Source of the DNA: Ensifer sp. LC163
GTDB taxonomy: Bacteria; Pseudomonadota; Alphaproteobacteria; Rhizobiales; Rhizobiaceae
Length of the DNA: 64,000 bases
Reading direction: 5' to 3'
NCBI RefSeq assembly: GCF_001695855.1
Contig: NZ_MBSS01000023.1
Span: forward strand, 248,001 to 312,000
Shown here piece after piece: positions 1 through 64,000 of the stretch. Position 1 is the first letter of the stretch, and each line of letters opens with the position of its first letter. Both the position numbers and the translations under genes were made by a program. Below the pieces are notes generated by a model. The model ran no database searches, was not told the DNA's origin, and saw only the letters and a list, made by a program, of their open reading frames with translations.

Positions 1-1
1 G

Positions 2-409
2 GTGTTTGCGCAGAACAACGGCATCATCCAGCTGACCGGGGTGGCCAGCCGTCACGTCGGGATCTACATCGCCGCGGTCCTGGTGCTGCTGGGGCTGTTC
101 CCGACGGTTGCCGGCGTCATACAGGCCGTGCCCGAACCGGTGCTTGGCGGCGCCGTCATCGTCATGTTCGGCGCGGTGGCAGCCTCCGGCATCAACATCC
201 TTGCCGGCGTCCACCTGGACCGTCGCGCGCTTCTGATTATCGCCATCTCACTGGCCTTGGGCCTCGGCGTCTCGCAGGTTCCCGAGTTCGTCACCCATAT
301 GCCACAGGCTCTGGCGGACGTGCTGGAATCGGGTGTGGCAACCGGCGGCATCTGCGCGGTCTTCCTCAACTGGCTTCTGCCCGAACGCCAGGAGGAGGCT
401 ATCCACTGA
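2..409 (+). CDS. Uracil-xanthine (NCS2) permease, C-terminal part
   Basis: The gene enters from the left edge; only the last 135 residues are present, and the codon at 2-4 is simply the first complete one. The visible part opens with FAQNNGIIQLTGVASR, a conserved NCS2 (nucleobase:cation symporter 2) stretch with the substrate-region Gln-Asn-Asn, followed by hydrophobic segments containing GLFPTVAGVIQAVPEPVLGG and MFGAVAASGI, also typical of this family. It is therefore a cytoplasmic-membrane nucleobase importer, probably for xanthine, uric acid or uracil; the substrate cannot be decided from the C-terminus. A very strong hairpin follows the stop codon at 407-409. Confidence 0.85.
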   Translation: MFAQNNGIIQLTGVASRHVGIYIAAVLVLLGLFPTVAGVIQAVPEPVLGGAVIVMFGAVAASGINILAGVHLDRRALLIIAISLALGLGVSQVPEFVTHMPQALADVLESGVATGGICAVFLNWLLPERQEEAIH

Positions 410-429
410 CGATCCAAGGGATCGGCGCC

Positions 430-469
430 CCGACCAGCCGGCTGCCATCAGCGGCAGCCGGCTGGTCGG
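430..469. terminator. Strong hairpin, probable terminator after the NCS2 permease
   Basis: A perfect 17-bp stem (arms 430-446 and 453-469, left arm CCGACCAGCCGGCTGCC) closes a 6-nt loop, 20 bases after the permease stop. There is no long T run, but a stem of this quality between two transcription units is most simply a (bidirectional) terminator. Confidence 0.6.
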
Positions 470-639
470 CCTTCGAAAGGCCAGTGCCTGACCGGCGCGA
501 AGTCAGCCGCTGCACCGTCAATGGCGGAGGCGGCAGCTACAAGACCTATCAAGGGCGAAGGCTCCTGCGAGCTCACGTCGTAAATGCAGGGTGCCGCAAA
601 GACGGCGGCGCCGAGCGCGATGATGATCATCAGCTTCAT
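448..639 (-). CDS. Small hypothetical exported or membrane-anchored protein
   Basis: A 63-residue ORF beginning MKLMIIIALGAAVFAAP, i.e. a short positive N-terminus and a hydrophobic stretch that could be a signal peptide or single anchor. The start at 639 is chosen because a good Shine-Dalgarno sequence (GGAGGG) lies about 6 bases upstream; the frame can be extended to 747 but without a better site. The stop codon falls in the loop of the 430-469 hairpin, so the last residues are encoded by the hairpin arm, which is common for short genes ending at a terminator but also lowers confidence. No family is recognised. Confidence 0.35.
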   Translation of the reverse strand: MKLMIIIALGAAVFAAPCIYDVSSQEPSPLIGLVAAASAIDGAAADFAPVRHWPFEGRPAGCR

Positions 640-750
640 TGGTCCCTCCGGTGGCGAAGCAAGAGCTTCTGCCGTTTCCTGTTTCAGCTCCGGTCGCAAA
701 CATTGCCCGCCGCGACGCGAAACCGTTGAGCGGCGAGCAACGCTCATTGG

Positions 751-1167
751 TTAAGCGATCGTCAGCTCGACATTGATGTTGCCGCGCGTCGCCTTCGAAT
801 AGGGGCAGGTCCGGTGCGCCTCTTCGACGAGCGCATGTGCCAGCGCCCGCTCGATACCCGGCATGTTCACCTTCAGCCGCGCCTGCAGCAGATAGGCGCC
901 GTCGGTGGTTGCGAGATCAACCTCGGCAGCCACGGAGAGATCGGTCGGAAGCTTGACGTCGCGCTTTCCCGCCGCCTTGCCAATGGCGCCGATGAAACAG
1001 GCGGACCATCCGGCCGCGAAGAGCTGCTCGGGATTGGTCCCGGGGTGCGCGCTTCCCGGTGGCGACAGCTTGACGTCCAGCCGACCATCGTCGCTGCGCG
1101 AGGCGCCATCGCGACCGCCGCTGGTGTGCGTCCTGCCGGTGTATAGAACCTTGTCGACCTGTGTCAT
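751..1167 (-). CDS. ohr: Organic hydroperoxide resistance protein (Ohr/OsmC family)
   Basis: A 138-residue protein of normal Ohr length. It has the two redox cysteines of the family, one in ACFIGAIGKAA near residue 56 and one in CPYSKATRGN near residue 121, plus the N-terminal YTGRTHTSGGRDG segment that separates Ohr from OsmC. Ohr is a cytosolic thiol-dependent peroxidase that reduces organic and fatty-acid hydroperoxides, usually recycled by lipoylated proteins. The start is supported by GGAGTG seven bases upstream. No OhrR-type MarR regulator is adjacent; the next genes are a two-component system reading the same way about 210 bases upstream. Confidence 0.93.
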   Translation of the reverse strand: MTQVDKVLYTGRTHTSGGRDGASRSDDGRLDVKLSPPGSAHPGTNPEQLFAAGWSACFIGAIGKAAGKRDVKLPTDLSVAAEVDLATTDGAYLLQARLKVNMPGIERALAHALVEEAHRTCPYSKATRGNINVELTIA

Positions 1168-1314
1168 GGAACACTCCGTTTCTGTGTCGCTCCTGGCGAC
1201 TGCGTTGACGGAGAAAGATTTGACCTGTCGAGGTATCCGGCATGTTTCCGAAATCGCCGGAAATGTACCAAAGCGTAGCGGTGGCCACGCCTGACACCTG
1301 GCGGTACAAACCGC

Positions 1315-1370
1315 TTACAGCGCCGCGCGTCAAACATGACGCGCGGCGCTGTAACACTTTAAACTTGCTG
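1315..1370. repeat. Rhizobial palindromic intergenic repeat, copy 1
   Basis: An 18-bp perfect inverted repeat (1315-1332 and 1337-1354, right arm TGACGCGCGGCGCTGTAA) with a 4-nt loop, followed by a conserved-looking tail CACTTTAAACTTGCTG. The core TACAGYGCCGCGCG is shared with a degenerate copy at 37118-37170. Such elements are frequent between rhizobial genes (recalled, not searched). It lies just downstream of the sensor kinase and may also act as its terminator. Confidence 0.65.
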
Positions 1371-1379
1371 CCCGCGATG

Positions 1380-2702
1380 TCAGCGGATGACGACTTCCGC
1401 CGCCAAACCGCCGCCGGCGCGATTGTAGAGCCGGACCGAACCGCCGATCGCCGTGGCCAGTTGCTGGGCGATCGCAAGGCCGAGCCCGGTGCCGCCTGTT
1501 TCCCGATTGCGGGATTGCTCGAGCCTGAAGAACGGCTGCATCGCAGCCTCGGGCATATCGTCCGGAATGCTAGGGCCGCGGTCCATCACCGTGATGGCGA
1601 CCGCTCCCTCTTCGCTTCGCTCAACGCTGATCTCGGCAGCCCCGGCGAATTTCAGCGCGTTGTCGATGAAGTTGGACAGGATCCGGCGCAACGCATGCGG
1701 CTTGGTGGATATGGTGCCTTCAACGGCGCTGACGACGCTCACGGACTTTCCGGTGTCCTGATAATCGTAGGCCAGGCTGTCGATGAACGAGGCGAGATCG
1801 ATGCGGGAGGTCTTCTCGACATTGCCGTGCGCGCTCCTGGCATAGGCGATGCCGTCCCGAACCAGGCGTTCGATCTCGCCGAGGTCCTGCACCAGCTTGT
1901 CCCTCTCGGGCGTGTCATCCGCCATGTCGGCGCGAAGCCGCATGCGCGTGATCGGCGTCTGGAGATCGTGGGAAATGGCGGCAAGGATCTGTACGCGTTC
2001 CTCGAGATAGTGGGCGATCCGATCGCGCATGGCGTTGAAGGCTCGGGCGGCATAGGCGACTTCGCGTGGGCCCGTCTCGCTCAAGGGCGCGGCCTTCCTG
2101 TTCGGGTCCAGCGCATCGGCGGCGGCGGCAAGGTCGCTTAAGGGGCGGATGACCTGGCGCACGGCAAACCAGACGCAGAGGAGCAAAAGCGCCATCTGGA
2201 TCGCCAGCACATAGGGCAGCCATTCGGCGATCGGCATGACGCCCCTTGGCGTCACGTCTATGGTCAGGGGCGCGCCGTCGCTCAGCGTCAGATGCGCCTG
2301 CAATCGCTTGTCGTCACCGGGGATCGCCTCCACCCGCAGCGGAAAACGATGCCCTGCCGCCTCCTCGATCTTAGCAGCGACCTCCGCGCCGCGGCTGGAC
2401 AGATCCGGCACGCCGGGAAGGCCCGGTCCCAGTACGAAACGGTAGCTTCCGCGGCTGAGGCGATCGAGCCAACCCGCCCTCTCCTCCGCCGGCAGCCGAT
2501 CGAGAATGGCGATCGATGTTGCAATGTCGGTTTCCAGCGTGCCGAGCATGACCGCCTTGGCGGACATGTAGCGTTCAAGAAAGAGAATGCTGAAGGAAAG
2601 GCCGTAGGCGATTGCCAGCCCTGCGAGCAAAACGAGGAAAAGCCGGGCCCGCAACGTGCTTGGCCAATACCAACTGGCGTTCGGTGCAACATCCAGGCTC
2701 AT
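1380..2702 (-). CDS. Two-component sensor histidine kinase, EnvZ-like
   Basis: A 440-residue membrane kinase. A first transmembrane segment lies around residues 20-42, a periplasmic region of about 120 residues follows, then a second segment (YVLAIQMALLLLCVWFAV), a HAMP domain (VIRPLSDLAAAADAL), the phospho-acceptor box ISHDLQTPITRMRL, and a HATPase domain with N box NFIDNALKFAG and G boxes DRGPSIPDD and GTGLGLAIAQQL. The HDLQTP box is of the EnvZ type. The start codon overlaps the regulator stop by 4 bases (ATGA), so the pair is translationally coupled. The signal is unknown; the neighbours (Ohr, exported hydrolase, DipZ) suggest envelope or oxidative stress, as inference only. Confidence 0.93.
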   Translation of the reverse strand: MSLDVAPNASWYWPSTLRARLFLVLLAGLAIAYGLSFSILFLERYMSAKAVMLGTLETDIATSIAILDRLPAEERAGWLDRLSRGSYRFVLGPGLPGVPDLSSRGAEVAAKIEEAAGHRFPLRVEAIPGDDKRLQAHLTLSDGAPLTIDVTPRGVMPIAEWLPYVLAIQMALLLLCVWFAVRQVIRPLSDLAAAADALDPNRKAAPLSETGPREVAYAARAFNAMRDRIAHYLEERVQILAAISHDLQTPITRMRLRADMADDTPERDKLVQDLGEIERLVRDGIAYARSAHGNVEKTSRIDLASFIDSLAYDYQDTGKSVSVVSAVEGTISTKPHALRRILSNFIDNALKFAGAAEISVERSEEGAVAITVMDRGPSIPDDMPEAAMQPFFRLEQSRNRETGGTGLGLAIAQQLATAIGGSVRLYNRAGGGLAAEVVIR

Positions 2703-3439
2703 TGCCTGGGCTCCGAGATCTCGACCGGAACGGAGAAGACATAACCTTCGCTGCGCAGCGTCTTGATATAGGTCGGTTCGCGGGCATCGTCGCCGAGCCG
2801 CTGGCGAAGACGGCTGACGAGAAGATCGATCGAGCGGTCGAACAGCTCGGCATCGCGCCCCTGGGTCAGGTTGAGAAGCTGGTCCCGGTTGGGCACCCGT
2901 TGCGGATGATCGATGAAGACGCGCAGCAGCCGGTATTCGGCACCGCTCAAGGCAATCTCGGTGCCTTGCCGGTCGAGAAGGCGGCGGCCGACCGTGTCGA
3001 GCTGCCAGTCGCCGAAGGTCAGCAATTGGCCAGCCTCGCTGATCTGCAGGTTCGGAGGCAGCATTCGGGTTCGGCGCAGCACCGCCTTGATGCGTGCCAG
3101 CAGTTCGCGCGCGGCAAACGGCTTCGGCAGGTAGTCGTCCGCTCCCATTTCCAGCCCGATGATCCTGTCCATCTCATCGCTGCGGGCCGTCAGCATCAGG
3201 ATCGGCGTTGCCTTGTGCTTGCCGGCGCGCAGTTCCCGGCACAGGACCAACCCGTCGTCGCCGGGCATCATCACATCGAGCACGATCAGGTCGACGGTGT
3301 TGGTCTCCAGGAAGGCGCGCATCTGGCGGCCATCGGCGGCAACGGCCGTGCGCAGCCCGTTCTTCCTGAGATAGCCCGACACCAGTTCGCGAATTTCGCG
3401 ATCGTCGTCGACGATCAGGATGTGATCGACATGCTCCAT
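2699..3439 (-). CDS. OmpR-family response regulator
   Basis: An N-terminal receiver domain (ILIVDDDREIRELV; phospho-acceptor Asp in LIVLDVMMPGDDG; conserved Lys in YLPKPF) is followed by a C-terminal winged helix with LSGAEYRLLRVFIDHP and SRLRQRLGDD, the OmpR/PhoB pattern. The ATG at 3439 is preferred over an upstream in-frame TTG at 3475 because GGAAG lies about 6-10 bases upstream and the protein then starts directly with the receiver fold (246 residues). It is coupled to the downstream kinase through a 4-base overlap and presumably controls nearby genes in response to that kinase. Confidence 0.93.
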   Translation of the reverse strand: MEHVDHILIVDDDREIRELVSGYLRKNGLRTAVAADGRQMRAFLETNTVDLIVLDVMMPGDDGLVLCRELRAGKHKATPILMLTARSDEMDRIIGLEMGADDYLPKPFAARELLARIKAVLRRTRMLPPNLQISEAGQLLTFGDWQLDTVGRRLLDRQGTEIALSGAEYRLLRVFIDHPQRVPNRDQLLNLTQGRDAELFDRSIDLLVSRLRQRLGDDAREPTYIKTLRSEGYVFSVPVEISEPRQ

Positions 3440-3554
3440 ATCCGACTTCCCACTCCCCTGTGTCTTCAGCGGCAACGCCGCCTGATGCCTTTAGACCCAA
3501 GCCCGCTTGCGCGAGGCACGCATCCGCGCACCCTGTTGCCGGCCCATCGTCGGT

Positions 3555-4607
3555 CTAAAACCGATCGACGTCCATAACCGCCTGTGCGAATGCCTGCGGC
3601 GCTTCCTGCGGCAGGTTGTGCCCGATGCCGCCGGTGATGGTGCGGTGTTCGTATTTCCCCGAAAACCTGCCGGCATAGGCGGCGGGCTGCGGATGCGGCG
3701 CGCCGTTGGCATCGCCTTCCAGCGTGATGGTGGGAACCGAGATCGTCGGTCGCTCGGCGAGCCGCTTTTCATAGGCGTCGTACTTACGCTCACCTTCGGC
3801 CAGACTCAGCCGCCAGCGATAATTGTCGATGACAACGGCGACATGGTCGGGATTGTCGAAGGCTTCAGCCGAACGATCGAAGGTCGCGTCGTCAAATTTC
3901 CAGGTGGGCGAAGCGGTCTGCCAGATCAGCTTTGCAAAGGCGCGCCGGTTCTCTTCATAGCCCAGCCGACCGCGCTCGGTGGCGAAATAGAACTGATACC
4001 ACCAGGCAAGCTCGGCGCTGGGCGATAGCGGCTTCCTGTTGATTTCCTGGCTTCCGATGAGATAGCCGCTCACCGACACCATCGCCTTGCAGCGCTCCGG
4101 CCAAAGTGCCGCCATGATGTTGACCGTGCGCGCACCCCAGTCGCAACCGCCAAGCACCGCCTTTTCGATACCCAGCGCATCCATCAGCGCGATAATATCC
4201 GCGGCAATGGCTGATTGCTGGCCGTTGCGCGGCGTGTCCGGCGAAAGGAACCGCGTCGTTCCGTAACCGCGCAGGTAGGGCACGATCACGCGGTAGCCGG
4301 CTTGAGCGAGCAATGGCGCGACGTCGACATAGGTGTGGATGTCATAGGGCCAGCCGTGCAGCAACAGAACCGCCGGTCCATCGGCGGGACCTGCCTCCGC
4401 GTAACCGATATCGAGCGCACCAGCCCGGATCTGTTTCAACGCTGCAAAGGACGTATGCGTGCCGGGCCTGATGTCCGGCAAGGGTGCGGCGGATGCTTGC
4501 GCCGACTGGGCCAGTGCGCGCGCCGTCATGCCGAGTTCGACTGCAGCGATGGTCATGGCGGCCACACCGAAAAACCTGCGGCGTTCATGGTTGATTTCGT
4601 CAAACAT
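3555..4607 (-). CDS. Tat-exported alpha/beta hydrolase, epoxide-hydrolase-like
   Basis: A 350-residue protein beginning with a twin-arginine signal (RRRFFGVAAMTIAAVELG, ending at ALAQ), so it is probably folded in the cytoplasm and exported. The hydrolase fold shows the oxyanion motif HGWPYD, a nucleophile elbow GGCDWGAR with Asp in place of Ser (the pattern of epoxide hydrolases and haloalkane dehalogenases), and a late catalytic His in GGIGHNLPQEAP. The start at 4607 has AAGGAG seven bases upstream; the same frame stays open to 4940 but without support. It is divergent from the DipZ gene across a 350-base region. The true substrate is unknown; the Asp nucleophile argues for an epoxide or halide ester. 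Confidence 0.85.
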   Translation of the reverse strand: MFDEINHERRRFFGVAAMTIAAVELGMTARALAQSAQASAAPLPDIRPGTHTSFAALKQIRAGALDIGYAEAGPADGPAVLLLHGWPYDIHTYVDVAPLLAQAGYRVIVPYLRGYGTTRFLSPDTPRNGQQSAIAADIIALMDALGIEKAVLGGCDWGARTVNIMAALWPERCKAMVSVSGYLIGSQEINRKPLSPSAELAWWYQFYFATERGRLGYEENRRAFAKLIWQTASPTWKFDDATFDRSAEAFDNPDHVAVVIDNYRWRLSLAEGERKYDAYEKRLAERPTISVPTITLEGDANGAPHPQPAAYAGRFSGKYEHRTITGGIGHNLPQEAPQAFAQAVMDVDRF

Positions 4608-4957
4608 CGGTCTCTCCTTGTAAACTGAGCACGATTTGAGAAGGACAGCCCGCATGTATCCTGCGTGTGCCGCGACCGCTCGATCTTGAATACCAATGTA
4701 GCGCCCACCCGCCCGGATACAGTCTGATACAATACGCCTTGCAGGCAATCCTCCGCGAGCGGCCGATGCGCATTCGACGGCAGACCGCCGCAAGCCGATT
4801 TGTATCCTTCTGTAGCGCGGCCGGCTGCGCCTACATCCCGGTACAATTTCCCACCTGACAGGACACATGCGGGATACGTCGCGCCGACCAGATGCCGGTC
4901 CATGCTGGTCAAGGCACATCGCCGTCCAGAGCCCGATCAATCGGTTCAGAGGAAACG
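4608..4957. promoter_or_regulatory. Divergent intergenic region between the epoxide-hydrolase-like gene and dipZ
   Basis: 350 bases with no convincing gene. It must hold both promoters. Visible structure: a direct repeat GATACA-GTCT-GATACA near 4717-4732 and a TGTAG-N15-CTACA inverted repeat at 4811-4835, both possible operator sites. No clear sigma-70 promoter pair stands out. Confidence 0.35.
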
Positions 4958-6736
4958 ATGATGACGCTTCTTATCATAGCCTATCTCGGAGGCGCGCTGA
5001 CGATCCTCAGCCCCTGCATCCTGCCCATCCTGCCCTTCGTCTTCGCCCGCGCCGAGAAATCCTTCGTTCGAAGCACGCTGCCGATGCTGGCGGGCATAGC
5101 GATCACCTTTGCGCTTGTCGCCACGCTTGCGGCGATCGGCGGCAGCTGGGCCATCCAGGCCAATGAATATGGCCGCATTGCCGCGATCGCCTTACTCGCG
5201 GCGTTCGGCGTTAGCCTGCTCTCGCCGCGGATCGCCAGCGCGCTCTCGCAGCCGGTCGTCGATTTCGGCAATCGGCTGATGAAGGCGACCGGCCATGCAC
5301 GCGCGAGCCCCGATGCGGCCGGCTCGTTTGTTCTCGGCGTCGCGACCGGCCTGCTCTGGGCTCCTTGCGCCGGGCCGATCCTCGGCCTTGTCCTGACCGG
5401 TGCGGCGCTGCAGGGCGCCAACCTTGCCACGACATTCCTGCTGCTTACCTATGCCGCCGGCGCGACCACCTCGCTTGCTGTCGCGATGCTTGTCGGCGGA
5501 AAGGTTTTTGCTGCCATGAAGCGTTCGCTCGGCATCAGCGAGCGCATTCGCCAGGTCCTCGGCGCCGCGGTTCTGGCCGGCGTGGCGGCAATCGCGCTCG
5601 GCCTCGACACCGGCCTGCTGGCCCGGCTTTCCTATGCCAGCACTTCGTCGTTCGAGCAGAGCGTGCTCCAAAGGCTTGATACGAAAGCCGCCGGTGGACC
5701 ACTCTCCGAGGCTGCCGTCAAGGGCGTGGTCGTCGCATCGTCCGACACGAACCGCGCCTTTCAAAGCGACCTGCCCGTGGAAGGCGTTGCGCCATCGCTT
5801 GATGGAGCGGTTGAGTGGCTGAACTCGCAGCCGCTCACCGCGGAAGCCTTGCGCGGGAAGGTCGTGCTTGTCGACTTCTGGACCTATTCCTGCATCAACT
5901 GCATTCGCACCGTGCCCTATGTCCGCGCCTGGGCGGAAAAATACCGGGATCAAGGCCTTGTCGTCATTGGCGTGCACGCGCCGGAGTTCGCCTTCGAAAA
6001 GAAGATCGACAACGTCCGCAAGGCCGTCGGTGATTTCAACATCGGCTATCCCGTCGCCATCGACAACGACTACCGCATCTGGCGCGCCTTCGAAAACAGC
6101 TATTGGCCGGCGCATTACCTGATCGATGCCAAGGGGCAGCTTCGTTATCACCATTTCGGCGAGGGCAATCACGCACAGACAGAGAAGGCCATTCAGGACC
6201 TCTTGCGCGAAGCCGGCAGCGACATGGATGCAAGCGCGCCGATAGCGCCCGATGCCAAGGGCGCTGACCTCGGCGCCGACCTCCGCAATATCCGCTCCAG
6301 CGAGAGCTATATCGGGTACCAGCGCGCAGCGAACTTCGCCTCCAACGAGAGCCTGAGCGCCGATGCGGCGCGCACATATACGGTCGCCGAACCGGGTCTC
6401 AACGAATGGGGCCTGTCCGGAACCTGGACCGTCGGCCCGGAACAGGCGACGCTCAATGAGCCGGACGGCGGCATCGCCACGCGCTTCAGCGCCCGCGACC
6501 TGCATCTCGTTCTCGGACCGAGCGCCAGCGGAAAGCCGGTCCGCTTTCAGGTGACCATCGACGGCAAGGCGCCGGGCAAGGATCACGGCGCCGATATCGA
6601 CGCCGACGGAAACGGCACGATTACGGCAACCAGGCTCTACCAGCTGGTGCGCCAGTCCGGCGACGTGTCGGCGCGGACCTTCAACATCCGGTTCCTCGAT
6701 CCCGGCGTCCAGGCCTATGCCTTCACCTTCGGCTGA
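4958..6736 (+). CDS. dipZ: DipZ-type thiol-disulfide protein: CcdA membrane domain fused to thioredoxin and C-terminal domain
   Basis: A 592-residue fusion. Residues 1 to about 230 form a CcdA/DsbD-beta-like membrane domain with redox cysteines in ILSPCILPILPF and LLWAPCAGPILG. A periplasmic thioredoxin/TlpA-like domain follows (VVLVDFWTYSCINCIRTVPY, active site CINC), then a C-terminal beta-rich module of about 150 residues as in mycobacterial DipZ. The membrane part moves electrons from cytoplasmic thioredoxin to the attached periplasmic domain, which then reduces or protects thiols. The ATG at 4958 is chosen because AGAGGAAA precedes it; the frame opens earlier at 4892. The adjacent hydrolase gene starts 55 bases downstream of the stop and may share the transcript. 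Confidence 0.92.
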   Translation: MMTLLIIAYLGGALTILSPCILPILPFVFARAEKSFVRSTLPMLAGIAITFALVATLAAIGGSWAIQANEYGRIAAIALLAAFGVSLLSPRIASALSQPVVDFGNRLMKATGHARASPDAAGSFVLGVATGLLWAPCAGPILGLVLTGAALQGANLATTFLLLTYAAGATTSLAVAMLVGGKVFAAMKRSLGISERIRQVLGAAVLAGVAAIALGLDTGLLARLSYASTSSFEQSVLQRLDTKAAGGPLSEAAVKGVVVASSDTNRAFQSDLPVEGVAPSLDGAVEWLNSQPLTAEALRGKVVLVDFWTYSCINCIRTVPYVRAWAEKYRDQGLVVIGVHAPEFAFEKKIDNVRKAVGDFNIGYPVAIDNDYRIWRAFENSYWPAHYLIDAKGQLRYHHFGEGNHAQTEKAIQDLLREAGSDMDASAPIAPDAKGADLGADLRNIRSSESYIGYQRAANFASNESLSADAARTYTVAEPGLNEWGLSGTWTVGPEQATLNEPDGGIATRFSARDLHLVLGPSASGKPVRFQVTIDGKAPGKDHGADIDADGNGTITATRLYQLVRQSGDVSARTFNIRFLDPGVQAYAFTFG

Positions 6737-6791
6737 GACTTCAAGCCATCTTCAAGCCCACCCACCGACATCAACCCAAGGAGTGAAATCC

Positions 6792-7547
6792 ATGAACCGC
6801 CGTCTCTCCACCCTCGCGCTCGCTTTCTTCACCAGCGTGATCGCCTTTGCCGCCCAGGCCGCCGACGTCAAGAACATCGTCATCGTTCACGGCGCATTGG
6901 CCGACGGCTCCGGCTGGCGCCAGGCAACGGAAATTCTCGAGAAACGAGGCTATGCCGTCACGATCGTCCAGCAGCCCATCACCTCGCTGGCCGATGACAT
7001 TGCCGCCACGAACCGCGTGCTCGATCTACAGGATGGCCCGACCTTGCTCGTCGGACACAGCTATGGCGGCATCGTGATCACCGAGGCCGGCAATCGTGCC
7101 GATGTCGCAGGTCTCGTCTATGTCGCAGCCTTTCAGCCCGACAGGGGCGAAAGCCTGCTGAGCCTTGCCACCTCCAAACCGTCCGGGGGCATGAACATCA
7201 GGGAGACCAAGGACGGGAAATACCTCTATCTCGAACCGAGCGCCTTTGCCGCCGATTTCGCCGCGGACCTTCCGAAGGACGAAGCCGCATTTCTCGCGAA
7301 ATCGCAGGTGTTTGCCGCCAAGGAGGCTTTTTCGGCCAAGGTCGGCGATCCGGCATGGCGGACCAAGAAGAGCTGGTCGATCGTGGCGACGGAAGATCGT
7401 TCCATCAATCCCGATCTCGAGCGGGACATGGCGAAGCGGGCGAGCAGCGACGTGACGGAGATCAAGGCGAGCCATGCGGTCTTTGCCTCCCAACCGGAGA
7501 TGGTTGCCGACGTCATCGAAAAGGCGGCCAAACAGCTCGGCCAGTAG
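6792..7547 (+). CDS. Exported alpha/beta hydrolase (salicylate-esterase/EstC-like)
   Basis: A 251-residue protein with a Sec signal peptide (RRLSTLALAFFTSVIAFAAQA, cut near residue 24). The hydrolase fold has the oxyanion motif VHGALADGSGW, the nucleophile elbow GHSYGG with Ser, and a C-terminal catalytic His in KASHAVFASQPE. This architecture is that of small periplasmic esterases related to plant methyl-salicylate esterases and bacterial EstC-like proteins, for which natural substrates are often unknown. AAGGAGTG precedes the ATG at 6792. It lies 55 bases after dipZ in the same direction and may be co-transcribed. Confidence 0.88.
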   Translation: MNRRLSTLALAFFTSVIAFAAQAADVKNIVIVHGALADGSGWRQATEILEKRGYAVTIVQQPITSLADDIAATNRVLDLQDGPTLLVGHSYGGIVITEAGNRADVAGLVYVAAFQPDRGESLLSLATSKPSGGMNIRETKDGKYLYLEPSAFAADFAADLPKDEAAFLAKSQVFAAKEAFSAKVGDPAWRTKKSWSIVATEDRSINPDLERDMAKRASSDVTEIKASHAVFASQPEMVADVIEKAAKQLGQ

Positions 7548-7703
7548 GTCGATGAGCGGCAGCCGACGTTCAAGGGCATCGGTGGCCGCCATCCATTGAG
7601 CCGGTCCCGACTCGGCGCCACTGGCGTCGGCGTTCCTTCACCTGTTTGGGAACCCGAACGCCTCCAGGCCGTTAGTTGGGATCGACAAAGCGAGGGCAAG
7701 GAC

Positions 7704-8408
7704 ATGAGCATCGATCAACTCGTTCCGGCATCGGATCTCGCAGCCAAGGGCAAGTCGCCCTTTCCCGGCGAAACGGCCGAATACAGGCGGGCGCGACAGG
7801 CACTGCTGCGCGAAGAAATCGAGTTCAGACGGCAGATGACGCGGCTGGTTGAGCTGCGGCGATCTTTGCCGGATGGGCCGGCAATCGAAAAGGACTATCG
7901 CTTCAAGGACGCCAACGGCAACGACATCGGCCTGCTTGACCTCTTCGGCGACAAGCAAACGCTCGTCACCTATTTCTGGATGTACGGGCCACAGCGCCCG
8001 CGCCCCTGCCCGATGTGCACGAACTGGCTCGGCGCCGTCAACGGCAATGCCGCCGATATCAAGCAGCGCGTAGCGCTGAAGATCCTTGGCCGCAGCCCCG
8101 TCGAGCGTCAGCTGGCATTTGCGCAGGAACGTGACTGGCGAGACCTCGATTTCGTCCAGACCGTCGGCGACGACTACGCCAACGACCTCGGCCTCATCAA
8201 TGCCGACGGGAGCGAAAACCCGGCGCTTTCCGTCTTCAAGCGCGACGGCAATACCGTCAGGCTTTTCTGGTCAAGCGAAATGACGATGGAAATGGCCGAC
8301 CCCGGCCAGGACCCGAGGGATGCACCTGACATCGCCTCGCTCTGGTCGATCCTGGACCTGACGCCGGAGGGCCGCGGTGCGGACTGGTATCCGAAACTCA
8401 GCTATTGA
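7704..8408 (+). CDS. DUF899-family thioredoxin-like protein
   Basis: A 234-residue cytoplasmic protein. After a charged helical N-terminus (EYRRARQALLREEIEFRRQM) comes the family core: DYRFKDANGNDIGLLDLFGD, then TYFWMYGPQRPRPCPMCTNW with a CPMC cysteine pair and, towards the end, a Trp/Tyr-rich tail (ADWYPKLSY). DUF899 proteins are peroxiredoxin/thioredoxin-fold proteins of unknown function, common in soil bacteria. The start at 7704 follows GAGGGCAAGGAC; the open frame extends back to 7596 without support. Its position after DipZ and the hydrolases again points to thiol or oxidative metabolism (inference). Confidence 0.85.
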   Translation: MSIDQLVPASDLAAKGKSPFPGETAEYRRARQALLREEIEFRRQMTRLVELRRSLPDGPAIEKDYRFKDANGNDIGLLDLFGDKQTLVTYFWMYGPQRPRPCPMCTNWLGAVNGNAADIKQRVALKILGRSPVERQLAFAQERDWRDLDFVQTVGDDYANDLGLINADGSENPALSVFKRDGNTVRLFWSSEMTMEMADPGQDPRDAPDIASLWSILDLTPEGRGADWYPKLSY

Positions 8409-8723
8409 CCGACGCAGCCATGGGGGGGCGGGCATAGCGAACGCGCCGTAGCCACGGACAACACCTTTCTGCTTGCACCGGCCATCGCCGGCAGACCATT
8501 GCGCTTGCCCGGTATATTTAAGCATTGTAGAAAATTGCAGACGGCCAACTGGCTGTCACCCTTGATCGCCCTGGCCGAGCGGGTGCGGCTAACGCTGGCG
8601 CGAGGCGGCCGAACGGCCTGCCTTTTCTGCTGCCTGTTTGACGGGAAGGGCGCAGAGGCGGCGATCGTCGGGTGCCAACCGAACAGGCAAGGCCTCTCCC
8701 TCCTTCGGTTCTTGAGCTACAAT
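8409..8723. other. Intergenic gap, no gene seen
   Basis: About 315 bases between the DUF899 gene and the SorC promoter. Short open frames on both strands lack a ribosome-binding site and resemble no family. A weak GC-rich hairpin with GGCGGCCG/CGGCCTGCC followed by TTTTC lies near 8604-8625 and could terminate the upstream unit. Confidence 0.3.
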
Positions 8724-8753
8724 TTGACTTATGTCACTAGCGGTGAATAATGT
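8724..8753 (+). promoter_or_regulatory. Candidate promoter and operator of the SorC-type regulator gene
   Basis: A -35-like TTGACT (8724-8729) and a -10-like TAATGT (8748-8753) are spaced by 18 bases, about 30 bases before the start codon. The segment TTTGACTTATGTCA overlapping the -35 resembles the half-sites of the palindrome at 13572-13598, which would fit autoregulation. Confidence 0.45.
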
Positions 8754-8779
8754 CAGAAATCGACCATTGAAGGATTCCT

Positions 8780-9760
8780 ATGCCTGTCCGCAACACCGAC
8801 CAGATCATGCATAAGGCCGCGTGGCTCTACTACAGTCATGGGTTGCGGCAGGACGAAGTCGCGCAGAAGCTGGGGATCTCTCGCGCCTCGGTTGCCACCT
8901 ATCTCAGGCGGGCACGCGAGACCGGAATCGTCAATATCAGCACGTCGACGGAGCTCTTTACCGACGATGTTCTGGCGCGCGAACTCGAGGACGCGACCGG
9001 CGTGACTGCGGCCTGGATCGTGCCGGAGGATCGGCAGGCCATGGACCCTGCCGCGGAAATGCCGGTGCTGGCCGCATCCGTCTTCCTCGAACTCATCAAC
9101 AAGGGCGACCGCGTCGGCGTCGCCTGGGGACGCACGGTCTACCATATCGCCGATGTCATGCCCTTTGCCGACCTGCGGGGCGTGACGGTGGTGCAGCTTT
9201 GTGGCAATCTCGGTGCGCCCTATTCCTATCGGCCGGACCAGTGCACGACGGAGATCGCACGCCGGCTCAACGCCGAAGGCATCAATTTCTATGCGCCACT
9301 GGTGCTGTCGTCCGAGCGGCTGGCCGAGGAGCTTCGCGGCGAGCCGGTGATCCGCGAGCAGCTGTCGACGATCGCCGACTGTCATCTGGCGCTTTATTCC
9401 GTCGGCGGCATCGAAGACGACAGCCACCTCGTCAAGTGCGGCGCGCTCAGCGCCAGCGAGATGCACCGCATGGGCGAGGAAGGTGCCGTCGGCGTCATTG
9501 CCGGACAGTTGATCGACGGGGATGGCCAATGGGTGAACTGCGCCCACAATCGACGCTGCATCTCAGCCGACCTCGATTCGATCCGCGCCATCGGGAAACG
9601 CATGCTGGTCGTCCAGGAAGAGAGCAAGTTCGAGCCGCTGATGGCCGCGCTGAAAGGCGGTTTCGCCTCGCATCTCGTCGTCACGACATCGATGGCGCGC
9701 CGGGTGATGGAACGCTGGCAGCGGGACGGTCTCGACAAGGTGCATGCCGCGACCACCTAA
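8780..9760 (+). CDS. SorC/DeoR-type sugar-binding transcriptional regulator
   Basis: 326 residues: an N-terminal helix-turn-helix (KAAWLYYSHGLRQDEVAQKLGIS, with SRASVATYLRRAR as recognition helix) followed by a large effector domain of the SorC family, which adopts a phosphosugar-isomerase-like fold and binds sugar phosphates (GVAWGRTVYHIADVMP, VVQLCGNLGAPYSYRP). AAGGATTC precedes the ATG. It sits next to, and convergent with, the pentose ABC transporter genes and is the obvious regulator of that transporter and the divergent kinase/isomerase/RLP operon. Its inducer is probably a phosphorylated intermediate of that pathway (inference). Confidence 0.92.
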   Translation: MPVRNTDQIMHKAAWLYYSHGLRQDEVAQKLGISRASVATYLRRARETGIVNISTSTELFTDDVLARELEDATGVTAAWIVPEDRQAMDPAAEMPVLAASVFLELINKGDRVGVAWGRTVYHIADVMPFADLRGVTVVQLCGNLGAPYSYRPDQCTTEIARRLNAEGINFYAPLVLSSERLAEELRGEPVIREQLSTIADCHLALYSVGGIEDDSHLVKCGALSASEMHRMGEEGAVGVIAGQLIDGDGQWVNCAHNRRCISADLDSIRAIGKRMLVVQEESKFEPLMAALKGGFASHLVVTTSMARRVMERWQRDGLDKVHAATT

Positions 9761-9805
9761 GCAAATGTGGAAACGCGCCCTGACGCACAAGGGTGGCAGT
9801 ACACA

Positions 9806-9833
9806 AGCGGGGCGACCTTTCGGCCGCCCCGCT
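9806..9833. terminator. Hairpin between convergent SorC and ABC transporter genes
   Basis: Perfect 9-bp GC-rich arms AGCGGGGCG (9806-9814) and CGCCCCGCT (9825-9833) around a 10-nt loop, placed between the ends of two convergent genes. It probably serves as a bidirectional terminator, although no strong T run follows. Confidence 0.55.
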
Positions 9834-9855
9834 CTCCTTCAAAATAGCCCCGAAA

Positions 9856-10899
9856 TCAGGGCTTCGGCATCCACGCCGGCATGGCGACATCCGCATGGGC
9901 AAATTGCGGCAGCTTCGTGCCGAGTTCTTCCATGTTCTTGATGTCCTGATCGTTCAGGTCCTTCTGTGTGATCAGCGTCGGCGGGACGATGACGCTGCGG
10001 CCCGGATCCTCGCCGGCAAGCAGCATGGCAAGTGTTCTGACGGAGACCTGTCCGACCACGGCCGGATTGGTCGCCGCCGTGGCCGCCCAGGCGGAATCCG
10101 GCTCGCGCATCGCCGCGATATCGGAGGTCGAGATATCGGCGGAATAGATCTTCACGCTGGACGAAAGGCCGGCTTCGTCGACCGCAATCTTGACGCCCTT
10201 GGCGAACTCGTCATAGGGCGCGAACATCACGGTGATATCGGGGTTGGCGGAGATGACGGAACGCGCCTGGTTGGCGACCGAGTTGGCGATCGGGTTGTCC
10301 ATCGTGCCGAACTGCGAGATCTCGTTGATACCCGAATACTTGCCCTTGAATTCCTTCCAGGTTTCGTCGCGACGGTCGAGCGGCGCGATGCCGGCGACGT
10401 AGACGTAGCCAGCCTTGAAGCTCTCGCCGTTGTCCTTGATCGCCTGCTCCAGGGCGAGACGGGCGAGATCGCGGTCGGATTGCTCGACCTGTGGGATCTT
10501 CTCGTTTTCGACGTTCACGTCGAAGGCCACGACCTTGATGCCGGCATCGACGGCGCGCTGGGCCGCTTCCTTCATCGATTCCGTCAGGCCGTGCTGGATG
10601 ATGATCCCCTGCACGCCGAGCGCGATCGCCTGGTCGACCATGTCGGCCTGAAGCGCTGCATCCTGCCGGCTGTCGAGCACCTGAAGCTGAACGCCGAGTG
10701 CCTTTGCCTGCGCCTCCACGCCGGCAAGATAGGACTGGAAGAAGTCGCCGGTCGAGAGATAGCGCACCAGCGCGATCTTGACGTCGCCCGGCTTGTCGAA
10801 CGGCTTCGGCATGTCGGCGGCGAAGGAAGCGGTGGCGAAAGCCACGGTTCCCGCAAGGCCAAGCGCCAGCTTGCCCATTGCTCTGCGTGTAATGTCCAT
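9856..10899 (-). CDS. Periplasmic substrate-binding protein of a ribose-type (CUT2) ABC transporter
   Basis: 347 residues, with a Sec signal (RRAMGKLALGLAGTVAFATASFA) and a periplasmic binding protein type I fold like RbsB: KIALVRYLSTGDFFQSYLAG, GIIIQHGLTESMKEAAQRAV, GIKVVAFDVNVEN. The start at 10899 is set by GGAGGAG six bases upstream. It is the third gene of the ATPase-permease-binding-protein operon running leftwards from 13532. CUT2 systems import pentoses and related monosaccharides; the association with an MtnK-like kinase and MtnA-like isomerase suggests 5-methylthioribose, 5-deoxyribose or a similar pentose as the ligand (inference). Confidence 0.93.
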   Translation of the reverse strand: MDITRRAMGKLALGLAGTVAFATASFAADMPKPFDKPGDVKIALVRYLSTGDFFQSYLAGVEAQAKALGVQLQVLDSRQDAALQADMVDQAIALGVQGIIIQHGLTESMKEAAQRAVDAGIKVVAFDVNVENEKIPQVEQSDRDLARLALEQAIKDNGESFKAGYVYVAGIAPLDRRDETWKEFKGKYSGINEISQFGTMDNPIANSVANQARSVISANPDITVMFAPYDEFAKGVKIAVDEAGLSSSVKIYSADISTSDIAAMREPDSAWAATAATNPAVVGQVSVRTLAMLLAGEDPGRSVIVPPTLITQKDLNDQDIKNMEELGTKLPQFAHADVAMPAWMPKP

Positions 10900-10951
10900 T
10901 TCAGTCTCCTCCACTGGTGAACGTTTGTTTTCCGCCGACAGGGCTTTCCCG

Positions 10952-12019
10952 TCAGCGTTTGCCTCTTTTCGAGAGCGCAAAGGTGAAGATCAGGGCGATG
11001 ACGAGAACCGCGCCCTTGATGAAATCCTGCGTGTAATAGGGCGCGTTCATCATCGTCAGGCCCTGAAGCAGGATGCCGACGAAGAGCGCGCCGATGGCGG
11101 TGCCGAAGGCATTCGGCTTGGCGGCGCCTAGGACCGCGAAGCCGATCAGAGCGGCGGCGACGGCATCGAGCAACAGATTGTTGCCCGAGGCGATGTCGCC
11201 GCGGCCGAGGCGCGCGGCGAGCAGAATGCCGCCGATCGAGGCGAAGACGCCCGAGATGACATAGGCCGAGATTTTGTAGGCATTGACCGGGGCGCCCGCC
11301 AGGCCGGCGGCACGCTCGTTGGAGCCGACCGCATACATCATGCGTCCGAAGCGGGTGTATTCGAGGAAGAACCAGATCAGCACCGCCAGCACGATCAGCA
11401 CCACGACGGCCACGGGCACGAGGTTCGGCAGGATCAGATCGAAGCGATGGCGCCCGAGCGCCAGGAAGGCGGGGCTGAAAGCGCCTGTGGCCACCGAGCC
11501 GTCGGGAAGCGTCATGCCGGCGGCAATCGATCGGCCCTCGGTCGGTATGCGCTGCAGGCCGAGTAGCAGGAACATCATGCCGAGCGTCGCCAAAAGGTCC
11601 GGCACGCGCATATAGACGATGATGACGCCGTTGATCAGCCCGACGAGGACGCCGATCGCCAGGCAGACGAGCGTTGCCGTCAGCGCGTCTCCGCCCATCA
11701 CCACCATCACATAGGATGACGCCATCATCGCCGTGGTCGCGACCGAGCCGATCGACAGGTCGAAGCCGCCGACGACGAGCGTGGCCGTGACGCCGAGCGC
11801 CAGGATGCCGGTGATCGATACGGATTGCAGGATGAAGACGGCGCTCTGCGGCGAGGAAAACCCGTTCGTCACCAGCGAGAAATAGACAACCAGTCCGGCC
11901 AGAAGGGCGAGGAAGCCGTATTTGATCGCGATGTCGCGCAGGCTGACCATGGGACTTGGCGGCGGCGCCGACAGCACCGAAGCGGCGGGCGGCGCGGGTT
12001 TCATCTGTTCACTGCTCAT
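10952..12019 (-). CDS. Ribose-type ABC transporter permease
   Basis: 355 residues with an N-terminal Pro/Ala-rich cytoplasmic tail (to about residue 28) and then eight to ten hydrophobic segments of the RbsC family. Family landmarks include TLVVGGFDLSIGSVATTAMM, LINGVIIVYMRVPDLLATLG and YAVGSNERAAGLAGAPVNAY. It forms the membrane channel for the pentose transporter. Its ATG at 12019 overlaps the end of the ATPase gene by 11 bases, so translation is coupled. Confidence 0.93.
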   Translation of the reverse strand: MSSEQMKPAPPAASVLSAPPPSPMVSLRDIAIKYGFLALLAGLVVYFSLVTNGFSSPQSAVFILQSVSITGILALGVTATLVVGGFDLSIGSVATTAMMASSYVMVVMGGDALTATLVCLAIGVLVGLINGVIIVYMRVPDLLATLGMMFLLLGLQRIPTEGRSIAAGMTLPDGSVATGAFSPAFLALGRHRFDLILPNLVPVAVVVLIVLAVLIWFFLEYTRFGRMMYAVGSNERAAGLAGAPVNAYKISAYVISGVFASIGGILLAARLGRGDIASGNNLLLDAVAAALIGFAVLGAAKPNAFGTAIGALFVGILLQGLTMMNAPYYTQDFIKGAVLVIALIFTFALSKRGKR

Positions 12020-13532
12020 GAGGCTGTACCTGCTGATGATGTTGACCGGCGATCTCCTGGAGGAGGCGCTCGACGTCGACCGCGGCGTTGCGATGCTCGC
12101 CGACGATCGTATGTTCCGACATCACGAGAATGCGGTCGGCGATCTCGAAGGCTTCGTCGAGCTCGGTCAGGAAAACGATGGTTGCGCGGCCGGAGGCCGA
12201 GGCGCGCAGCTTGGCGCCGATATCGCGGCGCGCGGCAATGTCGACGCCCTGGAAGGGCTCGTCGAGAATCAGGAGGCGCGAGGGCTCGGAAAGCCAGCGT
12301 CCGACCATTACCTTCTGCTGATTGCCGCCGGAAAGCGTCTGCATCTCGTCGCGCTCGCTGCGGCAGACGACGCTAAGCGCGGCGATCTGCGCTCGCGATT
12401 TCGCCCGTTCGGCCCGGCGGTTCGATATGCCGAAGCGCGACAGCCGCGTGAGGAACGGCAGGCTGATATTCTCGTAGATGTTGAAATCGGGAACGATGCC
12501 GCTGTCGGCTCGATCCTTGGCGACCAGAAACACGCCCTTGGCAATCGCCTGACCGGTGCTCTGCGGACGGTAGGGCGCGCCGTCGAGCGTCATCCGGCCG
12601 GCCGCTGCCGACCGAGCCCCGAAAAGCGTCTCGGCCAGCGCCGTCTTGCCGACGCCGACGAGACCGGTGACGGCGACGATTTCGCCATCGCCCAGCTCAA
12701 GATCGAACGGTCGCGACGTCTCCGTCAGCCGCAGGCCCTTGACCGAAAAGACCGCTCCATGGGCCTCCCGCACGCTGACCGCACCTGCCGAGACCTTTTG
12801 CCCGAGCATCGCGTTGACAGCACCTTCGTAATCCAGATCCGCCCCCTCGAAGCGGCCGGTGATGCGCCCGTCGCGCAGCGTGACAATGCTGTCGGCGAGC
12901 CTGCGGATGTCGGACATTCGGTGCGAGATATAGAGGATCGCCACACCGCGGGCTTTCAGCCGGTCGATGAGCTCGAACAGGCGATCGGCCTCAGCACTCG
13001 ACAGCGACGAGGTCGGCTCATCGAGGATCAGCACCTGCGGTTCATGCGCCATGGCGCGGGCGATGGCGACCATCTGCCGGTCGGCGAGCGTCAGGTCGTT
13101 GATATCGGCGGAAAGATCGATGGCCAGGCCCATGCGGGCAGCGACGACGGCGGCCTCGCGCCTTACCCGGCGAGGATTGAAGAAAAGGCGCGCACCGCTG
13201 CCGTTCAGGCGATCGAGCGTCAGATTGGTCGCGACGTCGAGATCGGCGACGACGCCGTCATTGATGTTTTGATGGACTGTCACCACGCCGGCCCGGATCG
13301 CTTCCGCCGGCGTTGCCGGCGCGAAAGGGAGGTCGTCCAGCCGCATATCCCCGGCATCGCTGACGTAGACGCCGCTGAGGATGCGCACCAGTGTCGACTT
13401 TCCAGCGCCGTTGGCCCCCATCAGCACCGTGACGGCACCCTTGCGCAATTCGAGATCGACACCCTTCAGGACCGGTATCGGCCCGAAGGATTTGCGCACG
13501 CCCTCGATGCGAAACACTGCTTGTTCGCTCAT
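12009..13532 (-). CDS. Ribose-type ABC transporter ATPase with two nucleotide-binding domains
   Basis: 507 residues, the usual length of RbsA/XylG-type duplicated ATPases. The first domain has Walker A GANGAGKS, signature-region LTLADRQMVAIARA and Walker B VLILDEPTSSL. The second has GLVGVGKTALAETL, LSGGNQQKVMVGRWL and LLILDEPFQGVD. It energises import of the pentose. First gene of its operon, with GGGAGGA upstream of the ATG. The 145-base region between it and the divergent kinase gene contains a perfect 27-bp palindrome that probably controls both directions. Confidence 0.94.
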   Translation of the reverse strand: MSEQAVFRIEGVRKSFGPIPVLKGVDLELRKGAVTVLMGANGAGKSTLVRILSGVYVSDAGDMRLDDLPFAPATPAEAIRAGVVTVHQNINDGVVADLDVATNLTLDRLNGSGARLFFNPRRVRREAAVVAARMGLAIDLSADINDLTLADRQMVAIARAMAHEPQVLILDEPTSSLSSAEADRLFELIDRLKARGVAILYISHRMSDIRRLADSIVTLRDGRITGRFEGADLDYEGAVNAMLGQKVSAGAVSVREAHGAVFSVKGLRLTETSRPFDLELGDGEIVAVTGLVGVGKTALAETLFGARSAAAGRMTLDGAPYRPQSTGQAIAKGVFLVAKDRADSGIVPDFNIYENISLPFLTRLSRFGISNRRAERAKSRAQIAALSVVCRSERDEMQTLSGGNQQKVMVGRWLSEPSRLLILDEPFQGVDIAARRDIGAKLRASASGRATIVFLTELDEAFEIADRILVMSEHTIVGEHRNAAVDVERLLQEIAGQHHQQVQPHEQ

Positions 13533-13571
13533 GCTCTCCTCCCAATGAAGGCAGGTTAGGATGGCTATCCA

Positions 13572-13598
13572 TCAAATGTCAAGGCGATTGACATTTGA
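13572..13598. promoter_or_regulatory. Perfect palindromic operator between the pentose transporter and kinase operons
   Basis: Two perfect 11-bp arms, TCAAATGTCAA (13572-13582) and TTGACATTTGA (13588-13598), flank a 5-base spacer GGCGA. The site sits about 40 bases from the ATPase start and 80 bases from the kinase start. Size, symmetry and position fit a SorC-type operator. The right arm contains TTGACA, so the palindrome may overlap a -35 element. Confidence 0.7.
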
Positions 13599-13677
13599 CA
13601 GAATGGCGAATTACCTATGGCCCATGACAGCATGACGAGGAGCGGCCGAGGCCGGTCATGCCGACAAGGAGGACCAT

Positions 13678-14949
13678 ATGGACAAGCACGTTTTCGAGGC
13701 GCTCAGCGCCGAAACGCTGCCATCAAGGCTGAGCGGCAACTCAGCACTTTGCGACAGGATCGGTGGCGATCATGGCCGCTGGCAGGTCAAGGAGGTCGGC
13801 GACGGCAACCTCAATCTCGTCTTCATCGTCACGGGCGAGAAGGGTGCAGCGATCGTCAAGCAGGCGCTCCCCTATGTCAGGCTCGTCGGCGAGCGCTGGC
13901 CCTTGCCCCTGAAGCGCTCGTTCTTCGAGTACCACGCCCTCATTCGCCAAGCGGCGCGCGACCCGGGCATGGTGCCGGAGATCCTGTTTTTCGACGCCGA
14001 GCAGGCGATGATCATCATGGAATACCTGGCGCCGCACGTGATCCTGCGTCGTGCGCTGATCGAGGGGCGCGCGCTGCCGAAGATCGGCCGCGATCTCGGG
14101 CTTTTCGCCGCCCGCACGCTTTTCCGCGGCTCGGATCTTGCGATGCCGACGCGCGACAAGAAGGCCGATCTCGCCCTTTTCGCCGACAATGTCGAGCTCT
14201 GCGACATCACCGAAAACCTGGTCTTCTCAGATCCTTACTTCGAGGCGGAGATGAACCGCCACACGACACCGCACCTCGACGGTCTCGTCGGGGAATTGCG
14301 CCGCGACCGTGACCTGAAGGTCGAGGCCCAGCGGCTGAAACACATCTTCTCCGCCAAGGCCGAGACGCTCTGCCACGGCGACCTGCACACCGGCTCGGTC
14401 ATGGTCACCGACGACGAGACACGCGTCATCGACCCGGAATTCGCCTTCTACGGGCCGATCAGCTTCGATGTCGGCATGCTGCTCGCCAATTTCTGGATGA
14501 GCTACTTCTCGCAAGGAGGCCATGAGAGCGCTGCCGGCGAACGCGACCAGATGCGCGCCTACCTCCTGGATACCGTCGATACGATCTGGGAAACCTTCTG
14601 CGACGAGTTTTCGACGCTCTGGCGCAGCGAGCGCAAGGGCATCCTCTATCAGGCGAGCCTTTTCGAAGACGGTGACGACCCGTTCGGCTCAGAGCAGGCG
14701 CTGACCATCGTTCTCGATGAGATCTACCGCGAGATGCTCGGCTTTGCCGGGGTCGAGATCCTGCGCCGCATCCTCGGCCTTGCCCACAATGCCGATTTCG
14801 AAACCATCGGCGACCTCAGCCGCCGCGCCGCATGCGAAAGCAAGGCGCTGAAGCTCGGGCGTCATCTTGCCGTCAACCGGGATCGCATTGCGAGCCTCAG
14901 GGACATTCGCGCCACCGCGCAACGGCTTCAGCAGGAGACACTTTCGTGA
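13678..14949 (+). CDS. mtnK: 5-methylthioribose kinase-like sugar kinase (MtnK family)
   Basis: 423 residues, close to the length of known MtnK. It has the protein-kinase-like fold of this family: a nucleotide-binding N-lobe ([25 protein letters not shown]), catalytic loop [13 protein letters not shown] and metal-binding segment [16 protein letters not shown]. MtnK phosphorylates 5-methylthioribose at O1. AAGGAGG precedes the ATG. It opens a tight operon with MtnA, split transketolase and a RuBisCO-like protein, and lies divergent to a pentose importer, so its substrate is probably imported. 5-deoxyribose or another 5-modified ribose is a real alternative to methylthioribose. Confidence 0.88.
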
Positions 14950-16040
14950 AAGTCGGAGAAAAGCACTACCATACGATCTGGCTCAACGCCGACGGCCGCT
15001 CGGTCGACATCATCGACCAGCGCTGGCTACCACACGAGTTCCGGATCGTCACGCTGAAGACGGTCGCCGATGTCGCCGTTGCGATCCGCGACATGTGGGT
15101 GCGCGGCGCACCGCTGATCGGCGTCACCGCCGCCTACGGCATTGCCATCGCCATGGCGGACGATCCCTCCGACCGCCACCTCGACGCGGTCTGGGAGGAG
15201 CTCAACGAGACGCGGCCGACGGCGATCAACCTGCGCTGGGCGCTTGAGGCCATGCGGCAGTTCCTGCGTCCGCTTTCGGTCGAAGACCGTGCAGACGCCG
15301 CCTATCGACGCGCCGCCGAAATCGCCGAGGAAGACGTCCAGCTCAATCGGGCGATCGGCGCCAATGGCCTGAAGATCATCCGCGAGATCGCGGCAAGCAA
15401 GAAGCCCGGCGAGCCGGTCAACATCCTGACCCATTGCAATGCCGGCTGGCTGGCAACCGTCGACTATGGAACCGCGACAGCGCCGATCTACATGGCGACC
15501 GAGGCGGGCATCCCCGTCCATGTCTATGTCGACGAGACCCGGCCGCGCAACCAGGGTGCGCAGCTGACGGCCTGGGAATTGAACGGTCACGGCGTGCCGC
15601 ACACACTGATCGTCGACAATGCCGGCGGCCACCTGATGCAGCACGGCGCCGTCGACATGGTGATCGTCGGCACGGACCGCACTACCGCGAACGGCGATGT
15701 CTGCAACAAGATCGGCACCTACCTGAAGGCGCTTGCCGCCAGCGACAACGACGTTCCCTTCTATGTCGCACTCCCCTCTCCGACCATCGACTGGACCGTC
15801 AAGGACGGCGTCAAGGAAATCCCGATCGAGGAGCGCACTGGCGACGAGGTGAGCTTCGTCCAGGGGCGCGGCCCCGATGGCTCGATCATCTCGGTTCGCG
15901 TCTCGCCCGAAGGTAGCCCTTCGGCGAACCCGGCCTTCGACGTGACGCCGGCGCGGCTCATCACCGGCCTAATCACCGAACGCGGCGTGGCCGTGCCTTC
16001 ACCCGAAGGCCTCAAAGCGCTGTTTCCGGAAAGGAGCTGA
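14946..16040 (+). CDS. mtnA: 5-methylthioribose-1-phosphate isomerase-like protein (MtnA)
   Basis: 364 residues from a GTG start at 14946 that overlaps the kinase stop by 4 bases; AGGAG lies seven bases upstream. Family marks: [26 protein letters not shown], the catalytic cysteine in [16 protein letters not shown] and the catalytic aspartate in [19 protein letters not shown]. MtnA converts methylthioribose-1-phosphate to methylthioribulose-1-phosphate; close homologues act on 5-deoxyribose-1-phosphate or ribose-1,5-bisphosphate. It follows the kinase in the expected order for aldose-1-phosphate to ketose-1-phosphate conversion. Confidence 0.9.
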
Positions 16041-16043
16041 CCG

Positions 16044-16979
16044 ATGAACCTTACAAACCACAAGACGACCGAAGAGATCGCGCTCGGCATCCGCCGCCGC
16101 GTCTTCTTCCACACGATGAAGAACAATGGCGGCTATCTGAGCCAGGCCTGCTCGGCCGCCGAAAGTCTCGCCTTGCTCTACAATGAGATCCTGAAGCTGG
16201 GTGAACCGACCTTGCCGAAGGTGCCGCTGCCGTTTCGCGGCGTGCCTTCCGCCGACAATCCCGATGCCTTCACCGGCGCCGGTTATCACGGCCCGGCCGC
16301 ACCCGAATACGACCGCTTCTTCATCTCGCCGGCGCACTATGCGCTGGTGATCTACTGCGCGCTGATCGAGGTCGACCGCATGGACGATGGTGCGCTCGAC
16401 CACTTCAACAAGGATGGCAGCTCCGTCGAGATGATCGGCGCCGAGCACAGTCCGGGCATGGAGGTAACGACGGGCTCATTGGCGCAGGGGCTTTCCATGG
16501 CCTCCGGCGTCGCCTTCGCACGGCAGAAGCAGAACGAGCCGGGCAAGGTCTGGGTCTACATGTCCGATGGCGAATTCCAGGAAGGCCAGACCTGGGAGTG
16601 CCTAGCCGCCATGGCCCACCACCGGATCGACAACATCCGTGTCGTCGTCGACGTCAACCGCCAGCAATGCGATGGCGCCATGTCCTCGGTTCTCGATCTC
16701 GGCGACCTTGCCGGCAGGGTCGAAGCCTTTGGGGCCACCTGCCGCTCGATCGACGGCCACGATCTGCAAGCCCTGCGCAATGCTGCCAACAGCGCCGAAC
16801 CGGGCAAGCCGCTGATCATCCTCGCCAACACCTCGCCCTTCCAGGGAATGAACTTTCTCCAGAAGCGCTTCCCGCGCCTTCATTACGTGCGCTTCAAGAG
16901 CGCCGAGGAGAGGCTTGAAATGCAGGCAGCACTTGCTGTCGAACTGGGCGTGAGCCCGAACGAAATGGAAGGGGCCTGA
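16044..16979 (+). CDS. Transketolase, N-terminal (thiamine diphosphate-binding) subunit
   Basis: 311 residues corresponding to the first half of transketolase, as in split transketolases. It carries EHSPGMEVTTGSLAQGLSMA (equivalent to the usual TGSLGQGLS region) and the thiamine diphosphate/Mg motif as MSDGEFQEGQTWE ending at VVDVNRQQ. The first Gly of the usual GDG triplet is Ser here. AAGGAGC precedes the start, and the C-terminal partner begins 2 bases after the stop. Split transketolases are known in some sugar catabolic operons (for example apulose-4-phosphate transketolase). Here the pair probably cleaves the ketose phosphate made by the isomerase or RLP (inference). Confidence 0.9.
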   Translation: MNLTNHKTTEEIALGIRRRVFFHTMKNNGGYLSQACSAAESLALLYNEILKLGEPTLPKVPLPFRGVPSADNPDAFTGAGYHGPAAPEYDRFFISPAHYALVIYCALIEVDRMDDGALDHFNKDGSSVEMIGAEHSPGMEVTTGSLAQGLSMASGVAFARQKQNEPGKVWVYMSDGEFQEGQTWECLAAMAHHRIDNIRVVVDVNRQQCDGAMSSVLDLGDLAGRVEAFGATCRSIDGHDLQALRNAANSAEPGKPLIILANTSPFQGMNFLQKRFPRLHYVRFKSAEERLEMQAALAVELGVSPNEMEGA

Positions 16980-16981
16980 CC

Positions 16982-17983
16982 ATGGTCGAAATCGTCAACC
17001 GCCCTTATGCCAAAGCTTTCGAGGCTTTCGCTGCGGCCCGTCCGGAAGTGCTTTGCCTTTCGGCCGACCTGACCTCCTCCTGTGAGGTCGACGGCTTCCG
17101 CGATCGGCATCCGGAGCAGTTCCTGTCGCTGGGGATGGCCGAGCAGAACATGCTCTCCTTCGCCGGCGGGCTTGCGATGCAGGGTTACCGGCCCTTCATC
17201 CACACCTTCTCGGTCTTCCTCTACCGGCGCCCCTACGATCAGCTGATCAATTCGATCGCCTATTCCAATCGCAGGGTGCGTCTGATGGGCTTCCTGCCGG
17301 GGATCACCACGCCCGGCGGCATCACCCATCAGGCGATCGAGGACATCGCCGTCATGCGTGCCGTGCCGAACATGACCATTCTGGAAACCGGCGACGCAAC
17401 CGAGGTCGAAACCGTGCTCGAGGTTGCCGATGCGATCGATGGGCCGGTCTATGTCCGCATCCTTCGCGGCGAAGTCCCCCGGCTCTTCTCGACGCCGTTC
17501 ACGTTCAACAAACTGCGCACCCTTTCGGAAGGTGACGACATCCTCATCGTCAGTTCCGGGGTCTGCACCGAGGAGGCCTTGCGGGCCACCCGGCCGATCG
17601 AAGCACGCGGCATCGGGCTTCATCATCTGCACGCCTCGACGCTGAAACCGTTCGACCGCGACGGGCTGATCAAGGCAGCGCGCGGCAAGAAGGGCGTCGT
17701 CACGCTGGAAAACCACACCATCGTCGGTGGGCTTGGTTCGCTGGTGGCCGAGATCATCGCCGAAGAGGGGCTTGGCGTCCGCCTGAGGCGCCTCGGCCTG
17801 AAGGACACTTTCGCTCATGGCGCCTCGAAGCCGTACCTGATGAAGAAGTATGGCCTGGACGCCGGCGCGCTGGTGTCGGCGATCGAGGAACTGACCGGCA
17901 AGACGCTCGGGATCGGCGAGGACGAGCTGACCGAGGTTCGTCTCGATCATGTGCATTCGGCGCAGAAGGCGGAGGCGCTCTGA
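16982..17983 (+). CDS. Transketolase, C-terminal subunit
   Basis: 333 residues covering the pyrimidine-binding and C-terminal domains. The catalytic glutamate that activates thiamine diphosphate is in LGMAEQNMLSFAGGLAMQG; further marks are HTFSVFLYRRPYDQL, GGITHQAIEDIAVMRAVPNM and, in the last domain, VTLENHTIVGGLGS. It must assemble with the subunit encoded just upstream to form an active site. Its stop overlaps the start of the RuBisCO-like gene by one base. Length and motifs are those of a functional protein rather than a relic. Confidence 0.9.
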   Translation: MVEIVNRPYAKAFEAFAAARPEVLCLSADLTSSCEVDGFRDRHPEQFLSLGMAEQNMLSFAGGLAMQGYRPFIHTFSVFLYRRPYDQLINSIAYSNRRVRLMGFLPGITTPGGITHQAIEDIAVMRAVPNMTILETGDATEVETVLEVADAIDGPVYVRILRGEVPRLFSTPFTFNKLRTLSEGDDILIVSSGVCTEEALRATRPIEARGIGLHHLHASTLKPFDRDGLIKAARGKKGVVTLENHTIVGGLGSLVAEIIAEEGLGVRLRRLGLKDTFAHGASKPYLMKKYGLDAGALVSAIEELTGKTLGIGEDELTEVRLDHVHSAQKAEAL

Positions 17984-19101
17984 TGGCCCCACGGTTCACC
18001 GTCAGCTATTACGTCAGGGCCGCCGACGAGGCCGAGGCGCGCGCACGGGCGCTGGACATCGCTCTCGAACAGACAGTCGAGATCCCGCGCGACGTCGTGC
18101 CCAAGGGCTATGTCGAGGATGAAATCCTCGGCAAACTTGAAACCCTCGAGCGGGATCCCAGCGGCCGTCCCGGCTATCTCGCAACGATCTCCTATAGCGA
18201 GGACGATGTCGGTGGCGACTTCCTGCAGTTTCTCAACATCGTCTTCGGCAACAGCTCGATCAAGCCGGGATTGAAGGTCGAGGACATCGGCCTGTCGCCG
18301 GGCACCCTCGCGCTTTGCCCGGGCCCGCGGCATGGCATTGCCGGGCTGCGGCAAAGGGCCGGCATCGGGGCTCAGCCGCTGTTGATGTCCGCCATCAAGC
18401 CGGTCGGGCTGTCCTCATCCGAACTCGCGCGCCGCGCGCATGATTTCGCGCTCGGCGGCATGCACTACGTCAAGGATGACCATGGGCTGGTCGATCAAAG
18501 AACGTCGCCATTTGCCGAGCGGCTGGCGGCCTGCGTCGACGCCGTCGGCGAAGCCAATGCCAAGAGCGGCGGGCGGGCGAGTTTTGTGCCGAATATCACC
18601 GCGTCCGCCAAAGACCTGTTCGAGCGGGCGATGATGGCGCAGGAGGCCGGCGCCGGCGGCGTCATGATTTCCCCGGCGCTTGCCGGCTATGACGCGATCC
18701 ACACGCTGGCGTCCGATCCGGACTTCAGCCTGCCGATCGTTTCGCATCCGGCGTTTTCCGGCGCCAACGTCGTGTCGCCGGATACCGGCTTTTCGCATCG
18801 CTGCTTCTACGGCGCCTTGCAGCGGCTGATGGGCGCCGATGCGGCGATCTATCCCAATTTCGGCGGACGTTTCGGCTTTACCCGCGAGGAATGCCAGTCG
18901 ATCGCTGCCGCCTGCGCCGACGACATGGGTGGCCCGAAGGCGATCGTGCCGGCCCCCGGCGGCGGCATGAATCTCGGCCGCGTGCCGGAGATGCGCGAAG
19001 CCTATGGCAACAACGTGATGTACCTGATCGGCGGTGCGTTGCTGCAGGACACGGACATCGTTTCGGCCAGCCGCCGGATCGTCGAGGCGGTCGCAGGCTA
19101 A
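17983..19101 (+). CDS. RuBisCO-like protein (form IV large-subunit homologue)
   Basis: 372 residues, shorter than a true RuBisCO large subunit. An N-terminal alpha/beta domain (to about residue 125) is followed by the barrel with AIKPVGLSSSELARRA (the lysine equivalent to the proton-abstracting KPK loop), GGMHYVKDDHGLVDQ (carbamylation-site lysine and metal-binding Asp) and PAPGGGMNLGRVPEM (phosphate site). The usual Glu of KDDE is His, and the loop-6 lysine that positions CO2 is missing (the region reads YPNFGGRFGFTREE). So it should enolise a ketose-1-phosphate but not carboxylate. Rhodospirillum RLP isomerises methylthioribulose-1-phosphate; others act as transcarboxylases in apiose degradation. 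Last gene of the operon. Confidence 0.92.
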   Translation: MAPRFTVSYYVRAADEAEARARALDIALEQTVEIPRDVVPKGYVEDEILGKLETLERDPSGRPGYLATISYSEDDVGGDFLQFLNIVFGNSSIKPGLKVEDIGLSPGTLALCPGPRHGIAGLRQRAGIGAQPLLMSAIKPVGLSSSELARRAHDFALGGMHYVKDDHGLVDQRTSPFAERLAACVDAVGEANAKSGGRASFVPNITASAKDLFERAMMAQEAGAGGVMISPALAGYDAIHTLASDPDFSLPIVSHPAFSGANVVSPDTGFSHRCFYGALQRLMGADAAIYPNFGGRFGFTREECQSIAAACADDMGGPKAIVPAPGGGMNLGRVPEMREAYGNNVMYLIGGALLQDTDIVSASRRIVEAVAG

Positions 19102-19140
19102 GCGCCCGGCGGTTCAGCTACGAGATAGCCTCCCAAGGCT

Positions 19141-19168
19141 CTGCCGGGCGCGACGGTGCGCCCGGCAG
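19141..19168 (+). terminator. Probable terminator of the mtnK-RLP operon
   Basis: Perfect 11-bp arms CTGCCGGGCGC (19141-19151) and GCGCCCGGCAG (19158-19168) with a 6-nt loop, followed by GTTTGAT, 40 bases after the RLP stop. It also lies just beyond the end of the convergent MFS gene. Confidence 0.6.
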
Positions 19169-19214
19169 GTTTGATCACCGTCGCTGCCAGGACACAGCAA
19201 GACCGCCGACCCAT

Positions 19215-20561
19215 TCACTGCGGCTCGGCGCAAGGCGCTCTTCCGGGTGCTTGCTCTTTCGCACTGACAACATCGTCGCCGGCCGAAGAGCTTGCCGCAA
19301 TCCCGGTTCGCCGGATGTCCAGTTGCCTCAGGCCAGGCAGAAACACGGCAAGCAGCGTGGTGGCGGCCAGAGCTGCGGCGCAGCCAAAAAGCAGCCGCTG
19401 CGCCCCAAAAATTTCGACGGCGCCACCGGCGAGAACAATGGCCAAGGGGATCGCCGACAGTTCTAACGCATCCGCCGCACCCAGGACGCGCCCGCGCAGC
19501 TTGACCGGCACCCGGCGAAGTGCGGCCGTGGCGACGATCGGCCCGATCGGGCCCGTTGCGAACCCGGCCACGGCGCCGGCCGCGATTAGCACCGAAACCG
19601 GTGGCGCGAACGCGAGCGCGAGGATCGCCAGCGCCTCGACGGCGCAGCCGAACATGAGGATGCCGCGCCCGGAAAGCCGATGCCCCCAGGCGGCATAGGC
19701 AAGCGTGCCGACAATCGCGCCGCCGCCGGTTGCCGACAGGAACAGGCCCAGGCTCATGGCACTTTGCCCCGTTGCCTTGAAGAAAGCCGGCATGACGACG
19801 GCTTCCAGCGCACCGAAGATTATGCCGAACAGCGTCCCGAGCATGATGAGGCTGCGTAGCAGCGGATCGCGCAGCAGGAACCGAATGGCTTCCATTGCTC
19901 CCGCAATGCCGATCGCGACCTGTTTCGCACCATCGGATTTACGGCGCGTCGGCAGCGAGACGACGTCGAGCACTGCCGCGGCAAGCGAACAGCCGGCGGT
20001 CAGCCACAACGTGTCTTCGACACCGACCAGCGCGATCATCACGCCGGCAAGCGCGGGCCCGACCAGAACGCCGGCACTCTCGATCAACTCATCGACGGCC
20101 TTGACCCGTTCCAGCCGGAACCCGGCAAGACGCGCCAGTTCCGGATGGCGGCTTTCGGCGGCGATGGACGCAGGACCGTCCATTGCGACGCCGACGGCAA
20201 TCAGCACCACGAGCGTGCCGATCCCGAGCATATCAAGGTGGTAGAGAAGCGGTACGGCCGCCACCGCCAGCGCGCTTGTGAAATCGCCGGCAAACGCGAT
20301 CCAGCGCCGGCCGAAGCGATCGACAAGGCCGCCGCCGAACAGCGAGCCGGCGATCATGGGCAGCACGCCTGCGGCAGCGGCAATACCGGTCCACAGCGGG
20401 CTTCCCGTCAACTCCAGCACAAACCACGGCAGCGCCACCATGGCGACCGCATTTCCAAGCGTCGAGAATGCGCCTGCCATGACGCTGCCCAGCACCGACA
20501 GCCGCCGCCGGATGCGAATGGAACAGTGCATCATGGGCAGGCCATCGGGCGGAAACAGCAT
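19215..20561 (-). CDS. Major facilitator superfamily transporter
   Basis: 448 residues with about twelve hydrophobic segments. The N-terminal half has the MFS A-like motif GGGLVDRFGRRWIAF after the second helix, and the overall pattern (LGNAVAMVALPWFVLELTGS, LRGRVLGAADALELSAIPLA) matches the enterobactin-exporter/macrolide-efflux (EntS/MefA-like) branch, so an export role is likely though the substrate is unknown. The start is uncertain: 20561 or a double ATG at 20534/20531 nearer to the first helix. It is divergent from a GNAT gene across an AT-rich region and convergent to the RLP operon. Confidence 0.85.
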   Translation of the reverse strand: MLFPPDGLPMMHCSIRIRRRLSVLGSVMAGAFSTLGNAVAMVALPWFVLELTGSPLWTGIAAAAGVLPMIAGSLFGGGLVDRFGRRWIAFAGDFTSALAVAAVPLLYHLDMLGIGTLVVLIAVGVAMDGPASIAAESRHPELARLAGFRLERVKAVDELIESAGVLVGPALAGVMIALVGVEDTLWLTAGCSLAAAVLDVVSLPTRRKSDGAKQVAIGIAGAMEAIRFLLRDPLLRSLIMLGTLFGIIFGALEAVVMPAFFKATGQSAMSLGLFLSATGGGAIVGTLAYAAWGHRLSGRGILMFGCAVEALAILALAFAPPVSVLIAAGAVAGFATGPIGPIVATAALRRVPVKLRGRVLGAADALELSAIPLAIVLAGGAVEIFGAQRLLFGCAAALAATTLLAVFLPGLRQLDIRRTGIAASSSAGDDVVSAKEQAPGRAPCAEPQ

Positions 20562-20771
20562 CGGAATTGCCTGACAGGGGCGAACATCGGATCACAGTTG
20601 GTGTTGGAGGACGGGGGATTGCGCTGGGCCGGGGGATCGAATTGTTAGATATAATTAATCGACTACTTGATCTATTATTTGCACATGCTATTTCTGCCGT
20701 CAAGCGGGGCCCTGACCTCACCCGAACGACACGGTTCGTGTCGGCATTGGCCAACCAAATTGAGGTGACTT
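20562..20771. promoter_or_regulatory. AT-rich divergent promoter region, MFS / GNAT
   Basis: 210 bases. The stretch 20644-20700 is markedly AT-rich for this genome (TTAGATATAATTAATCGA and CTTGATCTATTATTTGCAC) and must contain the promoters for both genes. No regulator is adjacent and no clean palindrome is seen. Confidence 0.4.
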
Positions 20772-21500
20772 ATGTCTGTGTTTGCACGAGAGATAACCGA
20801 GTTCTGGCGGAGAACCTTCCTGAGCGGCGATGTGCTTCGCCGCGATGACGGCTTTATTGTCTCGGTGAACCCCGATTTGAGCGATGAAAACAGGGTGATG
20901 GTGCTGGAAGCCATCGACGGCCAGGCGATGGCGGTGCTGACGCCCGCACTCGCCGATCGCCTGGACCTCGCACAACGACCGGACCTCAGCGAGCCGGGCT
21001 TTCGTCGGATACTTGCCGAAGCATCGGTCACTCTGAATGGCGCCGACTATCTGTTCTATTTCCCTGAAGCCTGCAGGAATTCGCTGTTGCGAGATAAAGT
21101 GACGGGCGACTTGCGCCAGCTGACAGCGCGAGATGAAGCAGTCTTTGGCGCCTTCGAAGATGCCGCGTCGAAGCAGGATCTGGACGACGCCTATGTGGAA
21201 TTGGACCACTGGGCGGTGTTTGGCGCCTTCGAGCAGGGTCGCCTTGTCTGTGCAGCCAGCATGTACCCCTGGGAGGATGCCCCGATCGCCGACACCGGCG
21301 TCCTGACGCTCCCAGCCTTCAGGGGCAAGGGTCATGCGCGTAACGTCGTCCGCGCAATCAGCCGATATGCCTACGAACAGGGCCTCGAACCCCAGTATCG
21401 ATGCCAGCTCGACAATCAGGCGTCCGGAGCGCTGGCGAAGGCAGCGGGCTTGACGCTGTTTGGAAAGTGGCAGGTGGTCTCGCCCGATTCCGCGAATTGA
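20772..21500 (+). CDS. GNAT-family N-acetyltransferase
   Basis: 242 residues. The C-terminal half is a GNAT fold with the acetyl-CoA loop as FRGKGHARNVVRAISRYA and a late strand segment QYRCQLDNQASGALAKAAGL, typical of acetyltransferases that modify small molecules. The N-terminal 110 residues are less conserved and may form a substrate lid. AGGTG precedes the ATG by eight bases. The target cannot be predicted; the divergent neighbour is an exporter, so a shared detoxification role is possible. Confidence 0.85.
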   Translation: MSVFAREITEFWRRTFLSGDVLRRDDGFIVSVNPDLSDENRVMVLEAIDGQAMAVLTPALADRLDLAQRPDLSEPGFRRILAEASVTLNGADYLFYFPEACRNSLLRDKVTGDLRQLTARDEAVFGAFEDAASKQDLDDAYVELDHWAVFGAFEQGRLVCAASMYPWEDAPIADTGVLTLPAFRGKGHARNVVRAISRYAYEQGLEPQYRCQLDNQASGALAKAAGLTLFGKWQVVSPDSAN

Positions 21501-21624
21501 GCAGCCGCCTTCGCTGAACGGCGACATCGCATCCACGCCACCCCGCCCGTGGGATGTGGCCACCCATCGCGCTCGCGCCTGAGTGCAATTCAGGAGACGT
21601 CCTTCCGACGCGGGCGACAGCTCG

Positions 21625-21810
21625 TCAGTCAGTGTCGCGATCGAACTGGTTGACGATGCGCATGGCGGTCTTCCGCTGCGCGTGGCGCAGCTCGGCATCG
21701 CGTTTGCTTGTCAGCATCAGGTGGGCGGCACGCACCGCCGGCAGTGCTACCGGCTTGTAGCCGGGCTCGGTTACGGGAAGGGCTGTCGAGTCAAGCTTGG
21801 GCTTACGCAT
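21625..21810 (-). CDS. Small hypothetical protein, 61 residues
   Basis: A short basic protein (MRKPKLDSTALPVTEPGYKP..., 61 residues) with a strong Shine-Dalgarno sequence GAGGAG seven bases before the ATG at 21810; an in-frame ATG at 21825 overlaps that site and is less likely. The C-terminal half is charged and probably helical (SKRDAELRHAQRKTAMRIVN). No signal peptide or cysteine is present. I do not recognise the family. It stands alone between the GNAT and IclR genes. Confidence 0.5.
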   Translation of the reverse strand: MRKPKLDSTALPVTEPGYKPVALPAVRAAHLMLTSKRDAELRHAQRKTAMRIVNQFDRDTD

Positions 21811-21825
21811 ATGTTCACTCCTCAT

Positions 21826-22087
21826 TCGAACCTTGGCCCGTTCGCACCTGCATATCGGCAGGTGTGATCGAGACCGGGCACGGAGGGAGCGTGCCTGCCA
21901 ATGCAGGCAAGCGTTTGATGAGGTTTTTCAAGATTTGTTGCGGTCTGAAATGACGCCTCGGTCCGATGAGATGAACCAGAGCTTCATTTATCCCGAACCA
22001 CGCAAAGAAGCAGGAACGTGTCATCTGCCCGCCGGCGCGCGCTAGCGCACGGCGAATGCCACTCGAAACGACAATAAGGACCGCACC
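21826..22087. other. Intergenic gap, no supported gene
   Basis: Upstream of the small ORF and of the IclR promoter. A 104-residue frame on the minus strand (21815-22129) is open but has no ribosome-binding site and would overlap both promoters. Nothing else is recognised. Confidence 0.3.
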
Positions 22088-22147
22088 TTGACAAGGGCGG
22101 TCGCGCTCGGTAAGTTCACTATATAGCACGCGTTCAATATATTGAAC
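22088..22147 (+). promoter_or_regulatory. Promoter and palindromic operator of the IclR-led operon
   Basis: A consensus -35 TTGACA (22088-22093) is followed after 17 bases by TAAGTT. Further down, the perfect 16-bp palindrome GTTCAATATATTGAAC (22132-22147) lies 16 bases before the chosen IclR start. Its position between promoter and start fits repression, probably by the IclR protein itself (inference). Confidence 0.6.
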
Positions 22148-22162
22148 AAGGGAAAATCAGCA

Positions 22163-22927
22163 ATGAGCGGCCGCGGCGCGGAAAGAATTTTGGACCTGAT
22201 CGAGTGGCTGGCGTCACGTAGCGAAGCCGTCGCGCTCGCCGACGTCGTGCAGGCCCTTGCTCTGCCGAAGAGCAGCACCCTGCTTCTCCTGCGCACCCTG
22301 GTTGATGCCCGATATGTGGTCCGCCAAACGGACGGGCGCTATCTGCTGATCCGGCTGCCCGGCGAGCCGTCGGAGGCAAACAGCGGCTGGGGCACGATCC
22401 TGAGGGTCGCGGAGCCGATCCTTCGTGAAACAGTTGCGGCGGTCGAGGAGACCGGTTTCATTGCCGTGCTGACGGATGACCGGCAGGTCCGCTATCTCAA
22501 CAAGATCCTGCCCATACGCGAGATCCGCTATGACCGGGACATCGCCACGCAGCGTGTTGCCCACTATGTGGCAAGCGGACTGATGCTGCTTTCCGGCCTC
22601 TCGGATCAGGATCTCGAGGCCTATCTGCGGCGCTCCGTCCCTGATGAGGACGACCCCGAAGCCATTGCCGAGCGCGTCAGCGCCGGGCGCCGAGAAGGCT
22701 ATGTCGCCAATCTCTACGGCCGGGTCGAGGGCGCTGCCGGCGTCGCGGCACCCATCCGCGACCCCGACGGCCGCATTGTCGCCGTTGTCAACATCTCCGG
22801 TCCGCGCGAGCGGATCGCCAACAATCTCGATCGCGTCACCGAGGCGACGGTCGAGGCCGCGCGTCGCGCAAGTGAGGAGCTTTCGCGGCGCATCTTCAAA
22901 AATGGGAAAACCCACGGGAGGAATTGA
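22163..22927 (+). CDS. IclR-family transcriptional regulator
   Basis: 254 residues: an N-terminal winged helix (RILDLIEWLASRSEAVALAD, VVQALALPKSSTLLLLRTLV) and a C-terminal effector-binding domain with the usual GVAAPIRDPDGRIVAVVNIS stretch. The ATG at 22163 is preferred to a TTG at 22142, which lies inside the operator palindrome. The first gene of an operon with transporter and catabolic genes; its stop overlaps the binding-protein start (TGATG). IclR regulators of this kind sense small carboxylic or aromatic acids, in keeping with the CoA-transferase and lyase downstream. Confidence 0.9.
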   Translation: MSGRGAERILDLIEWLASRSEAVALADVVQALALPKSSTLLLLRTLVDARYVVRQTDGRYLLIRLPGEPSEANSGWGTILRVAEPILRETVAAVEETGFIAVLTDDRQVRYLNKILPIREIRYDRDIATQRVAHYVASGLMLLSGLSDQDLEAYLRRSVPDEDDPEAIAERVSAGRREGYVANLYGRVEGAAGVAAPIRDPDGRIVAVVNISGPRERIANNLDRVTEATVEAARRASEELSRRIFKNGKTHGRN

Positions 22928-24039
22928 TGTCCTATTTGAAAAGGGAGCTTGCCGGTTGGCTGTTGGCCACATCGGCCACGCTCTCGACCAGCGCCTTTGC
23001 CCAGGAGCCGAAGCTGCCCGATTACTATCCGGCCGACTACGGCCAGATCGTCGAAGCGTCGCGCAAGGAGGCCGGCCTCGTCGTCTACTCCAACATGGCC
23101 GACAACAACTGGCAGCCGGTGATCAAGGGCTTCAACGAACTCTATCCCTGGATCAAGATCGAAACGCTCGACCTCGGTTCCGGCACCGTGCACACCCGCT
23201 GGGAGGCGGAAGCCGGCAGCGGTGCCCGAACCGCCGATGTCCTGGTCTCGGGCGCAAACGACCGCTGGGCACGTTATGGCAGCGAAGCGCGCATGCTCGA
23301 CTATCCGAGCCCGGAAACCGAACGCCTGCCGGGCTTCGCCAATCCCTACCCCGGCATCTATGTGATGTCGGCGGACCCGCTCGTCATCACCTATAATGCA
23401 GCCCTGCTGCCGGAGGGCCAGCGCCCGACCGGTTTCGCCTCGCTGGTCAAGGCGGCCGCGGCCGACAAGGCGACATTCGACGGCAAGATCACCACCTATG
23501 ACGCCGCCCGCAATTCCTTCGGGCTGGCTGCCTGGTGGAAGACCCTGCAGGTCAAGGGTGACGACGGCTGGAAGGGCCTGCGCGAAATCGGTCCGATGAT
23601 CCGTGGCGAAGTCTCCGGCGGCCCGATGAACGAAAAGATCGCCACCGGCGAATATCTCGTCGGCATCGCCGTCTCCGGCATCACCATCTTCCCGCGCCTG
23701 GAGCAACCCGGCGGCGAGATTCTCGGCTTTGCCTTCCCCGATGACGGCACCCCGGTCATGCTTCGCGGCCTCGGCATCCCGAGCGAGGCGGCCAACCCGA
23801 ACTCGGCCAAGCTGTTCGTCGACTACCTGCTCAGCCAGAAGGGCCAGACCCAGGTCGGCAAGGGCGGATTGACCCCTTACCGCGAAGATGTCGACGAAGC
23901 CCAGGTGCGCTACACCTATCAGGCGATCGCCGCCAAGGTCGGCATGGAAAACCTGATCGCCGTCGGCTTCGACAAGGCGCTCATCGACGACGCTGCGGGC
24001 TTTGCCACCAAGTGGACCGCCGCGATGGCCGGTAACTAG
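22927..24039 (+). CDS. ABC transporter substrate-binding protein, Fe3+/organic-anion (family 1) type
   Basis: 370 residues with a Sec signal (KRELAGWLLATSATLSTSAFAQ). The mature protein is a type II binding fold of the AfuA/PotD/FbpA class: GLVVYSNMADNNWQPVIKGF, ADVLVSGANDRWARYGSEAR, SADPLVITYNAALLPEGQRP. Despite the Fe3+ label, members carry organic acids, phosphonates or sugar phosphates; the catabolic genes downstream argue for an organic acid. GGGAGGAA precedes the start. A repeat element of about 100 bp separates it from the permease gene. Confidence 0.9.
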   Translation: MSYLKRELAGWLLATSATLSTSAFAQEPKLPDYYPADYGQIVEASRKEAGLVVYSNMADNNWQPVIKGFNELYPWIKIETLDLGSGTVHTRWEAEAGSGARTADVLVSGANDRWARYGSEARMLDYPSPETERLPGFANPYPGIYVMSADPLVITYNAALLPEGQRPTGFASLVKAAAADKATFDGKITTYDAARNSFGLAAWWKTLQVKGDDGWKGLREIGPMIRGEVSGGPMNEKIATGEYLVGIAVSGITIFPRLEQPGGEILGFAFPDDGTPVMLRGLGIPSEAANPNSAKLFVDYLLSQKGQTQVGKGGLTPYREDVDEAQVRYTYQAIAAKVGMENLIAVGFDKALIDDAAGFATKWTAAMAGN

Positions 24040-24141
24040 AGCAATTCCAGCACCAGTGCGAAGCGGTCTTGCGTCCGCAATTGCGTAAAAACAAAGGGAT
24101 AGAGCGTTTCCGCGATTCCGTATGTATCGGAAACGCCCTAT
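24040..24141 (+). repeat. Rhizobial intergenic mosaic repeat (RIME-like), copy 1
   Basis: About 100 bp starting at the stop of the binding-protein gene. It contains GCGAAGCGGTCTTGCGTCCG, TGCGTAAAAACAAAGGGATA and an inverted repeat AGAGCGTTTCCG (24101-24112) with CGGAAACGCCCT (24128-24139), one mismatch. It matches copy 2 at 30214-30315 along its whole length. Located inside an operon, so it may form an mRNA hairpin that lowers downstream expression relative to the binding protein. Confidence 0.75.
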
Positions 24142-24270
24142 CCGGCCCCGGCTTGGGGAGCGCCGGCCGCGACACGGTCGGCCGGCGGTTCCTCTGCCCT
24201 CATTGTCAACTCTACGAAGCCTGGCGACCGTCTTTTTCGCGCTTGCGGACGGCTTTCGAGGACTATTGCC

Positions 24271-25989
24271 ATGACCGAGCTCTCAGCAGGGTCGGCACCG
24301 AGCGCCACGCGTGACCGGTCGACCATCACCTTCTGGGCCGTAAGCATCCTGACGACGATCCTGGTCATCGGACCGATCGCACCCATCATTCTCCAGGCCT
24401 TTCTCGACCGGCCGCTCTACAAGCCCGACGCCGTCGTCACCGCCGGCAATTTCGTTCGCCTGTTTACGGAGGCGGGCATGGGCAAGATCGTGCTCAACAC
24501 GCTCTTTTTCGCCGTCGTCACCATGGTCGTCGCCCAGCTCTTCGGCTCGGTCATGGCCGTTATCGTCGGCCGCACCAATCTGCCCGGGCGCAAATGGATC
24601 GGCGAGATCCTGATCTGGCCGCTGTTCGTCAGCAACCTCGTCATGGCCTTCGGCTGGTTCACCATGTACGGCCCGTCGGGTTACATCACCCTCGCTTTCA
24701 AGGCGAGCACCGGGCTCAGCCCATGGAACCTCTATAGCCTGACCGGCATGAGCATCGTCGCCGGGCTTAGCCAGGCGCCGCTCGCCTACCTCATGTGCAT
24801 CGGCGCCGTCACCAAGGCCGACGCCCAGCTCGAGGACGCCGCCCGCTCGGCCGGAGCCAGCCCCATGCGGGCGCTGATCAGCATTACCGTTCCGATGATG
24901 CGGCCGGCGATGGTCTATTCCGCGGTGCTGAACTTCGTGATCGGTATCGAGATGCTGGCGATCCCCCTGGTCTTCGGCGGCCCGAGCGGCATCCATACGG
25001 TGACAACCTTCCTCTACGACCAGGGCATCAATGCCGCAGTGCAATCCGACTACGGCATCGTCGGCGCCGGCGCGGTCATGCTGCTTGTCATCGTCGGTCT
25101 GCTCGTCTGGCTGCAGGGCCGGCTGATGAAGGACAGCGGTCGCTTCGTGACGGTGCGCGGCAAGGCCTCCCGTCCCTCGCTCGTCGATCTCGGACACTGG
25201 CGCTGGGTCGCATTCGCCGCCGTCACAGCCTATGTGCTCTTCACCATCGTCGCCGTCTTTGCCGGCATCTTCATGCGCGCCAGCGTCAGCTTCCTGACGC
25301 CGTTGGTTCCTTTCTGGAAACTTTTGACCTTTGCCAACTTCGAGCTGATCTTCAATCAGCCGGGCTATGTCAGAGCCATCCTCAATTCCGTGATCATCTC
25401 CTTCCTCGGCGGCATCATCGGAACTGCCTGTGTCGTGCTCATCGCGCTCGTCGCCAAGCGCTCCGAATTCCGCTTCCGTCGTGCGCTGGAATATGTCGCC
25501 CTGTTCCCGCGCTCGCTGCCCGGCATCATTGCCGGCCTCGGCTTCTTCTATGCCGTCGTCTGGATCCCGGGCCTCGACATGATCCGCGGAACGATCTGGA
25601 TCCTGATCGCCGCCTTTGTCGTGCGCTACATTCCGATCGGTTTCGGCGCCATCGCGCCAGCGCTGTCGCAGATCGGCGAAGAACTTGACCGCGCCTCGCG
25701 CATTTCCGGCGCCGACTGGTGGACGACGGTGACCCGCATCGTCCTGCCGCTCTTGAAACCGGCGCTGTTTTCAAGCTTCGCGCTGCTCTTCATCCACTTC
25801 TTCAAGGAGTATGTGACGGCAGTCTTCCTCTACCAGCCGGGATCCGAAATCATCGGCTCGACCATGCTGCAGCTCTATGCGCAGGGCGACAACGGTCCCG
25901 TCTCCGCCCTTGCAACCATCCAAGTCATCATCACGGCCTTGTTCGTCTTCATGGCGCGCCGTCTGCTGGGAGCCAAGATCTATGGCTGA
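24271..25989 (+). CDS. ABC transporter permease, fused two-domain (FbpB/AfuB type)
   Basis: 572 residues with about twelve transmembrane segments, i.e. two permease domains in one chain. Each half has the EAA loop that contacts the ATPase: EDAARSAGASPMRALISI near residue 190 and RASRISGADWWTTVTRI near residue 475. It forms the channel for the substrate bound by the upstream protein. The stop overlaps the ATPase start by 8 bases. A similar fused permease occurs in the unrelated operon at 58023. Confidence 0.93.
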   Translation: MTELSAGSAPSATRDRSTITFWAVSILTTILVIGPIAPIILQAFLDRPLYKPDAVVTAGNFVRLFTEAGMGKIVLNTLFFAVVTMVVAQLFGSVMAVIVGRTNLPGRKWIGEILIWPLFVSNLVMAFGWFTMYGPSGYITLAFKASTGLSPWNLYSLTGMSIVAGLSQAPLAYLMCIGAVTKADAQLEDAARSAGASPMRALISITVPMMRPAMVYSAVLNFVIGIEMLAIPLVFGGPSGIHTVTTFLYDQGINAAVQSDYGIVGAGAVMLLVIVGLLVWLQGRLMKDSGRFVTVRGKASRPSLVDLGHWRWVAFAAVTAYVLFTIVAVFAGIFMRASVSFLTPLVPFWKLLTFANFELIFNQPGYVRAILNSVIISFLGGIIGTACVVLIALVAKRSEFRFRRALEYVALFPRSLPGIIAGLGFFYAVVWIPGLDMIRGTIWILIAAFVVRYIPIGFGAIAPALSQIGEELDRASRISGADWWTTVTRIVLPLLKPALFSSFALLFIHFFKEYVTAVFLYQPGSEIIGSTMLQLYAQGDNGPVSALATIQVIITALFVFMARRLLGAKIYG

Positions 25990-27061
25990 TCTCATCCTCG
26001 ACAATCTCTCCATCAACTACGGTTCCTACAAGGCCGTCAGCGAGGTCTCGCTCACCATTCCGAAGGGTGAATTCCTGACGCTGCTCGGCCCCTCCGGCTG
26101 CGGCAAGTCGACGACGCTTTTTGCGATCTCCGGGCTCAACCACGCGACGTCGGGTGCAATCCGCATGGGCGACCGCGTGCTCTTCGACGGCAAGACCGGA
26201 ACGGTGGTGCCGCCGGAACAGCGCAACATCGGGCTCGTCTTTCAAAGCTACGCGCTTTGGCCGCATATGTCGGTGGCGGAAAACCTCGCCTTCCCGCTGA
26301 AACTGCGCAAGATCGGCCGCGCCGAGCAGGACAAGCGCATCAAGGAAGCGCTTGAGCTGGTCGAGATGGCAAAGTTTGCGGAGCGTTATCCTTTCGAGCT
26401 TTCCGGCGGCCAGCAGCAGCGCGTGGCGCTCGCCCGGGCACTCGTCTATCGTCCGAGCCTGCTTTTGCTCGACGAACCGCTGTCCAATCTGGATGCGAAG
26501 CTGCGCGAACGCGCCCGCGTCTGGTTGCGCGAACTTCAGGAGCGGCTCGGCGTCACGACCGTTTACGTGACGCACGATCAGGCCGAAGCGCTGGCGGTTT
26601 CCGACCGCATCGCGGTGATGGACACCGGCCGCATCCGCCAGCTCGGCACGCCAAAGGAGATCTATGAAACGCCGGCCGATGCCTTCGTCGCCGACTTCAT
26701 CGGCTCCTCGAACTTCCTGACGGGCACCGTGGTCAATCGCGCCGCTGGCACCGCCAATGTCCGCCTCGATGACGGAACGGTGATCAAGGCGAATACGGGC
26801 AGGAACGGCGCGGACGAAAAAGTCGTGATTGCCGTGCGTCCCGAACGGCTGCAGATCGTCGGCAGCGCCGGCGAGAACGTCGTCCAGGCGACCGTCCAGG
26901 GCGGCTCCTATCTCGGCTCCGTCTATCAGTACGAGCTGACGGGCGCCGGCAGCACCTTCCGCGTCCAGACCGCGCGTGAGGTCGCCGACAAACATGTCTT
27001 CGTCTATGTGCCGCCGGAAGCCTCGACGCTGTTTGCCGCACAATCCCGGCCGCAGGCCTGA
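25982..27061 (+). CDS. ABC transporter ATP-binding protein (PotA/FbpC type)
   Basis: 359 residues. Walker A GPSGCGKST (near residue 37), Q loop VFQSYALWPHMSV, signature LSGGQQQRVALARAL, Walker B LLLLDEPLSNLD and switch TVYVTHDQAEAL are intact, followed by a C-terminal regulatory TOBE-like domain. ATG at 25982 overlaps the permease stop; the earlier open frame from 25877 lies within the permease gene and is rejected. Third component of the importer. Confidence 0.94.
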   Translation: MADLILDNLSINYGSYKAVSEVSLTIPKGEFLTLLGPSGCGKSTTLFAISGLNHATSGAIRMGDRVLFDGKTGTVVPPEQRNIGLVFQSYALWPHMSVAENLAFPLKLRKIGRAEQDKRIKEALELVEMAKFAERYPFELSGGQQQRVALARALVYRPSLLLLDEPLSNLDAKLRERARVWLRELQERLGVTTVYVTHDQAEALAVSDRIAVMDTGRIRQLGTPKEIYETPADAFVADFIGSSNFLTGTVVNRAAGTANVRLDDGTVIKANTGRNGADEKVVIAVRPERLQIVGSAGENVVQATVQGGSYLGSVYQYELTGAGSTFRVQTAREVADKHVFVYVPPEASTLFAAQSRPQA

Positions 27062-27083
27062 GCCCGTGAATGCGGAGCACCCC

Positions 27084-28298
27084 ATGACCAGTAAACCCAA
27101 AAGCTTCGACACTGACGCGAAAGGGCCGCTTGACGGCATTCGCGTCGTCGATCTGTCGCGCCTGGTCGCCGGCAACATGTTGTCGCTGCAGCTCGGCGAT
27201 TTCGGCGCCGACGTGATCAAGGTCGAGCCGCCAGTCGGCGATCCCTTGCGCGACTGGCGCGACGGCGGAAGCTCGCTCTACTGGAAGACCTACGGCCGCA
27301 ACAAGCGTTCGGTCATGCTCAACCTTCGCGAACCGGCGGCAATGGATGCCATGCTGAAGCTGCTCGATACGGCAGATGTCTTCATCGAGAACTTCCGCCC
27401 CGGGACACTCGAAGAGATGGGCATGGCGCCGGAGACACTGCTTGCCCGCAATCCCGACCTGATCATCGTGCGCATTTCCGGCTTCGGCCAAACCGGCCCT
27501 TACGCAACCCTGCCCGGGTTCGGCACGCTGGTGGAAGCGATGAGTGGTTTTGCCGCCCGCACCGGATTTGCCGATCGCGAGCCGGTGCTACCGCCGCTGG
27601 CGCTCGCCGACATGATCGCCGGCATCTACGGATCTTCGGCCGTCAGCATGGCGCTTTTGGCGCGTCAGCGCGGCATCGCACGCGGGCAAGTGATCGACCT
27701 GTCGCTGCTGGAGCCGATGTTCTCGGTGCTCGGGCCCGAGGCCGCGATCTACAAGACAACCGGCAAGATCAAGGAACGGGTTGGCAGCGGCTCCAACACG
27801 ACATCGCCGCGCAACGTCTACCGATGCGCCGACGGCAAATATGTCGCCCTTTCCGGCTCCACCCAGGCGGTCGCCAAGCGCATCTTCGAGATCATCGGTC
27901 GCCCCGAAATGATCGCCGATCCGCGGTTCGCCACCAATACCGACCGGGTTCGCAACCGGCCGCTGGTCGATGAGGCTGTCGGCGCCTGGTTTGCGACAAG
28001 GGGGCGCGACGACGCACTCGACGTCATGCGCCGGGCCGGCGCGACGGTCGGGCCGGTCTACAACATCGCCGATGCCTTCAGCGACGCGCATTTCATCGAG
28101 CGTGAGGTCTTCACCGAAGTGGAGGACCGCGAGCACGGCTCGCTGCCGATGCACAACATCCTGCCGCGAATGTCGGCGACGCCGGGCGTCTGGCGCAACC
28201 CGGCGCCGGCGCTTGGTGAAAACACCCGCGACGTGCTCAACGAAGTCGGCCTGTCGGCCGACGAAATCGACCTGATCATGGGAGGCCGAACCGAATGA
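27084..28298 (+). CDS. CaiB/BaiF-type (class III) CoA-transferase
   Basis: 404 residues, normal for the family. It begins with GPLDGIRVVDLSRLVAGNM and GDFGADVIKVEPPVGDPLRD, contains KRSVMLNLR and VFIENFRPGTLEEMG, and has the segment LALADMIAGIYGSSAVSMAL that carries the catalytic aspartate. Class III enzymes move CoA between carboxylic acids. Followed with a 4-base overlap by a CitE-like lyase, this suggests activation of an imported hydroxy-acid or di-acid and its cleavage as a CoA ester. ATG at 27084 has GGAG eight bases upstream; a GTG at 27066 is a weaker option. Confidence 0.92.
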   Translation: MTSKPKSFDTDAKGPLDGIRVVDLSRLVAGNMLSLQLGDFGADVIKVEPPVGDPLRDWRDGGSSLYWKTYGRNKRSVMLNLREPAAMDAMLKLLDTADVFIENFRPGTLEEMGMAPETLLARNPDLIIVRISGFGQTGPYATLPGFGTLVEAMSGFAARTGFADREPVLPPLALADMIAGIYGSSAVSMALLARQRGIARGQVIDLSLLEPMFSVLGPEAAIYKTTGKIKERVGSGSNTTSPRNVYRCADGKYVALSGSTQAVAKRIFEIIGRPEMIADPRFATNTDRVRNRPLVDEAVGAWFATRGRDDALDVMRRAGATVGPVYNIADAFSDAHFIEREVFTEVEDREHGSLPMHNILPRMSATPGVWRNPAPALGENTRDVLNEVGLSADEIDLIMGGRTE

Positions 28299-29143
28299 TG
28301 CTGCGCTCGCTACTCTATGTTCCCGGCAGCTCGCCCCGTTTTCTGGAAAAGGCCCACCAACGCGGGGCCGACGCCATCATCATCGACCTTGAGGACGCGG
28401 TCGCGGTCAACGAAAAGGACGCGGCAAGGGCAGCACTTGCTCGAACGGTGCCGATGGTTGGGCGAGGCGGCGCTCAGGTGATCGTCCGCATCAACACCCA
28501 TGACGAGATGACGATGCTGGCCGACGCCAGCGCCGCCTGCGAGGCGGGCGCGCGGGCGCTCTACATCCCCAAGGTATCGTCGCCCGAAATTCTCCACAGG
28601 CTCGACAGGCATCTCCAACCGTTGGAAGCGGCCGCGAACCGGTCACGGACGTGGTTTGCACCGCTGATCGAGGATCCGGCCGGGCTGTTGAACGCCACTT
28701 CGATCGCCGCAGGTCCGCGGGTGTTTGCCCTCTCCGCCGGCGGCGAAGACCTTGCGACCTCCATGGGCGCCCAGCCGACACCCGAAGTTCTGCGCGTGCC
28801 GAAACTGATGATCCACTACGCCGCGAAAGCGGCCGGCGTTTTATCCTTCGGGCTGCTGCGCAGCACCGCCGACTATGCCGACAAGGCGGCCCTTTCCGCG
28901 GCGATCAGAGAAGCCAAGGATTTCGGCTTCGACGGCGCCACCTGCATTCATCCGAGTGTCGTTCCCCTGCTGAACGACGGCTTTTCACCGTCCGAAGAAG
29001 AACTCGACCGTGCCCGCCGCCTGATCACTGCTGCCGATGACGCCGCGCAGGCCGGGATCGGCGCCTTCACCTTTGAGGGCAAGTTCGTCGATCTGCCGAT
29101 CGTGACGCGCGCCCGCGCATTGCTGGCGCGGTCCACGGGCTGA
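28295..29143 (+). CDS. CitE-like CoA-ester lyase (HpcH/HpaI family)
   Basis: 282 residues. LRSLLYVPGSSPRFLEKA, GADAIIIDLEDAV, the arginine in VIVRINTHD, IPKVSSPE, APLIEDPAGLLN and GATCIHPSVVPLLNDGFSPS match malyl-CoA/citramalyl-CoA lyases and CitE-like proteins. These cleave or form beta-hydroxyacyl-CoA esters using Mg2+. With the CoA-transferase upstream it should split an activated hydroxy-acid, for example (S)-citramalyl-CoA to acetyl-CoA and pyruvate or malyl-CoA to acetyl-CoA and glyoxylate. The exact substrate is not decidable from sequence. Confidence 0.92.
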   Translation: MMLRSLLYVPGSSPRFLEKAHQRGADAIIIDLEDAVAVNEKDAARAALARTVPMVGRGGAQVIVRINTHDEMTMLADASAACEAGARALYIPKVSSPEILHRLDRHLQPLEAAANRSRTWFAPLIEDPAGLLNATSIAAGPRVFALSAGGEDLATSMGAQPTPEVLRVPKLMIHYAAKAAGVLSFGLLRSTADYADKAALSAAIREAKDFGFDGATCIHPSVVPLLNDGFSPSEEELDRARRLITAADDAAQAGIGAFTFEGKFVDLPIVTRARALLARSTG

Positions 29144-29184
29144 TCCGCTCGCCCGACGTCCCCGCATCTATCCTGGAGAACAGA

Positions 29185-30213
29185 GTGTCAGACTTTCCCA
29201 CCGCCGAGAGACATACGGACCGAAAATGGCGCGTCCTCGTCACCCACAACAGGATTGCCGAGAGTGCCGTCGAGCTGCTCAACGCCCATGACTGCGACGT
29301 CTTCTTTTCTCCGCCCTACGACGCCTCGGATGTGGTCGCCGCACGCGCGGCCGATCTCGGCGTCGACGCGATCATGGTCCGGCAGGGCCAGATCAACGAG
29401 GCCGTCATTACCGCATCGCCGAAGCTGAAGGTCATCGTCAAGCATGGCGTCGGCGTCGACAATGTCGACATCCAGGCAGCAGCCGATCGCGGCATACCGG
29501 TGCTGCGCTCGATGGGTTCGAACGCGCGCGCCGTCGCCGAACACACGATCGCGCTTTCGCTGGCGCTGATCAAGGAGATCGGACCGTTGACCGCGGCGGT
29601 GAAAGGCGGCCAATGGCCGAAGCCGACCTTCATGGGACGCGACATCGCCGGCACGCTCATGGGCCTCATCGGCTATGGTTCGATCGGCCGCGAAACCGCC
29701 GCTATGGCGCGCGCACTCGGCATGGACGTGATTGTCTACGATCCCCATGCCGTAGCCACGCTCGCACAGGAAAACATTGCCGCCATCGACGACGTCGACG
29801 AGCTTGTCCGCCGCGCCGACATCGTCAGCCTGCATTGCCCTTTGACGGTAGAGACGCACCACCTGATCGATGCCCGTCGTCTGGCGCTGATGAAGCCGAC
29901 GTCTTTCATCGTCAACACTGCACGCGGCGGCATCATCGACGAGACGGCGCTCGCCGACGCCCTGCGCGACAGGCGTCTGGCGGGCGCGGCGCTTGACAGC
30001 TTCGCCGCCGAACCGCCGGCCGCCGACAACCCGCTATGGGCCTCGCCGCTGGTGCTGGCGACGCCACACATCGGTGGTGTCACGCACGGTTCGTCGAAAG
30101 CGATGGCCGAGATTGCCGCGCGCCACATCATCAGCGTCCTCAACGGCCAAGCGCCGGACGCTTTCAGCCTTGCGACACCGCAGAGCCTTGGCCTGCGCAA
30201 GGCGATCGCCTGA
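29185..30213 (+). CDS. D-2-hydroxyacid dehydrogenase (phosphoglycerate-dehydrogenase-like)
   Basis: 342 residues from a GTG start with TGGAGA upstream. The family signatures are complete: LKVIVKHGVGVDNVDIQAA, NAD-binding loop GLIGYGSIGRETAAMA, IVSLHCPL, and the catalytic Arg (NTARGGIIDE), Glu (DSFAAEPP) and His (TPHIGGVT). The enzyme interconverts a 2-hydroxy-acid and a 2-oxo-acid with NAD(P). There is no ACT or other C-terminal regulatory domain, so it is a catabolic paralogue and not SerA itself. In the operon it could oxidise the imported acid or reduce a product of the lyase or aldolase. Confidence 0.92.
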   Translation: MSDFPTAERHTDRKWRVLVTHNRIAESAVELLNAHDCDVFFSPPYDASDVVAARAADLGVDAIMVRQGQINEAVITASPKLKVIVKHGVGVDNVDIQAAADRGIPVLRSMGSNARAVAEHTIALSLALIKEIGPLTAAVKGGQWPKPTFMGRDIAGTLMGLIGYGSIGRETAAMARALGMDVIVYDPHAVATLAQENIAAIDDVDELVRRADIVSLHCPLTVETHHLIDARRLALMKPTSFIVNTARGGIIDETALADALRDRRLAGAALDSFAAEPPAADNPLWASPLVLATPHIGGVTHGSSKAMAEIAARHIISVLNGQAPDAFSLATPQSLGLRKAIA

Positions 30214-30315
30214 AGCTTTTCCAGGAAAAGTGCCAAGCGGCTTTCCGTCAGGAAATGCGTAGAAACAATGAGATAGAGCGTTTCCGCGACTCCGTTTGAA
30301 ACGGAAACGCTCTGG
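30214..30315 (+). repeat. Rhizobial intergenic mosaic repeat (RIME-like), copy 2
   Basis: Starts directly after the dehydrogenase stop. Shares GTGCCAAGCGGCTTTCCGTC, AATGCGTAGAAACAATGAGA and the stem with copy 1. Here the stem is perfect: AGAGCGTTTCCG (30275-30286) and CGGAAACGCTCT (30302-30313) with a 15-nt loop. Only 21 bases separate it from the next start codon. Confidence 0.8.
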
Positions 30316-30336
30316 AGCTCCAGAAGGAAAGAAGAT

Positions 30337-31014
30337 ATGCCCATCGGTTTCAGAGTGAAGAACAGCATGGAACGCGTCGACGCCTCCTATGTCGAGGCAT
30401 TCCGCGTCCTGCCGGTCGCCAACGTGTCCGACAGCATGTCGCGGCTCGTCGCCGGCGGTGACCGGCTGCGCCCGATGCATAGTGGCGGCGTGCTTGCCGG
30501 TCCGGCGCTAACGGTCAAGACCTGCCCGGGCGACAATCTGATGTTGCACAAGGCGATCGACATGGCGGCACCGGGTGACGTGATCGTCGTCGATGCCGGC
30601 GGTGACACCACCAATGCGCTGATGGGCGAACTGATGCTGGCGCACGCAGTCAAGCGCGGCGTCGCCGGTTTCGTCCTCAACGGCGCGATCCGGGACGCCG
30701 AGGCCATCCGCGCCCAGAACTTGCCGCTCTACGCGCTTGGCGTCACACATCGCGGCCCTTACCGCACCGGCCCAGGCGAAATCGGCTTCCAGGTTTCCAT
30801 CGCCGGCATGGTCATCAATCCGGGCGACCTGATGCTTGGCGACATCGATGGCGTTGTCTGCGTTCCGAAGGCGGATGCCGAGGCGGTTCTGAAGGCGACC
30901 CAGGCCAAACACGACGCCGAGGCGAAGCAGATGACGGCGACGCTGTCGGGCACGACCGACAGGTCCTGGGTTGATCGCGAGTTGCAGCGGCTGGGCTGCA
31001 GCCTGGTCGACTAG
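30337..31014 (+). CDS. RraA/HMG-aldolase-family protein (4-hydroxy-4-methyl-2-oxoglutarate aldolase-like)
   Basis: 225 residues. NVSDSMSRLVAGGDRLRPMH, AGPALTVKTCPGDNLMLHKA, PGDVIVVDAGGD, the signature GFVLNGAIRDAEAIR (Arg and Asp of the active site) and GDIDGVVCVPKADAEAVLKA mark the class II pyruvate aldolase branch related to RraA. Such enzymes release pyruvate from 4-hydroxy-4-methyl-2-oxoglutarate or 4-carboxy-4-hydroxy-2-oxoadipate and can decarboxylate oxaloacetate. GAAGGAAAG precedes the ATG. Last gene of the IclR operon; a catabolic role is much likelier than RNase E inhibition. Confidence 0.85.
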   Translation: MPIGFRVKNSMERVDASYVEAFRVLPVANVSDSMSRLVAGGDRLRPMHSGGVLAGPALTVKTCPGDNLMLHKAIDMAAPGDVIVVDAGGDTTNALMGELMLAHAVKRGVAGFVLNGAIRDAEAIRAQNLPLYALGVTHRGPYRTGPGEIGFQVSIAGMVINPGDLMLGDIDGVVCVPKADAEAVLKATQAKHDAEAKQMTATLSGTTDRSWVDRELQRLGCSLVD

Positions 31015-31150
31015 GCCGCGACGCGCCTGCGCGTGAGCGCAGAAAGACAATCGATCGGGTGCCTTGGTCGCTTGCCGACGATAAGCACGGGACTGCCGCA
31101 AGCGCACAGCGATCGATTTGACCGTCAAGCGGTTGTCGACTAAGTGCCTG

Positions 31151-31582
31151 TTATCCGGCGTCGGCCAAGAAGCCGACGGCCTCGATGCCGGCGATGGCAC
31201 AGGCCTCATCATTGTCAGACGTATCCCCCGTGATGCCGACCGCGCCGAGCAGATCGCCATCGGTCGTGCGCACCAGGACACCGCCGGGCACCGGCACGAT
31301 GCGGCCGCCGGAGACGGCCGAGAGGCCTTGCATGAAGTGCGGCCGCTCGATCGCGGTGTTGTTCAGCCACCGCGAGCCCATGCCGACGGCGAGCGCGCCA
31401 TAGGCTTTTCCCGACGCGATCTCGAAACGCAGCATCGAGGATCCGTCCTGTTTCTGGAAGGCGACGAGGTGGCCGCCGGCATCGAGCACGGCCACCGAAA
31501 GCGGCTTCAGCCGGGCTTTTGCCGCCGCGCCGAATGCGCCGTCGATGATGCCGTTGGCGAGATCAAGGGTCAGTTGAGGCAT
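31151..31582 (-). CDS. GlcG/HbpS-family (DUF336) protein
   Basis: 143 residues. LTLDLANGIIDGAFGAAAKA, LSVAVLDAGGHLVAFQKQDG, GKAYGALAVG, VPGGVLVRTTDGDLLGAVGITGDTSDNDEA are the usual landmarks of this family of small cytoplasmic proteins, which often lie in operons for glycolate, diol or 2-hydroxy-acid use and whose biochemical role is poorly defined. ATG at 31582 follows GGAACTG; an in-frame ATG at 31597 overlaps that site. It is convergent with the CoA-lyase/aldolase operon, and a functional link to hydroxy-acid metabolism is plausible. Confidence 0.88.
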   Translation of the reverse strand: MPQLTLDLANGIIDGAFGAAAKARLKPLSVAVLDAGGHLVAFQKQDGSSMLRFEIASGKAYGALAVGMGSRWLNNTAIERPHFMQGLSAVSGGRIVPVPGGVLVRTTDGDLLGAVGITGDTSDNDEACAIAGIEAVGFLADAG

Positions 31583-31681
31583 AACAGTTCCAATCATGTT
31601 TTTGCCGACACCAGCCGGCCTGAAGATTTCGGTTCATGGCTCAGAGAGGCTATCGGAATCCATCCGCTTCGTAAGCTATGA

Positions 31682-32137
31682 CAAACGCAACTTGCCCGTC
31701 GCCCCGGACACGGTCAACCTGGGCGGCAGGGCAACGCTGCAACGGGCGAAAGCCTTGACTGGTCGGATCGCGGCCAGGTGATCGATCTCATGGTCAGGGA
31801 TGCCCGCATGATCGCGAGCACCGCGCATCCCCACGACGCGGACCGGATCCGCGCCTTCATCGAGGAGGACTATGATCGCTCGGGCGGCTTCCTCTCCGCC
31901 ACGAACCACTTCATGCTGCAGGGTGGCGACACCGTCAAAGGCAAGCTCAAATCGCTCGAAGCGCCACTTCTGGTGATCCATGGCACCAGCGACCCGATCT
32001 TTTCGGTCGGGCACGGGATGGCGATTGCCGATGCTGTGCCCGGTTCCGAATTCCTTCCGATTGAGGGCGGCGGCCATGAGTTGCACCGGCAGGACTGGGG
32101 CACGATCGTCCCAGCCATCGTCAGGCACACGGAATAG
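31682..32137 (+). pseudogene. Remnant of an alpha/beta hydrolase gene (C-terminal half only)
   Basis: From the in-frame stop at 31679-31681 onward the frame reads DWSDRGQVIDLMVRDARMIA, then STAHPHDADRIRAFIEEDYD, LLVIHGTSDPIFSVGHGMAI and a catalytic-His region IEGGGHELHRQDW, i.e. the cap and C-terminal half of an alpha/beta hydrolase. The N-terminal half with oxyanion hole and nucleophile is missing: upstream sequence is occupied by a stop, then by the GlcG-like gene on the other strand. A 119-residue ORF can be drawn from the internal ATG at 31778, but it has no ribosome-binding site and would be inactive. Confidence 0.7.
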
Positions 32138-32273
32138 GAAGCGTCCGCATCCCGACGTCGCGGTATCCGCATTGAAGCAGGCAGGGCTGATAACAGGCGC
32201 TGCGTGCCGCCATTGGTTGGCGGCGAAGAAGTAGCCAGGCGCGCGCCAACGATGCCGTTGACGCCGACAGGCT

Positions 32274-32453
32274 TCAGCGGGAACGGGCCCTGCTGCGGGC
32301 GATGTCTCGTCTGATCTCCTTGAGCGTGTGTCGCAACTCGGTGAGTGTGCCATCATCGCTCAGAGCGGTGCTGGTGCACTCGAGAAAATCGAGCTTGAGC
32401 TCCAGTTCGTCGTGCCGTTCGATCAGTCCGGCCAGTATTCGAGACGTGCGCAT
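32274..32453 (-). CDS. Small helical hypothetical protein, 59 residues
   Basis: MRTSRILAGLIERHDELELK followed by a second helical, charged segment (TLTELRHTLKEIRRDIARSR), which looks like a short coiled-coil. The start at 32453 is chosen for GGTGGG seven bases upstream; the same frame is open up to 32693, but that extension has poor character and no better site. No family recognised. It stands alone. Confidence 0.4.
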   Translation of the reverse strand: MRTSRILAGLIERHDELELKLDFLECTSTALSDDGTLTELRHTLKEIRRDIARSRARSR

Positions 32454-32805
32454 GCCATACCCACCAAACGTCGGCGCCGCCACACGTGGCGCGGACATCA
32501 AGATTGCTTTGCCGTCTCCGATACGCTCCCTGTGCGACAGTTTGTTGAAGCCGTGAGCGCCTTCCACTGGGAGACTGCCCTTGTCCGGCCGAGACAGTTC
32601 AAATGATGTTCGGATCGAAGGGCCATTTCGACCGAGAGCTTCTTGCCCAGTTTGTCGAAAGTCTCGAATCCTCGCGTCAACTGAAACCTGCACGCCCGTA
32701 GTCTGCGCGCCGATCCGGCCATATAGTCGCGGCGAGGCTCATCCGGCACGCTTTCGACGCTTGCTTGGCCGGGCGAAAACCAAAGACGCGCAAGGGAGAT
32801 GCTTC
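32454..32805. other. Gap with at most a mini-ORF
   Basis: About 350 bases. A 31-codon frame on the plus strand (32606-32701, beginning MFGSKGHFDRELLAQFVESL) has native-looking composition but no clear ribosome-binding site, so it may be a relic or a very short gene. The rest is probably the promoter region of the YCII gene. Confidence 0.25.
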
Positions 32806-33186
32806 ATGTATTACGCCATCCTCGCCTATCACGAAGAGGGAGTGGTCGAATCCTGGACGGAGGAGGAGGACGCCGCGTTGATGACCGACCTGCTCAAGGT
32901 CAACGATCGCCTCGTGCAAGAAAAATCCTTAGGGCCCGCAGCACGGCTTGGCCCAACCCAAGGCGCGGTGACGCTGAGAGGCAAAGGCGAGGGCACGGTC
33001 ATCGATGGCCCCTTTGCCGAAACCAAGGAGCAACTGCTCGGCTTCTACGTCGTGGATTTTCCAACGCTGGAGGCAGCGGTGGCGGCAGCCCGCGAATTGC
33101 GTCGGGCCAACCCGACGGCAACCTATGAAATCCGGCCGATTTCGCTCTACCTTCCCGGCACGTCATTGGGTTTCAAGGAAGAGTAA
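32806..33186 (+). CDS. YCII-related (DGPF) domain protein
   Basis: 126 residues, typical of single-domain DGPF proteins: MYYAILAYHEEGVVESWTEE, GPAARLGPTQGAVTLRGKGE, VIDGPFAETKEQLLGFYVVD and a C-terminal IRPISLYLPG. The family has a ferredoxin-like dimeric fold and often accompanies ECF sigma factors; none is present here. GGGAG lies eight bases before the ATG; longer frames upstream are unsupported. The 3' end overlaps the convergent GNAT gene by 40 bases. Confidence 0.85.
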   Translation: MYYAILAYHEEGVVESWTEEEDAALMTDLLKVNDRLVQEKSLGPAARLGPTQGAVTLRGKGEGTVIDGPFAETKEQLLGFYVVDFPTLEAAVAAARELRRANPTATYEIRPISLYLPGTSLGFKEE

Positions 33187-33779
33187 CTGCTACGCCTCCG
33201 GGGGCCCTGCGAAGGATCAAGCCGCCCCGCCTTGCTCTCGACGACACGGTCCCAATCGTCCTGCCGCAGGCGGAAGCACATCCATGGTGACGGCGAACCC
33301 GACAGGTCCAGCGTTGCATCATAGACATGTGTCGCACCGAGCTTGGCGGTTGCCTTTTGCGAACGAATGTTCGTGGGCGCGATATGAAACCAGACATCGG
33401 GATAGGCGCGAAAGGCATGACCGAGCATCAGCCGTTTCAGCTCAAAATTGGTGCCGCCGCCCCAATAGGCGTTGCTGAGGAAAGTGAAGCCGATCGAGAT
33501 GCTGTCCGGCATGTCAGGGGCGACGTAATAGCGGGAGCATCCGATGATCTCTTCGGTCTGCCGATCGACAGCCACAAGCGTCGCCCCGCTTTCGAGCAGC
33601 AGTGAGAAGTAAGGCTCGAACTTTTCCCGCTTGTAGCGGTCCGTTGCCGGGTGACCCGCCCAGACATCAGGATGGCCTGCTGCAGAATACAGTCCCTCGA
33701 GGTCGTTCGGCCGCAAGGGCCTGAGGAGAATGGCCTCGCCGCTCAGTGCCGGCTGTGGATCGAAGTCATGCCTGAACAT
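33147..33779 (-). CDS. GNAT acetyltransferase, RimJ/RimL-like
   Basis: 210 residues. EAILLRPLRPNDLEGLYSAA at the N-terminus, IGFTFLSNAYWGGGTNFELK in place of the usual acetyl-CoA loop, HIAPTNIRSQKATAKLGATH near the C-terminus: the pattern of RimJ/RimL-type N-acetyltransferases that modify amino groups of proteins, amino acids or antibiotics. The usual RGxG loop is not canonical here (WGGGTN), which is common in this branch. It is convergent with the YCII gene and reads in the same direction as the PaiB gene 9 bases upstream, so the two probably form an operon. Confidence 0.85.
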   Translation of the reverse strand: MFRHDFDPQPALSGEAILLRPLRPNDLEGLYSAAGHPDVWAGHPATDRYKREKFEPYFSLLLESGATLVAVDRQTEEIIGCSRYYVAPDMPDSISIGFTFLSNAYWGGGTNFELKRLMLGHAFRAYPDVWFHIAPTNIRSQKATAKLGATHVYDATLDLSGSPSPWMCFRLRQDDWDRVVESKAGRLDPSQGPRRRSSYSSLKPNDVPGR

Positions 33780-33788
33780 GCTTTTGTC

Positions 33789-34427
33789 TCACGATAACGG
33801 GGATGGAACGGGGATCATGTCCGCGATGGCGCGGTCAAAGTCGCGAGAACTTTCCGAAAGGCCGTTCTTGACGCCCACTCTGTCCGGTTCGGGGCGGTTC
33901 TGGCTCAACTTGCGTTTGCCTGCCAACAGCGTGATCGGCATTCGAATTCCGACGATGCCACGCAATTGCGCTGCGATATACGCCGCGGGCGCATCGCTGA
34001 CGGCCCACGGTTTCGCGGCTGTCCGCTCATGGAGGTCGGTCAGCCGCTTGACGATATCGAGCAGCCGAGCCGGATCATCGAAGAATTCGACCGGGCCCCT
34101 TGCCTGGACGGTGGTGTAGTTCCATGTCGGAACCACCTTTCCATGCTCGGATTTCGCGGCATACCAGGCCGGGGTGATGTAGGCGTCTGGACCCATGAAG
34201 ACAGCGAGAGCATCGCCGATCACGGGCGTTTGCCACTGCGGATTGGGGCGGGCGAGATGGGCATAAAGCGTACCCCTTTCCCCTTCCTCTGCGTCCAGAA
34301 GCATGGGGAGCGGTGTCGCGACTGGTCCCTCCGCCGTCGCGGTGATGAAGTTGGCGATACGGCACGCCCGCATCATAGCGTGGATTTCGCTGGTGTCGTC
34401 GACCACAAAAGCTGGCGGCGTGTACAT
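33789..34427 (-). CDS. PaiB-like FMN-binding protein
   Basis: 212 residues. MYTPPAFVVDDTSEIHAMMR, ANFITATAEGPVATPLPMLL, LYAHLARPNPQW, VVPTWNYTTVQARGPVEFFD and LRGIVGIRMPITLLAGKRKL are the standard blocks of the PaiB family, split-barrel FMN-binding proteins first described as negative regulators in Bacillus. AAGGAGAG lies upstream of the ATG. It is divergent from a MocR regulator and followed by a GNAT gene; in Bacillus PaiB is likewise paired with a GNAT, PaiA, a polyamine/diamine acetyltransferase. That parallel makes a polyamine-related role reasonable (inference). Confidence 0.9.
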   Translation of the reverse strand: MYTPPAFVVDDTSEIHAMMRACRIANFITATAEGPVATPLPMLLDAEEGERGTLYAHLARPNPQWQTPVIGDALAVFMGPDAYITPAWYAAKSEHGKVVPTWNYTTVQARGPVEFFDDPARLLDIVKRLTDLHERTAAKPWAVSDAPAAYIAAQLRGIVGIRMPITLLAGKRKLSQNRPEPDRVGVKNGLSESSRDFDRAIADMIPVPSPLS

Positions 34428-34461
34428 CGAACTCTCCTTGAACTCGGCACAGCATCGGCGT

Positions 34462-34489
34462 TAACTGGCACAAAATAAATATCCAGTTA
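34462..34489. promoter_or_regulatory. Candidate MocR operator between paiB-like and mocR-like genes
   Basis: Inverted repeat TAACTGG (34462-34468) and CCAGTTA (34483-34489) separated by 14 AT-rich bases, in the 74-base divergent region and just ahead of the MocR ribosome-binding site (GGAG at 34491-34494). Confidence 0.5.
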
Positions 34490-34501
34490 CGGAGATTTTC
34501 A

Positions 34502-36004
34502 TTGGGCCAGCTGGATAGCACGAAATCAAGACGTACGGGCGCTGCCCGCCGCATTTACCTCGATCTGCGCGAGCAGATCGGCGCCGGTGTCTATGCGCCC
34601 GGTGACAGACTGCCATCGAGCCGCGCGCTCGCCGAAGAATTGGGCGTGTCACGCACGACAGTGACCTCGGCTTTTGATCAACTCGTCTCCGAGGGATACG
34701 TGACCAGCCACCAGGGCTCAGCGTCGATCGTCTCGGATATGGCCGCGCCAGGAACACGGCATGGGCGACCAGCTGAGGATCGCCTGGAATGGCCGATGTC
34801 CGATTATGCTGCCCGACTGATGCAGCTTCCGATCCATTATCCGGAGAGCCGGCCGGCACTGGAGTTCGATTTCCGCTACGGCGACATTGCGGCTGCCGAC
34901 TTTCCGACGCTGCTATGGCGGCGGGCGATGAATGCGGCGCTACTGCGCCGCCGCGACAGCCTTTCCTATGAACATCCGGCAGGCTCCGCCGTCCTGAGGC
35001 AGCAACTCCAGGGCTATCTCTGGCGCGTACGCGGCATCCGCTGCGATGCCGATCAGATCGTCGTCGTTTCCGGTTCGCAGCAAGCGCTGGATCTTTGCAC
35101 CCGCGCACTCGTCGATATCGGCGATCGCGTCATCGTGGAGGAGCCGTGTTATGCCATGGCACGCAATGTTCTGGCCGCCGCCGGCGCTGAAATCGTTGCT
35201 GTTTCCTGCGACAATGCCGGCCTTCTCGTGCAGGACCTGCCGCACCACGGAAAATCAGCTCTCGCCTATGTCACGCCGAGCCACCAGTTCCCGCTCGGCG
35301 GCGTCTTGCCGCAGAACAGGCGGGATGCGCTGCTGCAATGGGCCTATGCCGTCGGAGCGTATATCATCGAGGACGACTACGATGGCGAGTACCGCTACGA
35401 CGTGAAGCCGATACCGCCGTTGTTCCAATCGGATCAGGATCGAGTCATTTATGTCGGCACGGTTTCGAAGACGCTCTCACCTGCCCTCAGATTGGGCTAT
35501 CTCGTCGTTCCCAGGCCGTTGATCGACCTCTTCACCCGATGCAAGCAGCTCGCCGATCGTCATAGCCCCAGCCTCGAGCAGGAGGCGCTCGCCATCCTGC
35601 TGGAAGCCGGCTCATACGAGCGACACGTCCGCAAGATGCGTCGGTCCAATGCCGAGCGTCGTGCCGCCCTGATTGGGGCACTGAAATCATCCTTTGGCGA
35701 ACGGATAGAAATCGTCGGCACATCGGCCGGGCTGCATGTCGTCGTCTGGTTTCGTGAGATCGGCGCGCAGCATGAGGCGCGGCTGATCGAGACCGCCACG
35801 GCTGCGGGGATTGGCATCTACCCCGTGTCGCCGCTCTATCTCGAACGCAAGCCGGACCTGGCCGGCATGGTCCTTGGCTATGCGGCGCTTACCCCAGCCG
35901 CACTGCGCGGGGGAACAGAATGGCTGGCATCGGCCATTCAAGCCTTGCCGCGTTCTCTTGCAACTCAAGCGACGGCTGAGCTGCGGCCGGGGCTAGGGCC
36001 CTGA
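34502..36004 (+). CDS. MocR-family regulator (GntR DNA-binding plus PLP aminotransferase-like domain)
   Basis: 500 residues from a TTG start supported by GGAG eight bases upstream. The N-terminal GntR winged helix (GAGVYAPGDRLPSSRALAEE, LGVSRTTVTSAFDQLVSEGY) is joined by a linker to a fold-type I aminotransferase-like domain with VVSGSQQALDLCTRAL, YVTPSHQFPLGGVL, EDDYDGEYRYD and the PLP-binding lysine in GTVSKTLSPALRLGYLV. Such proteins sense amino compounds through PLP chemistry and activate a divergent gene, here the PaiB-like/GNAT pair. PdxR, TauR and GabR are studied members. Confidence 0.93.
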   Translation: MGQLDSTKSRRTGAARRIYLDLREQIGAGVYAPGDRLPSSRALAEELGVSRTTVTSAFDQLVSEGYVTSHQGSASIVSDMAAPGTRHGRPAEDRLEWPMSDYAARLMQLPIHYPESRPALEFDFRYGDIAAADFPTLLWRRAMNAALLRRRDSLSYEHPAGSAVLRQQLQGYLWRVRGIRCDADQIVVVSGSQQALDLCTRALVDIGDRVIVEEPCYAMARNVLAAAGAEIVAVSCDNAGLLVQDLPHHGKSALAYVTPSHQFPLGGVLPQNRRDALLQWAYAVGAYIIEDDYDGEYRYDVKPIPPLFQSDQDRVIYVGTVSKTLSPALRLGYLVVPRPLIDLFTRCKQLADRHSPSLEQEALAILLEAGSYERHVRKMRRSNAERRAALIGALKSSFGERIEIVGTSAGLHVVVWFREIGAQHEARLIETATAAGIGIYPVSPLYLERKPDLAGMVLGYAALTPAALRGGTEWLASAIQALPRSLATQATAELRPGLGP

Positions 36005-36006
36005 CC

Positions 36007-37107
36007 CTAGATTTCTGCGACAAGCTTCGCCAACGCCAGAGATGCGGTCAGGCCGGGTGACTCGATGCCGAACAGATTTATCAGTCCGGGTACGCCGTGC
36101 ACGCTTGGCCCCTGAACGACGAAATCCTGGCTCGCCACTTCGGGCGGCACGATCTTCGGGCGAATACCGGAATAGGCTGGCACGAGCGCGCCGTCCTTCA
36201 GGTCAGGAAAATAGCGACGGACACCGGCGTAGAACGATGCAGCCTTCGCCGGATCGACGTCATAATTCAATGCGTCGACCCACTCGATATCGGGGCCGAA
36301 GCGCGCCTGGCCGGCCATGTCGACCGTCAGATGGATCCCGAGGCCGCCCTTGACCGGCACGGGGTAGATCAATCGCGAGAACGGCACTTTGCCGACATGC
36401 GAGAAATAATCGCCCTTGGCATAGTATTCCTTCGGCACCAGCGCGAGAGGCATGCCCTCAAGTCGGCGCGCCAGCTTCGGTGCGGCGAGGCCGGCGGCGT
36501 TCACGAACAGGCGGCAAGCAAGGCTCACCGGTTCGGCGCCGCCGACATCGACGACGATACCGCTATCGGCCACTTTGCCCCGCTCGACGGGACTGTTGAG
36601 CGCGAGAACCGCACCGGCATTCTCGGCGTCGCCGAGCAGCGACATCATGTAGGCGTGGCTGTCGATGATGCCGGTCGCCGGCGACAGGAGGGCGCCGGTC
36701 GTGGCAAGCGCCGGTTCGAGGATGCGGGCATCCGCGGCCGAGATTTGCCGGAGATCCGGCACACCATTCCTTGCCGCCCGGGCCGCGATATCAGGCAGTT
36801 GCTCAAGTTCGCACACCGAGGTCGCCACGATCAGCTTTCCGCACTGCCGGTGGGGGATGCCGCGTTCCCGGCAATAGGCGTAAAGCAATGTCCGGCCCTC
36901 GACGCACAAACGTGCCATCAGGCTGCCCGCCGGATAATAGATCCCGGCGTGGATGACTTCGCTGTTGCGGGATGAGGTTTCGCTGCCGATGCGGTCAGCC
37001 GCTTCGACAATGATCACCTCGCGGCCCGCCTGTGCAAGCGCGCGCGCGACAGCAAGCCCGATAACGCCGGCTCCCGCGACAATACAGTCCACTTGCTCAA
37101 GAGACAT
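36007..37107 (-). CDS. lhgO: FAD-dependent L-2-hydroxyglutarate oxidase/dehydrogenase-like protein
   Basis: 366 residues of the DAO/LhgO family. FAD-binding [20 protein letters not shown] at the N-terminus, the hallmark [20 protein letters not shown], then [30 protein letters not shown] and a C-terminal [16 protein letters not shown]. These enzymes oxidise L-2-hydroxyglutarate to 2-oxoglutarate and deliver electrons to quinone or oxygen. Its stop lies 3 bases after that of the convergent MocR gene. No partner gene is nearby. The upstream region contains the second copy of the palindromic repeat. Confidence 0.88.
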
Positions 37108-37117
37108 GGCGGAGCCC

Positions 37118-37170
37118 TACAGTGCCGCGCGCCGAATATGACGCGCTACCGACGCTGTAAAATCATGCAG
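37118..37170. repeat. Rhizobial palindromic intergenic repeat, copy 2 (degenerate)
   Basis: TACAGTGCCGCGCG (37118-37131) and GACGCGCTACCGACGCTGTA (37140-37159) correspond to the arms of the element at 1315-1370 with several mismatches, followed by a comparable tail AAATCATGCAGTAGCAC. It lies between the lhgO-like gene and minE. Confidence 0.5.
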
Positions 37171-37264
37171 TAGCACAGGATGGCGGGATGCGTCAGGCAG
37201 CAGGGCAAGCTGATCCAATCGATCAATACCCCCCCGCTGCCCGATATCACACTGGGGCCAGTTA

Positions 37265-37528
37265 TCAGGCCGCCCGAGCGCCTGCGGCGATCGGGATTTC
37301 AATATCGACTTCCAGCGTCGTCACGTGTTCGCCCCGGTCCATCTTGACCGTGACCTTGTCGTCGTCGATCTGAACGTGCTTGGAGATGACCGCAAGGATC
37401 TCTTCGCGCAGCAGCGCCACGAGATCCGATTGACCGACGGAGGCCCGCTCATGCGCCAAAAGGACCTGCAGTCGCTCGCGCGCCGTCGGGGCCGAACTCT
37501 GCTTTTTGAAGAAACGGAAAATGCTCAT
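37265..37528 (-). CDS. minE: Cell division topological specificity factor MinE
   Basis: 87 residues, the usual MinE length. An N-terminal membrane-targeting and MinD-stimulating segment ([26 protein letters not shown]) is followed by the dimerisation domain ([29 protein letters not shown]). MinE stimulates the MinD ATPase and drives the oscillation that keeps the Z ring at mid-cell. Its start overlaps the minD stop by 4 bases. In Sinorhizobium minCDE lies on a secondary replicon, which fits the catabolic surroundings. Confidence 0.96.
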
Positions 37529-38340
37529 GCTGCCCTCCGTCCGAAGATCTTGCCGAACAGACCGCGCTTTTCGCCCGGAATGGTCATCGGCACGGTTTCG
37601 CCCGCAAGCCGGCGGGCTGCGTCGAGATAGGCGAGCGCCGGGGCGGACTTGCTGTCGGCGAGCGTCACCGGAGCGCCGATGTTGGATGCCTTGAGCACGT
37701 CCATGCTCTCGGGAACGATGCCGAGCAGCGGGATAGACAGGATCTCCAGGACATCGTCGACCTTCAGCATGTCGCCGCGCTCCGCGCGCAGGGCGTCGTA
37801 GCGGGTCAGCAGCAGGTGTTTCTCGACCCGTTCTCCCCGCTCCGCCTTCTCCGTCTTGGCGTCGAGCAGGCCGATGATCCGGTCGGAGTCGCGGACCGAG
37901 GAGACTTCCGGATTGGTCACGATGACGGCCATGTCGGCATGGCGCATGGCAAGCGTGGCGCCGCGCTCGATCCCGGCCGGGCTATCGCAGATGATCCAGT
38001 CGAAATGCTTCTTCAGATCGTTGATGACACGCTCGACGCCTTCCGGCGTCAAGCTGTCCTTGTCACGGGTCTGCGATGCCGGCAACAGGAAGAGCGTGTC
38101 CAGGCGCTTGTCGCGGATCAGCGCCTGCGGCAGCTTGGCGTCGCCCTGAATGACGTTGACCATGTCATAGACGACCCGGCGCTCGGCACCCATGACGAGG
38201 TCGAGATTGCGCAGGCCGACATCGAAATCGACGACGACGGTCTTCTCGTTGCGCTGCGCGAGCGCCGCGCCGAGAGCAGCGGTCGACGTCGTCTTGCCGA
38301 CGCCGCCTTTGCCCGATGTAACAACAACTACTTTCGCCAT
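37525..38340 (-). CDS. minD: Septum site-determining ATPase MinD
   Basis: 271 residues. Deviant Walker [21 protein letters not shown], switch region [46 protein letters not shown], and a C-terminal amphipathic membrane-targeting helix [10 protein letters not shown]. MinD binds the membrane in its ATP form, recruits MinC and is released by MinE. Second gene of the operon, 32 bases after minC, with GGAGCGGAAG before the ATG. Confidence 0.97.
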
Positions 38341-38372
38341 CTTCCGCTCCTGTTTCCTGGCCGGCAGCCGGC

Positions 38373-39116
38373 TCAGTTAAGTCTCTCTGCCATGATCGAG
38401 TCGTCTTCGAGCCAAAGCTGCACCGATTGTCCGCGAAGCTCGGCCGCCATGTCGTCGGCGGTCTTGTAGACACCATCGATGGCCAGCAGTTCCGCCTCGA
38501 GCCGGCGGCAGAAGATGCGCGCCGAAGTGTTGCCCACCGACCCCGCCAGCGCCCGCCCCCTGAGCGCTCCGTAGATATGGATCGAACCGCCGGCGATAAT
38601 TTCCGCACCGGATGCGACCGACCCGATCACGGTGACATCGCCTTCCGGAAAGATCACCGATTGTCCGGAGCGAACGGGTTCCCTGACGATGATCGAAGCT
38701 GTCGCTCTGGCCGCCGGCGTTTCCTGGCCGACGACGGAGACAGCCTCAGGTGCCTTTGGCTCTCCGGCGATCAATTCGCCTGCCGCTGCCTCGAAATCCG
38801 GCGCCGGTCGGCCGCCTCTCATCGATGGCGGCATGCCCGGCTCGAACAAGGAGGGACGCCCGCCCTCAATGCCCAGGACCCGGACATTCCTCTTGGCGAG
38901 TTCGTCGAGCAGGCCCTTCAACTGTGGCCGGTCGATTTCGAGATCGACGATGTCGAGCACCACCGGCCGGCCGAGAAAGAAGCCCGCCGAGCGTGCGGCC
39001 AGGTCGTCAAGCCGCGTCAGCCACGAATCGAGCGGTAGCTCCGGCGACAGCGCGAGGCTCAGGAACGAGCGGCCCTTGATACGGATCGAACGAGCGTCTG
39101 TTAGCACTTTGATCAT
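38373..39116 (-). CDS. minC: Septum site-determining protein MinC
   Basis: 247 residues. The N-terminal FtsZ-inhibiting domain (MIKVLTDARSIRIKGRSFLS, LGRPVVLDIVDLEID) is linked by an Ala/Pro-rich stretch to the C-terminal beta-helix that binds MinD (EGDVTVIGSVASGAEIIAGG, IHIYGALRGRALAG, and RIFCRRLEAELLAIDGVYKT). The ATG at 39116 matches the usual start of rhizobial MinC; the frame remains open to 39428 but the extension resembles nothing and crosses the CtrA-like box. First gene of minCDE. Confidence 0.95.
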   Translation of the reverse strand: MIKVLTDARSIRIKGRSFLSLALSPELPLDSWLTRLDDLAARSAGFFLGRPVVLDIVDLEIDRPQLKGLLDELAKRNVRVLGIEGGRPSLFEPGMPPSMRGGRPAPDFEAAAGELIAGEPKAPEAVSVVGQETPAARATASIIVREPVRSGQSVIFPEGDVTVIGSVASGAEIIAGGSIHIYGALRGRALAGSVGNTSARIFCRRLEAELLAIDGVYKTADDMAAELRGQSVQLWLEDDSIMAERLN

Positions 39117-39138
39117 CTTCGTTAATTTTTCGTTGCCA

Positions 39139-39173
39139 GGATCTAGGCGACGGATGGTTAACAAATGGTTAAC
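39139..39173 (-). promoter_or_regulatory. minCDE promoter with CtrA-type box
   Basis: A perfect TTAA-N7-TTAAC sequence (39158-39173, TTAACAAATGGTTAAC on the plus strand) is centred about 50 bases upstream of minC. On the coding strand it overlaps a possible -35 (TTAACC) followed by a -10-like TAGATC near 39138-39143. The match to the alphaproteobacterial CtrA consensus is exact. Confidence 0.65.
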
Positions 39174-39396
39174 AAGCACCTGCCGCTTCTCGCAGGCGGG
39201 CTTGCGAGCGGGCTCTGTTGGCGGGATGGTGGAGCGCGCCATCTCGGTGGCTATCTCGACGAATGCACCGGCCGCAACGCGCCGGAAGCAGACTGACGGA
39301 ACGGCTGCGACGGAGACGAAGGGCGACAAGGAGACAGCCAAAGCTCGGGAAAATCTTTCGGCCCGGGGCTTTTCTCTCCGGCCTTCAGCCCAGGTC

Positions 39397-39570
39397 TCAC
39401 ACGAGACCCTGATTGCGGGTTTCCGCACCGATCAGGAAGACACTCCGTGCCGCAAGCAGCAGCGGGCCCGAAATGACGCCGAGCGCAGTCGTGAAGCTTG
39501 TCGCCATGATCGGGCGGATCGACGGCGCGAGCAACCCGCCGACGCGGGCAATCGTGCCGGCTGTTCGATG
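39397..39570 (-). pseudogene. C-terminal remnant of an MFS transporter gene
   Basis: Without a start codon the frame reads HRTAGTIARVGGLLAPSIRP, IMATSFTTALGVISGPLLLA and AARSVFLIGAETRNQGLV before a stop at 39397-39399. This resembles the last two helices of sugar/acid MFS permeases, which end in a loop RxxG..AR.GG..AP and a short tail GAETRxxxL. No upstream part of the gene remains: the sequence above 39575 is unrelated. The relic occupies much of the 600-base gap between minC and SURF1. Confidence 0.45.
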
Positions 39571-39721
39571 CTGATGCCTGACTGCATGGGAGCTCTTTAT
39601 GCCTATGTTTGATGGGTCACGACGCGCGTTTGTTCAGCCGGGTATGTATCTGCGGCCATCGGACCTGGGAGATGCCCGTTGTCGTGAAACCTATCCGGGC
39701 CGACGCTCTCTCGCCAGGGTC

Positions 39722-40465
39722 TCAACCCACTCGCGAGCGGTAAACGATGAAGATGCCCGCCGCGCTCATCAGCGCCAGCACGTACCAGGTTGCCGCATAG
39801 ACGAGGTGGCTATTGCGAAAGCTGATCACCGTCAGACCGCCAACCGGCAGGCCACCCGGATTGGGCGTGGCGTCGGCATCGATGAAGTAGGGCGCGACAT
39901 TCGCCAGGCCTTTGGCCTTGGCAATCGCAACGACGTCACGGGAATACCACCGGTCGCCTGTCGGGTCGTTGGAGCGCAGGAAGCCGCCGCCCGGCTCGGA
40001 CATGCGCAAGAGGCCGGTGACATCGATGATACCGGACGTCTCGCCTTGAGCGCGCCCGGCAGCATCGCGCCGATCCGACGGGACGAAGCCGCGATTGATC
40101 AGGATGGTCGAACGGTCCGCCTGGACGATCGGCGTCACCACCCAGAAGCCGGCGCCGCGTTCGGTGACCGCCTGAACCAGCACTTCCCGTTCATGGTCGA
40201 AGGTGCCCTGTGCGGTCACGCGACGATATTCGTCCTTTTCCGCGCTGATGCCGGGCCATCCCGGCGGGGGCGGCGCCGGCACCGGTTCGGCATGAACGCG
40301 GGCGTCCACACGGGCGATCAGGTCGAGCTTCCAGAAGAGACGCTGCACCTGCCAGGAGCCGAGAGCGATGAAAACCACCGCCAGCGCCGACAGGGCGACG
40401 GTGAGAACGAGGCGGGAGCGCGAGGGCCGCGCGCCCGCCTTCATGTCTGCCGCACGCTCGTTCAT
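39722..40465 (-). CDS. SURF1-family cytochrome oxidase assembly protein
   Basis: 247 residues with one transmembrane segment near each end (LVLTVALSALAVVFIALGSW with WQ, and HLVYAATWYVLALMSAAGIF), a periplasmic domain between them, and SURF1 landmarks RRVTAQGTFDHEREVLV, GFWVVTPI, ILINRGFVP and the C-terminal Tyr-x-x-x-Arg-Ser. SURF1 proteins help insert heme into subunit I of heme-copper oxidases. It follows cyoD by 23 bases and thus belongs to the cyo operon, serving the quinol oxidase here. ATG 40465 is preferred over TTG 40480. Confidence 0.93.
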   Translation of the reverse strand: MNERAADMKAGARPSRSRLVLTVALSALAVVFIALGSWQVQRLFWKLDLIARVDARVHAEPVPAPPPPGWPGISAEKDEYRRVTAQGTFDHEREVLVQAVTERGAGFWVVTPIVQADRSTILINRGFVPSDRRDAAGRAQGETSGIIDVTGLLRMSEPGGGFLRSNDPTGDRWYSRDVVAIAKAKGLANVAPYFIDADATPNPGGLPVGGLTVISFRNSHLVYAATWYVLALMSAAGIFIVYRSRVG

Positions 40466-40487
40466 GGCCACCCCCGTCAACGGGCCG

Positions 40488-40895
40488 TCATGGCATGTTC
40501 TTCATCATCTCGTGCGTCATGGGCATCATGTTGACGTTGAGGTGATGCATGACCCAGAGCGAGCCGGCGAGCGCAATGCCGACGATGATGAGGGTGAAGA
40601 TCAGCGCCATCATCGTCCAGCCGCCTTCCGAGCGCGGGTTCATGTGCAGGAAAAAGACCATGTGCACGACGATCTGGATGGCACCGAGGCCCATGACGAG
40701 CACGGCCGTCATCATCTTGCTGTCGAGCACGCCGCTCATGACCAGACTGAAGGGAATGGCGGTCAGGACGACGGAAAGCACGAAGCCGATCATGTAGCTC
40801 TTAAGCGAGCCGTGGCCCGCTTGGTGACCGTGGCTGTGGCCATGATGGGCCTGGCTGGTATCTTCATGGGCGAGGCTGTGTGGCTGTGGGCTCAT
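40488..40895 (-). CDS. cyoD: Cytochrome o ubiquinol oxidase subunit IV
   Basis: 135 residues: a His-rich N-terminus (HEDTSQAHHGHSHGHQAGHG), then three transmembrane segments with SYMIGFVLSVVLTAIPFSLV, QIVVHMVFFLHMNPRSEGGW and FTLIIVGIALAGSLWVMHHL. It stabilises the quinol oxidase complex. Start overlaps the cyoC stop (ATGA at 40892-40895). The His-rich stretch is longer than in E. coli CyoD and could bind metal. Confidence 0.95.
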   Translation of the reverse strand: MSPQPHSLAHEDTSQAHHGHSHGHQAGHGSLKSYMIGFVLSVVLTAIPFSLVMSGVLDSKMMTAVLVMGLGAIQIVVHMVFFLHMNPRSEGGWTMMALIFTLIIVGIALAGSLWVMHHLNVNMMPMTHEMMKNMP

Positions 40896-41515
40896 CCGAT
40901 GGCTCCGATCAGATAGACGAAGGAGAAGACGCCGATCCAGATGACGTCGAGGAAGTGCCAGAACATCGACAGGCACATCAGCCGGCGGCGGTTCTCGGGG
41001 ATCAGGCCATGCATCTTGACCTGCACCATCATCGTCACGATCCAGATGATGCCGAAGGTGACGTGCAGGCCGTGCGTGCCGACCAGGGTGAAGAACGACG
41101 ACAGGAAGGCGCTGCGTGTCGGGCCGGCCCCCTCAAGGATCAGGTGATAGAACTCGTAGAGTTCCACGCCGAGGAACGCCAGGCCGAACACGGCTGTCAC
41201 GCCGAGCCAGAAGATCGTCTCCATCCTGGCGTTGCGCTCCATCTGGAGCATGGCAAAGCCATAGGTGATCGAGGAGAACAAAAGCATCGCCGTGTTGAAG
41301 GCAACAAGCGACAGATCGAACAGATCGGCCGGTGACGGACCGGCCGCATAATTGCGCCCGAGCACGCCGTGGGTGGCAAAGAGGACTGCGAAGATGAGGC
41401 AGTCGCTCATCAGATAGATCCAGAAGCCGAGCATGGTGCTGCCTTCGGGATGGTGCTCCTCCTCAAGGTAGAACTGCGGCGCTTCGGTTGCTTCAACTTG
41501 GGTCTTGTTGGTCAT
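40892..41515 (-). CDS. cyoC: Cytochrome o ubiquinol oxidase subunit III
   Basis: 207 residues with five hydrophobic segments. GFWIYLMSDCLIFAVLFATH, the glutamate-containing GVELYEFYHLI, FFTLVGTHGLHVTFGIIW and MCLSMFWHFLDVIWIGVFSF are typical of CyoC/COX3. GGAGCTGAG precedes the ATG; the start is one base beyond the cyoB stop. Confidence 0.96.
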   Translation of the reverse strand: MTNKTQVEATEAPQFYLEEEHHPEGSTMLGFWIYLMSDCLIFAVLFATHGVLGRNYAAGPSPADLFDLSLVAFNTAMLLFSSITYGFAMLQMERNARMETIFWLGVTAVFGLAFLGVELYEFYHLILEGAGPTRSAFLSSFFTLVGTHGLHVTFGIIWIVTMMVQVKMHGLIPENRRRLMCLSMFWHFLDVIWIGVFSFVYLIGAIG

Positions 41516-41516
41516 C

Positions 41517-43520
41517 TCAGCTCCGCTCCGCCAGAAGTTCGGAACGGGCGTCTTCCGTTGCCGTCACGGTCGCTGCGGGGATGTAGAAATCCCGCTTGTA
41601 GTTGAACGTATGCCCGATCGCCACGGCCAGCATGGCAACGAACGAGACGATCGCGAGCCACCAGATGTACCAGATCAGCGCGAAGGCGAGCACGCCGCTG
41701 AACCCCGCCAGGATGACGCCGGTTCCGGTGTTCCTTGGCATATGGATCGGCTTGAAGCCGCCGAGCGGGCGCTCGTAGCCGCGGTTCTTCATGTCGTACC
41801 AGCTATCGTGATCGTGCACGACCGGGGTGAAGGCGAAGTTGTATTCCGGCGGCGGCGAGGAGGTCGACCACTCCAGCGTCCGGCCGTGCCACGGATCGCC
41901 GGTCGTGTCGCGCAGCTGATCGCGCCTGAGGTAGCTGACGATAAGCTGGATGACGAAGGAAGCGATCCCGAGTGCGATCAGGACGGCGCCGAAGGCGGCG
42001 ATGACGAACCAGATCTGCAGCGAAGGATCCTCGAACTGCGACACGCGGCGGGTGACGCCCATCAGGCCGAGCACGTAGAGCGGCATGAAGGCGAAGAAGA
42101 AGCCGATCTGCCAGAACCAGAAGCTCATCTTGCCCCAGAACGGATCCAGCTTGTAGCCGAAGGCCTTCGGCCACCAGTAGACGAGGCCCGCCATCAAGCC
42201 GAAGACGACGCCGCCGATGATGACGTTATGGAAGTGGGCAATCAGGAACAGCGAGTTGTGCAGCACGAAATCGGCCGGCGGGATCGCCAGCATGACGCCG
42301 GTCATGCCGCCGATGACGAAGGTGACCATGAAGCCGACGGTCCACAGCATCGGCACTTCGTAGCGGATGCGGCCGCGATACATGGTGAACAGCCAGTTGA
42401 ACATCTTCGCCCCCGTCGGGATCGAGATGATCATCGTGGTGATGCCGAAGAAGGCGTTGACCGATGCGCCCGACCCCATGGTGAAGAAGTGGTGCAACCA
42501 GACGAGATAGGACAGGATCATGATCACGCAGGTCGCATAGACCATGGAGGCGTAGCCGAAGAGGCGCTTGCCGCAGAAGGTGGCGACGACCTCCGAGAAG
42601 ATGCCGAAGGCCGGCAGGATGAGGATATAGACTTCCGGATGGCCCCAGATCCAGATGAGGTTCACATACATCATCGGGTTGCCACCAAGGTCATTGGTGA
42701 AGAAATTGGTGCCGGCGTAGCGGTCGAGCGACAGCAAGGCGAGCGTGGCCGTCAGGATCGGGAAGGTTGCAACGATCAGGATGTTGGTGCAGAGCGACGT
42801 CCAGGTGAAGACCGGCATCTTCATCAGCGTCATCCCCGGCGCGCGTAATTTGACGATGGTCGCGATCAGGTTGATGCCTGATAACGTCGTGCCGACACCC
42901 GCCACTTGCAGGCCCCAGATATAATAGTCGACGCCGACGCCCGGACTGTAATCGGCGCCCGAAAGCGGCGGATAGGCGAGCCATCCGGTGCGGGCGAACT
43001 CGCCGACAAACAGCGACATCATGATGATGACGGCACCAGCCGTCGTCATCCAGAACGAGAAATTGTTGAGGAACGGAAAGGAGACGTCGCGGGCGCCGAT
43101 CTGCAGCGGCACGACATAGTTCATCAGGCCGGTCACGAACGGCATGGCCATGAAGAAGATCATGATCACGCCATGGGCGGTGAAGATCTGGTCGTAATGA
43201 TGCGGATTGAGATAGCCTTCATTGCCGTTGAAGGCGATCGCCTGCTGCAGCCGCATCATGATCGCGTCGGCAAAGCCGCGCATCAGCATGACGAGCGCCA
43301 GGATCACGTACATGACGCCGATCTTCTTGTGGTCGACGCTGGTGAACCACTCGTTCCAGAGGTAGCCCCAGAGCCTGTATTTGGTGATCAGCGCCAGGAT
43401 GGCGAGGCCACCGATCGCCACGGCGATGAACGTCGCCACCAGGATCGGCTCGTGATAGGGGATCGCTTCTAAGGTGAGCCGCCCGAAGATGAATTGTGTG
43501 AGGTTGGTGTTACCGAACAT
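41517..43520 (-). CDS. cyoB: Cytochrome o ubiquinol oxidase subunit I
   Basis: 667 residues, normal for CyoB. The heme-copper core is intact: [14 protein letters not shown] (low-spin heme His), [20 protein letters not shown] (CuB His with the cross-linked Tyr), [12 protein letters not shown] (CuB His pair) and [14 protein letters not shown] (heme ligands). The D-channel entrance [20 protein letters not shown] is present, so it should pump protons. It reduces oxygen to water with electrons from ubiquinol. ATG 43520 is used; a TTG at 43532 would add four residues. Confidence 0.96.
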
Positions 43521-43552
43521 AGGGCTATCCAAATTCTCTTGAAATGCGGGCG

Positions 43553-44743
43553 TCAGGGCTTTGTGATGCCGGCGTTGTTCAACTGCGCAGGCACCGGGCC
43601 GTCCTGGTTCTCGGCGGGCGCCTTCTGGTCCCCGTGCATGTTGTGCATGTCGCGGTTCATCGACTGCGGCTCGTTGTCGAAGCCTTCGGCCGGCTCTTCG
43701 CTCTTTGATGGATTGCCTGTCGCCGGGAAGGTGGCGCCCGGGGCCGCTTCGCCGGCATGGCCCGTTTCCCCCGCATGGCGGTTGTCATGCTCGAGCTTGG
43801 CGCGGTTCTCGTGGCTTTCGACGCCTGCACCGCCCATCATGTCGATGTGCATCATGTCGTTCATGCATATCTGGCCGGTGCGCACGCACATGTTGAGCAC
43901 CGCCTCGTAAAGTCCGTTCTCGACGCTGGCGTAGTAACGGACCGGTTCCTTGGTGCTCGGCTTTTCGAGCTTCAGGTAGCTGTCGCGGTTGAGCATGGTG
44001 CCGTTCTGCTTGACCCTTGCGACCCAATCGTCGAAGCCCGCCTGCTCCAGCCCGTGAAACTTGAAGCGCATGTGCGAGAACCCGTCGCCGCTATAGTTGG
44101 ACGACAGGCCTTCGTATTCGCCTTTCTCGTTGATGACGGCGTGCAGCTTGGTCTGCATGCCGGGCATCGCATAGATCATGCCGGCCAGTGCCGGCACGTA
44201 GAAGGAGTTCATGACCGAGGATGATGTGATCTTGAAGTTGATCGGCACATCAACGGGTGCCGCCATCTCGTTGACGGTGGCGATGCCGTAATCCGGATAG
44301 AAGAACAGCCACTTCCAGTCGAGCGCCACGACCTCGACCGTCAGAGGCTTTGTATCGGCGGGAACGGGTCGATTGGCATCGAGCCGGTCGAGCGGCCTGT
44401 AGGGATCGAGCTTGTGGGTGCTGATCCAGGTGATGGCGCCGAGCGCAATGATGATCGCCAGCGGCGCAGACCAGATGACGACTTCCAAGCCGGTCGAGTG
44501 ATGCCATTCCGGGTCGTATCTGGCCGCCGTGTTGGACTGGCGGTAGCGCCAGGCGAAGAACAGCGTCAGGAAAAGCACCGGCACGATAATGATCAGCATC
44601 AGGATCGTCGAAACGACGATCAGATCTCTCTGCTGCGCCGCAATATCGCCGGAGGGCGACATCACGACCAGGTCGCACCCGGCAAGGGCCAGGGTAGAGA
44701 GAAGAACGACCGATCGTCCGGCGAGCTTCAATGGAGTGGGCAT
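43553..44743 (-). CDS. cyoA: Cytochrome o ubiquinol oxidase subunit II, lipoprotein
   Basis: 396 residues. A signal with lipobox LALAGCDL near residue 24, two transmembrane segments, then a periplasmic cupredoxin domain ([56 protein letters not shown]) that lacks the CuA cysteines, as expected for a quinol oxidase. The C-terminal 80 residues are an extra hydrophilic tail rich in His, Glu and Asn ([16 protein letters not shown]) not found in E. coli CyoA. Start at 44743 supported by GGAG. First gene of cyoABCD-surf1. Confidence 0.96.
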
Positions 44744-44813
44744 TTCGGGCTCCATTTGCGTTTTGTCTAGTCGGCACTAATCGCGTATCGGGCTCGGTGG
44801 AATGAGGTTGTTC

Positions 44814-44845
44814 GTCGCACTGCAGCATTCTGTCGCATCGCAGCA
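44814..44845 (-). promoter_or_regulatory. Repeated element and ActR/RegR-like box upstream of cyoA
   Basis: Two imperfect direct repeats, GTCGCACTGCAGCA (44814-44827) and GTCGCATCGCAGCA (44832-44845), lie 70-100 bases before cyoA. They enclose GCAGCATTCTGTCGC (44822-44836), which fits the RegR-type consensus GNGRCRTTNNGNCGC at all but one fixed position. Confidence 0.4.
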
Positions 44846-45006
44846 GAGTGGACGGCGACGTCCGCAAAGGCCCAATCTAGGGCATCCTCGCCGGCCGACC
44901 ATTGGAAGATGCCGATGAGTTCACGTTTTTTTCGCCGCTTTCCTTGATCTCGAACGTTGATTGATCAACATTCCGACGAGGCGGCACAAATCGCCGGGAG
45001 GAATTT

Positions 45007-46329
45007 ATGAGCTCGGTCGTCAATCCTACGTCTTCAGGCCTTGAGCGGGACGCCCGTCGCATCCATGACGACAAGCCGCTGTCGCCGGGCAGCATAGCCA
45101 TTGGCGTGGTCATCGGCCGCATGTCGGAATTCTTCGACTTCTTCGTCTACGGCCTCGGCTCGATCCTGGTTTTTCCAAAACTCATTTTCCCGTTCGCACC
45201 CAGCCCGGTTGCTGCCACGCTGATGTCGTTTGCGATCTTTCCGCTCGCCTTTATCGCCCGTCCGGTCGGTTCCCTCGTCTTCATGTGGATCGACCGCAAC
45301 TACGGGCGCGGCACCAAGCTGACGATCGCCCTGGTGATCCTCGGCGGCTCGACGGCATCGATCGCCTTCCTTCCGGGCTACGAGACGATCGGCTACTGGG
45401 CGGTGGCGCTGCTGGCGCTTTTCCGACTGGGACAGGGCTTTGCGCTCGGCGGCGCATGGGACGGGCTTGCATCCTTGCTCAACCTCAACGCGCCCCCGAA
45501 CCACCGGGGCTGGTATGCGATGATCCCGCAGCTCGGGGCACCCATAGGCTTTGCGCTCGCCAGCATCATCTTCTGCTATTTCGTTGCCAATCTTTCCGAG
45601 GATGATTTCCTCTCCTGGGGCTGGCGCTATCCCTTCTTCGTGGCGTTTGCGATCAACGTCGTGGCGCTGTTCGCGCGGCTGCGCATCGTCGCCAGCAAGG
45701 AATTCGGCGCGGCGATGGAGGCACAGGAACTGCAGGCCCGGCCGGTGTTCGAGATGCTGAGCAAGCACGCGCTGGACGTGGTGCTCGGCGCCTTCGTGCC
45801 CTTGGCGAGCTTTGCGATGTTCCATCTGGTGACGATCTTCCCGCTGAGCTGGGTCATCCTGAACGGCGGACAGTCGGCCGCCCGGTTCCTGCTGGTTCAG
45901 GTGGCAGGCGCAGCCGTCGGCACGATCGGCATTGTCGTGTCGGGCGTGATTGCCGACCGCGTCGGCCGCCGCAACGAGCTGATGTTCGGCGCGACGCTGA
46001 TCGCGATCTTCAGTTTCTCCGCACCCTTCCTTCTTGATGCCGGCGGGGCCGGACAAGACGCCTATATCCTGATCGGCTTCGGCGTCCTCGGCCTCACCTT
46101 CGGCCAGGCGTCTGGCGCCGTTTCCTCGCGCTTCACCCAGTATTACCGCTACACCGGAGCAGCGCTGACCTCGGATCTGGCATGGCTCGTCGGCGCCGCC
46201 TTCGCGCCGCTGGTGGCGCTTGGACTTGCGACCAGCTTCGGCATCGTCTTCATCGGCGGCTATCTGATCTCCGGGGCAATCTGCACGCTGGTGGCGCTCA
46301 GCCTCACACGGGCGCTCGACCAGAACTGA
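45007..46329 (+). CDS. MFS transporter, metabolite:H+ symporter (MHS) type
   Basis: 440 residues with twelve predicted helices. RMSEFFDFFVYGLGSILVFP, ARPVGSLVFMWIDRNYGRG, FRLGQGFALGGAWDGLASLL, RGWYAMIPQLGAPIGFALAS and GVIADRVGRRNELMFG are MHS-subfamily motifs; these proteins import organic acids such as citrate, 2-oxoglutarate or shikimate. GGGAGGAA precedes the ATG. It is divergent from cyoA. The substrate is unknown. Confidence 0.9.
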   Translation: MSSVVNPTSSGLERDARRIHDDKPLSPGSIAIGVVIGRMSEFFDFFVYGLGSILVFPKLIFPFAPSPVAATLMSFAIFPLAFIARPVGSLVFMWIDRNYGRGTKLTIALVILGGSTASIAFLPGYETIGYWAVALLALFRLGQGFALGGAWDGLASLLNLNAPPNHRGWYAMIPQLGAPIGFALASIIFCYFVANLSEDDFLSWGWRYPFFVAFAINVVALFARLRIVASKEFGAAMEAQELQARPVFEMLSKHALDVVLGAFVPLASFAMFHLVTIFPLSWVILNGGQSAARFLLVQVAGAAVGTIGIVVSGVIADRVGRRNELMFGATLIAIFSFSAPFLLDAGGAGQDAYILIGFGVLGLTFGQASGAVSSRFTQYYRYTGAALTSDLAWLVGAAFAPLVALGLATSFGIVFIGGYLISGAICTLVALSLTRALDQN

Positions 46330-46361
46330 ACCGTCCCTTTTTTTTCGGGGGGGAGCGGTTC
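46328..46361 (+). terminator. Candidate terminator of the MHS transporter gene
   Basis: GAACCG (46328-46333) pairs with CGGTTC (46356-46361); the inner part pairs CCC with GGG around a run of eight Ts. It begins within the stop codon region, so it is placed correctly, but the T run lies in the loop and not after the stem. Confidence 0.35.
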
Positions 46362-46431
46362 GACCCGCATCGGACGTCATTGCCCACGCCGCTTGTTCAG
46401 GTGATCCCGTTTCGTCGGGATGACGCCGCGA

Positions 46432-46605
46432 TCAAGGCGGACATTTACCCGCAACGATGATGGTACCGTCGTCGTGCCCGCCCGCGAGCCTGCCGAATGC
46501 GTGCCCGGGCGCGGTGCTCTGCCTTGCCTGCGCTTCGACGCCGGCAAAGGCGGTAACGCGGGCGATGAGGGCGGTGCTCAGTTTCCAGTGGTTCTTCACG
46601 CCCAT
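46432..46605 (-). CDS. Very small hypothetical ORF, possible secreted peptide or relic
   Basis: 57 codons beginning MGVKNHWKLSTALIARVTAF with AAGGAG just before the ATG (a GTG three codons later has better spacing). The N-terminus is weakly signal-like. It is the only thing seen in the 400-base gap between the MHS transporter and the next MFS gene. Could equally be the broken 5' end of a lost gene. Confidence 0.2.
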   Translation of the reverse strand: MGVKNHWKLSTALIARVTAFAGVEAQARQSTAPGHAFGRLAGGHDDGTIIVAGKCPP

Positions 46606-46730
46606 GACTCCTTCTTGAAAAACGAACCGGCATCTCCCGTCCGAAGGGATAACGGGCGTTATGAAGCTCTATTCCATAGAGAAGCGCTTTCTTCGTTCGA
46701 TTTGTGGCTGAGCGCGCCTGCAATGATTGG

Positions 46731-47936
46731 TCATGAAACCGCCGACACCGCTGCCCGGCGCTCACGGCTGGCGATGAGTCCGCCAACGGCGGTGACGATG
46801 ATGACGGCGGCGTAAATGTCGGTGGTCGCCTGATAGCCCAGCGTCTTTGCAAGAAACCCTGCTGCCATCGCCGGCAGGCTGAAGGCCAGATAGCTCTGGA
46901 TGTAGAAGGCGGACAGCAACCCGGCGCGCTCCTCCGCCTTGGCGAGCGGCATGATCGACCCCATGATGCCGAGAAAGCTGGTGCCGAAGCCGGCGCCGGT
47001 GAGTAGCGTGCCGAGGGTCATGACTGGCACATTCGCCAGGTGAGTGCCGGCAACCACGACCAGCATGCCGGCGGTCGTGGCCGAGACGCCGAAGGTTACG
47101 TTTGCCCGAGGACTGTATGCGCGACGCAGGAAGACGCTGAAGGCACCGGCCGCCATCAGCGCGGCAACCACTGCGCCACCGGTCAACGGCGCCCTGCTGC
47201 CGGTAACGGACGCGACGAGCGAGGGCATCAGCGAGAGATAGAAGCCGCCAAGGGCCCAGTTGGCGATGTTGATCGGGGTCACCAGCGCGAGCGGCCGCTT
47301 GATCTGAGGCGGAATGGCGATCGTCGGCTTGAGCGAGGAGAGCGCGCCGATGCGTTTGCCGCCCGTCTCCGGCGTCAGCCATATCGCCACTGCCTGCAAC
47401 GCAAAGCCGATCAGAAGCAGCCCGTAGACGAGGTGAAGGGGAAATGGGCCGTATTGAATGAGTGCGCTGGTCCCCAAGGCGCCAACGGCCATGCCGATCA
47501 GCGGCGCGAGCGAATTGACGAGCTGGCCCTGGGCGCGATCGACATCAACCAGCGACGCGCCGATCGAGGCGCCGGCGATACCGGTGGCAAGCCCCTGAAC
47601 AACGCGCGCCGCGATCAGCCAGGACGGTCCGTCGGCAACGACGAAGAGTATCATCGCCACGATTTCGAGAAGCAGCGCACCGAAAATCACCGGCTTCCGG
47701 CCGAGGTGGTCGGAGATCGAACCGGCGATCAAAAGCGCGATGAGAAGCGCGAAAGCATAGACCGCGAAGATTCCCGTCATCATGACCGGCGAGGCTGCAA
47801 AGCTTTCCTGATAGATGCGGTAAAGCGGCGTGGGTGCGGCCGACGCGCCGAAGAATGTGGCAAGCGTGACCGCGTGGAAGGCGATGGGGTTGGCGGCGGC
47901 AGCGCCACTGTCACTGGATTTGGCAGAGGAGAACAT
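46731..47936 (-). CDS. MFS efflux transporter
   Basis: 401 residues, twelve helices. FFGASAAPTPLYRIYQESFA, the A motif as GSISDHLGRKPVIFGALLLE and the C motif-like GLATGIAGASIGASLVDVDR suggest a drug/metabolite efflux protein of the DHA1-like group. AAGGATT precedes the ATG. It is divergent from a TetR gene 130 bases away, the usual arrangement of a repressor controlling an exporter; the inducing compound is unknown. Confidence 0.9.
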   Translation of the reverse strand: MFSSAKSSDSGAAAANPIAFHAVTLATFFGASAAPTPLYRIYQESFAASPVMMTGIFAVYAFALLIALLIAGSISDHLGRKPVIFGALLLEIVAMILFVVADGPSWLIAARVVQGLATGIAGASIGASLVDVDRAQGQLVNSLAPLIGMAVGALGTSALIQYGPFPLHLVYGLLLIGFALQAVAIWLTPETGGKRIGALSSLKPTIAIPPQIKRPLALVTPINIANWALGGFYLSLMPSLVASVTGSRAPLTGGAVVAALMAAGAFSVFLRRAYSPRANVTFGVSATTAGMLVVVAGTHLANVPVMTLGTLLTGAGFGTSFLGIMGSIMPLAKAEERAGLLSAFYIQSYLAFSLPAMAAGFLAKTLGYQATTDIYAAVIIVTAVGGLIASRERRAAVSAVS

Positions 47937-47961
47937 CTATATAATCCTTAACGCTAAATCG

Positions 47962-48016
47962 TTGCGTTTAGTCGATGTAGGAGCGGACAGCCACAAAAGC
48001 AAATAATTTGCGTTTA
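47962..48016. promoter_or_regulatory. Repeated TTGCGTTTA elements between MFS and TetR genes
   Basis: TTGCGTTTA occurs at 47962-47970 and 48008-48016, and a partly inverted version TTAACGCTAAA lies at 47948-47958. The region is AT-rich and is the divergent promoter; these are likely operator half-sites of the TetR protein. Confidence 0.4.
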
Positions 48017-48069
48017 TGGTGCTGTGAAAGTTTCTGATCTATATGCTGCAGACGGAAGGAAGAGTTGGA

Positions 48070-48645
48070 ATGGCAGGCAAGGAAGGTCCACGCCCGGGCG
48101 GACGAAGCGCCAGGGTACAGGCATCGGTGCACGGGGCCGTGCAGGCTCTGATGACAAGAATGGAGCGCGCGGAGGTCACCATTCCGATGATCGCCGCGGA
48201 AGCGGGCGTGACGCCGTCGACCATCTACCGCCGTTGGGGCGACATCCAGGAACTGTTGGCCGATGTCGCAGTCGAGCGGCTGAGACCCGACATGGAGCCG
48301 GTCGATACCGGGATTGGCGGCCGAGATCTGCTGGCCTGGGCCGAGCAATATGCGGAGGAGATGTCCTCGAAACCCGGGCGCGCTATGATACGCGATGTGC
48401 TGGCGGCGCAGGACGGCAGCGGCGCCTATCAGTGCTGCAACTTCACCAAACAGCAGATCGAAGTGATCGCGGCGCGCGCTGAAGGCCGCGGCGAAGCATT
48501 TCCGGATGTCGACGCCGTCATGGACCGCGTCGTCTCGCCCATCATGTACCGCATCCTCTTTGGCGAGGTGCCGGATACGGCTCGTGTCGCGCGCCTGGTG
48601 ACCGGGGCAATGGAACTGGTTTCGCCTGCGCCCGCGCCCGTCTAA
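48070..48645 (+). CDS. TetR-family transcriptional regulator
   Basis: 191 residues with a TetR DNA-binding domain in the first 60: SVHGAVQALMTRMERAEVTI and PMIAAEAGVTPSTIYRRWGD as the helix-turn-helix. The C-terminal ligand domain resembles the TetR_C_11/33-like group and has two adjacent cysteines (YQCCNFTK). ATG 48070 follows GGAAG; an upstream ATG at 48043 is possible. Probable repressor of the divergent MFS exporter. Confidence 0.9.
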   Translation: MAGKEGPRPGGRSARVQASVHGAVQALMTRMERAEVTIPMIAAEAGVTPSTIYRRWGDIQELLADVAVERLRPDMEPVDTGIGGRDLLAWAEQYAEEMSSKPGRAMIRDVLAAQDGSGAYQCCNFTKQQIEVIAARAEGRGEAFPDVDAVMDRVVSPIMYRILFGEVPDTARVARLVTGAMELVSPAPAPV

Positions 48646-49050
48646 TCAAAGCGCGCGCAGTGCAACGGTGCGGCGCTGCCGGAAGCGGCCGAGCATCGCC
48701 ATGCCCAATACGAGGACGGCACCCAGCGCATAGGCCAGCACATCCCACCAATCCGGCGTCGCCCCGAGCACAATCCTCAAATTGGGGTTGGAAACGCGGA
48801 CACCGAAATTGGACGCCAGGTACTGTGCAAGTTCGACCGCCACGCCAAGCGAGAATGCGATACCGGCGACCAGTTGGGGTCGAGCCGTCACCACCGATGC
48901 GAGCATGCAGTAAACCCACATCACGGCAAGGACATCACCGGAAAAGCCGCGGATCCAGCCCCATCCGGCCCCGACCGTCGCCAGCAGGACGAGGACGACG
49001 AACAGCAGGATGGAGAATACGAAGGCGGGGCGGTTGAAGCGGAGTTCCAT
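48646..49050 (-). CDS. DUF2809-family small membrane protein
   Basis: 134 residues with four hydrophobic segments (FVFSILLFVVLVLLATVGAG, DVLAVMWVYCMLASVV, LVAGIAFSLGVAVELAQYLA, DVLAYALGAVLVLGMAML). LRFNRPAF at the start, WVYCML, ELAQYL and GATPDWWDVLAYALGA near the end match DUF2809, a family of unknown function. The start is uncertain (49050 chosen; frame open to 49104). Its stop abuts the convergent TetR gene directly. Confidence 0.8.
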   Translation of the reverse strand: MELRFNRPAFVFSILLFVVLVLLATVGAGWGWIRGFSGDVLAVMWVYCMLASVVTARPQLVAGIAFSLGVAVELAQYLASNFGVRVSNPNLRIVLGATPDWWDVLAYALGAVLVLGMAMLGRFRQRRTVALRAL

Positions 49051-49105
49051 GGCGAGCGATGTAAAGGGGTGCGACCCGCCTGTCGAGCGGCGAGGCTCGG
49101 CCAAT

Positions 49106-49204
49106 GGCGCGATTGCCCGCGAAAACGGGAACGCTGATCAGAGCGGTGATGATGCCGAGCGGGATTTCTCGTGACCCGAGCGTCGGCGATCCGAGGGCAA
49201 AGTC
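49106..49204 (-). pseudogene. Relic of a FecCD-type iron-siderophore permease gene
   Basis: Translation without a start gives DFALGSPTLGSREIPLGIIT then ALISVPVFAGNRA, which closely resembles the last transmembrane segment of FecCD permeases (E-x-P-x-G-x-x-T-A-L-I-G-x-P-x-F). No other part of such a gene is nearby. About 33 codons survive, upstream of the DUF2809 gene. Confidence 0.35.
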
Positions 49205-49271
49205 ATGAGTTTGCTAGTCAGGTTAATGCTGGGTGTCCGGTACAAAATTGGGGGATGAAAGATCGCCGGCG

Positions 49272-49982
49272 TCACCAGATGCCGGGAACCAGCCTCCATC
49301 GAACCCGACGGGAATAGGCTTCATATCCGGAAAGCTCGGCCCGCAGCAGCCGATCTTCCCACGACGTGCGCAGCACGAGCAGCGTCCCCGCCAGCGCTGC
49401 GGGAATGAGCGCCCAGAACGAGCCGAGCGCAAGCGCCATGCCGAAGAAGAGGAACAGAGCGGCGATGTAGCCGGGGTGACGGACGAAACGATAGGGGCCG
49501 GTATCGATCACGCGGTGATGCCGCTCGGATTGAATCCGCACACCCGGCTCGAAGAACGGATTGACCGCCTGCGCCCAGGCGGTCACCGCGACGCCGGCCA
49601 GCATGGCGCCGTAGCCCGACAGCATCGCCCAGGTCGGAACGATCGACCAATGGAACCGCCCGGCATCAAGCGCTGCGACCGGGAGCACCGCAACCATTGC
49701 CGGCAGGATGACGGCAAGCAGAGCCATGTCCCAGCTTTTCGTGCCCGCCTGAAACCGGCTGCGCGCGCGGAAGATCACAGGATTGACCCGTGCAAGCACC
49801 AGAGCGGAAGCGCCGAAACTCAAGATCAGGACCGCCAGGAACATCCAACCAGGGCGCCAGGCAATCGTGCCGGCCGGCACGAAGATCAACGCCAGCAGCG
49901 AAAGCGGCAGGCCGATCGCATAGGCAATGGCCATGCGGCGCGACATCGCGCGCGGCTCCCGCGGCGCTTCGGTCTCTTCCAT
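49272..49982 (-). CDS. Isoprenylcysteine carboxyl methyltransferase-family membrane protein
   Basis: 236 residues with about six hydrophobic segments. The C-terminal SAM-binding region is typical of the ICMT/PEMT-like bacterial family: TGPYRFVRHPGYIAALFLFF and a final EDRLLRAELSGYEAYSRRVR ending WRLVPGIW. Bacterial members methylate unknown small or lipid substrates. AAGG precedes the ATG. Its direction is away from the following ilvD-like gene's promoter, with no obvious partner. Confidence 0.85.
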   Translation of the reverse strand: MEETEAPREPRAMSRRMAIAYAIGLPLSLLALIFVPAGTIAWRPGWMFLAVLILSFGASALVLARVNPVIFRARSRFQAGTKSWDMALLAVILPAMVAVLPVAALDAGRFHWSIVPTWAMLSGYGAMLAGVAVTAWAQAVNPFFEPGVRIQSERHHRVIDTGPYRFVRHPGYIAALFLFFGMALALGSFWALIPAALAGTLLVLRTSWEDRLLRAELSGYEAYSRRVRWRLVPGIW

Positions 49983-50172
49983 AGCCTTGGTCCTTCGCGA
50001 AATATCTCCGGACTGACTTTTGCTGCCTTGTCCCTACACGAGGCTTGGCACTGACGATCGCAATATCACCATCACCACAGCCACCAACTAGGGCGGCAGG
50101 CGCCGGCAGCAACACGATCGGGCCTTTTCGCGCAGATAGAGCAGGCCGCTGGCCCAAGACCGGAAAGCCAGA

Positions 50173-51846
50173 TCACCCGGTGACGGCGCCCTCATTGGCC
50201 GGGCGCGCCAGCGCTGCAAACTTTGCCAGTACCCCGCGCTTGTAGCGCGGCTCCGGCTGTCGCCAGTGGGCGCGCCTTCTTGCCAGTTCTTCCGGGCCGA
50301 CGTCGAGATGCAGCAACTGTCGATGGGCGTCGATAACGATCCGGTCCCCCTCTTGCACCAGCGCGATCGTGCCCCCTTCGAAAGCCTCCGGCGTGACGTG
50401 ACCAACCACCATGCCCCAGGTTCCGCCCGAGAAGCGGCCGTCGGTGATGAGACCGACGCTGTCGCCCAAGCCCCTGCCGATGATCGCCGAAGTCGGCGCC
50501 AGCATCTCGGGCATGCCGGGGCCGCCCTTCGGCCCGAGATAGCGCAGCACGAGGATATCGCCGGGCCTGATCCTATCCGACAATATGGCATCCATCGCCG
50601 ATTGTTCGTCCTCGAACACCCGCGCAGGCCCGCTCATCACGGGGCTTTTCAAGCCGCTGATCTTGGCAACGGCACCGCCTTCGGCCAGGTTCCCTTTCAG
50701 CACAGCGAGGTGGCCCTCGCGGTAGATCGGTCTTTCATACGGCCGGATAACGTCCTGGTCCGAGCGGGGCTGGTCCGGAACGGCTGCAAGCTCTTCCCCG
50801 ATCGTCCTGCCCGTGATCGTCAGACAGTCGTGGTGCAGAAGGCCCGCATTCAAAAGGATCTTCAACACCTGCGGCACGCCGCCCGCCCGGTGCAGGTCGA
50901 CGGCCATGTATCTGCCCGATGGCTTGAGATCACAGAGGACGGGGACGTTGCGGCGAACGCGCTCGAAATCGTCCAGTGTCCACTCGACTTCCGCCGCATG
51001 CGCGATGGCAAGATAATGCAGCACCGCGTTGGTCGATCCGCCCGTCGCCATGATCAGGGCGACCGCATTTTCGATCGACTTACGCGTGACGATGTCCCTG
51101 GGCTTGATGCCCTTCTTGACGGCTTCGACCAGGACATGGGCCGATTGCGCGGCGCTATCCAGCTTTTCCTGGTCAGGATTGGCCATGTTGGAGGAATAAA
51201 GAAGCGACATGCCGAGCGCCTCGAAGGACGAACTCATGGTGTTGGCCGTATACATGCCGCCACAAGAGCCGGTCGACGGACATGCATTGCGTTCGATGCC
51301 TTCGAAATCCTCTTCGCTCATCCGGCCGGCCATGAAGGCGCCGACGGCTTCGAACGCGGAGACGACCGAAAGGCTCTGCCCCTTCCAGTGGCCGGGTTTG
51401 ATCGTGCCGCCATAGACATAGATCGCCGGAACATTGGCGCGAAGGATGCCGATCATGCCGCCCGGCATGTTCCTGTCGCAACCGCCGAGGACGAGGACGC
51501 CGTCCATCCACTGGCCCTGCACCGAGGTTTCCACGCAGTCGGCGATGACCTCGCGGGACACAAGCGAATACTTCATCCCTTCGGTGCCCATGGACATGCC
51601 GTCGGAAATCGTCGGCGTTCCGAAGATCTGCGGATTCGCGCCGGCAGCCTTGATTGCCGCGACAGCGGCGTCGGCCAGCGGTTGCAGCCCGGCATTGCAG
51701 GGCGTGATCGTCGAATGACCGTTGGCAATGCCGATCATCGGCTTGGCGAAATCGGCCTTCTCGTAGCCGAGCGCATAGTACATTGCCCGGTTGGGGGACC
51801 GTGCGACACCTTGCGTGATGTGTTTCGAGCGTTCGTTGTAGGCCAT
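50173..51846 (-). CDS. ilvD: Dihydroxy-acid dehydratase family protein (IlvD/Edd)
   Basis: 557 residues, the usual IlvD length. Cluster cysteines are in [32 protein letters not shown] and [31 protein letters not shown] and [20 protein letters not shown] are also typical. IlvD removes water from 2,3-dihydroxy-3-methyl(pent)anoate in valine/isoleucine synthesis; relatives dehydrate sugar acids. The usual GCDKNMPG motif reads GCDRNMPG: the Lys that is carbamylated and binds Mg2+ in characterised enzymes is Arg. It may therefore be a divergent paralogue rather than the housekeeping IlvD. Divergent from a LysR gene. Confidence 0.85.
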
Positions 51847-51956
51847 GACTTGCTCCCTCAGTTGGTTCGAGGTCGAGTGTACTGGCGTTCAAGGCGACTG
51901 TGAAATATACTTTTCTCGAACAAATAAGTCGCAGAGAATATCAATCGAGACAGATC

Positions 51957-52886
51957 ATGGATTTGAGGCAACTTCGCCAGTTCGTCGCCGTCGCCGAAGA
52001 ACTGCATTTCGGCCATGCGGCCTCCCGCCTCAACATGACGCAGCCGCCGCTCAGTCAATCCATCCTCGCATTGGAGAAGGAGCTGAAGGTGCAGCTCTTC
52101 AAACGTACCAAGCGGAACGTGGAACTGACATCCGTCGGCAGGCAGTGGCTCGTCCACGTCCGCCAGGTGCTCGACGGGGCGAACGGCCTTGCCGACACCG
52201 CAAAAAGGCTGTCACGCGGCGAGATCGGGCACCTGCGTCTGTCCTTCGTCAGCACGGCCGACTATAGCGTATTGCCCGACATCGTCAGCCGCTATCGCGC
52301 GGCCTATCCGCATGTGGAACTGACGATGCGCGAAGCCACCAGCGATATCCAGATAGAGGCGCTGCTCGATGAAGAGATCGATGTCGGGCTGATCATTGCC
52401 CCCAACCAGGCGTCCCTTCATCCCACCCTTTCCTACCTGCCGCTACTGCGGGAACCGCTGGTTGCCGCGGTGCCCACGGCCTGGATCGAGGAGCAGCGAG
52501 TGGGTTTTGCAGGAAGTGTTCTGGAGCCAGCCGACTTCTTCAAGGCGCCCCTCATCGTTTTTCCGCGGCGGGCCGCACCGGCCTTTCACGATATCGTCTC
52601 GGGATATTTCGCCGAGCACGGAATGGCATTCTCGACCTACCAGGAAGCCATCCAGATGCAGACGATCGTCGGTCTGGTCGCATCCGGCCTTGGGGTCGCC
52701 TTGGTCCCCCGATCGATGACCAACCTTCAGCGGCGCGGCGCGACCTATTTGCCACTGGCCGGCCGTGTACCGGAGGTGGAAACCGGCCTTGTCTGGCGTC
52801 GTTCGGACCAGAATCCGGCCCTCGACACCTTTCTTGCGGCGGCGATACCGGTCGGCAACAAATGCTGTGCGCCCTTCGACCCGTAG
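51957..52886 (+). CDS. LysR-family transcriptional regulator
   Basis: 309 residues: MDLRQLRQFVAVAEELHFGH and AASRLNMTQPPLSQSILALE form the winged helix, followed by the two-lobed effector domain (HLRLSFVSTADYSVLPDIVS, EEIDVGLIIAPNQ). The start at 51957 is the usual LTTR N-terminus; the frame opens earlier at 51900. It is divergent from the ilvD-like gene (110 bases between) and is its likely regulator. Confidence 0.92.
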   Translation: MDLRQLRQFVAVAEELHFGHAASRLNMTQPPLSQSILALEKELKVQLFKRTKRNVELTSVGRQWLVHVRQVLDGANGLADTAKRLSRGEIGHLRLSFVSTADYSVLPDIVSRYRAAYPHVELTMREATSDIQIEALLDEEIDVGLIIAPNQASLHPTLSYLPLLREPLVAAVPTAWIEEQRVGFAGSVLEPADFFKAPLIVFPRRAAPAFHDIVSGYFAEHGMAFSTYQEAIQMQTIVGLVASGLGVALVPRSMTNLQRRGATYLPLAGRVPEVETGLVWRRSDQNPALDTFLAAAIPVGNKCCAPFDP

Positions 52887-52925
52887 ACTGCGGCGCAACG
52901 GCCGCGCTGGAGCACCACGTGCACG

Positions 52926-53411
52926 TTACCGGGTAAGACCGCGCAGGTCGGGCATGCGGTTGCTGATGATGGTTTCCATCGAGAAGAAACCGGTGACCGT
53001 CATCAGGTCGAAATCGGTGATCAGCTTCTGATAAAAGGCGTCATAGCCGGCCATGCCGCGTGTCACCACCTTGATCAGATAATCCCAGTCGCCGCCGATC
53101 CGGTACAGATCCGTCACCTCCGGCAGGCGCTCGACATGCTTGCGGAAGCTGTCGGCCCATTCCTTGGAATGGTGGCGGGTGCGGATCATCACGAACACTG
53201 TGAGGTCGAAGCCGAGCGCTGCGACGTCGACCGCGGCATGGGTACCAAGCACGAGCCCGCTGGCGTTCAGCCGCTGCAGGCGCCGCCAGCAGGCATTCTG
53301 CGACAGGCCGACACGGTCGGCCAAATCACGCTGCGAGATCGTGCCGTCCTTTTGCAGGCAGGATAGGATCCGCATATCAATTTCGTCGATTTTTTCCATT
53401 TCAGCGATCAT
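52926..53411 (-). CDS. Lrp/AsnC-family transcriptional regulator
   Basis: 161 residues. MEKIDEIDMRILSCLQKDGT, SQRDLADRVGLSQNACWRRL form the DNA-binding domain; the RAM ligand domain shows GFDLTVFVMIRTRHHSKEWA, VTDLYRIGGDWDYLIKVVTR and DAFYQKLITDFDLMTVTGFF. Lrp-type proteins respond to amino acids. The start may be ATG 53411 or 53399. It is divergent from a class V aminotransferase and probably controls it; the ligand could be cysteine or another sulfur amino acid (inference). Confidence 0.92.
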   Translation of the reverse strand: MIAEMEKIDEIDMRILSCLQKDGTISQRDLADRVGLSQNACWRRLQRLNASGLVLGTHAAVDVAALGFDLTVFVMIRTRHHSKEWADSFRKHVERLPEVTDLYRIGGDWDYLIKVVTRGMAGYDAFYQKLITDFDLMTVTGFFSMETIISNRMPDLRGLTR

Positions 53412-53507
53412 ACGACCCGATTGCGGCGCATACAAGCATAAGAATGATGAGGTTTCCATGCAACGGCTCGATTAGACTTATCGTCTGTCCGACCCCGGGA
53501 GGAAACG

Positions 53508-54989
53508 ATGACGACGCCGTGCCCACGCCAGCCACACCTTACCGGTCCGCTCGATGCGTTTCGGGAGAGCCTTGCTGGCGATAACGCGATCGCGGCCCTG
53601 CGAGCCGGACTGGTCGGCAAGAACACAAAGATCGAGGGGCCGTTCGGCGTCAAGAAGCTCGTCTATGCCGACTATGTCGCTTCGGGCCGAGCATTGATGC
53701 AGATCGAGCATTTCATTCTCGAACAGGTGCTACCCTACTACGCTAACAGCCACACCGAGGCTTCCTACTGCGGCGGCTCCATGACCAGGCTGCGCCGCGA
53801 TGCGCGCGCGGCGATCGCCGCCTGCTGTGGGGCAGGGCCCGAGCACGCCGTCATTTTCGCCGGCTCCGGCGCCACTGCCGGCATCAATCGGCTGGTGAAG
53901 CTGCTGGGGGTTGACGACGCGGTCGCCGCCGGCCGGCGCGTTCGCATCCTGATCGGCCCCTATGAGCATCATTCCAACATCCTGCCCTGGCGCGAAAGCG
54001 GCGCCGAGGTGGTCGAGATCGCCGAGTGTCCGACTGGCGGACCGGGCCTCGCCGCCCTGGGCGAAGCGCTAAGGCAGCCAGCCGATCTCGTCGTCTGCGC
54101 CTTCTCCGCTGCTTCCAATGTCACCGGCATCGTCACCGACGTTGCTGATGTCACCAGGATCGCGAAGGCCGCAGGTGCAAAGATGGTGTGGGACTATGCC
54201 GGTGCAGGGCCCTACCTGCCGATCGACATGTCGCCCGATAAAGACACCGCAATCGACGCCGTGGTCATCTCTCCGCACAAGTTCATCGGCGGCCCCGGCA
54301 CGTCAGGTGTGCTGATCCTGCGACGTGACGCGGCTGTCATCGCCAAGCCATCCTGGCCCGGTGGCGGCACCGTCAAATTCGTTTCGCCGACCGGCCACGA
54401 CTACAGCAACAGCCTTGAGGCGCGCGAGGAGGCGGGCACGCCGAACGTCGTCGGCGATATCAGAGCCGCCCTCGCCTTCCTCGTCAAGGAGGCGATCGGC
54501 GCCGAGGCAATGCAGGCCAGAAATGCCGAGTTGACGCGCCGCGCAATCACCGCATGGCGGGGCGTCGAGCGGCTGGAACTGCTTGGCCCTCTGGAACCAA
54601 GGCGGCTGCCGATCTTTTCCTTCCGCGTCAAGGACGACAAGGGCGGTCATGTCCACCAGCAGCTCGTGACCCGCATGCTCAGCGATCGCTTCGGCATTCA
54701 GGCGCGCGGCGGCTGCGCCTGCGCCGGGCCCTATGTGCACCGGCTGCTGGGCATCGACGATCACCAGTCGCAGCGCCTGCGCGAGGCCATCCTCGCAGGC
54801 CAGGAAATGCTGAAGCCGGGCTTTGTTCGACTGAACTTCAGCGTCCTGCTTGCAGACGAGGAAGTGGCGTTCATCCTCGACGCCGTCGCCGGGCTCGCCG
54901 CCGACGCGACCAGCTACGAGCGGCACTATGATTTCGACCCGGCGCGGGCGATCTTCTTCCCGCGCGCCGCACTTGCAGCGGAGGCATGA
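53508..54989 (+). CDS. Class V aminotransferase (cysteine-desulfurase-like)
   Basis: 493 residues, longer than SufS/IscS (about 400). YADYVASGRALMQIEHFILE, YANSHTEASYCGGSMTRLRR, AGSGATAGINRLVKLLG, VVCAFSAASNVTGIVTDVAD and the PLP lysine in VVISPHKFIGGPGTSGVLIL define the fold. Near the C-terminus, IQARGGCACAGPYVHRLL places cysteines where desulfurases carry the persulfide-forming residue. GGGAGGAA precedes the ATG. It lies 3 bases ahead of a persulfide-dioxygenase-like gene and a TauE gene, suggesting persulfide production or removal of sulfur from an amino acid. Confidence 0.88.
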   Translation: MTTPCPRQPHLTGPLDAFRESLAGDNAIAALRAGLVGKNTKIEGPFGVKKLVYADYVASGRALMQIEHFILEQVLPYYANSHTEASYCGGSMTRLRRDARAAIAACCGAGPEHAVIFAGSGATAGINRLVKLLGVDDAVAAGRRVRILIGPYEHHSNILPWRESGAEVVEIAECPTGGPGLAALGEALRQPADLVVCAFSAASNVTGIVTDVADVTRIAKAAGAKMVWDYAGAGPYLPIDMSPDKDTAIDAVVISPHKFIGGPGTSGVLILRRDAAVIAKPSWPGGGTVKFVSPTGHDYSNSLEAREEAGTPNVVGDIRAALAFLVKEAIGAEAMQARNAELTRRAITAWRGVERLELLGPLEPRRLPIFSFRVKDDKGGHVHQQLVTRMLSDRFGIQARGGCACAGPYVHRLLGIDDHQSQRLREAILAGQEMLKPGFVRLNFSVLLADEEVAFILDAVAGLAADATSYERHYDFDPARAIFFPRAALAAEA

Positions 54990-54992
54990 GGC

Positions 54993-55871
54993 ATGGCCAG
55001 GCCCGACATTGCGGCTTTCTTCGACCCGCGAACCTGGTCCGTGCAATATGTGATCAGCGATCCGAAAACGCGGGCCTGTGCGATCATCGATCCGGTGCTC
55101 GACTTCGACGAGAAGTCCGGCTCGATAGCGACGGCCAACGCCGACCGGCTGCTCGACTTCGTGCGGGCCCAGGACCTGGACGTCCAATGGATCCTGGACA
55201 CCCATCCGCATGCAGACCACTTTTCCGCCGCCGCCTATCTGAAGGCTGAGACCGGCGCGCCCACGGCCATCGGCACGCGCATCGTCGATGTCCAGAAACT
55301 GTGGGCCGACATCTACAACTGGCCAAACCTGCAAACGGACGGATCGCAATGGGACCGGCTGTTTAATCACGGCGACACATTCCGGATTGGCAGTCTCGAG
55401 GCCGGAGTGATGTTCTCTCCAGGCCATACGCTGGCATCGATCACCTATCTCGTCGGTGACGCCGCCTTCGTGCACGACACGGTCTTCATGCCGGACAGCG
55501 GAACCGCGCGCACGGATTTCCCCGGCGGCAGCGCCAATGCGCTCTGGGCGAGCATCCGCGACATCATGGCCCTGGCCGACGACACCCGTATCTTCGTCGG
55601 CCATGACTATCAGCCCGGTGGACGCGAGCCGCGTTGGGAAAGCACGGTTGCCGGGCAGAAGGCGGACAACATCCATTTGACGCGCTATGGCTGCGAAAGC
55701 GAGTTCGTCGCGTTCCGCGAGGAACGGGACCGAACGCTGCCGATGCCCAAGCTCATCCTCCATGCCTTGCAGGTCAACATCAACGGCGGTCGGCCTCCGG
55801 AGCCGGAGGAAAACGGCCGGCGCTACCTGAAACTCCCCATCGACGCCCTGCAAGGTGCGGCATGGTCCTGA
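54993..55871 (+). CDS. MBL-fold persulfide-dioxygenase-like protein (Blh/ETHE1 type)
   Basis: 292 residues. The metallo-beta-lactamase motif HPHADHFSAAAYLK, the glyoxalase II-like SPGHTLASITYLVGDAAFVH, DTVFMPDSGTARTDFPGGSA and FVGHDYQPGGREPRWESTV are those of the ETHE1/Blh group, mononuclear iron sulfur dioxygenases that turn glutathione persulfide into sulfite. In several alphaproteobacteria and Xylella a Blh gene sits in the BigR operon with a TauE exporter. Here there is no BigR; the partner upstream is a class V aminotransferase and the presumed regulator an Lrp protein. Confidence 0.9.
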   Translation: MARPDIAAFFDPRTWSVQYVISDPKTRACAIIDPVLDFDEKSGSIATANADRLLDFVRAQDLDVQWILDTHPHADHFSAAAYLKAETGAPTAIGTRIVDVQKLWADIYNWPNLQTDGSQWDRLFNHGDTFRIGSLEAGVMFSPGHTLASITYLVGDAAFVHDTVFMPDSGTARTDFPGGSANALWASIRDIMALADDTRIFVGHDYQPGGREPRWESTVAGQKADNIHLTRYGCESEFVAFREERDRTLPMPKLILHALQVNINGGRPPEPEENGRRYLKLPIDALQGAAWS

Positions 55872-55968
55872 CGCCGCTCCATTCACGAGCACACTCTGCG
55901 CCCAGGCCGTCTTCCGGCTTCGGCGCATCGCAGGCGCCATCGTTTCCCCGCCGGCACGGTGCCGAACC

Positions 55969-56745
55969 ATGACGCTGGATCTTGTCCAATACATCCTGGC
56001 AGCGCTCTGCGGCGGTCTCGTCGGCTTCAGCCTCGGGCTGTTCGGCGGTGGCGGCTCCATTCTGGCCGTCCCGCTGCTCGTCCATGTCGTCGGCGTCAGC
56101 AACGTGCATGTGGCGATCGGGACGAGCGCCGTCGCCGTCGCAGCGAATGCGCTCTCGGGACTGGCGGTGCATGCGCGACACGGCACGGTGAAATGGCGCT
56201 GTGCGACAATGTACTGCATCACCGGTATCGGTGGCGCATGGATCGGCGCGACGCTCGGCAAGGCTCTGGAGGGCCAGCGGCTGTTGCTGTTGTTCGCGGC
56301 GCTGATGGCCGTTGTCAGCCTCACCATGCTGAAGCGACGCCACCTGGCTGGCGATCCGGCGTCGACCTGCACGCCCAGAAACGCGCCGAAAGTGCTCTCC
56401 TTTGGAGCCGGAACCGGCATCATTTCGGGCTTCTTCGGGATCGGTGGCGGCTTCCTGATCGTGCCGGGCCTGATGGTTTCGACCGGCATGCCGACGATCA
56501 ACGCAATCGCCACGTCGCTGGTCGCCATTTCCGCTTTCGGTCTCACCACGGGTGCAAGCTACACGTTCTCCGGCCTGGTCGATTGGCCACTCGCCTTCTC
56601 CTTCGTCGGCGGCGGGGCTCTCGGCGCGCTGGCGGGCTGTCGCGCCGCCCATAGTTTCAGCAAGTACCAATCCACGCTGAACCTGCTGTTCGCCGCACTC
56701 ACCTTGGCCGTCGCCATTGGCCTGGCGTTCTATGCCTGGCGATAG
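55969..56745 (+). CDS. Sulfite exporter TauE/SafE-family protein
   Basis: 258 residues with about eight hydrophobic segments and the two family repeats: GGLVGFSLGLFGGGGSILAV in the first half and GTGIISGFFGIGGGFLIVPG in the second. TauE/SafE proteins export sulfite or related sulfonates. It begins 97 bases after the persulfide-dioxygenase gene; the open frame reaches back to 55855, but ATG 55969 starts the first helix properly. Its role would be to remove sulfite made by the dioxygenase. Confidence 0.92.
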   Translation: MTLDLVQYILAALCGGLVGFSLGLFGGGGSILAVPLLVHVVGVSNVHVAIGTSAVAVAANALSGLAVHARHGTVKWRCATMYCITGIGGAWIGATLGKALEGQRLLLLFAALMAVVSLTMLKRRHLAGDPASTCTPRNAPKVLSFGAGTGIISGFFGIGGGFLIVPGLMVSTGMPTINAIATSLVAISAFGLTTGASYTFSGLVDWPLAFSFVGGGALGALAGCRAAHSFSKYQSTLNLLFAALTLAVAIGLAFYAWR

Positions 56746-56848
56746 GATCGCCGGCCCGCGCCGTATGTCTGCTCGGCGACACGCTTCCGCCGGATAAATC
56801 GTCCTGCCTGGAAACACTCTTTGTCGCTTACCTCAAGTGCCCGGTGGG

Positions 56849-56902
56849 AAATGTAGCTAAGCTACATTTATTTTGACAAATGTAGATTCCTTCATTATCA
56901 CG
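56849..56902 (+). promoter_or_regulatory. Operator palindrome and promoter of the Afu-like operon
   Basis: A perfect inverted repeat with arms AAATGTAGCT (56849-56858) and AGCTACATTT (56860-56869) around a single A, directly followed by a -35 TTGACA (56873-56878) and a -10-like TATCAC (56896-56901) at 17 bases. A further half-site AATGTAG lies at 56879-56885 inside the spacer. Position and symmetry suggest regulation of the downstream transporter operon. Confidence 0.6.
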
Positions 56903-56985
56903 ATGGTCACGCACGGCGAGTGAGACCACGAAGGCCCAGGAAGGGTTCTCGGGAGAGGCCGATGCGATCGTTGGAGGAAATCGAT

Positions 56986-58002
56986 ATGTCACGCCGTTTC
57001 GCGCTGGCTTCAGCGCTTGTTGCCCTATGCTCAGTTTTCTCGTCCGGTAGCGCCCATGCCGGGGGAATGACCGTCTATTGCCCGATGTCGGAAGACGATT
57101 GCGCCTCCGTCCTGAAGGCGTTCAAGGACGACACCGGCATCGAAGCGCAGTTCGTGCGCATCGGCGCTGGTGAAATCCTCGCCCGCATTCGCGCGGAAAA
57201 GAGCAATCCCCAGGCTGGGCTCTGGCTGGCAGGCGCTGCCGACAACTTTATCCAGGCCGCCAATGAGGGTCTCCTGGCACCGCACAAGAATGCCGGCATC
57301 GACAAGATAGACCAGCGCTACATCGACAAGGAGAGCCGCTGGACCCCCATTTCCATCTCACCGATCGTCTTTGCCTACAGCCAGGCCGTTCTCGATGAAA
57401 CCGGCGCCAAGCCGCCGACAAGCTGGAAATCCTTCGCGGATCCAGCCTTCCAGCAGAGCGTCGCCCTTGCCCATCCGGCCTCTTCCGGAACGGCTTATGT
57501 CGCTCTTGCCTCCATGGTTCAGCTTTTCGGCGAGGAGCCGGCCTTCGAGCTGATGAAGAAAATCGACGAAAATGTCGTTCAGTACACGCGCTCCGGCGTC
57601 GCGCCGTCGCGCATGGTCGCCAACAACGAGATCGCGCTTGCCATGGCCTATACCCAGGATATCGAGGCGGCCCTGGCGCAGGGCTACCCGGTCGGCTACG
57701 CCTTTCCTGAAGAAGGCACCGGCTTCGAGGTGAATGCAGCGGCGGCCATCGCCAATGCGCCCGAGGAGCAGTCGAAGGCTGCCGCCGCGTTTCTCGACTG
57801 GGTGCTGACGGAAAAGGGCCAGGCTGCCATTGGCGCGACGTTCCGCGGGCCAATCGTGCCGGGCTACAAGAACCCGGCGGCCAAGATCGACCTCTCCAAC
57901 GTGAAGATGATCGATTACAACTTCAGCTGGGCCGGCGAAAATCGCGCGCGCCTCTTGGAGCGCTACGAAAACGACGTGCGCCACAAGGCCGACGCCAAGT
58001 AA
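56986..58002 (+). CDS. ABC transporter substrate-binding protein, AfuA-like
   Basis: 338 residues with a Sec signal (SRRFALASALVALCSVFSSG, cut after AHA). Mature protein starts GGMTVYCPMSEDDCASVLKA with a cysteine pair, then AGEILARIRAEKSNPQAGLW, ISPIVFAYSQAVLDETGAKP, AHPASSGTAYVALASM and GYAFPEEGTGFEVNAAAAIA. This is the Fe3+-type binding-protein class; AfuA itself was shown to bind hexose phosphates, not iron. GGAGGAAA precedes ATG 56986. First gene of a six-gene operon ending in an RpiR regulator. Confidence 0.9.
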   Translation: MSRRFALASALVALCSVFSSGSAHAGGMTVYCPMSEDDCASVLKAFKDDTGIEAQFVRIGAGEILARIRAEKSNPQAGLWLAGAADNFIQAANEGLLAPHKNAGIDKIDQRYIDKESRWTPISISPIVFAYSQAVLDETGAKPPTSWKSFADPAFQQSVALAHPASSGTAYVALASMVQLFGEEPAFELMKKIDENVVQYTRSGVAPSRMVANNEIALAMAYTQDIEAALAQGYPVGYAFPEEGTGFEVNAAAAIANAPEEQSKAAAAFLDWVLTEKGQAAIGATFRGPIVPGYKNPAAKIDLSNVKMIDYNFSWAGENRARLLERYENDVRHKADAK

Positions 58003-58022
58003 CGCCGGCAAGGAGCCTCGCC

Positions 58023-59711
58023 ATGACCCTCGTCTCGCAAGCGACCCCGTCCGGGCGGACGGGGGCATCGCCGGCCTTCCTGCGCAAGATCGTCGTCGAC
58101 CCGTGGCTGTTCGGCATTTTCGCCGTCGTCACGCTCTCGGTGCTCGTCTTCGCGGCCTTGCCGATCTTCACCGTTCTGAAGCAGGCTGTCGTCACCGACC
58201 GCGGCTTCGATCTCGCAGCCCTCGCCGAGGTGCTGACGAAATCCTTCGTCTGGGAATCGTTGTTCAATACGCTGCTCCTCGGCGCAACCTCGGCCGTGAT
58301 TGCCACCCTGACCGGCTTCGTGCTTGCCTTCTCGGCCACGCGCACGACCATGCCGGGCAAGACCTTCGTGCATGGCGTGGCGCTGCTGCCGATCATCTCG
58401 CCGCCTTTCGTCATGGCGCTCGCGGTGGTGATCCTGTTCGGACGCTCGGGCCTCATCACCCGTGAGCTGCTCGGCATCCGCAACGCCAACGTCTACGGCT
58501 TTCACAGCCTGGTCCTGATCCAGTCGCTCGCCTTCACGCCGATCGCCTATCTCAACATCCGCGGCATGCTGCAATCGATCGACAGTGCGCTGGAGGATGC
58601 TTCCGCCTCCCTCGGCGCCTCGCGCTGGATCACCTTCTCGCGGGTGACGCTGCCGCTCGTCACGCCGGCGATCCTGAGCTCGGCCTTGCTGGTGTTCGTC
58701 AAATCGGTCGAGGATTTCGGCAATCCCATGCTGATCGGCGGCAATTTCAACACGCTCGCCGTCGAAGCCTATTCACAGATGGTCGGCTACTTCGACCTGC
58801 ATTCCGGCGCGCTGCTCGCAAGCCTCATGCTGGTTCCCTCGATCACCGCCTTCCTTGTCCATCGCTACTGGGTAGCCAAGCGAAGCTATGTGACCGTGAC
58901 CGGCAAGCCGACGGCTCAGACGATCCGTATTTCCGGCGCGGCCGTGGTGCTGCCGCTTTCGATGCTCTGCTACGCCATCGTCCTTGCGATCTTGCTGTTC
59001 TACCTGACGGTCATCTACGTCTCCTTCACCCGGCTGCCGGGCATCGACAACACGCTGACGACCGACCACTACGCAACGGTCTTCACGGCTGGCTTCCAGA
59101 CGCTCACCAATTCCTTGCTGCTGGCGGGTATCGCCACGCCTGTGACGGCCGTCGCCGGCATGCTGATCGCCTATCTCCTGGTCCGGAAGGCGTTTCCCGG
59201 CAGCTTCCTTTTGCGCTGGGGCACGCTGCTCTCCTTCGCCGCGCCGGGCACCATTCTCGGCATCGGCTATGTCAGCACCTTCAACGCGCCGCCGCTGCTC
59301 CTGACCGGCACCGCTTTCATTGTGGTCGCCGCCATGGTGGTGAAGAACCTTCAGGTGGGCATCGAAGCGGGCTCAAACCAGCTTCGCCAGATCGACAAGT
59401 CGATCGAAGAAGCTTCGATGACGCTCGGCGCATCCAATACGCGGACCTTCTTCCAGATCACCTTGCCGCTGCTCAAGCCGGCGCTGTTCACGTCGCTTTC
59501 CTATGCCTTCACGCGGTCGCTGACGACACTGAGCGCGGTGATCTTCCTGGTTTCGGCCAACTGGACGCTGATCACGGTGACCATCCTGTCACAGGTGGAG
59601 ACGCTCAAGATCGGCGTCGCAGCGGCCTACTGCAGCATCCTCGTCTTCGTCGTGCTCGCCATCCTGGCGCTCATGCAACTTCTCCTGTCGTCGACATCGC
59701 CCAAGAGGTAA
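58023..59711 (+). CDS. ABC transporter permease, fused two-domain (AfuB/FbpB type)
   Basis: 562 residues, about twelve helices in two halves. EAA loops: EDASASLGASRWITFSRV (near residue 196) and EEASMTLGASNTRTFFQI (near residue 465). AAGGAGC precedes the ATG. It is related to, but clearly distinct from, the permease at 24271 (same layout, different sequence), so the two systems are paralogues and not a recent duplication. Confidence 0.93.
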   Translation: MTLVSQATPSGRTGASPAFLRKIVVDPWLFGIFAVVTLSVLVFAALPIFTVLKQAVVTDRGFDLAALAEVLTKSFVWESLFNTLLLGATSAVIATLTGFVLAFSATRTTMPGKTFVHGVALLPIISPPFVMALAVVILFGRSGLITRELLGIRNANVYGFHSLVLIQSLAFTPIAYLNIRGMLQSIDSALEDASASLGASRWITFSRVTLPLVTPAILSSALLVFVKSVEDFGNPMLIGGNFNTLAVEAYSQMVGYFDLHSGALLASLMLVPSITAFLVHRYWVAKRSYVTVTGKPTAQTIRISGAAVVLPLSMLCYAIVLAILLFYLTVIYVSFTRLPGIDNTLTTDHYATVFTAGFQTLTNSLLLAGIATPVTAVAGMLIAYLLVRKAFPGSFLLRWGTLLSFAAPGTILGIGYVSTFNAPPLLLTGTAFIVVAAMVVKNLQVGIEAGSNQLRQIDKSIEEASMTLGASNTRTFFQITLPLLKPALFTSLSYAFTRSLTTLSAVIFLVSANWTLITVTILSQVETLKIGVAAAYCSILVFVVLAILALMQLLLSSTSPKR

Positions 59712-59715
59712 TCCC

Positions 59716-60822
59716 ATGTCGAAAGTCATCTTCTCCAATATCTCCAAGCGTTTCCCCGGTGTTTCCGGTGCGGCCGCGGGCCTGGCGGTCGATCGCCTCA
59801 ACCTCGTCATCGAAGAAGGTACGCTGGTGACATTGCTTGGCCCCTCGGGCTGCGGCAAGACGACGACGCTGCGCATGCTTGCCGGTTTCGAAACGCCCTC
59901 CGAGGGAGCCATTACCATCGGCGGGCGCGATGTCACCAATGTCCCCGTCAATGCCCGCAATGTCGGCATGGTGTTCCAGAGCTACGCTCTCTTCCCGCAC
60001 ATGACGGTGCGCGAAAACGTTGAGTACGGCGTGCGGCTTCTCAACCTGCCGCGGCACGAGATGAAGGACCGGGTCTCCTCTGTTCTTGCGACGATGGCGC
60101 TCGAGACCTACGCCGACCGCTCGCCGTCACGGCTCTCGGGCGGCCAGCAGCAGCGCGTCGCCCTTGCCCGCGCCGTCGTCACCCAACCGAAGGTGCTGCT
60201 GTTCGACGAGCCGCTCTCCAACCTTGACGCGCAGCTTCGCGAGCGCATGCGCGACGAATTGCGCGCGATCCAGCTTCGCCTCGGCATCACCAGCCTCTAC
60301 GTCACCCACGACCAGAGCGAGGCCATGGCGATTTCGGACCGGGTGGTGGTGATGCGCAACGGCGTCATCGAGCAGGACGACACGCCGCTTAACGTCTATT
60401 CGCGTCCCGGCACCGGCTTCGTCGCCGAATTCATGGGAAAGGCAAACATCCTGCAGGGCCGCGTCGAAAAGCTGGATGAATCCACGGTGTCGATCCGCAT
60501 TGCCTCCACGGTCGCCTTCACGCTGCCGCGCGGCAACCGTGCGTTCAGGCCCGGCGAACAGGTGCGCTGCGTCGTGCGCCCGGAACATATCCGTGTCGAT
60601 GCCAACGGCGCGATGCAGGCGAAGGTGCGGCGCGTGGTGTTCCAGGGCGCCTACGTCGAATACCTGACCGACCTGGAGGGCCAGGAATGCGTCTTCCTCG
60701 ATAGCGATTATTACCGCACGGGCGTGGCCGAAGTCGGCCAGATGCTGCGCCTGTCCGTCGACAGCCAGCCGGTCTGGATCCTGCCGCACAATGAAGCCGC
60801 CGACATGGGAAAAGCCGCATGA
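59716..60822 (+). CDS. ABC transporter ATP-binding protein (AfuC/PotA type)
   Basis: 368 residues. Walker A GPSGCGKTT, Q loop VFQSYALFPHMTV, signature LSGGQQQRVALARAV, Walker B VLLFDEPLSNLD and switch SLYVTHDQSEAMAI are intact; a C-terminal TOBE-like domain follows (FRPGEQVRCVVRPEHIRVDA). It starts 4 bases after the permease stop and overlaps the phosphatase start by 4 bases (ATGA). Confidence 0.94.
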   Translation: MSKVIFSNISKRFPGVSGAAAGLAVDRLNLVIEEGTLVTLLGPSGCGKTTTLRMLAGFETPSEGAITIGGRDVTNVPVNARNVGMVFQSYALFPHMTVRENVEYGVRLLNLPRHEMKDRVSSVLATMALETYADRSPSRLSGGQQQRVALARAVVTQPKVLLFDEPLSNLDAQLRERMRDELRAIQLRLGITSLYVTHDQSEAMAISDRVVVMRNGVIEQDDTPLNVYSRPGTGFVAEFMGKANILQGRVEKLDESTVSIRIASTVAFTLPRGNRAFRPGEQVRCVVRPEHIRVDANGAMQAKVRRVVFQGAYVEYLTDLEGQECVFLDSDYYRTGVAEVGQMLRLSVDSQPVWILPHNEAADMGKAA

Positions 60823-61676
60823 CCATCAACCAACCGATCCTCCGCAATCTCTACGAGACGATCACCAGCGTTGCCAAGGAAGCCGCGCTTGCTGCAGGCG
60901 CCGTTGCGCGCAAGGGCTTCATCGAGGCAAGCCCGGAGACGCTGCGGACCGAGCAGAAGGCGGGCTTCTTCGACATCGTCACGGCCTGCGACAAGGCCGC
61001 CGAACGGGCCGCCTGCGACATCATCTGGTCGCGGCTGCCGCTATCGCGCATTCTCGGCGAGGAAAGCGGCTGGCAGGGCGAAGGCGAGACGACCTGGATC
61101 ATCGACCCGATCGACGGCACCAGCAATTTCGCCTCCGGCCTCCCGTTCTTCTGCGTTTCGATCGCGGCCTATCACGCCGGCGAGCCGGTCTGCGGCATCG
61201 TCTACGATCCGATGCGGGAAGAACTGTTCATGGCGAACGCCGGGCGTCTGACGCTGAATGGCGACGTCGTTTCGCCCTTCCTGCGGGCAAGCAGCGATCG
61301 CCACGTCGAAGTCCTGAGCAACGCACCTTATGAGGGCGAGCGGCCGGACCTTGAGGCGCTCGAGGCCTATGCAGATCTCGTCAACTCCTTCCGTGCCGTT
61401 CGACGATTGGGCTCCTGCGCGCTCCACCTCGCCTATGTCGCCGTCGGGCGGGTGGCGGTCGCCTACGAGTCCAAGTTCAGCGCCTGGGACATCGCCGCCG
61501 GCCTTCAACTGGTTGTGGCAGCCTCCGGTCAGATCATCGCTCAAGACGCAAACGGACAGCGCATCGATCCGAGCGAGCAAGCGCTTGGAGCCGTGAAAAG
61601 GCTCGTTGTCGCGCACGCCGGTTTTGACTATCAATCGTCCTGCCTGGCGAAGCTGATGGCAGATGGCAAGTTGTAG
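60819..61676 (+). CDS. Inositol-monophosphatase-family phosphatase
   Basis: 285 residues with all metal-site motifs: ILGEESGWQG (Glu), WIIDPIDGTSNFASGLPFFC (Asp-x-Ile-Asp-Gly-Thr) and FSAWDIAAGLQLVVAASG (WDxAAG). The family hydrolyses inositol phosphates, histidinol phosphate, fructose-1,6-bisphosphate, 3'-phosphoadenosine phosphates and other sugar phosphates with Mg2+. Cotranscription with an Afu-like importer and an RpiR regulator suggests it removes phosphate from the imported compound in the cytoplasm (inference). Confidence 0.92.
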   Translation: MTINQPILRNLYETITSVAKEAALAAGAVARKGFIEASPETLRTEQKAGFFDIVTACDKAAERAACDIIWSRLPLSRILGEESGWQGEGETTWIIDPIDGTSNFASGLPFFCVSIAAYHAGEPVCGIVYDPMREELFMANAGRLTLNGDVVSPFLRASSDRHVEVLSNAPYEGERPDLEALEAYADLVNSFRAVRRLGSCALHLAYVAVGRVAVAYESKFSAWDIAAGLQLVVAASGQIIAQDANGQRIDPSEQALGAVKRLVVAHAGFDYQSSCLAKLMADGKL

Positions 61677-61735
61677 TCCAATTGCGAAAGGCGCTTTATG
61701 ACACGAGCATCCAAGACGTCAGAACGACGGGTTCC

Positions 61736-62521
61736 ATGCTGGATCTGATCAGGCAATCCCTGGCCCAGTTCACGCCCGCCGAGCGCAGGATCGCGGAAGC
61801 GATCCTCGACACGCCGAGCACGGCCATCACCTGGTCGATCACCGATGCGGCGCGCGTCGCCAAGGTCAGCGAGCCATCGATCATCCGTTTCTGCCGGCGG
61901 CTCGATTGCGACGGATTTCCGGATTTCCGTCTGAAGCTCGCCCAGCAGCTTGCCGTTCGCCAGTCCACGGCAACCGTCGCCGAAAACGGAACCGATCCGT
62001 TCTCCGGCATGGTGGACGACATCTTTAATCGCGCGGCAGAGGCATTGCGGGAGGCGCGGCACGACCTCGACCTCGATTCCCTGCGCCGCGCTGTCGATCT
62101 TCTGGCGAAGGCTCGCCGGATCGACATCTATGGCTATGGTGGATCCGGCTTTCTGGCAGGAGAGGCCCAGCATCGCATGGCCTCTCTCGGGATCGCCAGC
62201 GTCGCCTATGCCGATCCGACCTTGCAGATGGTCTCGGCCGCCCGCCTGTCCCCTTCAGATGTGCTGTTCGTCCTCTCCTTCTCAGGTCGTACCAGCTACC
62301 TGATCTCCAACATCGAGATCGCCAAGAAGTCGGGGGCGCGCATCGTTGCCATCTCCCCCGGCGGCTCCATCGTCGCCTCACTGGCCGACGAGAACATCAA
62401 TCTCAATGCCTACCGCACATCGGCGAGACCGCTCATCGTGCCCACCGGCCGCGCGCCGATGTATGTGATGCTGGACGTGCTCTTTGCCCTGCTGGCGCCT
62501 AAGCTTCACGAGACGGGCTGA
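61736..62521 (+). CDS. RpiR-family regulator with SIS domain
   Basis: About 261 residues. N-terminal RpiR helix-turn-helix (AQFTPAERRIAEAILDTPST, then VAKVSEPSIIRFCRRLDCDG) and a C-terminal sugar-isomerase (SIS) domain with IDIYGYGGSGFLAGEAQHRM, DVLFVLSFSGRTSYLISNIE. SIS domains bind phosphosugars, so the protein should sense a sugar phosphate. ATG 61736 gives the usual N-terminus; a TTG at 61682 would add 18 residues. Last gene of the operon; candidate ligand of its DNA-binding domain is the palindrome at 56849-56869. Confidence 0.92.
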   Translation: MLDLIRQSLAQFTPAERRIAEAILDTPSTAITWSITDAARVAKVSEPSIIRFCRRLDCDGFPDFRLKLAQQLAVRQSTATVAENGTDPFSGMVDDIFNRAAEALREARHDLDLDSLRRAVDLLAKARRIDIYGYGGSGFLAGEAQHRMASLGIASVAYADPTLQMVSAARLSPSDVLFVLSFSGRTSYLISNIEIAKKSGARIVAISPGGSIVASLADENINLNAYRTSARPLIVPTGRAPMYVMLDVLFALLAPKLHETG

Positions 62522-62634
62522 ACCGGAGGGTCATCATCGTCGCTGACCTCGATGCCCCGATAACGATCGCCCGGCGCTGGTATCTATGAGCGCTGCCAGC
62601 GCCAGCGCGCAACATTCCGGATCGGCTGGCAGAC

Positions 62635-63216
62635 ATGGGTAAAGTTGCACGGAAGGGACAGACCAGCGAGATGAACGGCATTTCCACCACGCTCAACTCC
62701 CCCACGAACACCGCCGAGGGGCAGCCTTCCTCCCCGGGCCTTCACGTCTTCACGGATGGTTCGCATGAACCGATCTCCGGCAAAGGCGGATGGGCATTTG
62801 TCGTCTATCACGATGGCGCGGAAATAGCGGCCGCGTTTGGTGGCGCGCAAGGCTCCGCCGACAACACAATGGAGCTGACCGCGTTGCTCAAGGCAGCGCT
62901 GTGGATCAACAGCAATGCTTCTGGGCAGCCGGCGGTCGTCTGGTCCGACTCTGCCTACACAGTCAAGGGCTGCAACAGCTGGCGTCAGATCTGGAAGAAC
63001 AACGGCTGGAGAAAGATCGTCCCGAATGCAAAGGCCCGAAGCCGAGCGATAGCCAATCGCGACCTTTGGATGGCAATCGATCTTCAACTATCCCGCGCCC
63101 CTCTCCTGACCGTCGCATGGTGCAAGGGCCACTCCGGGATAGTCGGCAACGAACGCGCGGATACACTCGCATCGCATGGACGCCAATCGATCCGGAGCGG
63201 CGAACCGGCGCCCTAG
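62635..63216 (+). CDS. RNase HI-family protein
   Basis: 193 residues. After a 35-residue Ser/Thr/Asn-rich N-terminal extension comes an RNase H core with the four acidic catalytic residues: HVFTDGSHEPISGKGGWAFV (Asp), DNTMELTALLKAALWI (Glu), VVWSDSAYTVKGCNSWRQIW (Asp) and GNERADTLASHG (Asp), plus the His loop CKGHSGIVG. It would cut the RNA strand of RNA-DNA hybrids. Being isolated and with an unusual N-terminus it is probably an accessory paralogue of the chromosomal rnhA. The start could also be ATG 62671. Confidence 0.88.
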   Translation: MGKVARKGQTSEMNGISTTLNSPTNTAEGQPSSPGLHVFTDGSHEPISGKGGWAFVVYHDGAEIAAAFGGAQGSADNTMELTALLKAALWINSNASGQPAVVWSDSAYTVKGCNSWRQIWKNNGWRKIVPNAKARSRAIANRDLWMAIDLQLSRAPLLTVAWCKGHSGIVGNERADTLASHGRQSIRSGEPAP

Positions 63217-63317
63217 AAACGCAGAAACCGTCCTCGAAGGAAGACTGTTGGCACAGCGCGCATTCGTTGACGCTGTCAAAGCCCTTTGCAAGCCAACGAA
63301 GGCACCGCCCAGAACGT

Positions 63318-63626
63318 CTACTGGCGCACCTCCGAAGTGCTGTTCATGACAGCGGTCGCCGCGCGGCCGGACCGCGTTGAAGACAGATGCACAAGATTTA
63401 TTCCCAATTCGAGGAGCAACTCGGCCGGCTTGAGATCATGTTCTGCAAGGTTGTCCGTGTATCCGCGGATCGTACCCGCCACACATTTCGAGTGGGTGGC
63501 GAAGCGCGTGTCGCCCAGATCGTCGGCCTCTTCGGCGATGGCATCGAGCGCACAGGCCACCGTCTCGAGCATGCCGCACCGCTCGCGCAAGCTCATTTCT
63601 TCAAGCGTCTTCGGAATCCCGTTCAT
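63318..63626 (-). CDS. Hypothetical protein, 102 residues
   Basis: The ATG at 63626 is preceded by a perfect AAGGAGG at ideal spacing, so the gene is very likely translated. The protein is helical and acidic in the first 70 residues (LEEMSLRERCGMLETVACAL, DAIAEEADDLGDTRFATHSK), with several cysteines and no signal peptide; the last 20 residues look disordered. No family recognised. Confidence 0.6.
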   Translation of the reverse strand: MNGIPKTLEEMSLRERCGMLETVACALDAIAEEADDLGDTRFATHSKCVAGTIRGYTDNLAEHDLKPAELLLELGINLVHLSSTRSGRAATAVMNSTSEVRQ

Positions 63627-63910
63627 ATCGCCTCCTTCGCGCCCGGCAGGCTCGCTGCGGCGCTGGCATCGCGTTCGACGTCAGGTGTTAGGCAACATAT
63701 GGAGTTCCGTGCGAACATTAGCAAATCATGTCCGCCATGCGGCTAATGCATGACATGCGCCGGCCAGCTGACGACGCGCCGTGGAATTTAACCGAGAGCC
63801 CAGTGTTGGAGAGTAAAGGGTTCGGAATGGCGATCGCATTCGCGCTGCATCCCAGTAGAGCGGGTGACCGTCGGCAGATGACCGTCCAAACGGTGCGCTC
63901 GCCTGTTATT

Positions 63911-64000
63911 TCATTGTCCGGAGTAACGCGCTCGCGGACGGATCATGTGGCCGCTCTCCACCTGCTCCATCGCATGGGCAAGCCAACCGACGGTACGCGA
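63911..64000 (-). CDS. Citrate-synthase-family protein, extreme C-terminus
   Basis: The last 90 bases, read on the minus strand, encode 29 residues then a stop at 63911: RTVGWLAHAMEQVESGHMIR followed by PRARYSGQ. This matches the conserved C-terminus of bacterial citrate/2-methylcitrate-synthase-family proteins (RTxGWxAHxxEQxxSGxxIRPRARYxG). The gene starts beyond the right edge, so its specific activity (citrate, methylcitrate, or citrate-synthase-like) cannot be told. Confidence 0.75.
   Translation of the reverse strand, partial: SRTVGWLAHAMEQVESGHMIRPRARYSGQ

Follow-up and report, generated by a model that had tools for sequence, protein, structure and literature searches.

The closest described systems process the sugar of 5'-methylthioadenosine (MTA) or contain a transketolase encoded in two parts. 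The MTA-isoprenoid shunt of Rhodospirillum rubrum and Rhodopseudomonas palustris comprises MtnP, MtnA, a RuBisCO-like protein (RLP) of the DeepYkr kind and a cupin methylsulfurylase; R. palustris RLP1 forms 1-(methylthio)xylulose-5-phosphate (PMC5893883). The DHAP shunt consists of MtnP or MtnK, MtnA and the class II aldolase Ald2/DrdA, and universal methionine salvage in Bacillus employs MtnK, MtnA and the RuBisCO-like protein MtnW. Split transketolases such as that of C. hydrogenoformans (6yak/6yaj) occupy two genes, and catabolic representatives include SqwGH for sulfoquinovose and AptAB for apulose.

The locus studied here lies in a 64 000-nt stretch of the genome of Ensifer sp. LC163 (the window) and shares elements with these systems. 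Gene calls and profile searches recovered all nine genes at 8780–19101 as first described (Table 1). MtnK, MtnA, the two transketolase-like halves TkN and TkC, and the RLP make up one compact operon that runs divergently from a ribose-type ABC importer, with a SorC regulator nearby; the first-pass annotation had proposed this cluster, and it was borne out by gene calls, family scores and gene order. MtnA has a GTG start and overlaps MtnK by 4 bp; the nearest solved structures are 2pyw and 2olc for MtnK and 1t9k for MtnA. The importer ATPase is AraG/YtfR/LsrA-like, yet scores under the cut-offs of the sugar-importer models (among the best 25 of 192 families), and neither the importer nor the SorC regulator matched any family of known ligand. 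All seven flanking genes scanned belong to unrelated families, and no MtnB-, MtnX- or MtnD-like protein was found among them.

Table 1. Genes and candidate operator of the RLP–transketolase locus, in window coordinates
Feature	Position	Strand	Evidence
SorC-family sugar-binding transcriptional regulator	8780..9760	+	Pfam Sugar-bind PF04198 168 bits, cut-off 27
Periplasmic sugar-binding protein (SBP), ribose-type ABC importer	9856..10980	-	Peripla_BP_4 114.5 bits, cut-off 35.1
Importer permease, ribose/AraH/LsrCD type	10952..12019	-	BPD_transp_2 134.7 bits, cut-off 26.8
Importer ATPase, two ABC domains, sugar type	12009..13532	-	ABC_tran, two stretches
27-bp palindrome TCAAATGTCAA-N5-TTGACATTTGA, divergent promoter	13572..13598		0 mismatches in window
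MtnK, S-methyl-5-thioribose kinase family	13678..14949	+	TIGR01767 (MTRK) 482 bits, cut-off 275
MtnA, S-methyl-5-thioribose-1-phosphate isomerase family	14946..16040	+	TIGR00512 443 bits, cut-off 279
TkN, N-terminal ThDP-binding half of split transketolase-like enzyme	16044..16979	+	Transketolase_N 62.7 bits, cut-off 22
TkC, C-terminal half (pyrimidine-binding and C domain) of the same enzyme	16982..17983	+	Transket_pyr 100.5, Transketolase_C 76.3 bits
RLP, R. rubrum/R. palustris RLP1 (DeepYkr) kind	17983..19101	+	RuBisCO_large 85 bits, cut-off 30

The order of the five operon genes and the three importer genes is kept in 47 of 48 related loci (tblastn), the exception being L026, whose contig begins inside TkN. 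Conservation of the five-gene order across Rhizobiales, suggested earlier as a check, was thus found, and the TkN–TkC/RLP pairing extends further: it occurs in three more families within the class, on a Roseobacteraceae plasmid and, in a divergent form, in Vibrio. The importer SBP is 80–98% identical among related loci, and SorC falls inside the fetched flank in 7/48. The palindrome in the divergent promoter recurs with at most two mismatches in the same 47 loci (L026 lacks that region), is expected zero times in shuffles of the window, and was not found in the five non-rhizobial transketolase–RLP loci; it is a likely operator. On plasmid records with a TkC of at least 52% identity, some of them near-copies of one another, an RLP adjoins in 22 of 24. 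Counter-examples exist: plasmids of Marinovum and Paracoccus seriniphilus bear this transketolase subfamily but have no RLP inside 9 kb, and a Shinella zoogloeoides plasmid has a truncated RLP on its own, lacking the transketolase. Linkage to MtnA is not universal, since the transketolase–RLP loci of G775 and G803 adjoin a TRAP-type transporter and have MtnA on a separate contig.

The RLP is closest among solved structures to 3qfw (244 bits), which we take to be R. palustris RLP1. In the tree, a single branch (89/89, moderate support) sets the transketolase-linked RLPs apart as a group beside the cupin-linked RLPs, and they keep most of the conserved residues of these isomerase-type proteins. 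Residues common to both sets and different in one MtnW include H167, N292, G294 and R296; one of the five non-rhizobial transketolase-linked RLPs (L067) lacks a stretch including H255. Across 31 non-rhizobial RLP loci, a cupin stands beside the RLP in 24, TkN–TkC directly upstream in 5, neither in 2 and both in none, and tblastn with four cupin queries (E 1e-4) found nothing in the window, in any of the 48 loci or in the five non-rhizobial transketolase–RLP stretches. Like the MTA-isoprenoid shunt, the locus pairs MtnA with an RLP of the same group, and 1-(methylthio)xylulose-5-phosphate would be the expected intermediate; unlike the shunt, it has a split ThDP enzyme beside the RLP instead of a cupin, and the Rhizobiales tested have MtnK and an importer in place of MtnP. 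With Bacillus methionine salvage the locus has MtnK, MtnA and a RuBisCO-like protein in common, but the RLP scores 194 and 152 bits with two MtnW models, below both cut-offs (409 and 514). The window's genome also contains a second RuBisCO-family gene, ∼24% identical to the RLP.

TkN and TkC are nearest to the split transketolase halves 6yak and 6yaj, respectively, and share their domain split, with three ThDP-enzyme domains found across the pair (Pfam). Among the split transketolases sampled, RLP-linked TkC proteins form a clade of their own (100/100), which sits on a long stem. Their nearest sampled relatives are another Tyr-type group, several of them beside short-chain dehydrogenase (SDR) and TRAP genes. 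The catalytic Glu is kept (Glu54 of TkC, 54/54 rows). The equivalent of His30 is Tyr in all 53 readable rows, compared with 19 His and 9 Tyr among 28 other split transketolases, and at the His103 equivalent a GH-type motif occurs in none of 54 rows, in a region where small gaps make the alignment less sure; both positions are numbered as in yeast transketolase. Because both equivalents are replaced or missing, plain ketol transfer is not to be assumed, and the enzyme may fail to cleave the expected ketose. In L068 and L108, two genomes of one genus, MtnA and TkN are fused as one protein, preceded in L068 by a 26% SorC-like match.

The enzyme that feeds MtnA is exchanged between lineages. All five non-rhizobial transketolase–RLP genomes have MTA phosphorylase (four over cut-off, G360 in two pieces) and none has MtnK; all four Rhizobiales tested have MtnK and none has MTA phosphorylase over cut-off (best 98 bits, cut-off 274.85). 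The window's genome has MtnK, and its best MTA phosphorylase match reaches 93 bits against the same cut-off. MtnA is present in 16/16 genomes tested, 15 over cut-off. In Ponticoccus alexandrii, a single run encodes a nucleoside phosphorylase (PNP), an amidohydrolase, MtnA, a BisC/DMSO-reductase-like enzyme of the S/N-oxide-reductase kind (BisC model 901 bits, under the cut-off of 1018), TkN, TkC and the RLP. The nearest solved relative of the amidohydrolase is an MTA/SAH deaminase; it scores 301 bits with the 5'-deoxyadenosine deaminase model and 220 with the MTA/SAH deaminase model, so this gene favors 5-deoxyribose, with every deaminase model below cut-off. The RLP–transketolase partnering, the MtnA–TkN fusion, the swap of feed-in enzymes and the content of the Ponticoccus operon point to a 5-substituted ribose as the probable substrate, with 5-methylthioribose (MTR) the best candidate. 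Among the sugars first suggested, one derived from MTA-like nucleosides thus fits best and 5-deoxyribose is possible, while plain ribose is unlikely.

The set of genes and its order, the exchange of cupin for transketolase beside the RLP, the MtnA–TkN fusion and the residues that the RLP has kept make it rather probable that the locus serves uptake and breakdown of a 5-substituted ribose, most likely MTR and possibly also 5-deoxyribose, through the RLP and then TkN–TkC. The importer would take up 5-X-ribose, MtnK would yield 5-X-ribose-1-phosphate and MtnA 5-X-ribulose-1-phosphate. By homology to the tested R. rubrum and R. palustris enzymes, the RLP would move the carbonyl to give 1-X-xylulose-5-phosphate. 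Gene position and fusion suggest that TkN–TkC acts next, its thiamine diphosphate attacking C2 and splitting C2–C3 to leave glyceraldehyde-3-phosphate and a two-carbon piece bearing X; by cleaving the RLP product it would fill the place of the shunt's cupin. For X = SCH3, analogy with phosphoketolase chemistry favors release of methanethiol, the remainder becoming an acetyl unit. More specifically, and only tentatively, TkN–TkC may be a thio-phosphoketolase, converting 1-(methylthio)xylulose-5-phosphate to glyceraldehyde-3-phosphate and a ThDP enamine that expels methanethiol, leaving acetyl-ThDP to be released as acetyl phosphate or acetate. The order kinase, isomerase, RLP, transketolase proposed at the outset remains the most economical in view of the RLP residues, the transketolase in the cupin's position and the MtnA–TkN fusion; what did not hold is an ordinary transketolase at its end. 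The route is probably inducible, and regulation offers no clear difference from the MTA-isoprenoid shunt, since induction of the latter by MTA is reported both ways (PMC5893883; PMC4958253).

An unlikely variant takes X = H, with the RLP forming DXP and the transketolase running a DXP-synthase-like reaction backwards to glyceraldehyde-3-phosphate and an acetaldehyde unit. Besides the amidohydrolase scores, which make it slightly likelier, it can draw on the E. coli DHAP shunt, which handles both MTA and 5'-deoxyadenosine (PMC10986504, PMC12632272), and on profile matches of TkN to DXP_synthase_N (25 bits, cut-off 21.2) and of TkC to dxs (163 bits, below the cut-off of 466). TkN nevertheless fits Transketolase_N better, the MTRK and MtnA models are far over their cut-offs (with the caveat that enzymes of this kind may have broad specificity), the route is fed by MTA phosphorylase in other carriers, and the Ponticoccus enzyme closest to DMSO reductase suits a sulfur substituent. 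Plain ribose is a scarcely credible substrate: MtnK, MtnA and the RLP would convert it to xylulose-5-phosphate, the classical transketolase donor, and the importer is ribose-like, but ribose requires only ribokinase, the transketolase is without two canonical active-site residues, and MtnK is swapped for MTA phosphorylase elsewhere. It is also very improbable that the RLP acts on 3-oxo-isoapionate-4-phosphate (as OiaX/OiaT) or serves as a hamamelose-pathway oxygenase, with a transketolase akin to the split D-apulose-4-phosphate enzyme. Apiose catabolism does employ split transketolases; MtnK and MtnA have, to our knowledge, no place in the apionate or hamamelose pathways. An Ochrobactrum RLP has been assigned to the hamamelose pathway, as cited in PMC8914248. 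With the OiaX model (NF042437), however, the RLP scores 62 bits (cut-off 700), which disfavors the isoapionate function named at first as one of the refuting cases, and the genome's second RuBisCO-family gene could fill such a role.

A further gene, a 684-aa class II aldolase/SDR fusion, is matched in 34 of the 48 related loci (1158 bits with PRK08324.1-6, cut-off 639; RhaD model 478 of 568). The first-pass statement that downstream genes are missing is correct for the window, where the fusion has no match and whose genome holds as best copy a 52% paralogue on another contig, but most relatives carry it: in 13 of 16 extended loci SorC lies farther out, with the fusion gene between it and the importer. 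Under the preferred reading it may there, judging from its class II aldolase domain, split the same ribulose-1-phosphate as a DHAP-shunt arm. The first two steps are those of the DHAP shunt; the dehydrogenase attached to the aldolase and the additional RLP and transketolase set these loci apart from it. In the remaining alternative, which we regard as unlikely, the fusion would be the main catabolic step, and RLP and transketolase a side reaction that, for example, detoxifies or re-uses another 5-substituted sugar; the acceptor for the transketolase might be MTR or 5-deoxyribose, by analogy with the formation of 7-deoxysedoheptulose. In its favor, R. palustris degrades one intermediate by two routes, through an aldolase and through an RLP (PMC5893883), a Synechococcus transketolase turns 5-deoxyribose into 7-deoxysedoheptulose, and salvage of 5'-deoxyadenosine in M. 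jannaschii was proposed to involve a promiscuous transketolase reaction (PMC8102628). Against this, the five operon genes are retained in loci where the importer has no fusion beside it (the window, L003–L007, L031 and L034), the fusion is unmatched in the stretches (6–19 kb) of the five non-rhizobial carriers, and the MtnA–TkN fusion links the transketolase to the phosphorylated branch.

No description of an RLP-then-transketolase route was found in the portions of the open-access literature available. The preferred reading, if true, would add a route for the MTA-derived sugar in which a ThDP enzyme, not a cupin, carries out C–S release and carbon recovery, and would give isomerase-type RuBisCO-like proteins a second partner. 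Should the thio-phosphoketolase reaction hold, this would be an oxygen-free and glutathione-free form of methionine salvage and carbon use, with a sulfur sugar processed jointly by relatives of RuBisCO and transketolase. Because the genes are few, conserved and found in species already in culture, the proposal can be put directly to the test. Methylthioribose arises as a by-product of ethylene and polyamine metabolism in plants, and the route would account for how Rhizobiales that, like the four tested, have no MTA phosphorylase over cut-off could use it as a carbon and sulfur source; it may also be an unrecognized source of methanethiol in soil.

Family searches agreed with the gene and family assignments that the first-pass annotation had made for the nine-gene locus of the window. 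MtnK clears the curated cut-off for methylthioribose kinases and MtnA that for methylthioribose-1-phosphate isomerases; the two are followed by the N- and C-terminal halves of a split transketolase-like (ThDP) enzyme, TkN and TkC, and by a RuBisCO-like protein (RLP), with neighbouring core genes separated by 2–3 bp gaps or overlapping by 1–4 bp. The RLP is a RuBisCO-family protein; we rejected its assignment to MtnW and also to OiaX of the apionate pathway, because the score was far under the family cut-off in each case. The nearest solved structure is 3qfw, which we take to be R. palustris RLP1. Pfam assigns the seven flanking genes scanned to unrelated families (thioredoxin-like, alpha/beta hydrolase, DUF899, MFS, GNAT, IclR, and solute-binding protein). 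Elsewhere in the genome lies a second RuBisCO-family gene (L001), with ∼24% identity to the window RLP.

Coordinates and content of the features discussed (L, fetched stretches; G, genomes; C, contigs)
Feature	Source	Positions	Content
Nine-gene locus	Window		SorC regulator; ribose-type ABC importer on the opposite strand; MtnK-MtnA-TkN-TkC-RLP
Palindrome	Window	13572-13598	Perfect, 27 bp, between importer ATPase gene and MtnK
Late-starting matches	L047, Brucella cytisi	7417-10062	MtnA, TkC, RLP
Single run	L194, Ponticoccus alexandrii plasmid	1-9128	Purine nucleoside phosphorylase (PNP), amidohydrolase, MtnA, molybdopterin enzyme, TkN, TkC, RLP
Transketolase without RLP	L198, Paracoccus seriniphilus plasmid	1441-10005	Noncanonical TkN-TkC
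Transketolase without RLP	L199, Marinovum algicola plasmid	1472-10005	Noncanonical TkN-TkC
Transketolase and RLP	L196, Vibrio nigripulchritudo plasmid	3874-10551	TkN-TkC-RLP with FGGY kinase and SDR
Lone RLP	L202, Shinella zoogloeoides plasmid	11983-12993	Truncated, match from residue 43
Paralogous fusion	L124, G000:C19 (window's genome)	5534-9030	Aldolase/SDR, divergent from its own SorC-like regulator
Second RuBisCO-family gene	L001, G000:C33 (window's genome)	11777-12589	
Two-piece MTA phosphorylase match	G360:C227	16874-17595	209 and 79 bits

A single scan of genome contigs yielded 48 rhizobial relatives of the locus, from Ensifer, Sinorhizobium, Rhizobium, Shinella, Brucella/Ochrobactrum, Ciceribacter, Gellertiella, Metarhizobium, Devosia, and other Rhizobiales. 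Conservation of the five-gene order across Rhizobiales, which the first-pass annotation had proposed as a check, was borne out by tblastn: all five core and three importer genes occur in the same order in 47 of the 48 loci, and in the exception (L026) the contig begins inside TkN. Of the five core genes, the RLP varies most across these loci (63–94% identity, compared with 81–98% for MtnA and 83–97% for TkC). The late-starting matches in Brucella cytisi suggest frame breaks in the assembly. In 47 of the 48 loci the window's palindrome is found again with no more than two mismatches; it is not expected by chance, and was not found in the five non-rhizobial loci that combine the transketolase with an RLP. 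We regard it as a likely candidate operator, which SorC would presumably bind.

Further RLP matches were obtained in 17 of 385 genomes of a class sample, 2 of 5 of the order of genome G218, 11 of 73 of the family of genome G360, and 7 of 398 of a phylum sample, counts that overlap and include the window's genome. The stretches around the 31 non-rhizobial RLPs among these matches were searched by tblastn with queries that included four of their own cupins; two other stretches (L123 and L124) are not RLP loci and lie outside the 31. A cupin, the enzyme after the RLP in the MTA-isoprenoid shunt, follows the RLP on the same strand in 24 of these loci (∼1 kb away in L116), an arrangement known from R. 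rubrum and R. palustris, and Pfam places one of these cupins, as well as an annotated one beside a Terrarubrum RLP, in Cupin_2. TkN and TkC lie directly upstream of the RLP in five loci from three families of the same class (L067, L068, L108, L119, and L120). Within the stretches examined, cupin and TkN-TkC were found together in none of the 31, and two have neither: L073, where the contig ends after the RLP, and L122, with a distant RLP.

The gene arrangement of the five transketolase-RLP loci varies. MtnA and TkN form one ORF in two genomes of one genus (656 aa in L068, 648 aa in L108); hmmscan recovered both domains in the L108 protein, and a SorC-like match lies just upstream of the L068 fusion. 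MtnA is on a separate contig from the transketolase-RLP genes in G775 and G803, the genomes of L120 and L119. In these two loci a TRAP-type transporter stands upstream of TkN and divergent from TkN-TkC-RLP (DctP verified in L119, other components by visual inspection), and it may be the substrate importer in that family. On plasmids, RLP adjoins TkC in 22 of 24 records with TkC identity of at least 52%, and TkC adjoins RLP in 19 of 20 records with RLP identity of at least 60%, a few records in both counts being near-copies of each other. The Shinella zoogloeoides plasmid carries a lone RLP of this kind, near which no TkN or TkC match was found, and which looks like a relic.

The rows of a 51-row tree and a residue table included the RLPs of the window and 17 of the 48 rhizobial loci, with L047 left out. 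The 23 transketolase-linked RLPs fall on one side of a branch with 89/89 support; the cupin-linked RLPs are poorly supported as a group (67/7), and cupin linkage may therefore be the ancestral state. Nearly invariant residues common to both include K139, K164, D166, and H255, and both share residues that differ from one MtnW (H167, Q172, N292, G294, R296, and F297). The two sets differ most clearly in a short loop near positions 269–272, which most cupin-linked RLPs lack; the L119 and Ponticoccus RLPs are exceptional in having Glu at 165. In the L067 RLP (G360), a stretch containing the conserved H255 is missing; the protein may be inactive or altered, or this may be an assembly fault. R. palustris RLP1 converts 5-(methylthio)ribulose-1-phosphate to 1-(methylthio)xylulose-5-phosphate and 1-(methylthio)ribulose-5-phosphate at 3:1 (PMC5893883). 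Together with the shared residues, this activity makes it likely that window-type RLPs would likewise form 1-(methylthio)xylulose-5-phosphate from 5-(methylthio)ribulose-1-phosphate.

In a tree that took its RLP-linked TkC proteins from the window, 7 of the 48 rhizobial loci, and the five non-rhizobial loci, these proteins form one clade (100/100) on a long stem, and their nearest relatives in the sample are another split-transketolase group, with moderate support (84/68). We equated alignment positions with yeast transketolase residues. Tyr occupies the His30 position in all 53 readable rows of RLP-linked transketolases, and the GH motif of His103 is found in none of 54; H69, the catalytic Glu, and Arg162 are retained. 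Because of the His30 and His103 changes, the donor is probably no standard ketose with a free C1 hydroxyl, and a 1-substituted xylulose-5-phosphate would fit, judging from these residues. Among 28 other split transketolases, the first position holds His in 19 (of which 18 show the GH motif) and Tyr, without the motif, in 9; since related enzymes share it, the Tyr change alone does not define the substrate. Sister enzymes of the Tyr type without the GH motif (L171, L173, L174, and L175) have SDR genes (L171, L173, and L174) or TRAP transporter genes (L171, L174, and L175) as neighbours. Two other candidate marks were discarded: loss of the H469/D477 equivalents, as many other split transketolases have no His at the H469 position either, and Arg R7 of TkC, as the column is shifted by one in others.

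Exclusive linkage of this transketolase subfamily to an RLP held in the class sample (289 genomes, of which only the window's genome and G218 match above 50%) but was broken by the Paracoccus and Marinovum plasmids, which carry the subfamily (TkN 64%, TkC 67–68%) with no RLP found within 9 kb. Neighbours of their transketolase genes include four enzymes whose families were verified in Paracoccus and come from annotation in Marinovum: an S/N-oxide reductase of the BisC type, an FGGY kinase resembling xylulokinase, a zinc-type dehydrogenase, and a class II aldolase/epimerase. A sulfatase and a SorC-like regulator (32%) lie there too, and the set appears to form a different sugar route. These loci need not contradict a transketolase acting on the RLP product, because a kinase that makes 1-substituted xylulose-5-phosphate directly would need no RLP; they nonetheless limit the model. 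The Vibrio stretch gave no MtnA or MtnK match. Its RLP (34% identity) still has His at 255 and, in the KDD region, Lys and Asp, and its reaction may differ, since Asp replaces H167 and N292 and G294 are changed.

MTA phosphorylase was present in all five non-rhizobial transketolase-RLP genomes (four over the cut-off), and MtnK in none of them. In the four Rhizobiales examined, namely the window's genome and those of a Shinella, a Devosia, and a further Rhizobiales bacterium, MtnK is present and no MTA phosphorylase match exceeds the cut-off (best match 98 bits vs 274.85). MtnA was found in all 16 genomes tested, 15 over the cut-off. The two-piece phosphorylase match in G360 reflects a frame break or an assembly error. 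In divergent orientation to the Ponticoccus run lies a fragment with a BMP-family binding-protein annotation, which matched no NCBIfam model. The PNP of the run exceeds the family cut-off. The amidohydrolase has an MTA/SAH deaminase as its nearest solved relative and reaches no family cut-off among the models listed; the model for 5'-deoxyadenosine deaminase (301 bits) outscores that for MTA/SAH deaminase (220 bits). The molybdopterin enzyme most resembles DMSO reductase and is BisC-like (901 bits, cut-off 1018). The feed-in enzymes and the Ponticoccus run point to 5'-substituted adenosines as the source; the reductase, but not the ranking of deaminase models, hints at sulfur as the substituent, and an oxidised methylthio nucleoside is one possible substrate of the run.

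A 684-aa class II aldolase/short-chain dehydrogenase fusion gene (Pfam Aldolase_II and adh_short) is present, whole or in part, in the fetched flank of 34 of the 48 loci. In extended stretches it sits behind SorC and occurs in 13 of 16 loci, separated from the importer by other ORFs in L063; of those without it, L065 stops at the binding protein, and different genes occupy the position in L058 and L064. The fusion matches PRK08324.1-6, 'bifunctional aldolase/short-chain dehydrogenase', best (1158 bits against a cut-off of 639), and it scores 478 bits with the RhaD model (cut-off 568). In the window and in L003–L007, L031, and L034, SorC is present and the fusion gene does not adjoin the importer; the best copy in the window's genome is a 52% paralogue on another contig. 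A paralogous fusion of 51–52% identity is that of L124. From its domains, the fusion may be a DHAP-shunt arm, the aldolase route (Ald2/DrdA), acting on the same 5-X-ribulose-1-phosphate (X, the 5-substituent of ribose) as the RLP route.

The first-pass annotation knew of no route with a transketolase after an RLP, and likewise, judging by titles, openings of abstracts, and passages, we found no paper in the open-access literature that describes one or pairs the two enzymes for methylthioribose; a description elsewhere is possible. Papers that did turn up include those on the known shunts and on the sulfoquinovose transketolase. PMC7895386, which mentions both enzymes, concerns the Calvin cycle, and PMC8102628 suggests a promiscuous transketolase step for 5'-deoxyadenosine salvage in M. 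jannaschii, with no RLP in that passage. In PMC8914248, an R. etli RLP near 'ribose transport and assimilation' genes (location data not shown there) was mutated and assigned no function. Identity of the window-type RLP with the rhizobial RLP of that biotin paper could not be shown and is not used; the 20 plasmid records with RLP identity of at least 60% include none named R. etli or R. phaseoli. We infer the order of steps in the proposed route with moderate confidence. We conclude that the locus is real and conserved and appears to encode a variant of RLP-dependent methylthioribose/MTA salvage, probably undescribed so far, in which a noncanonical split transketolase would replace the cupin.
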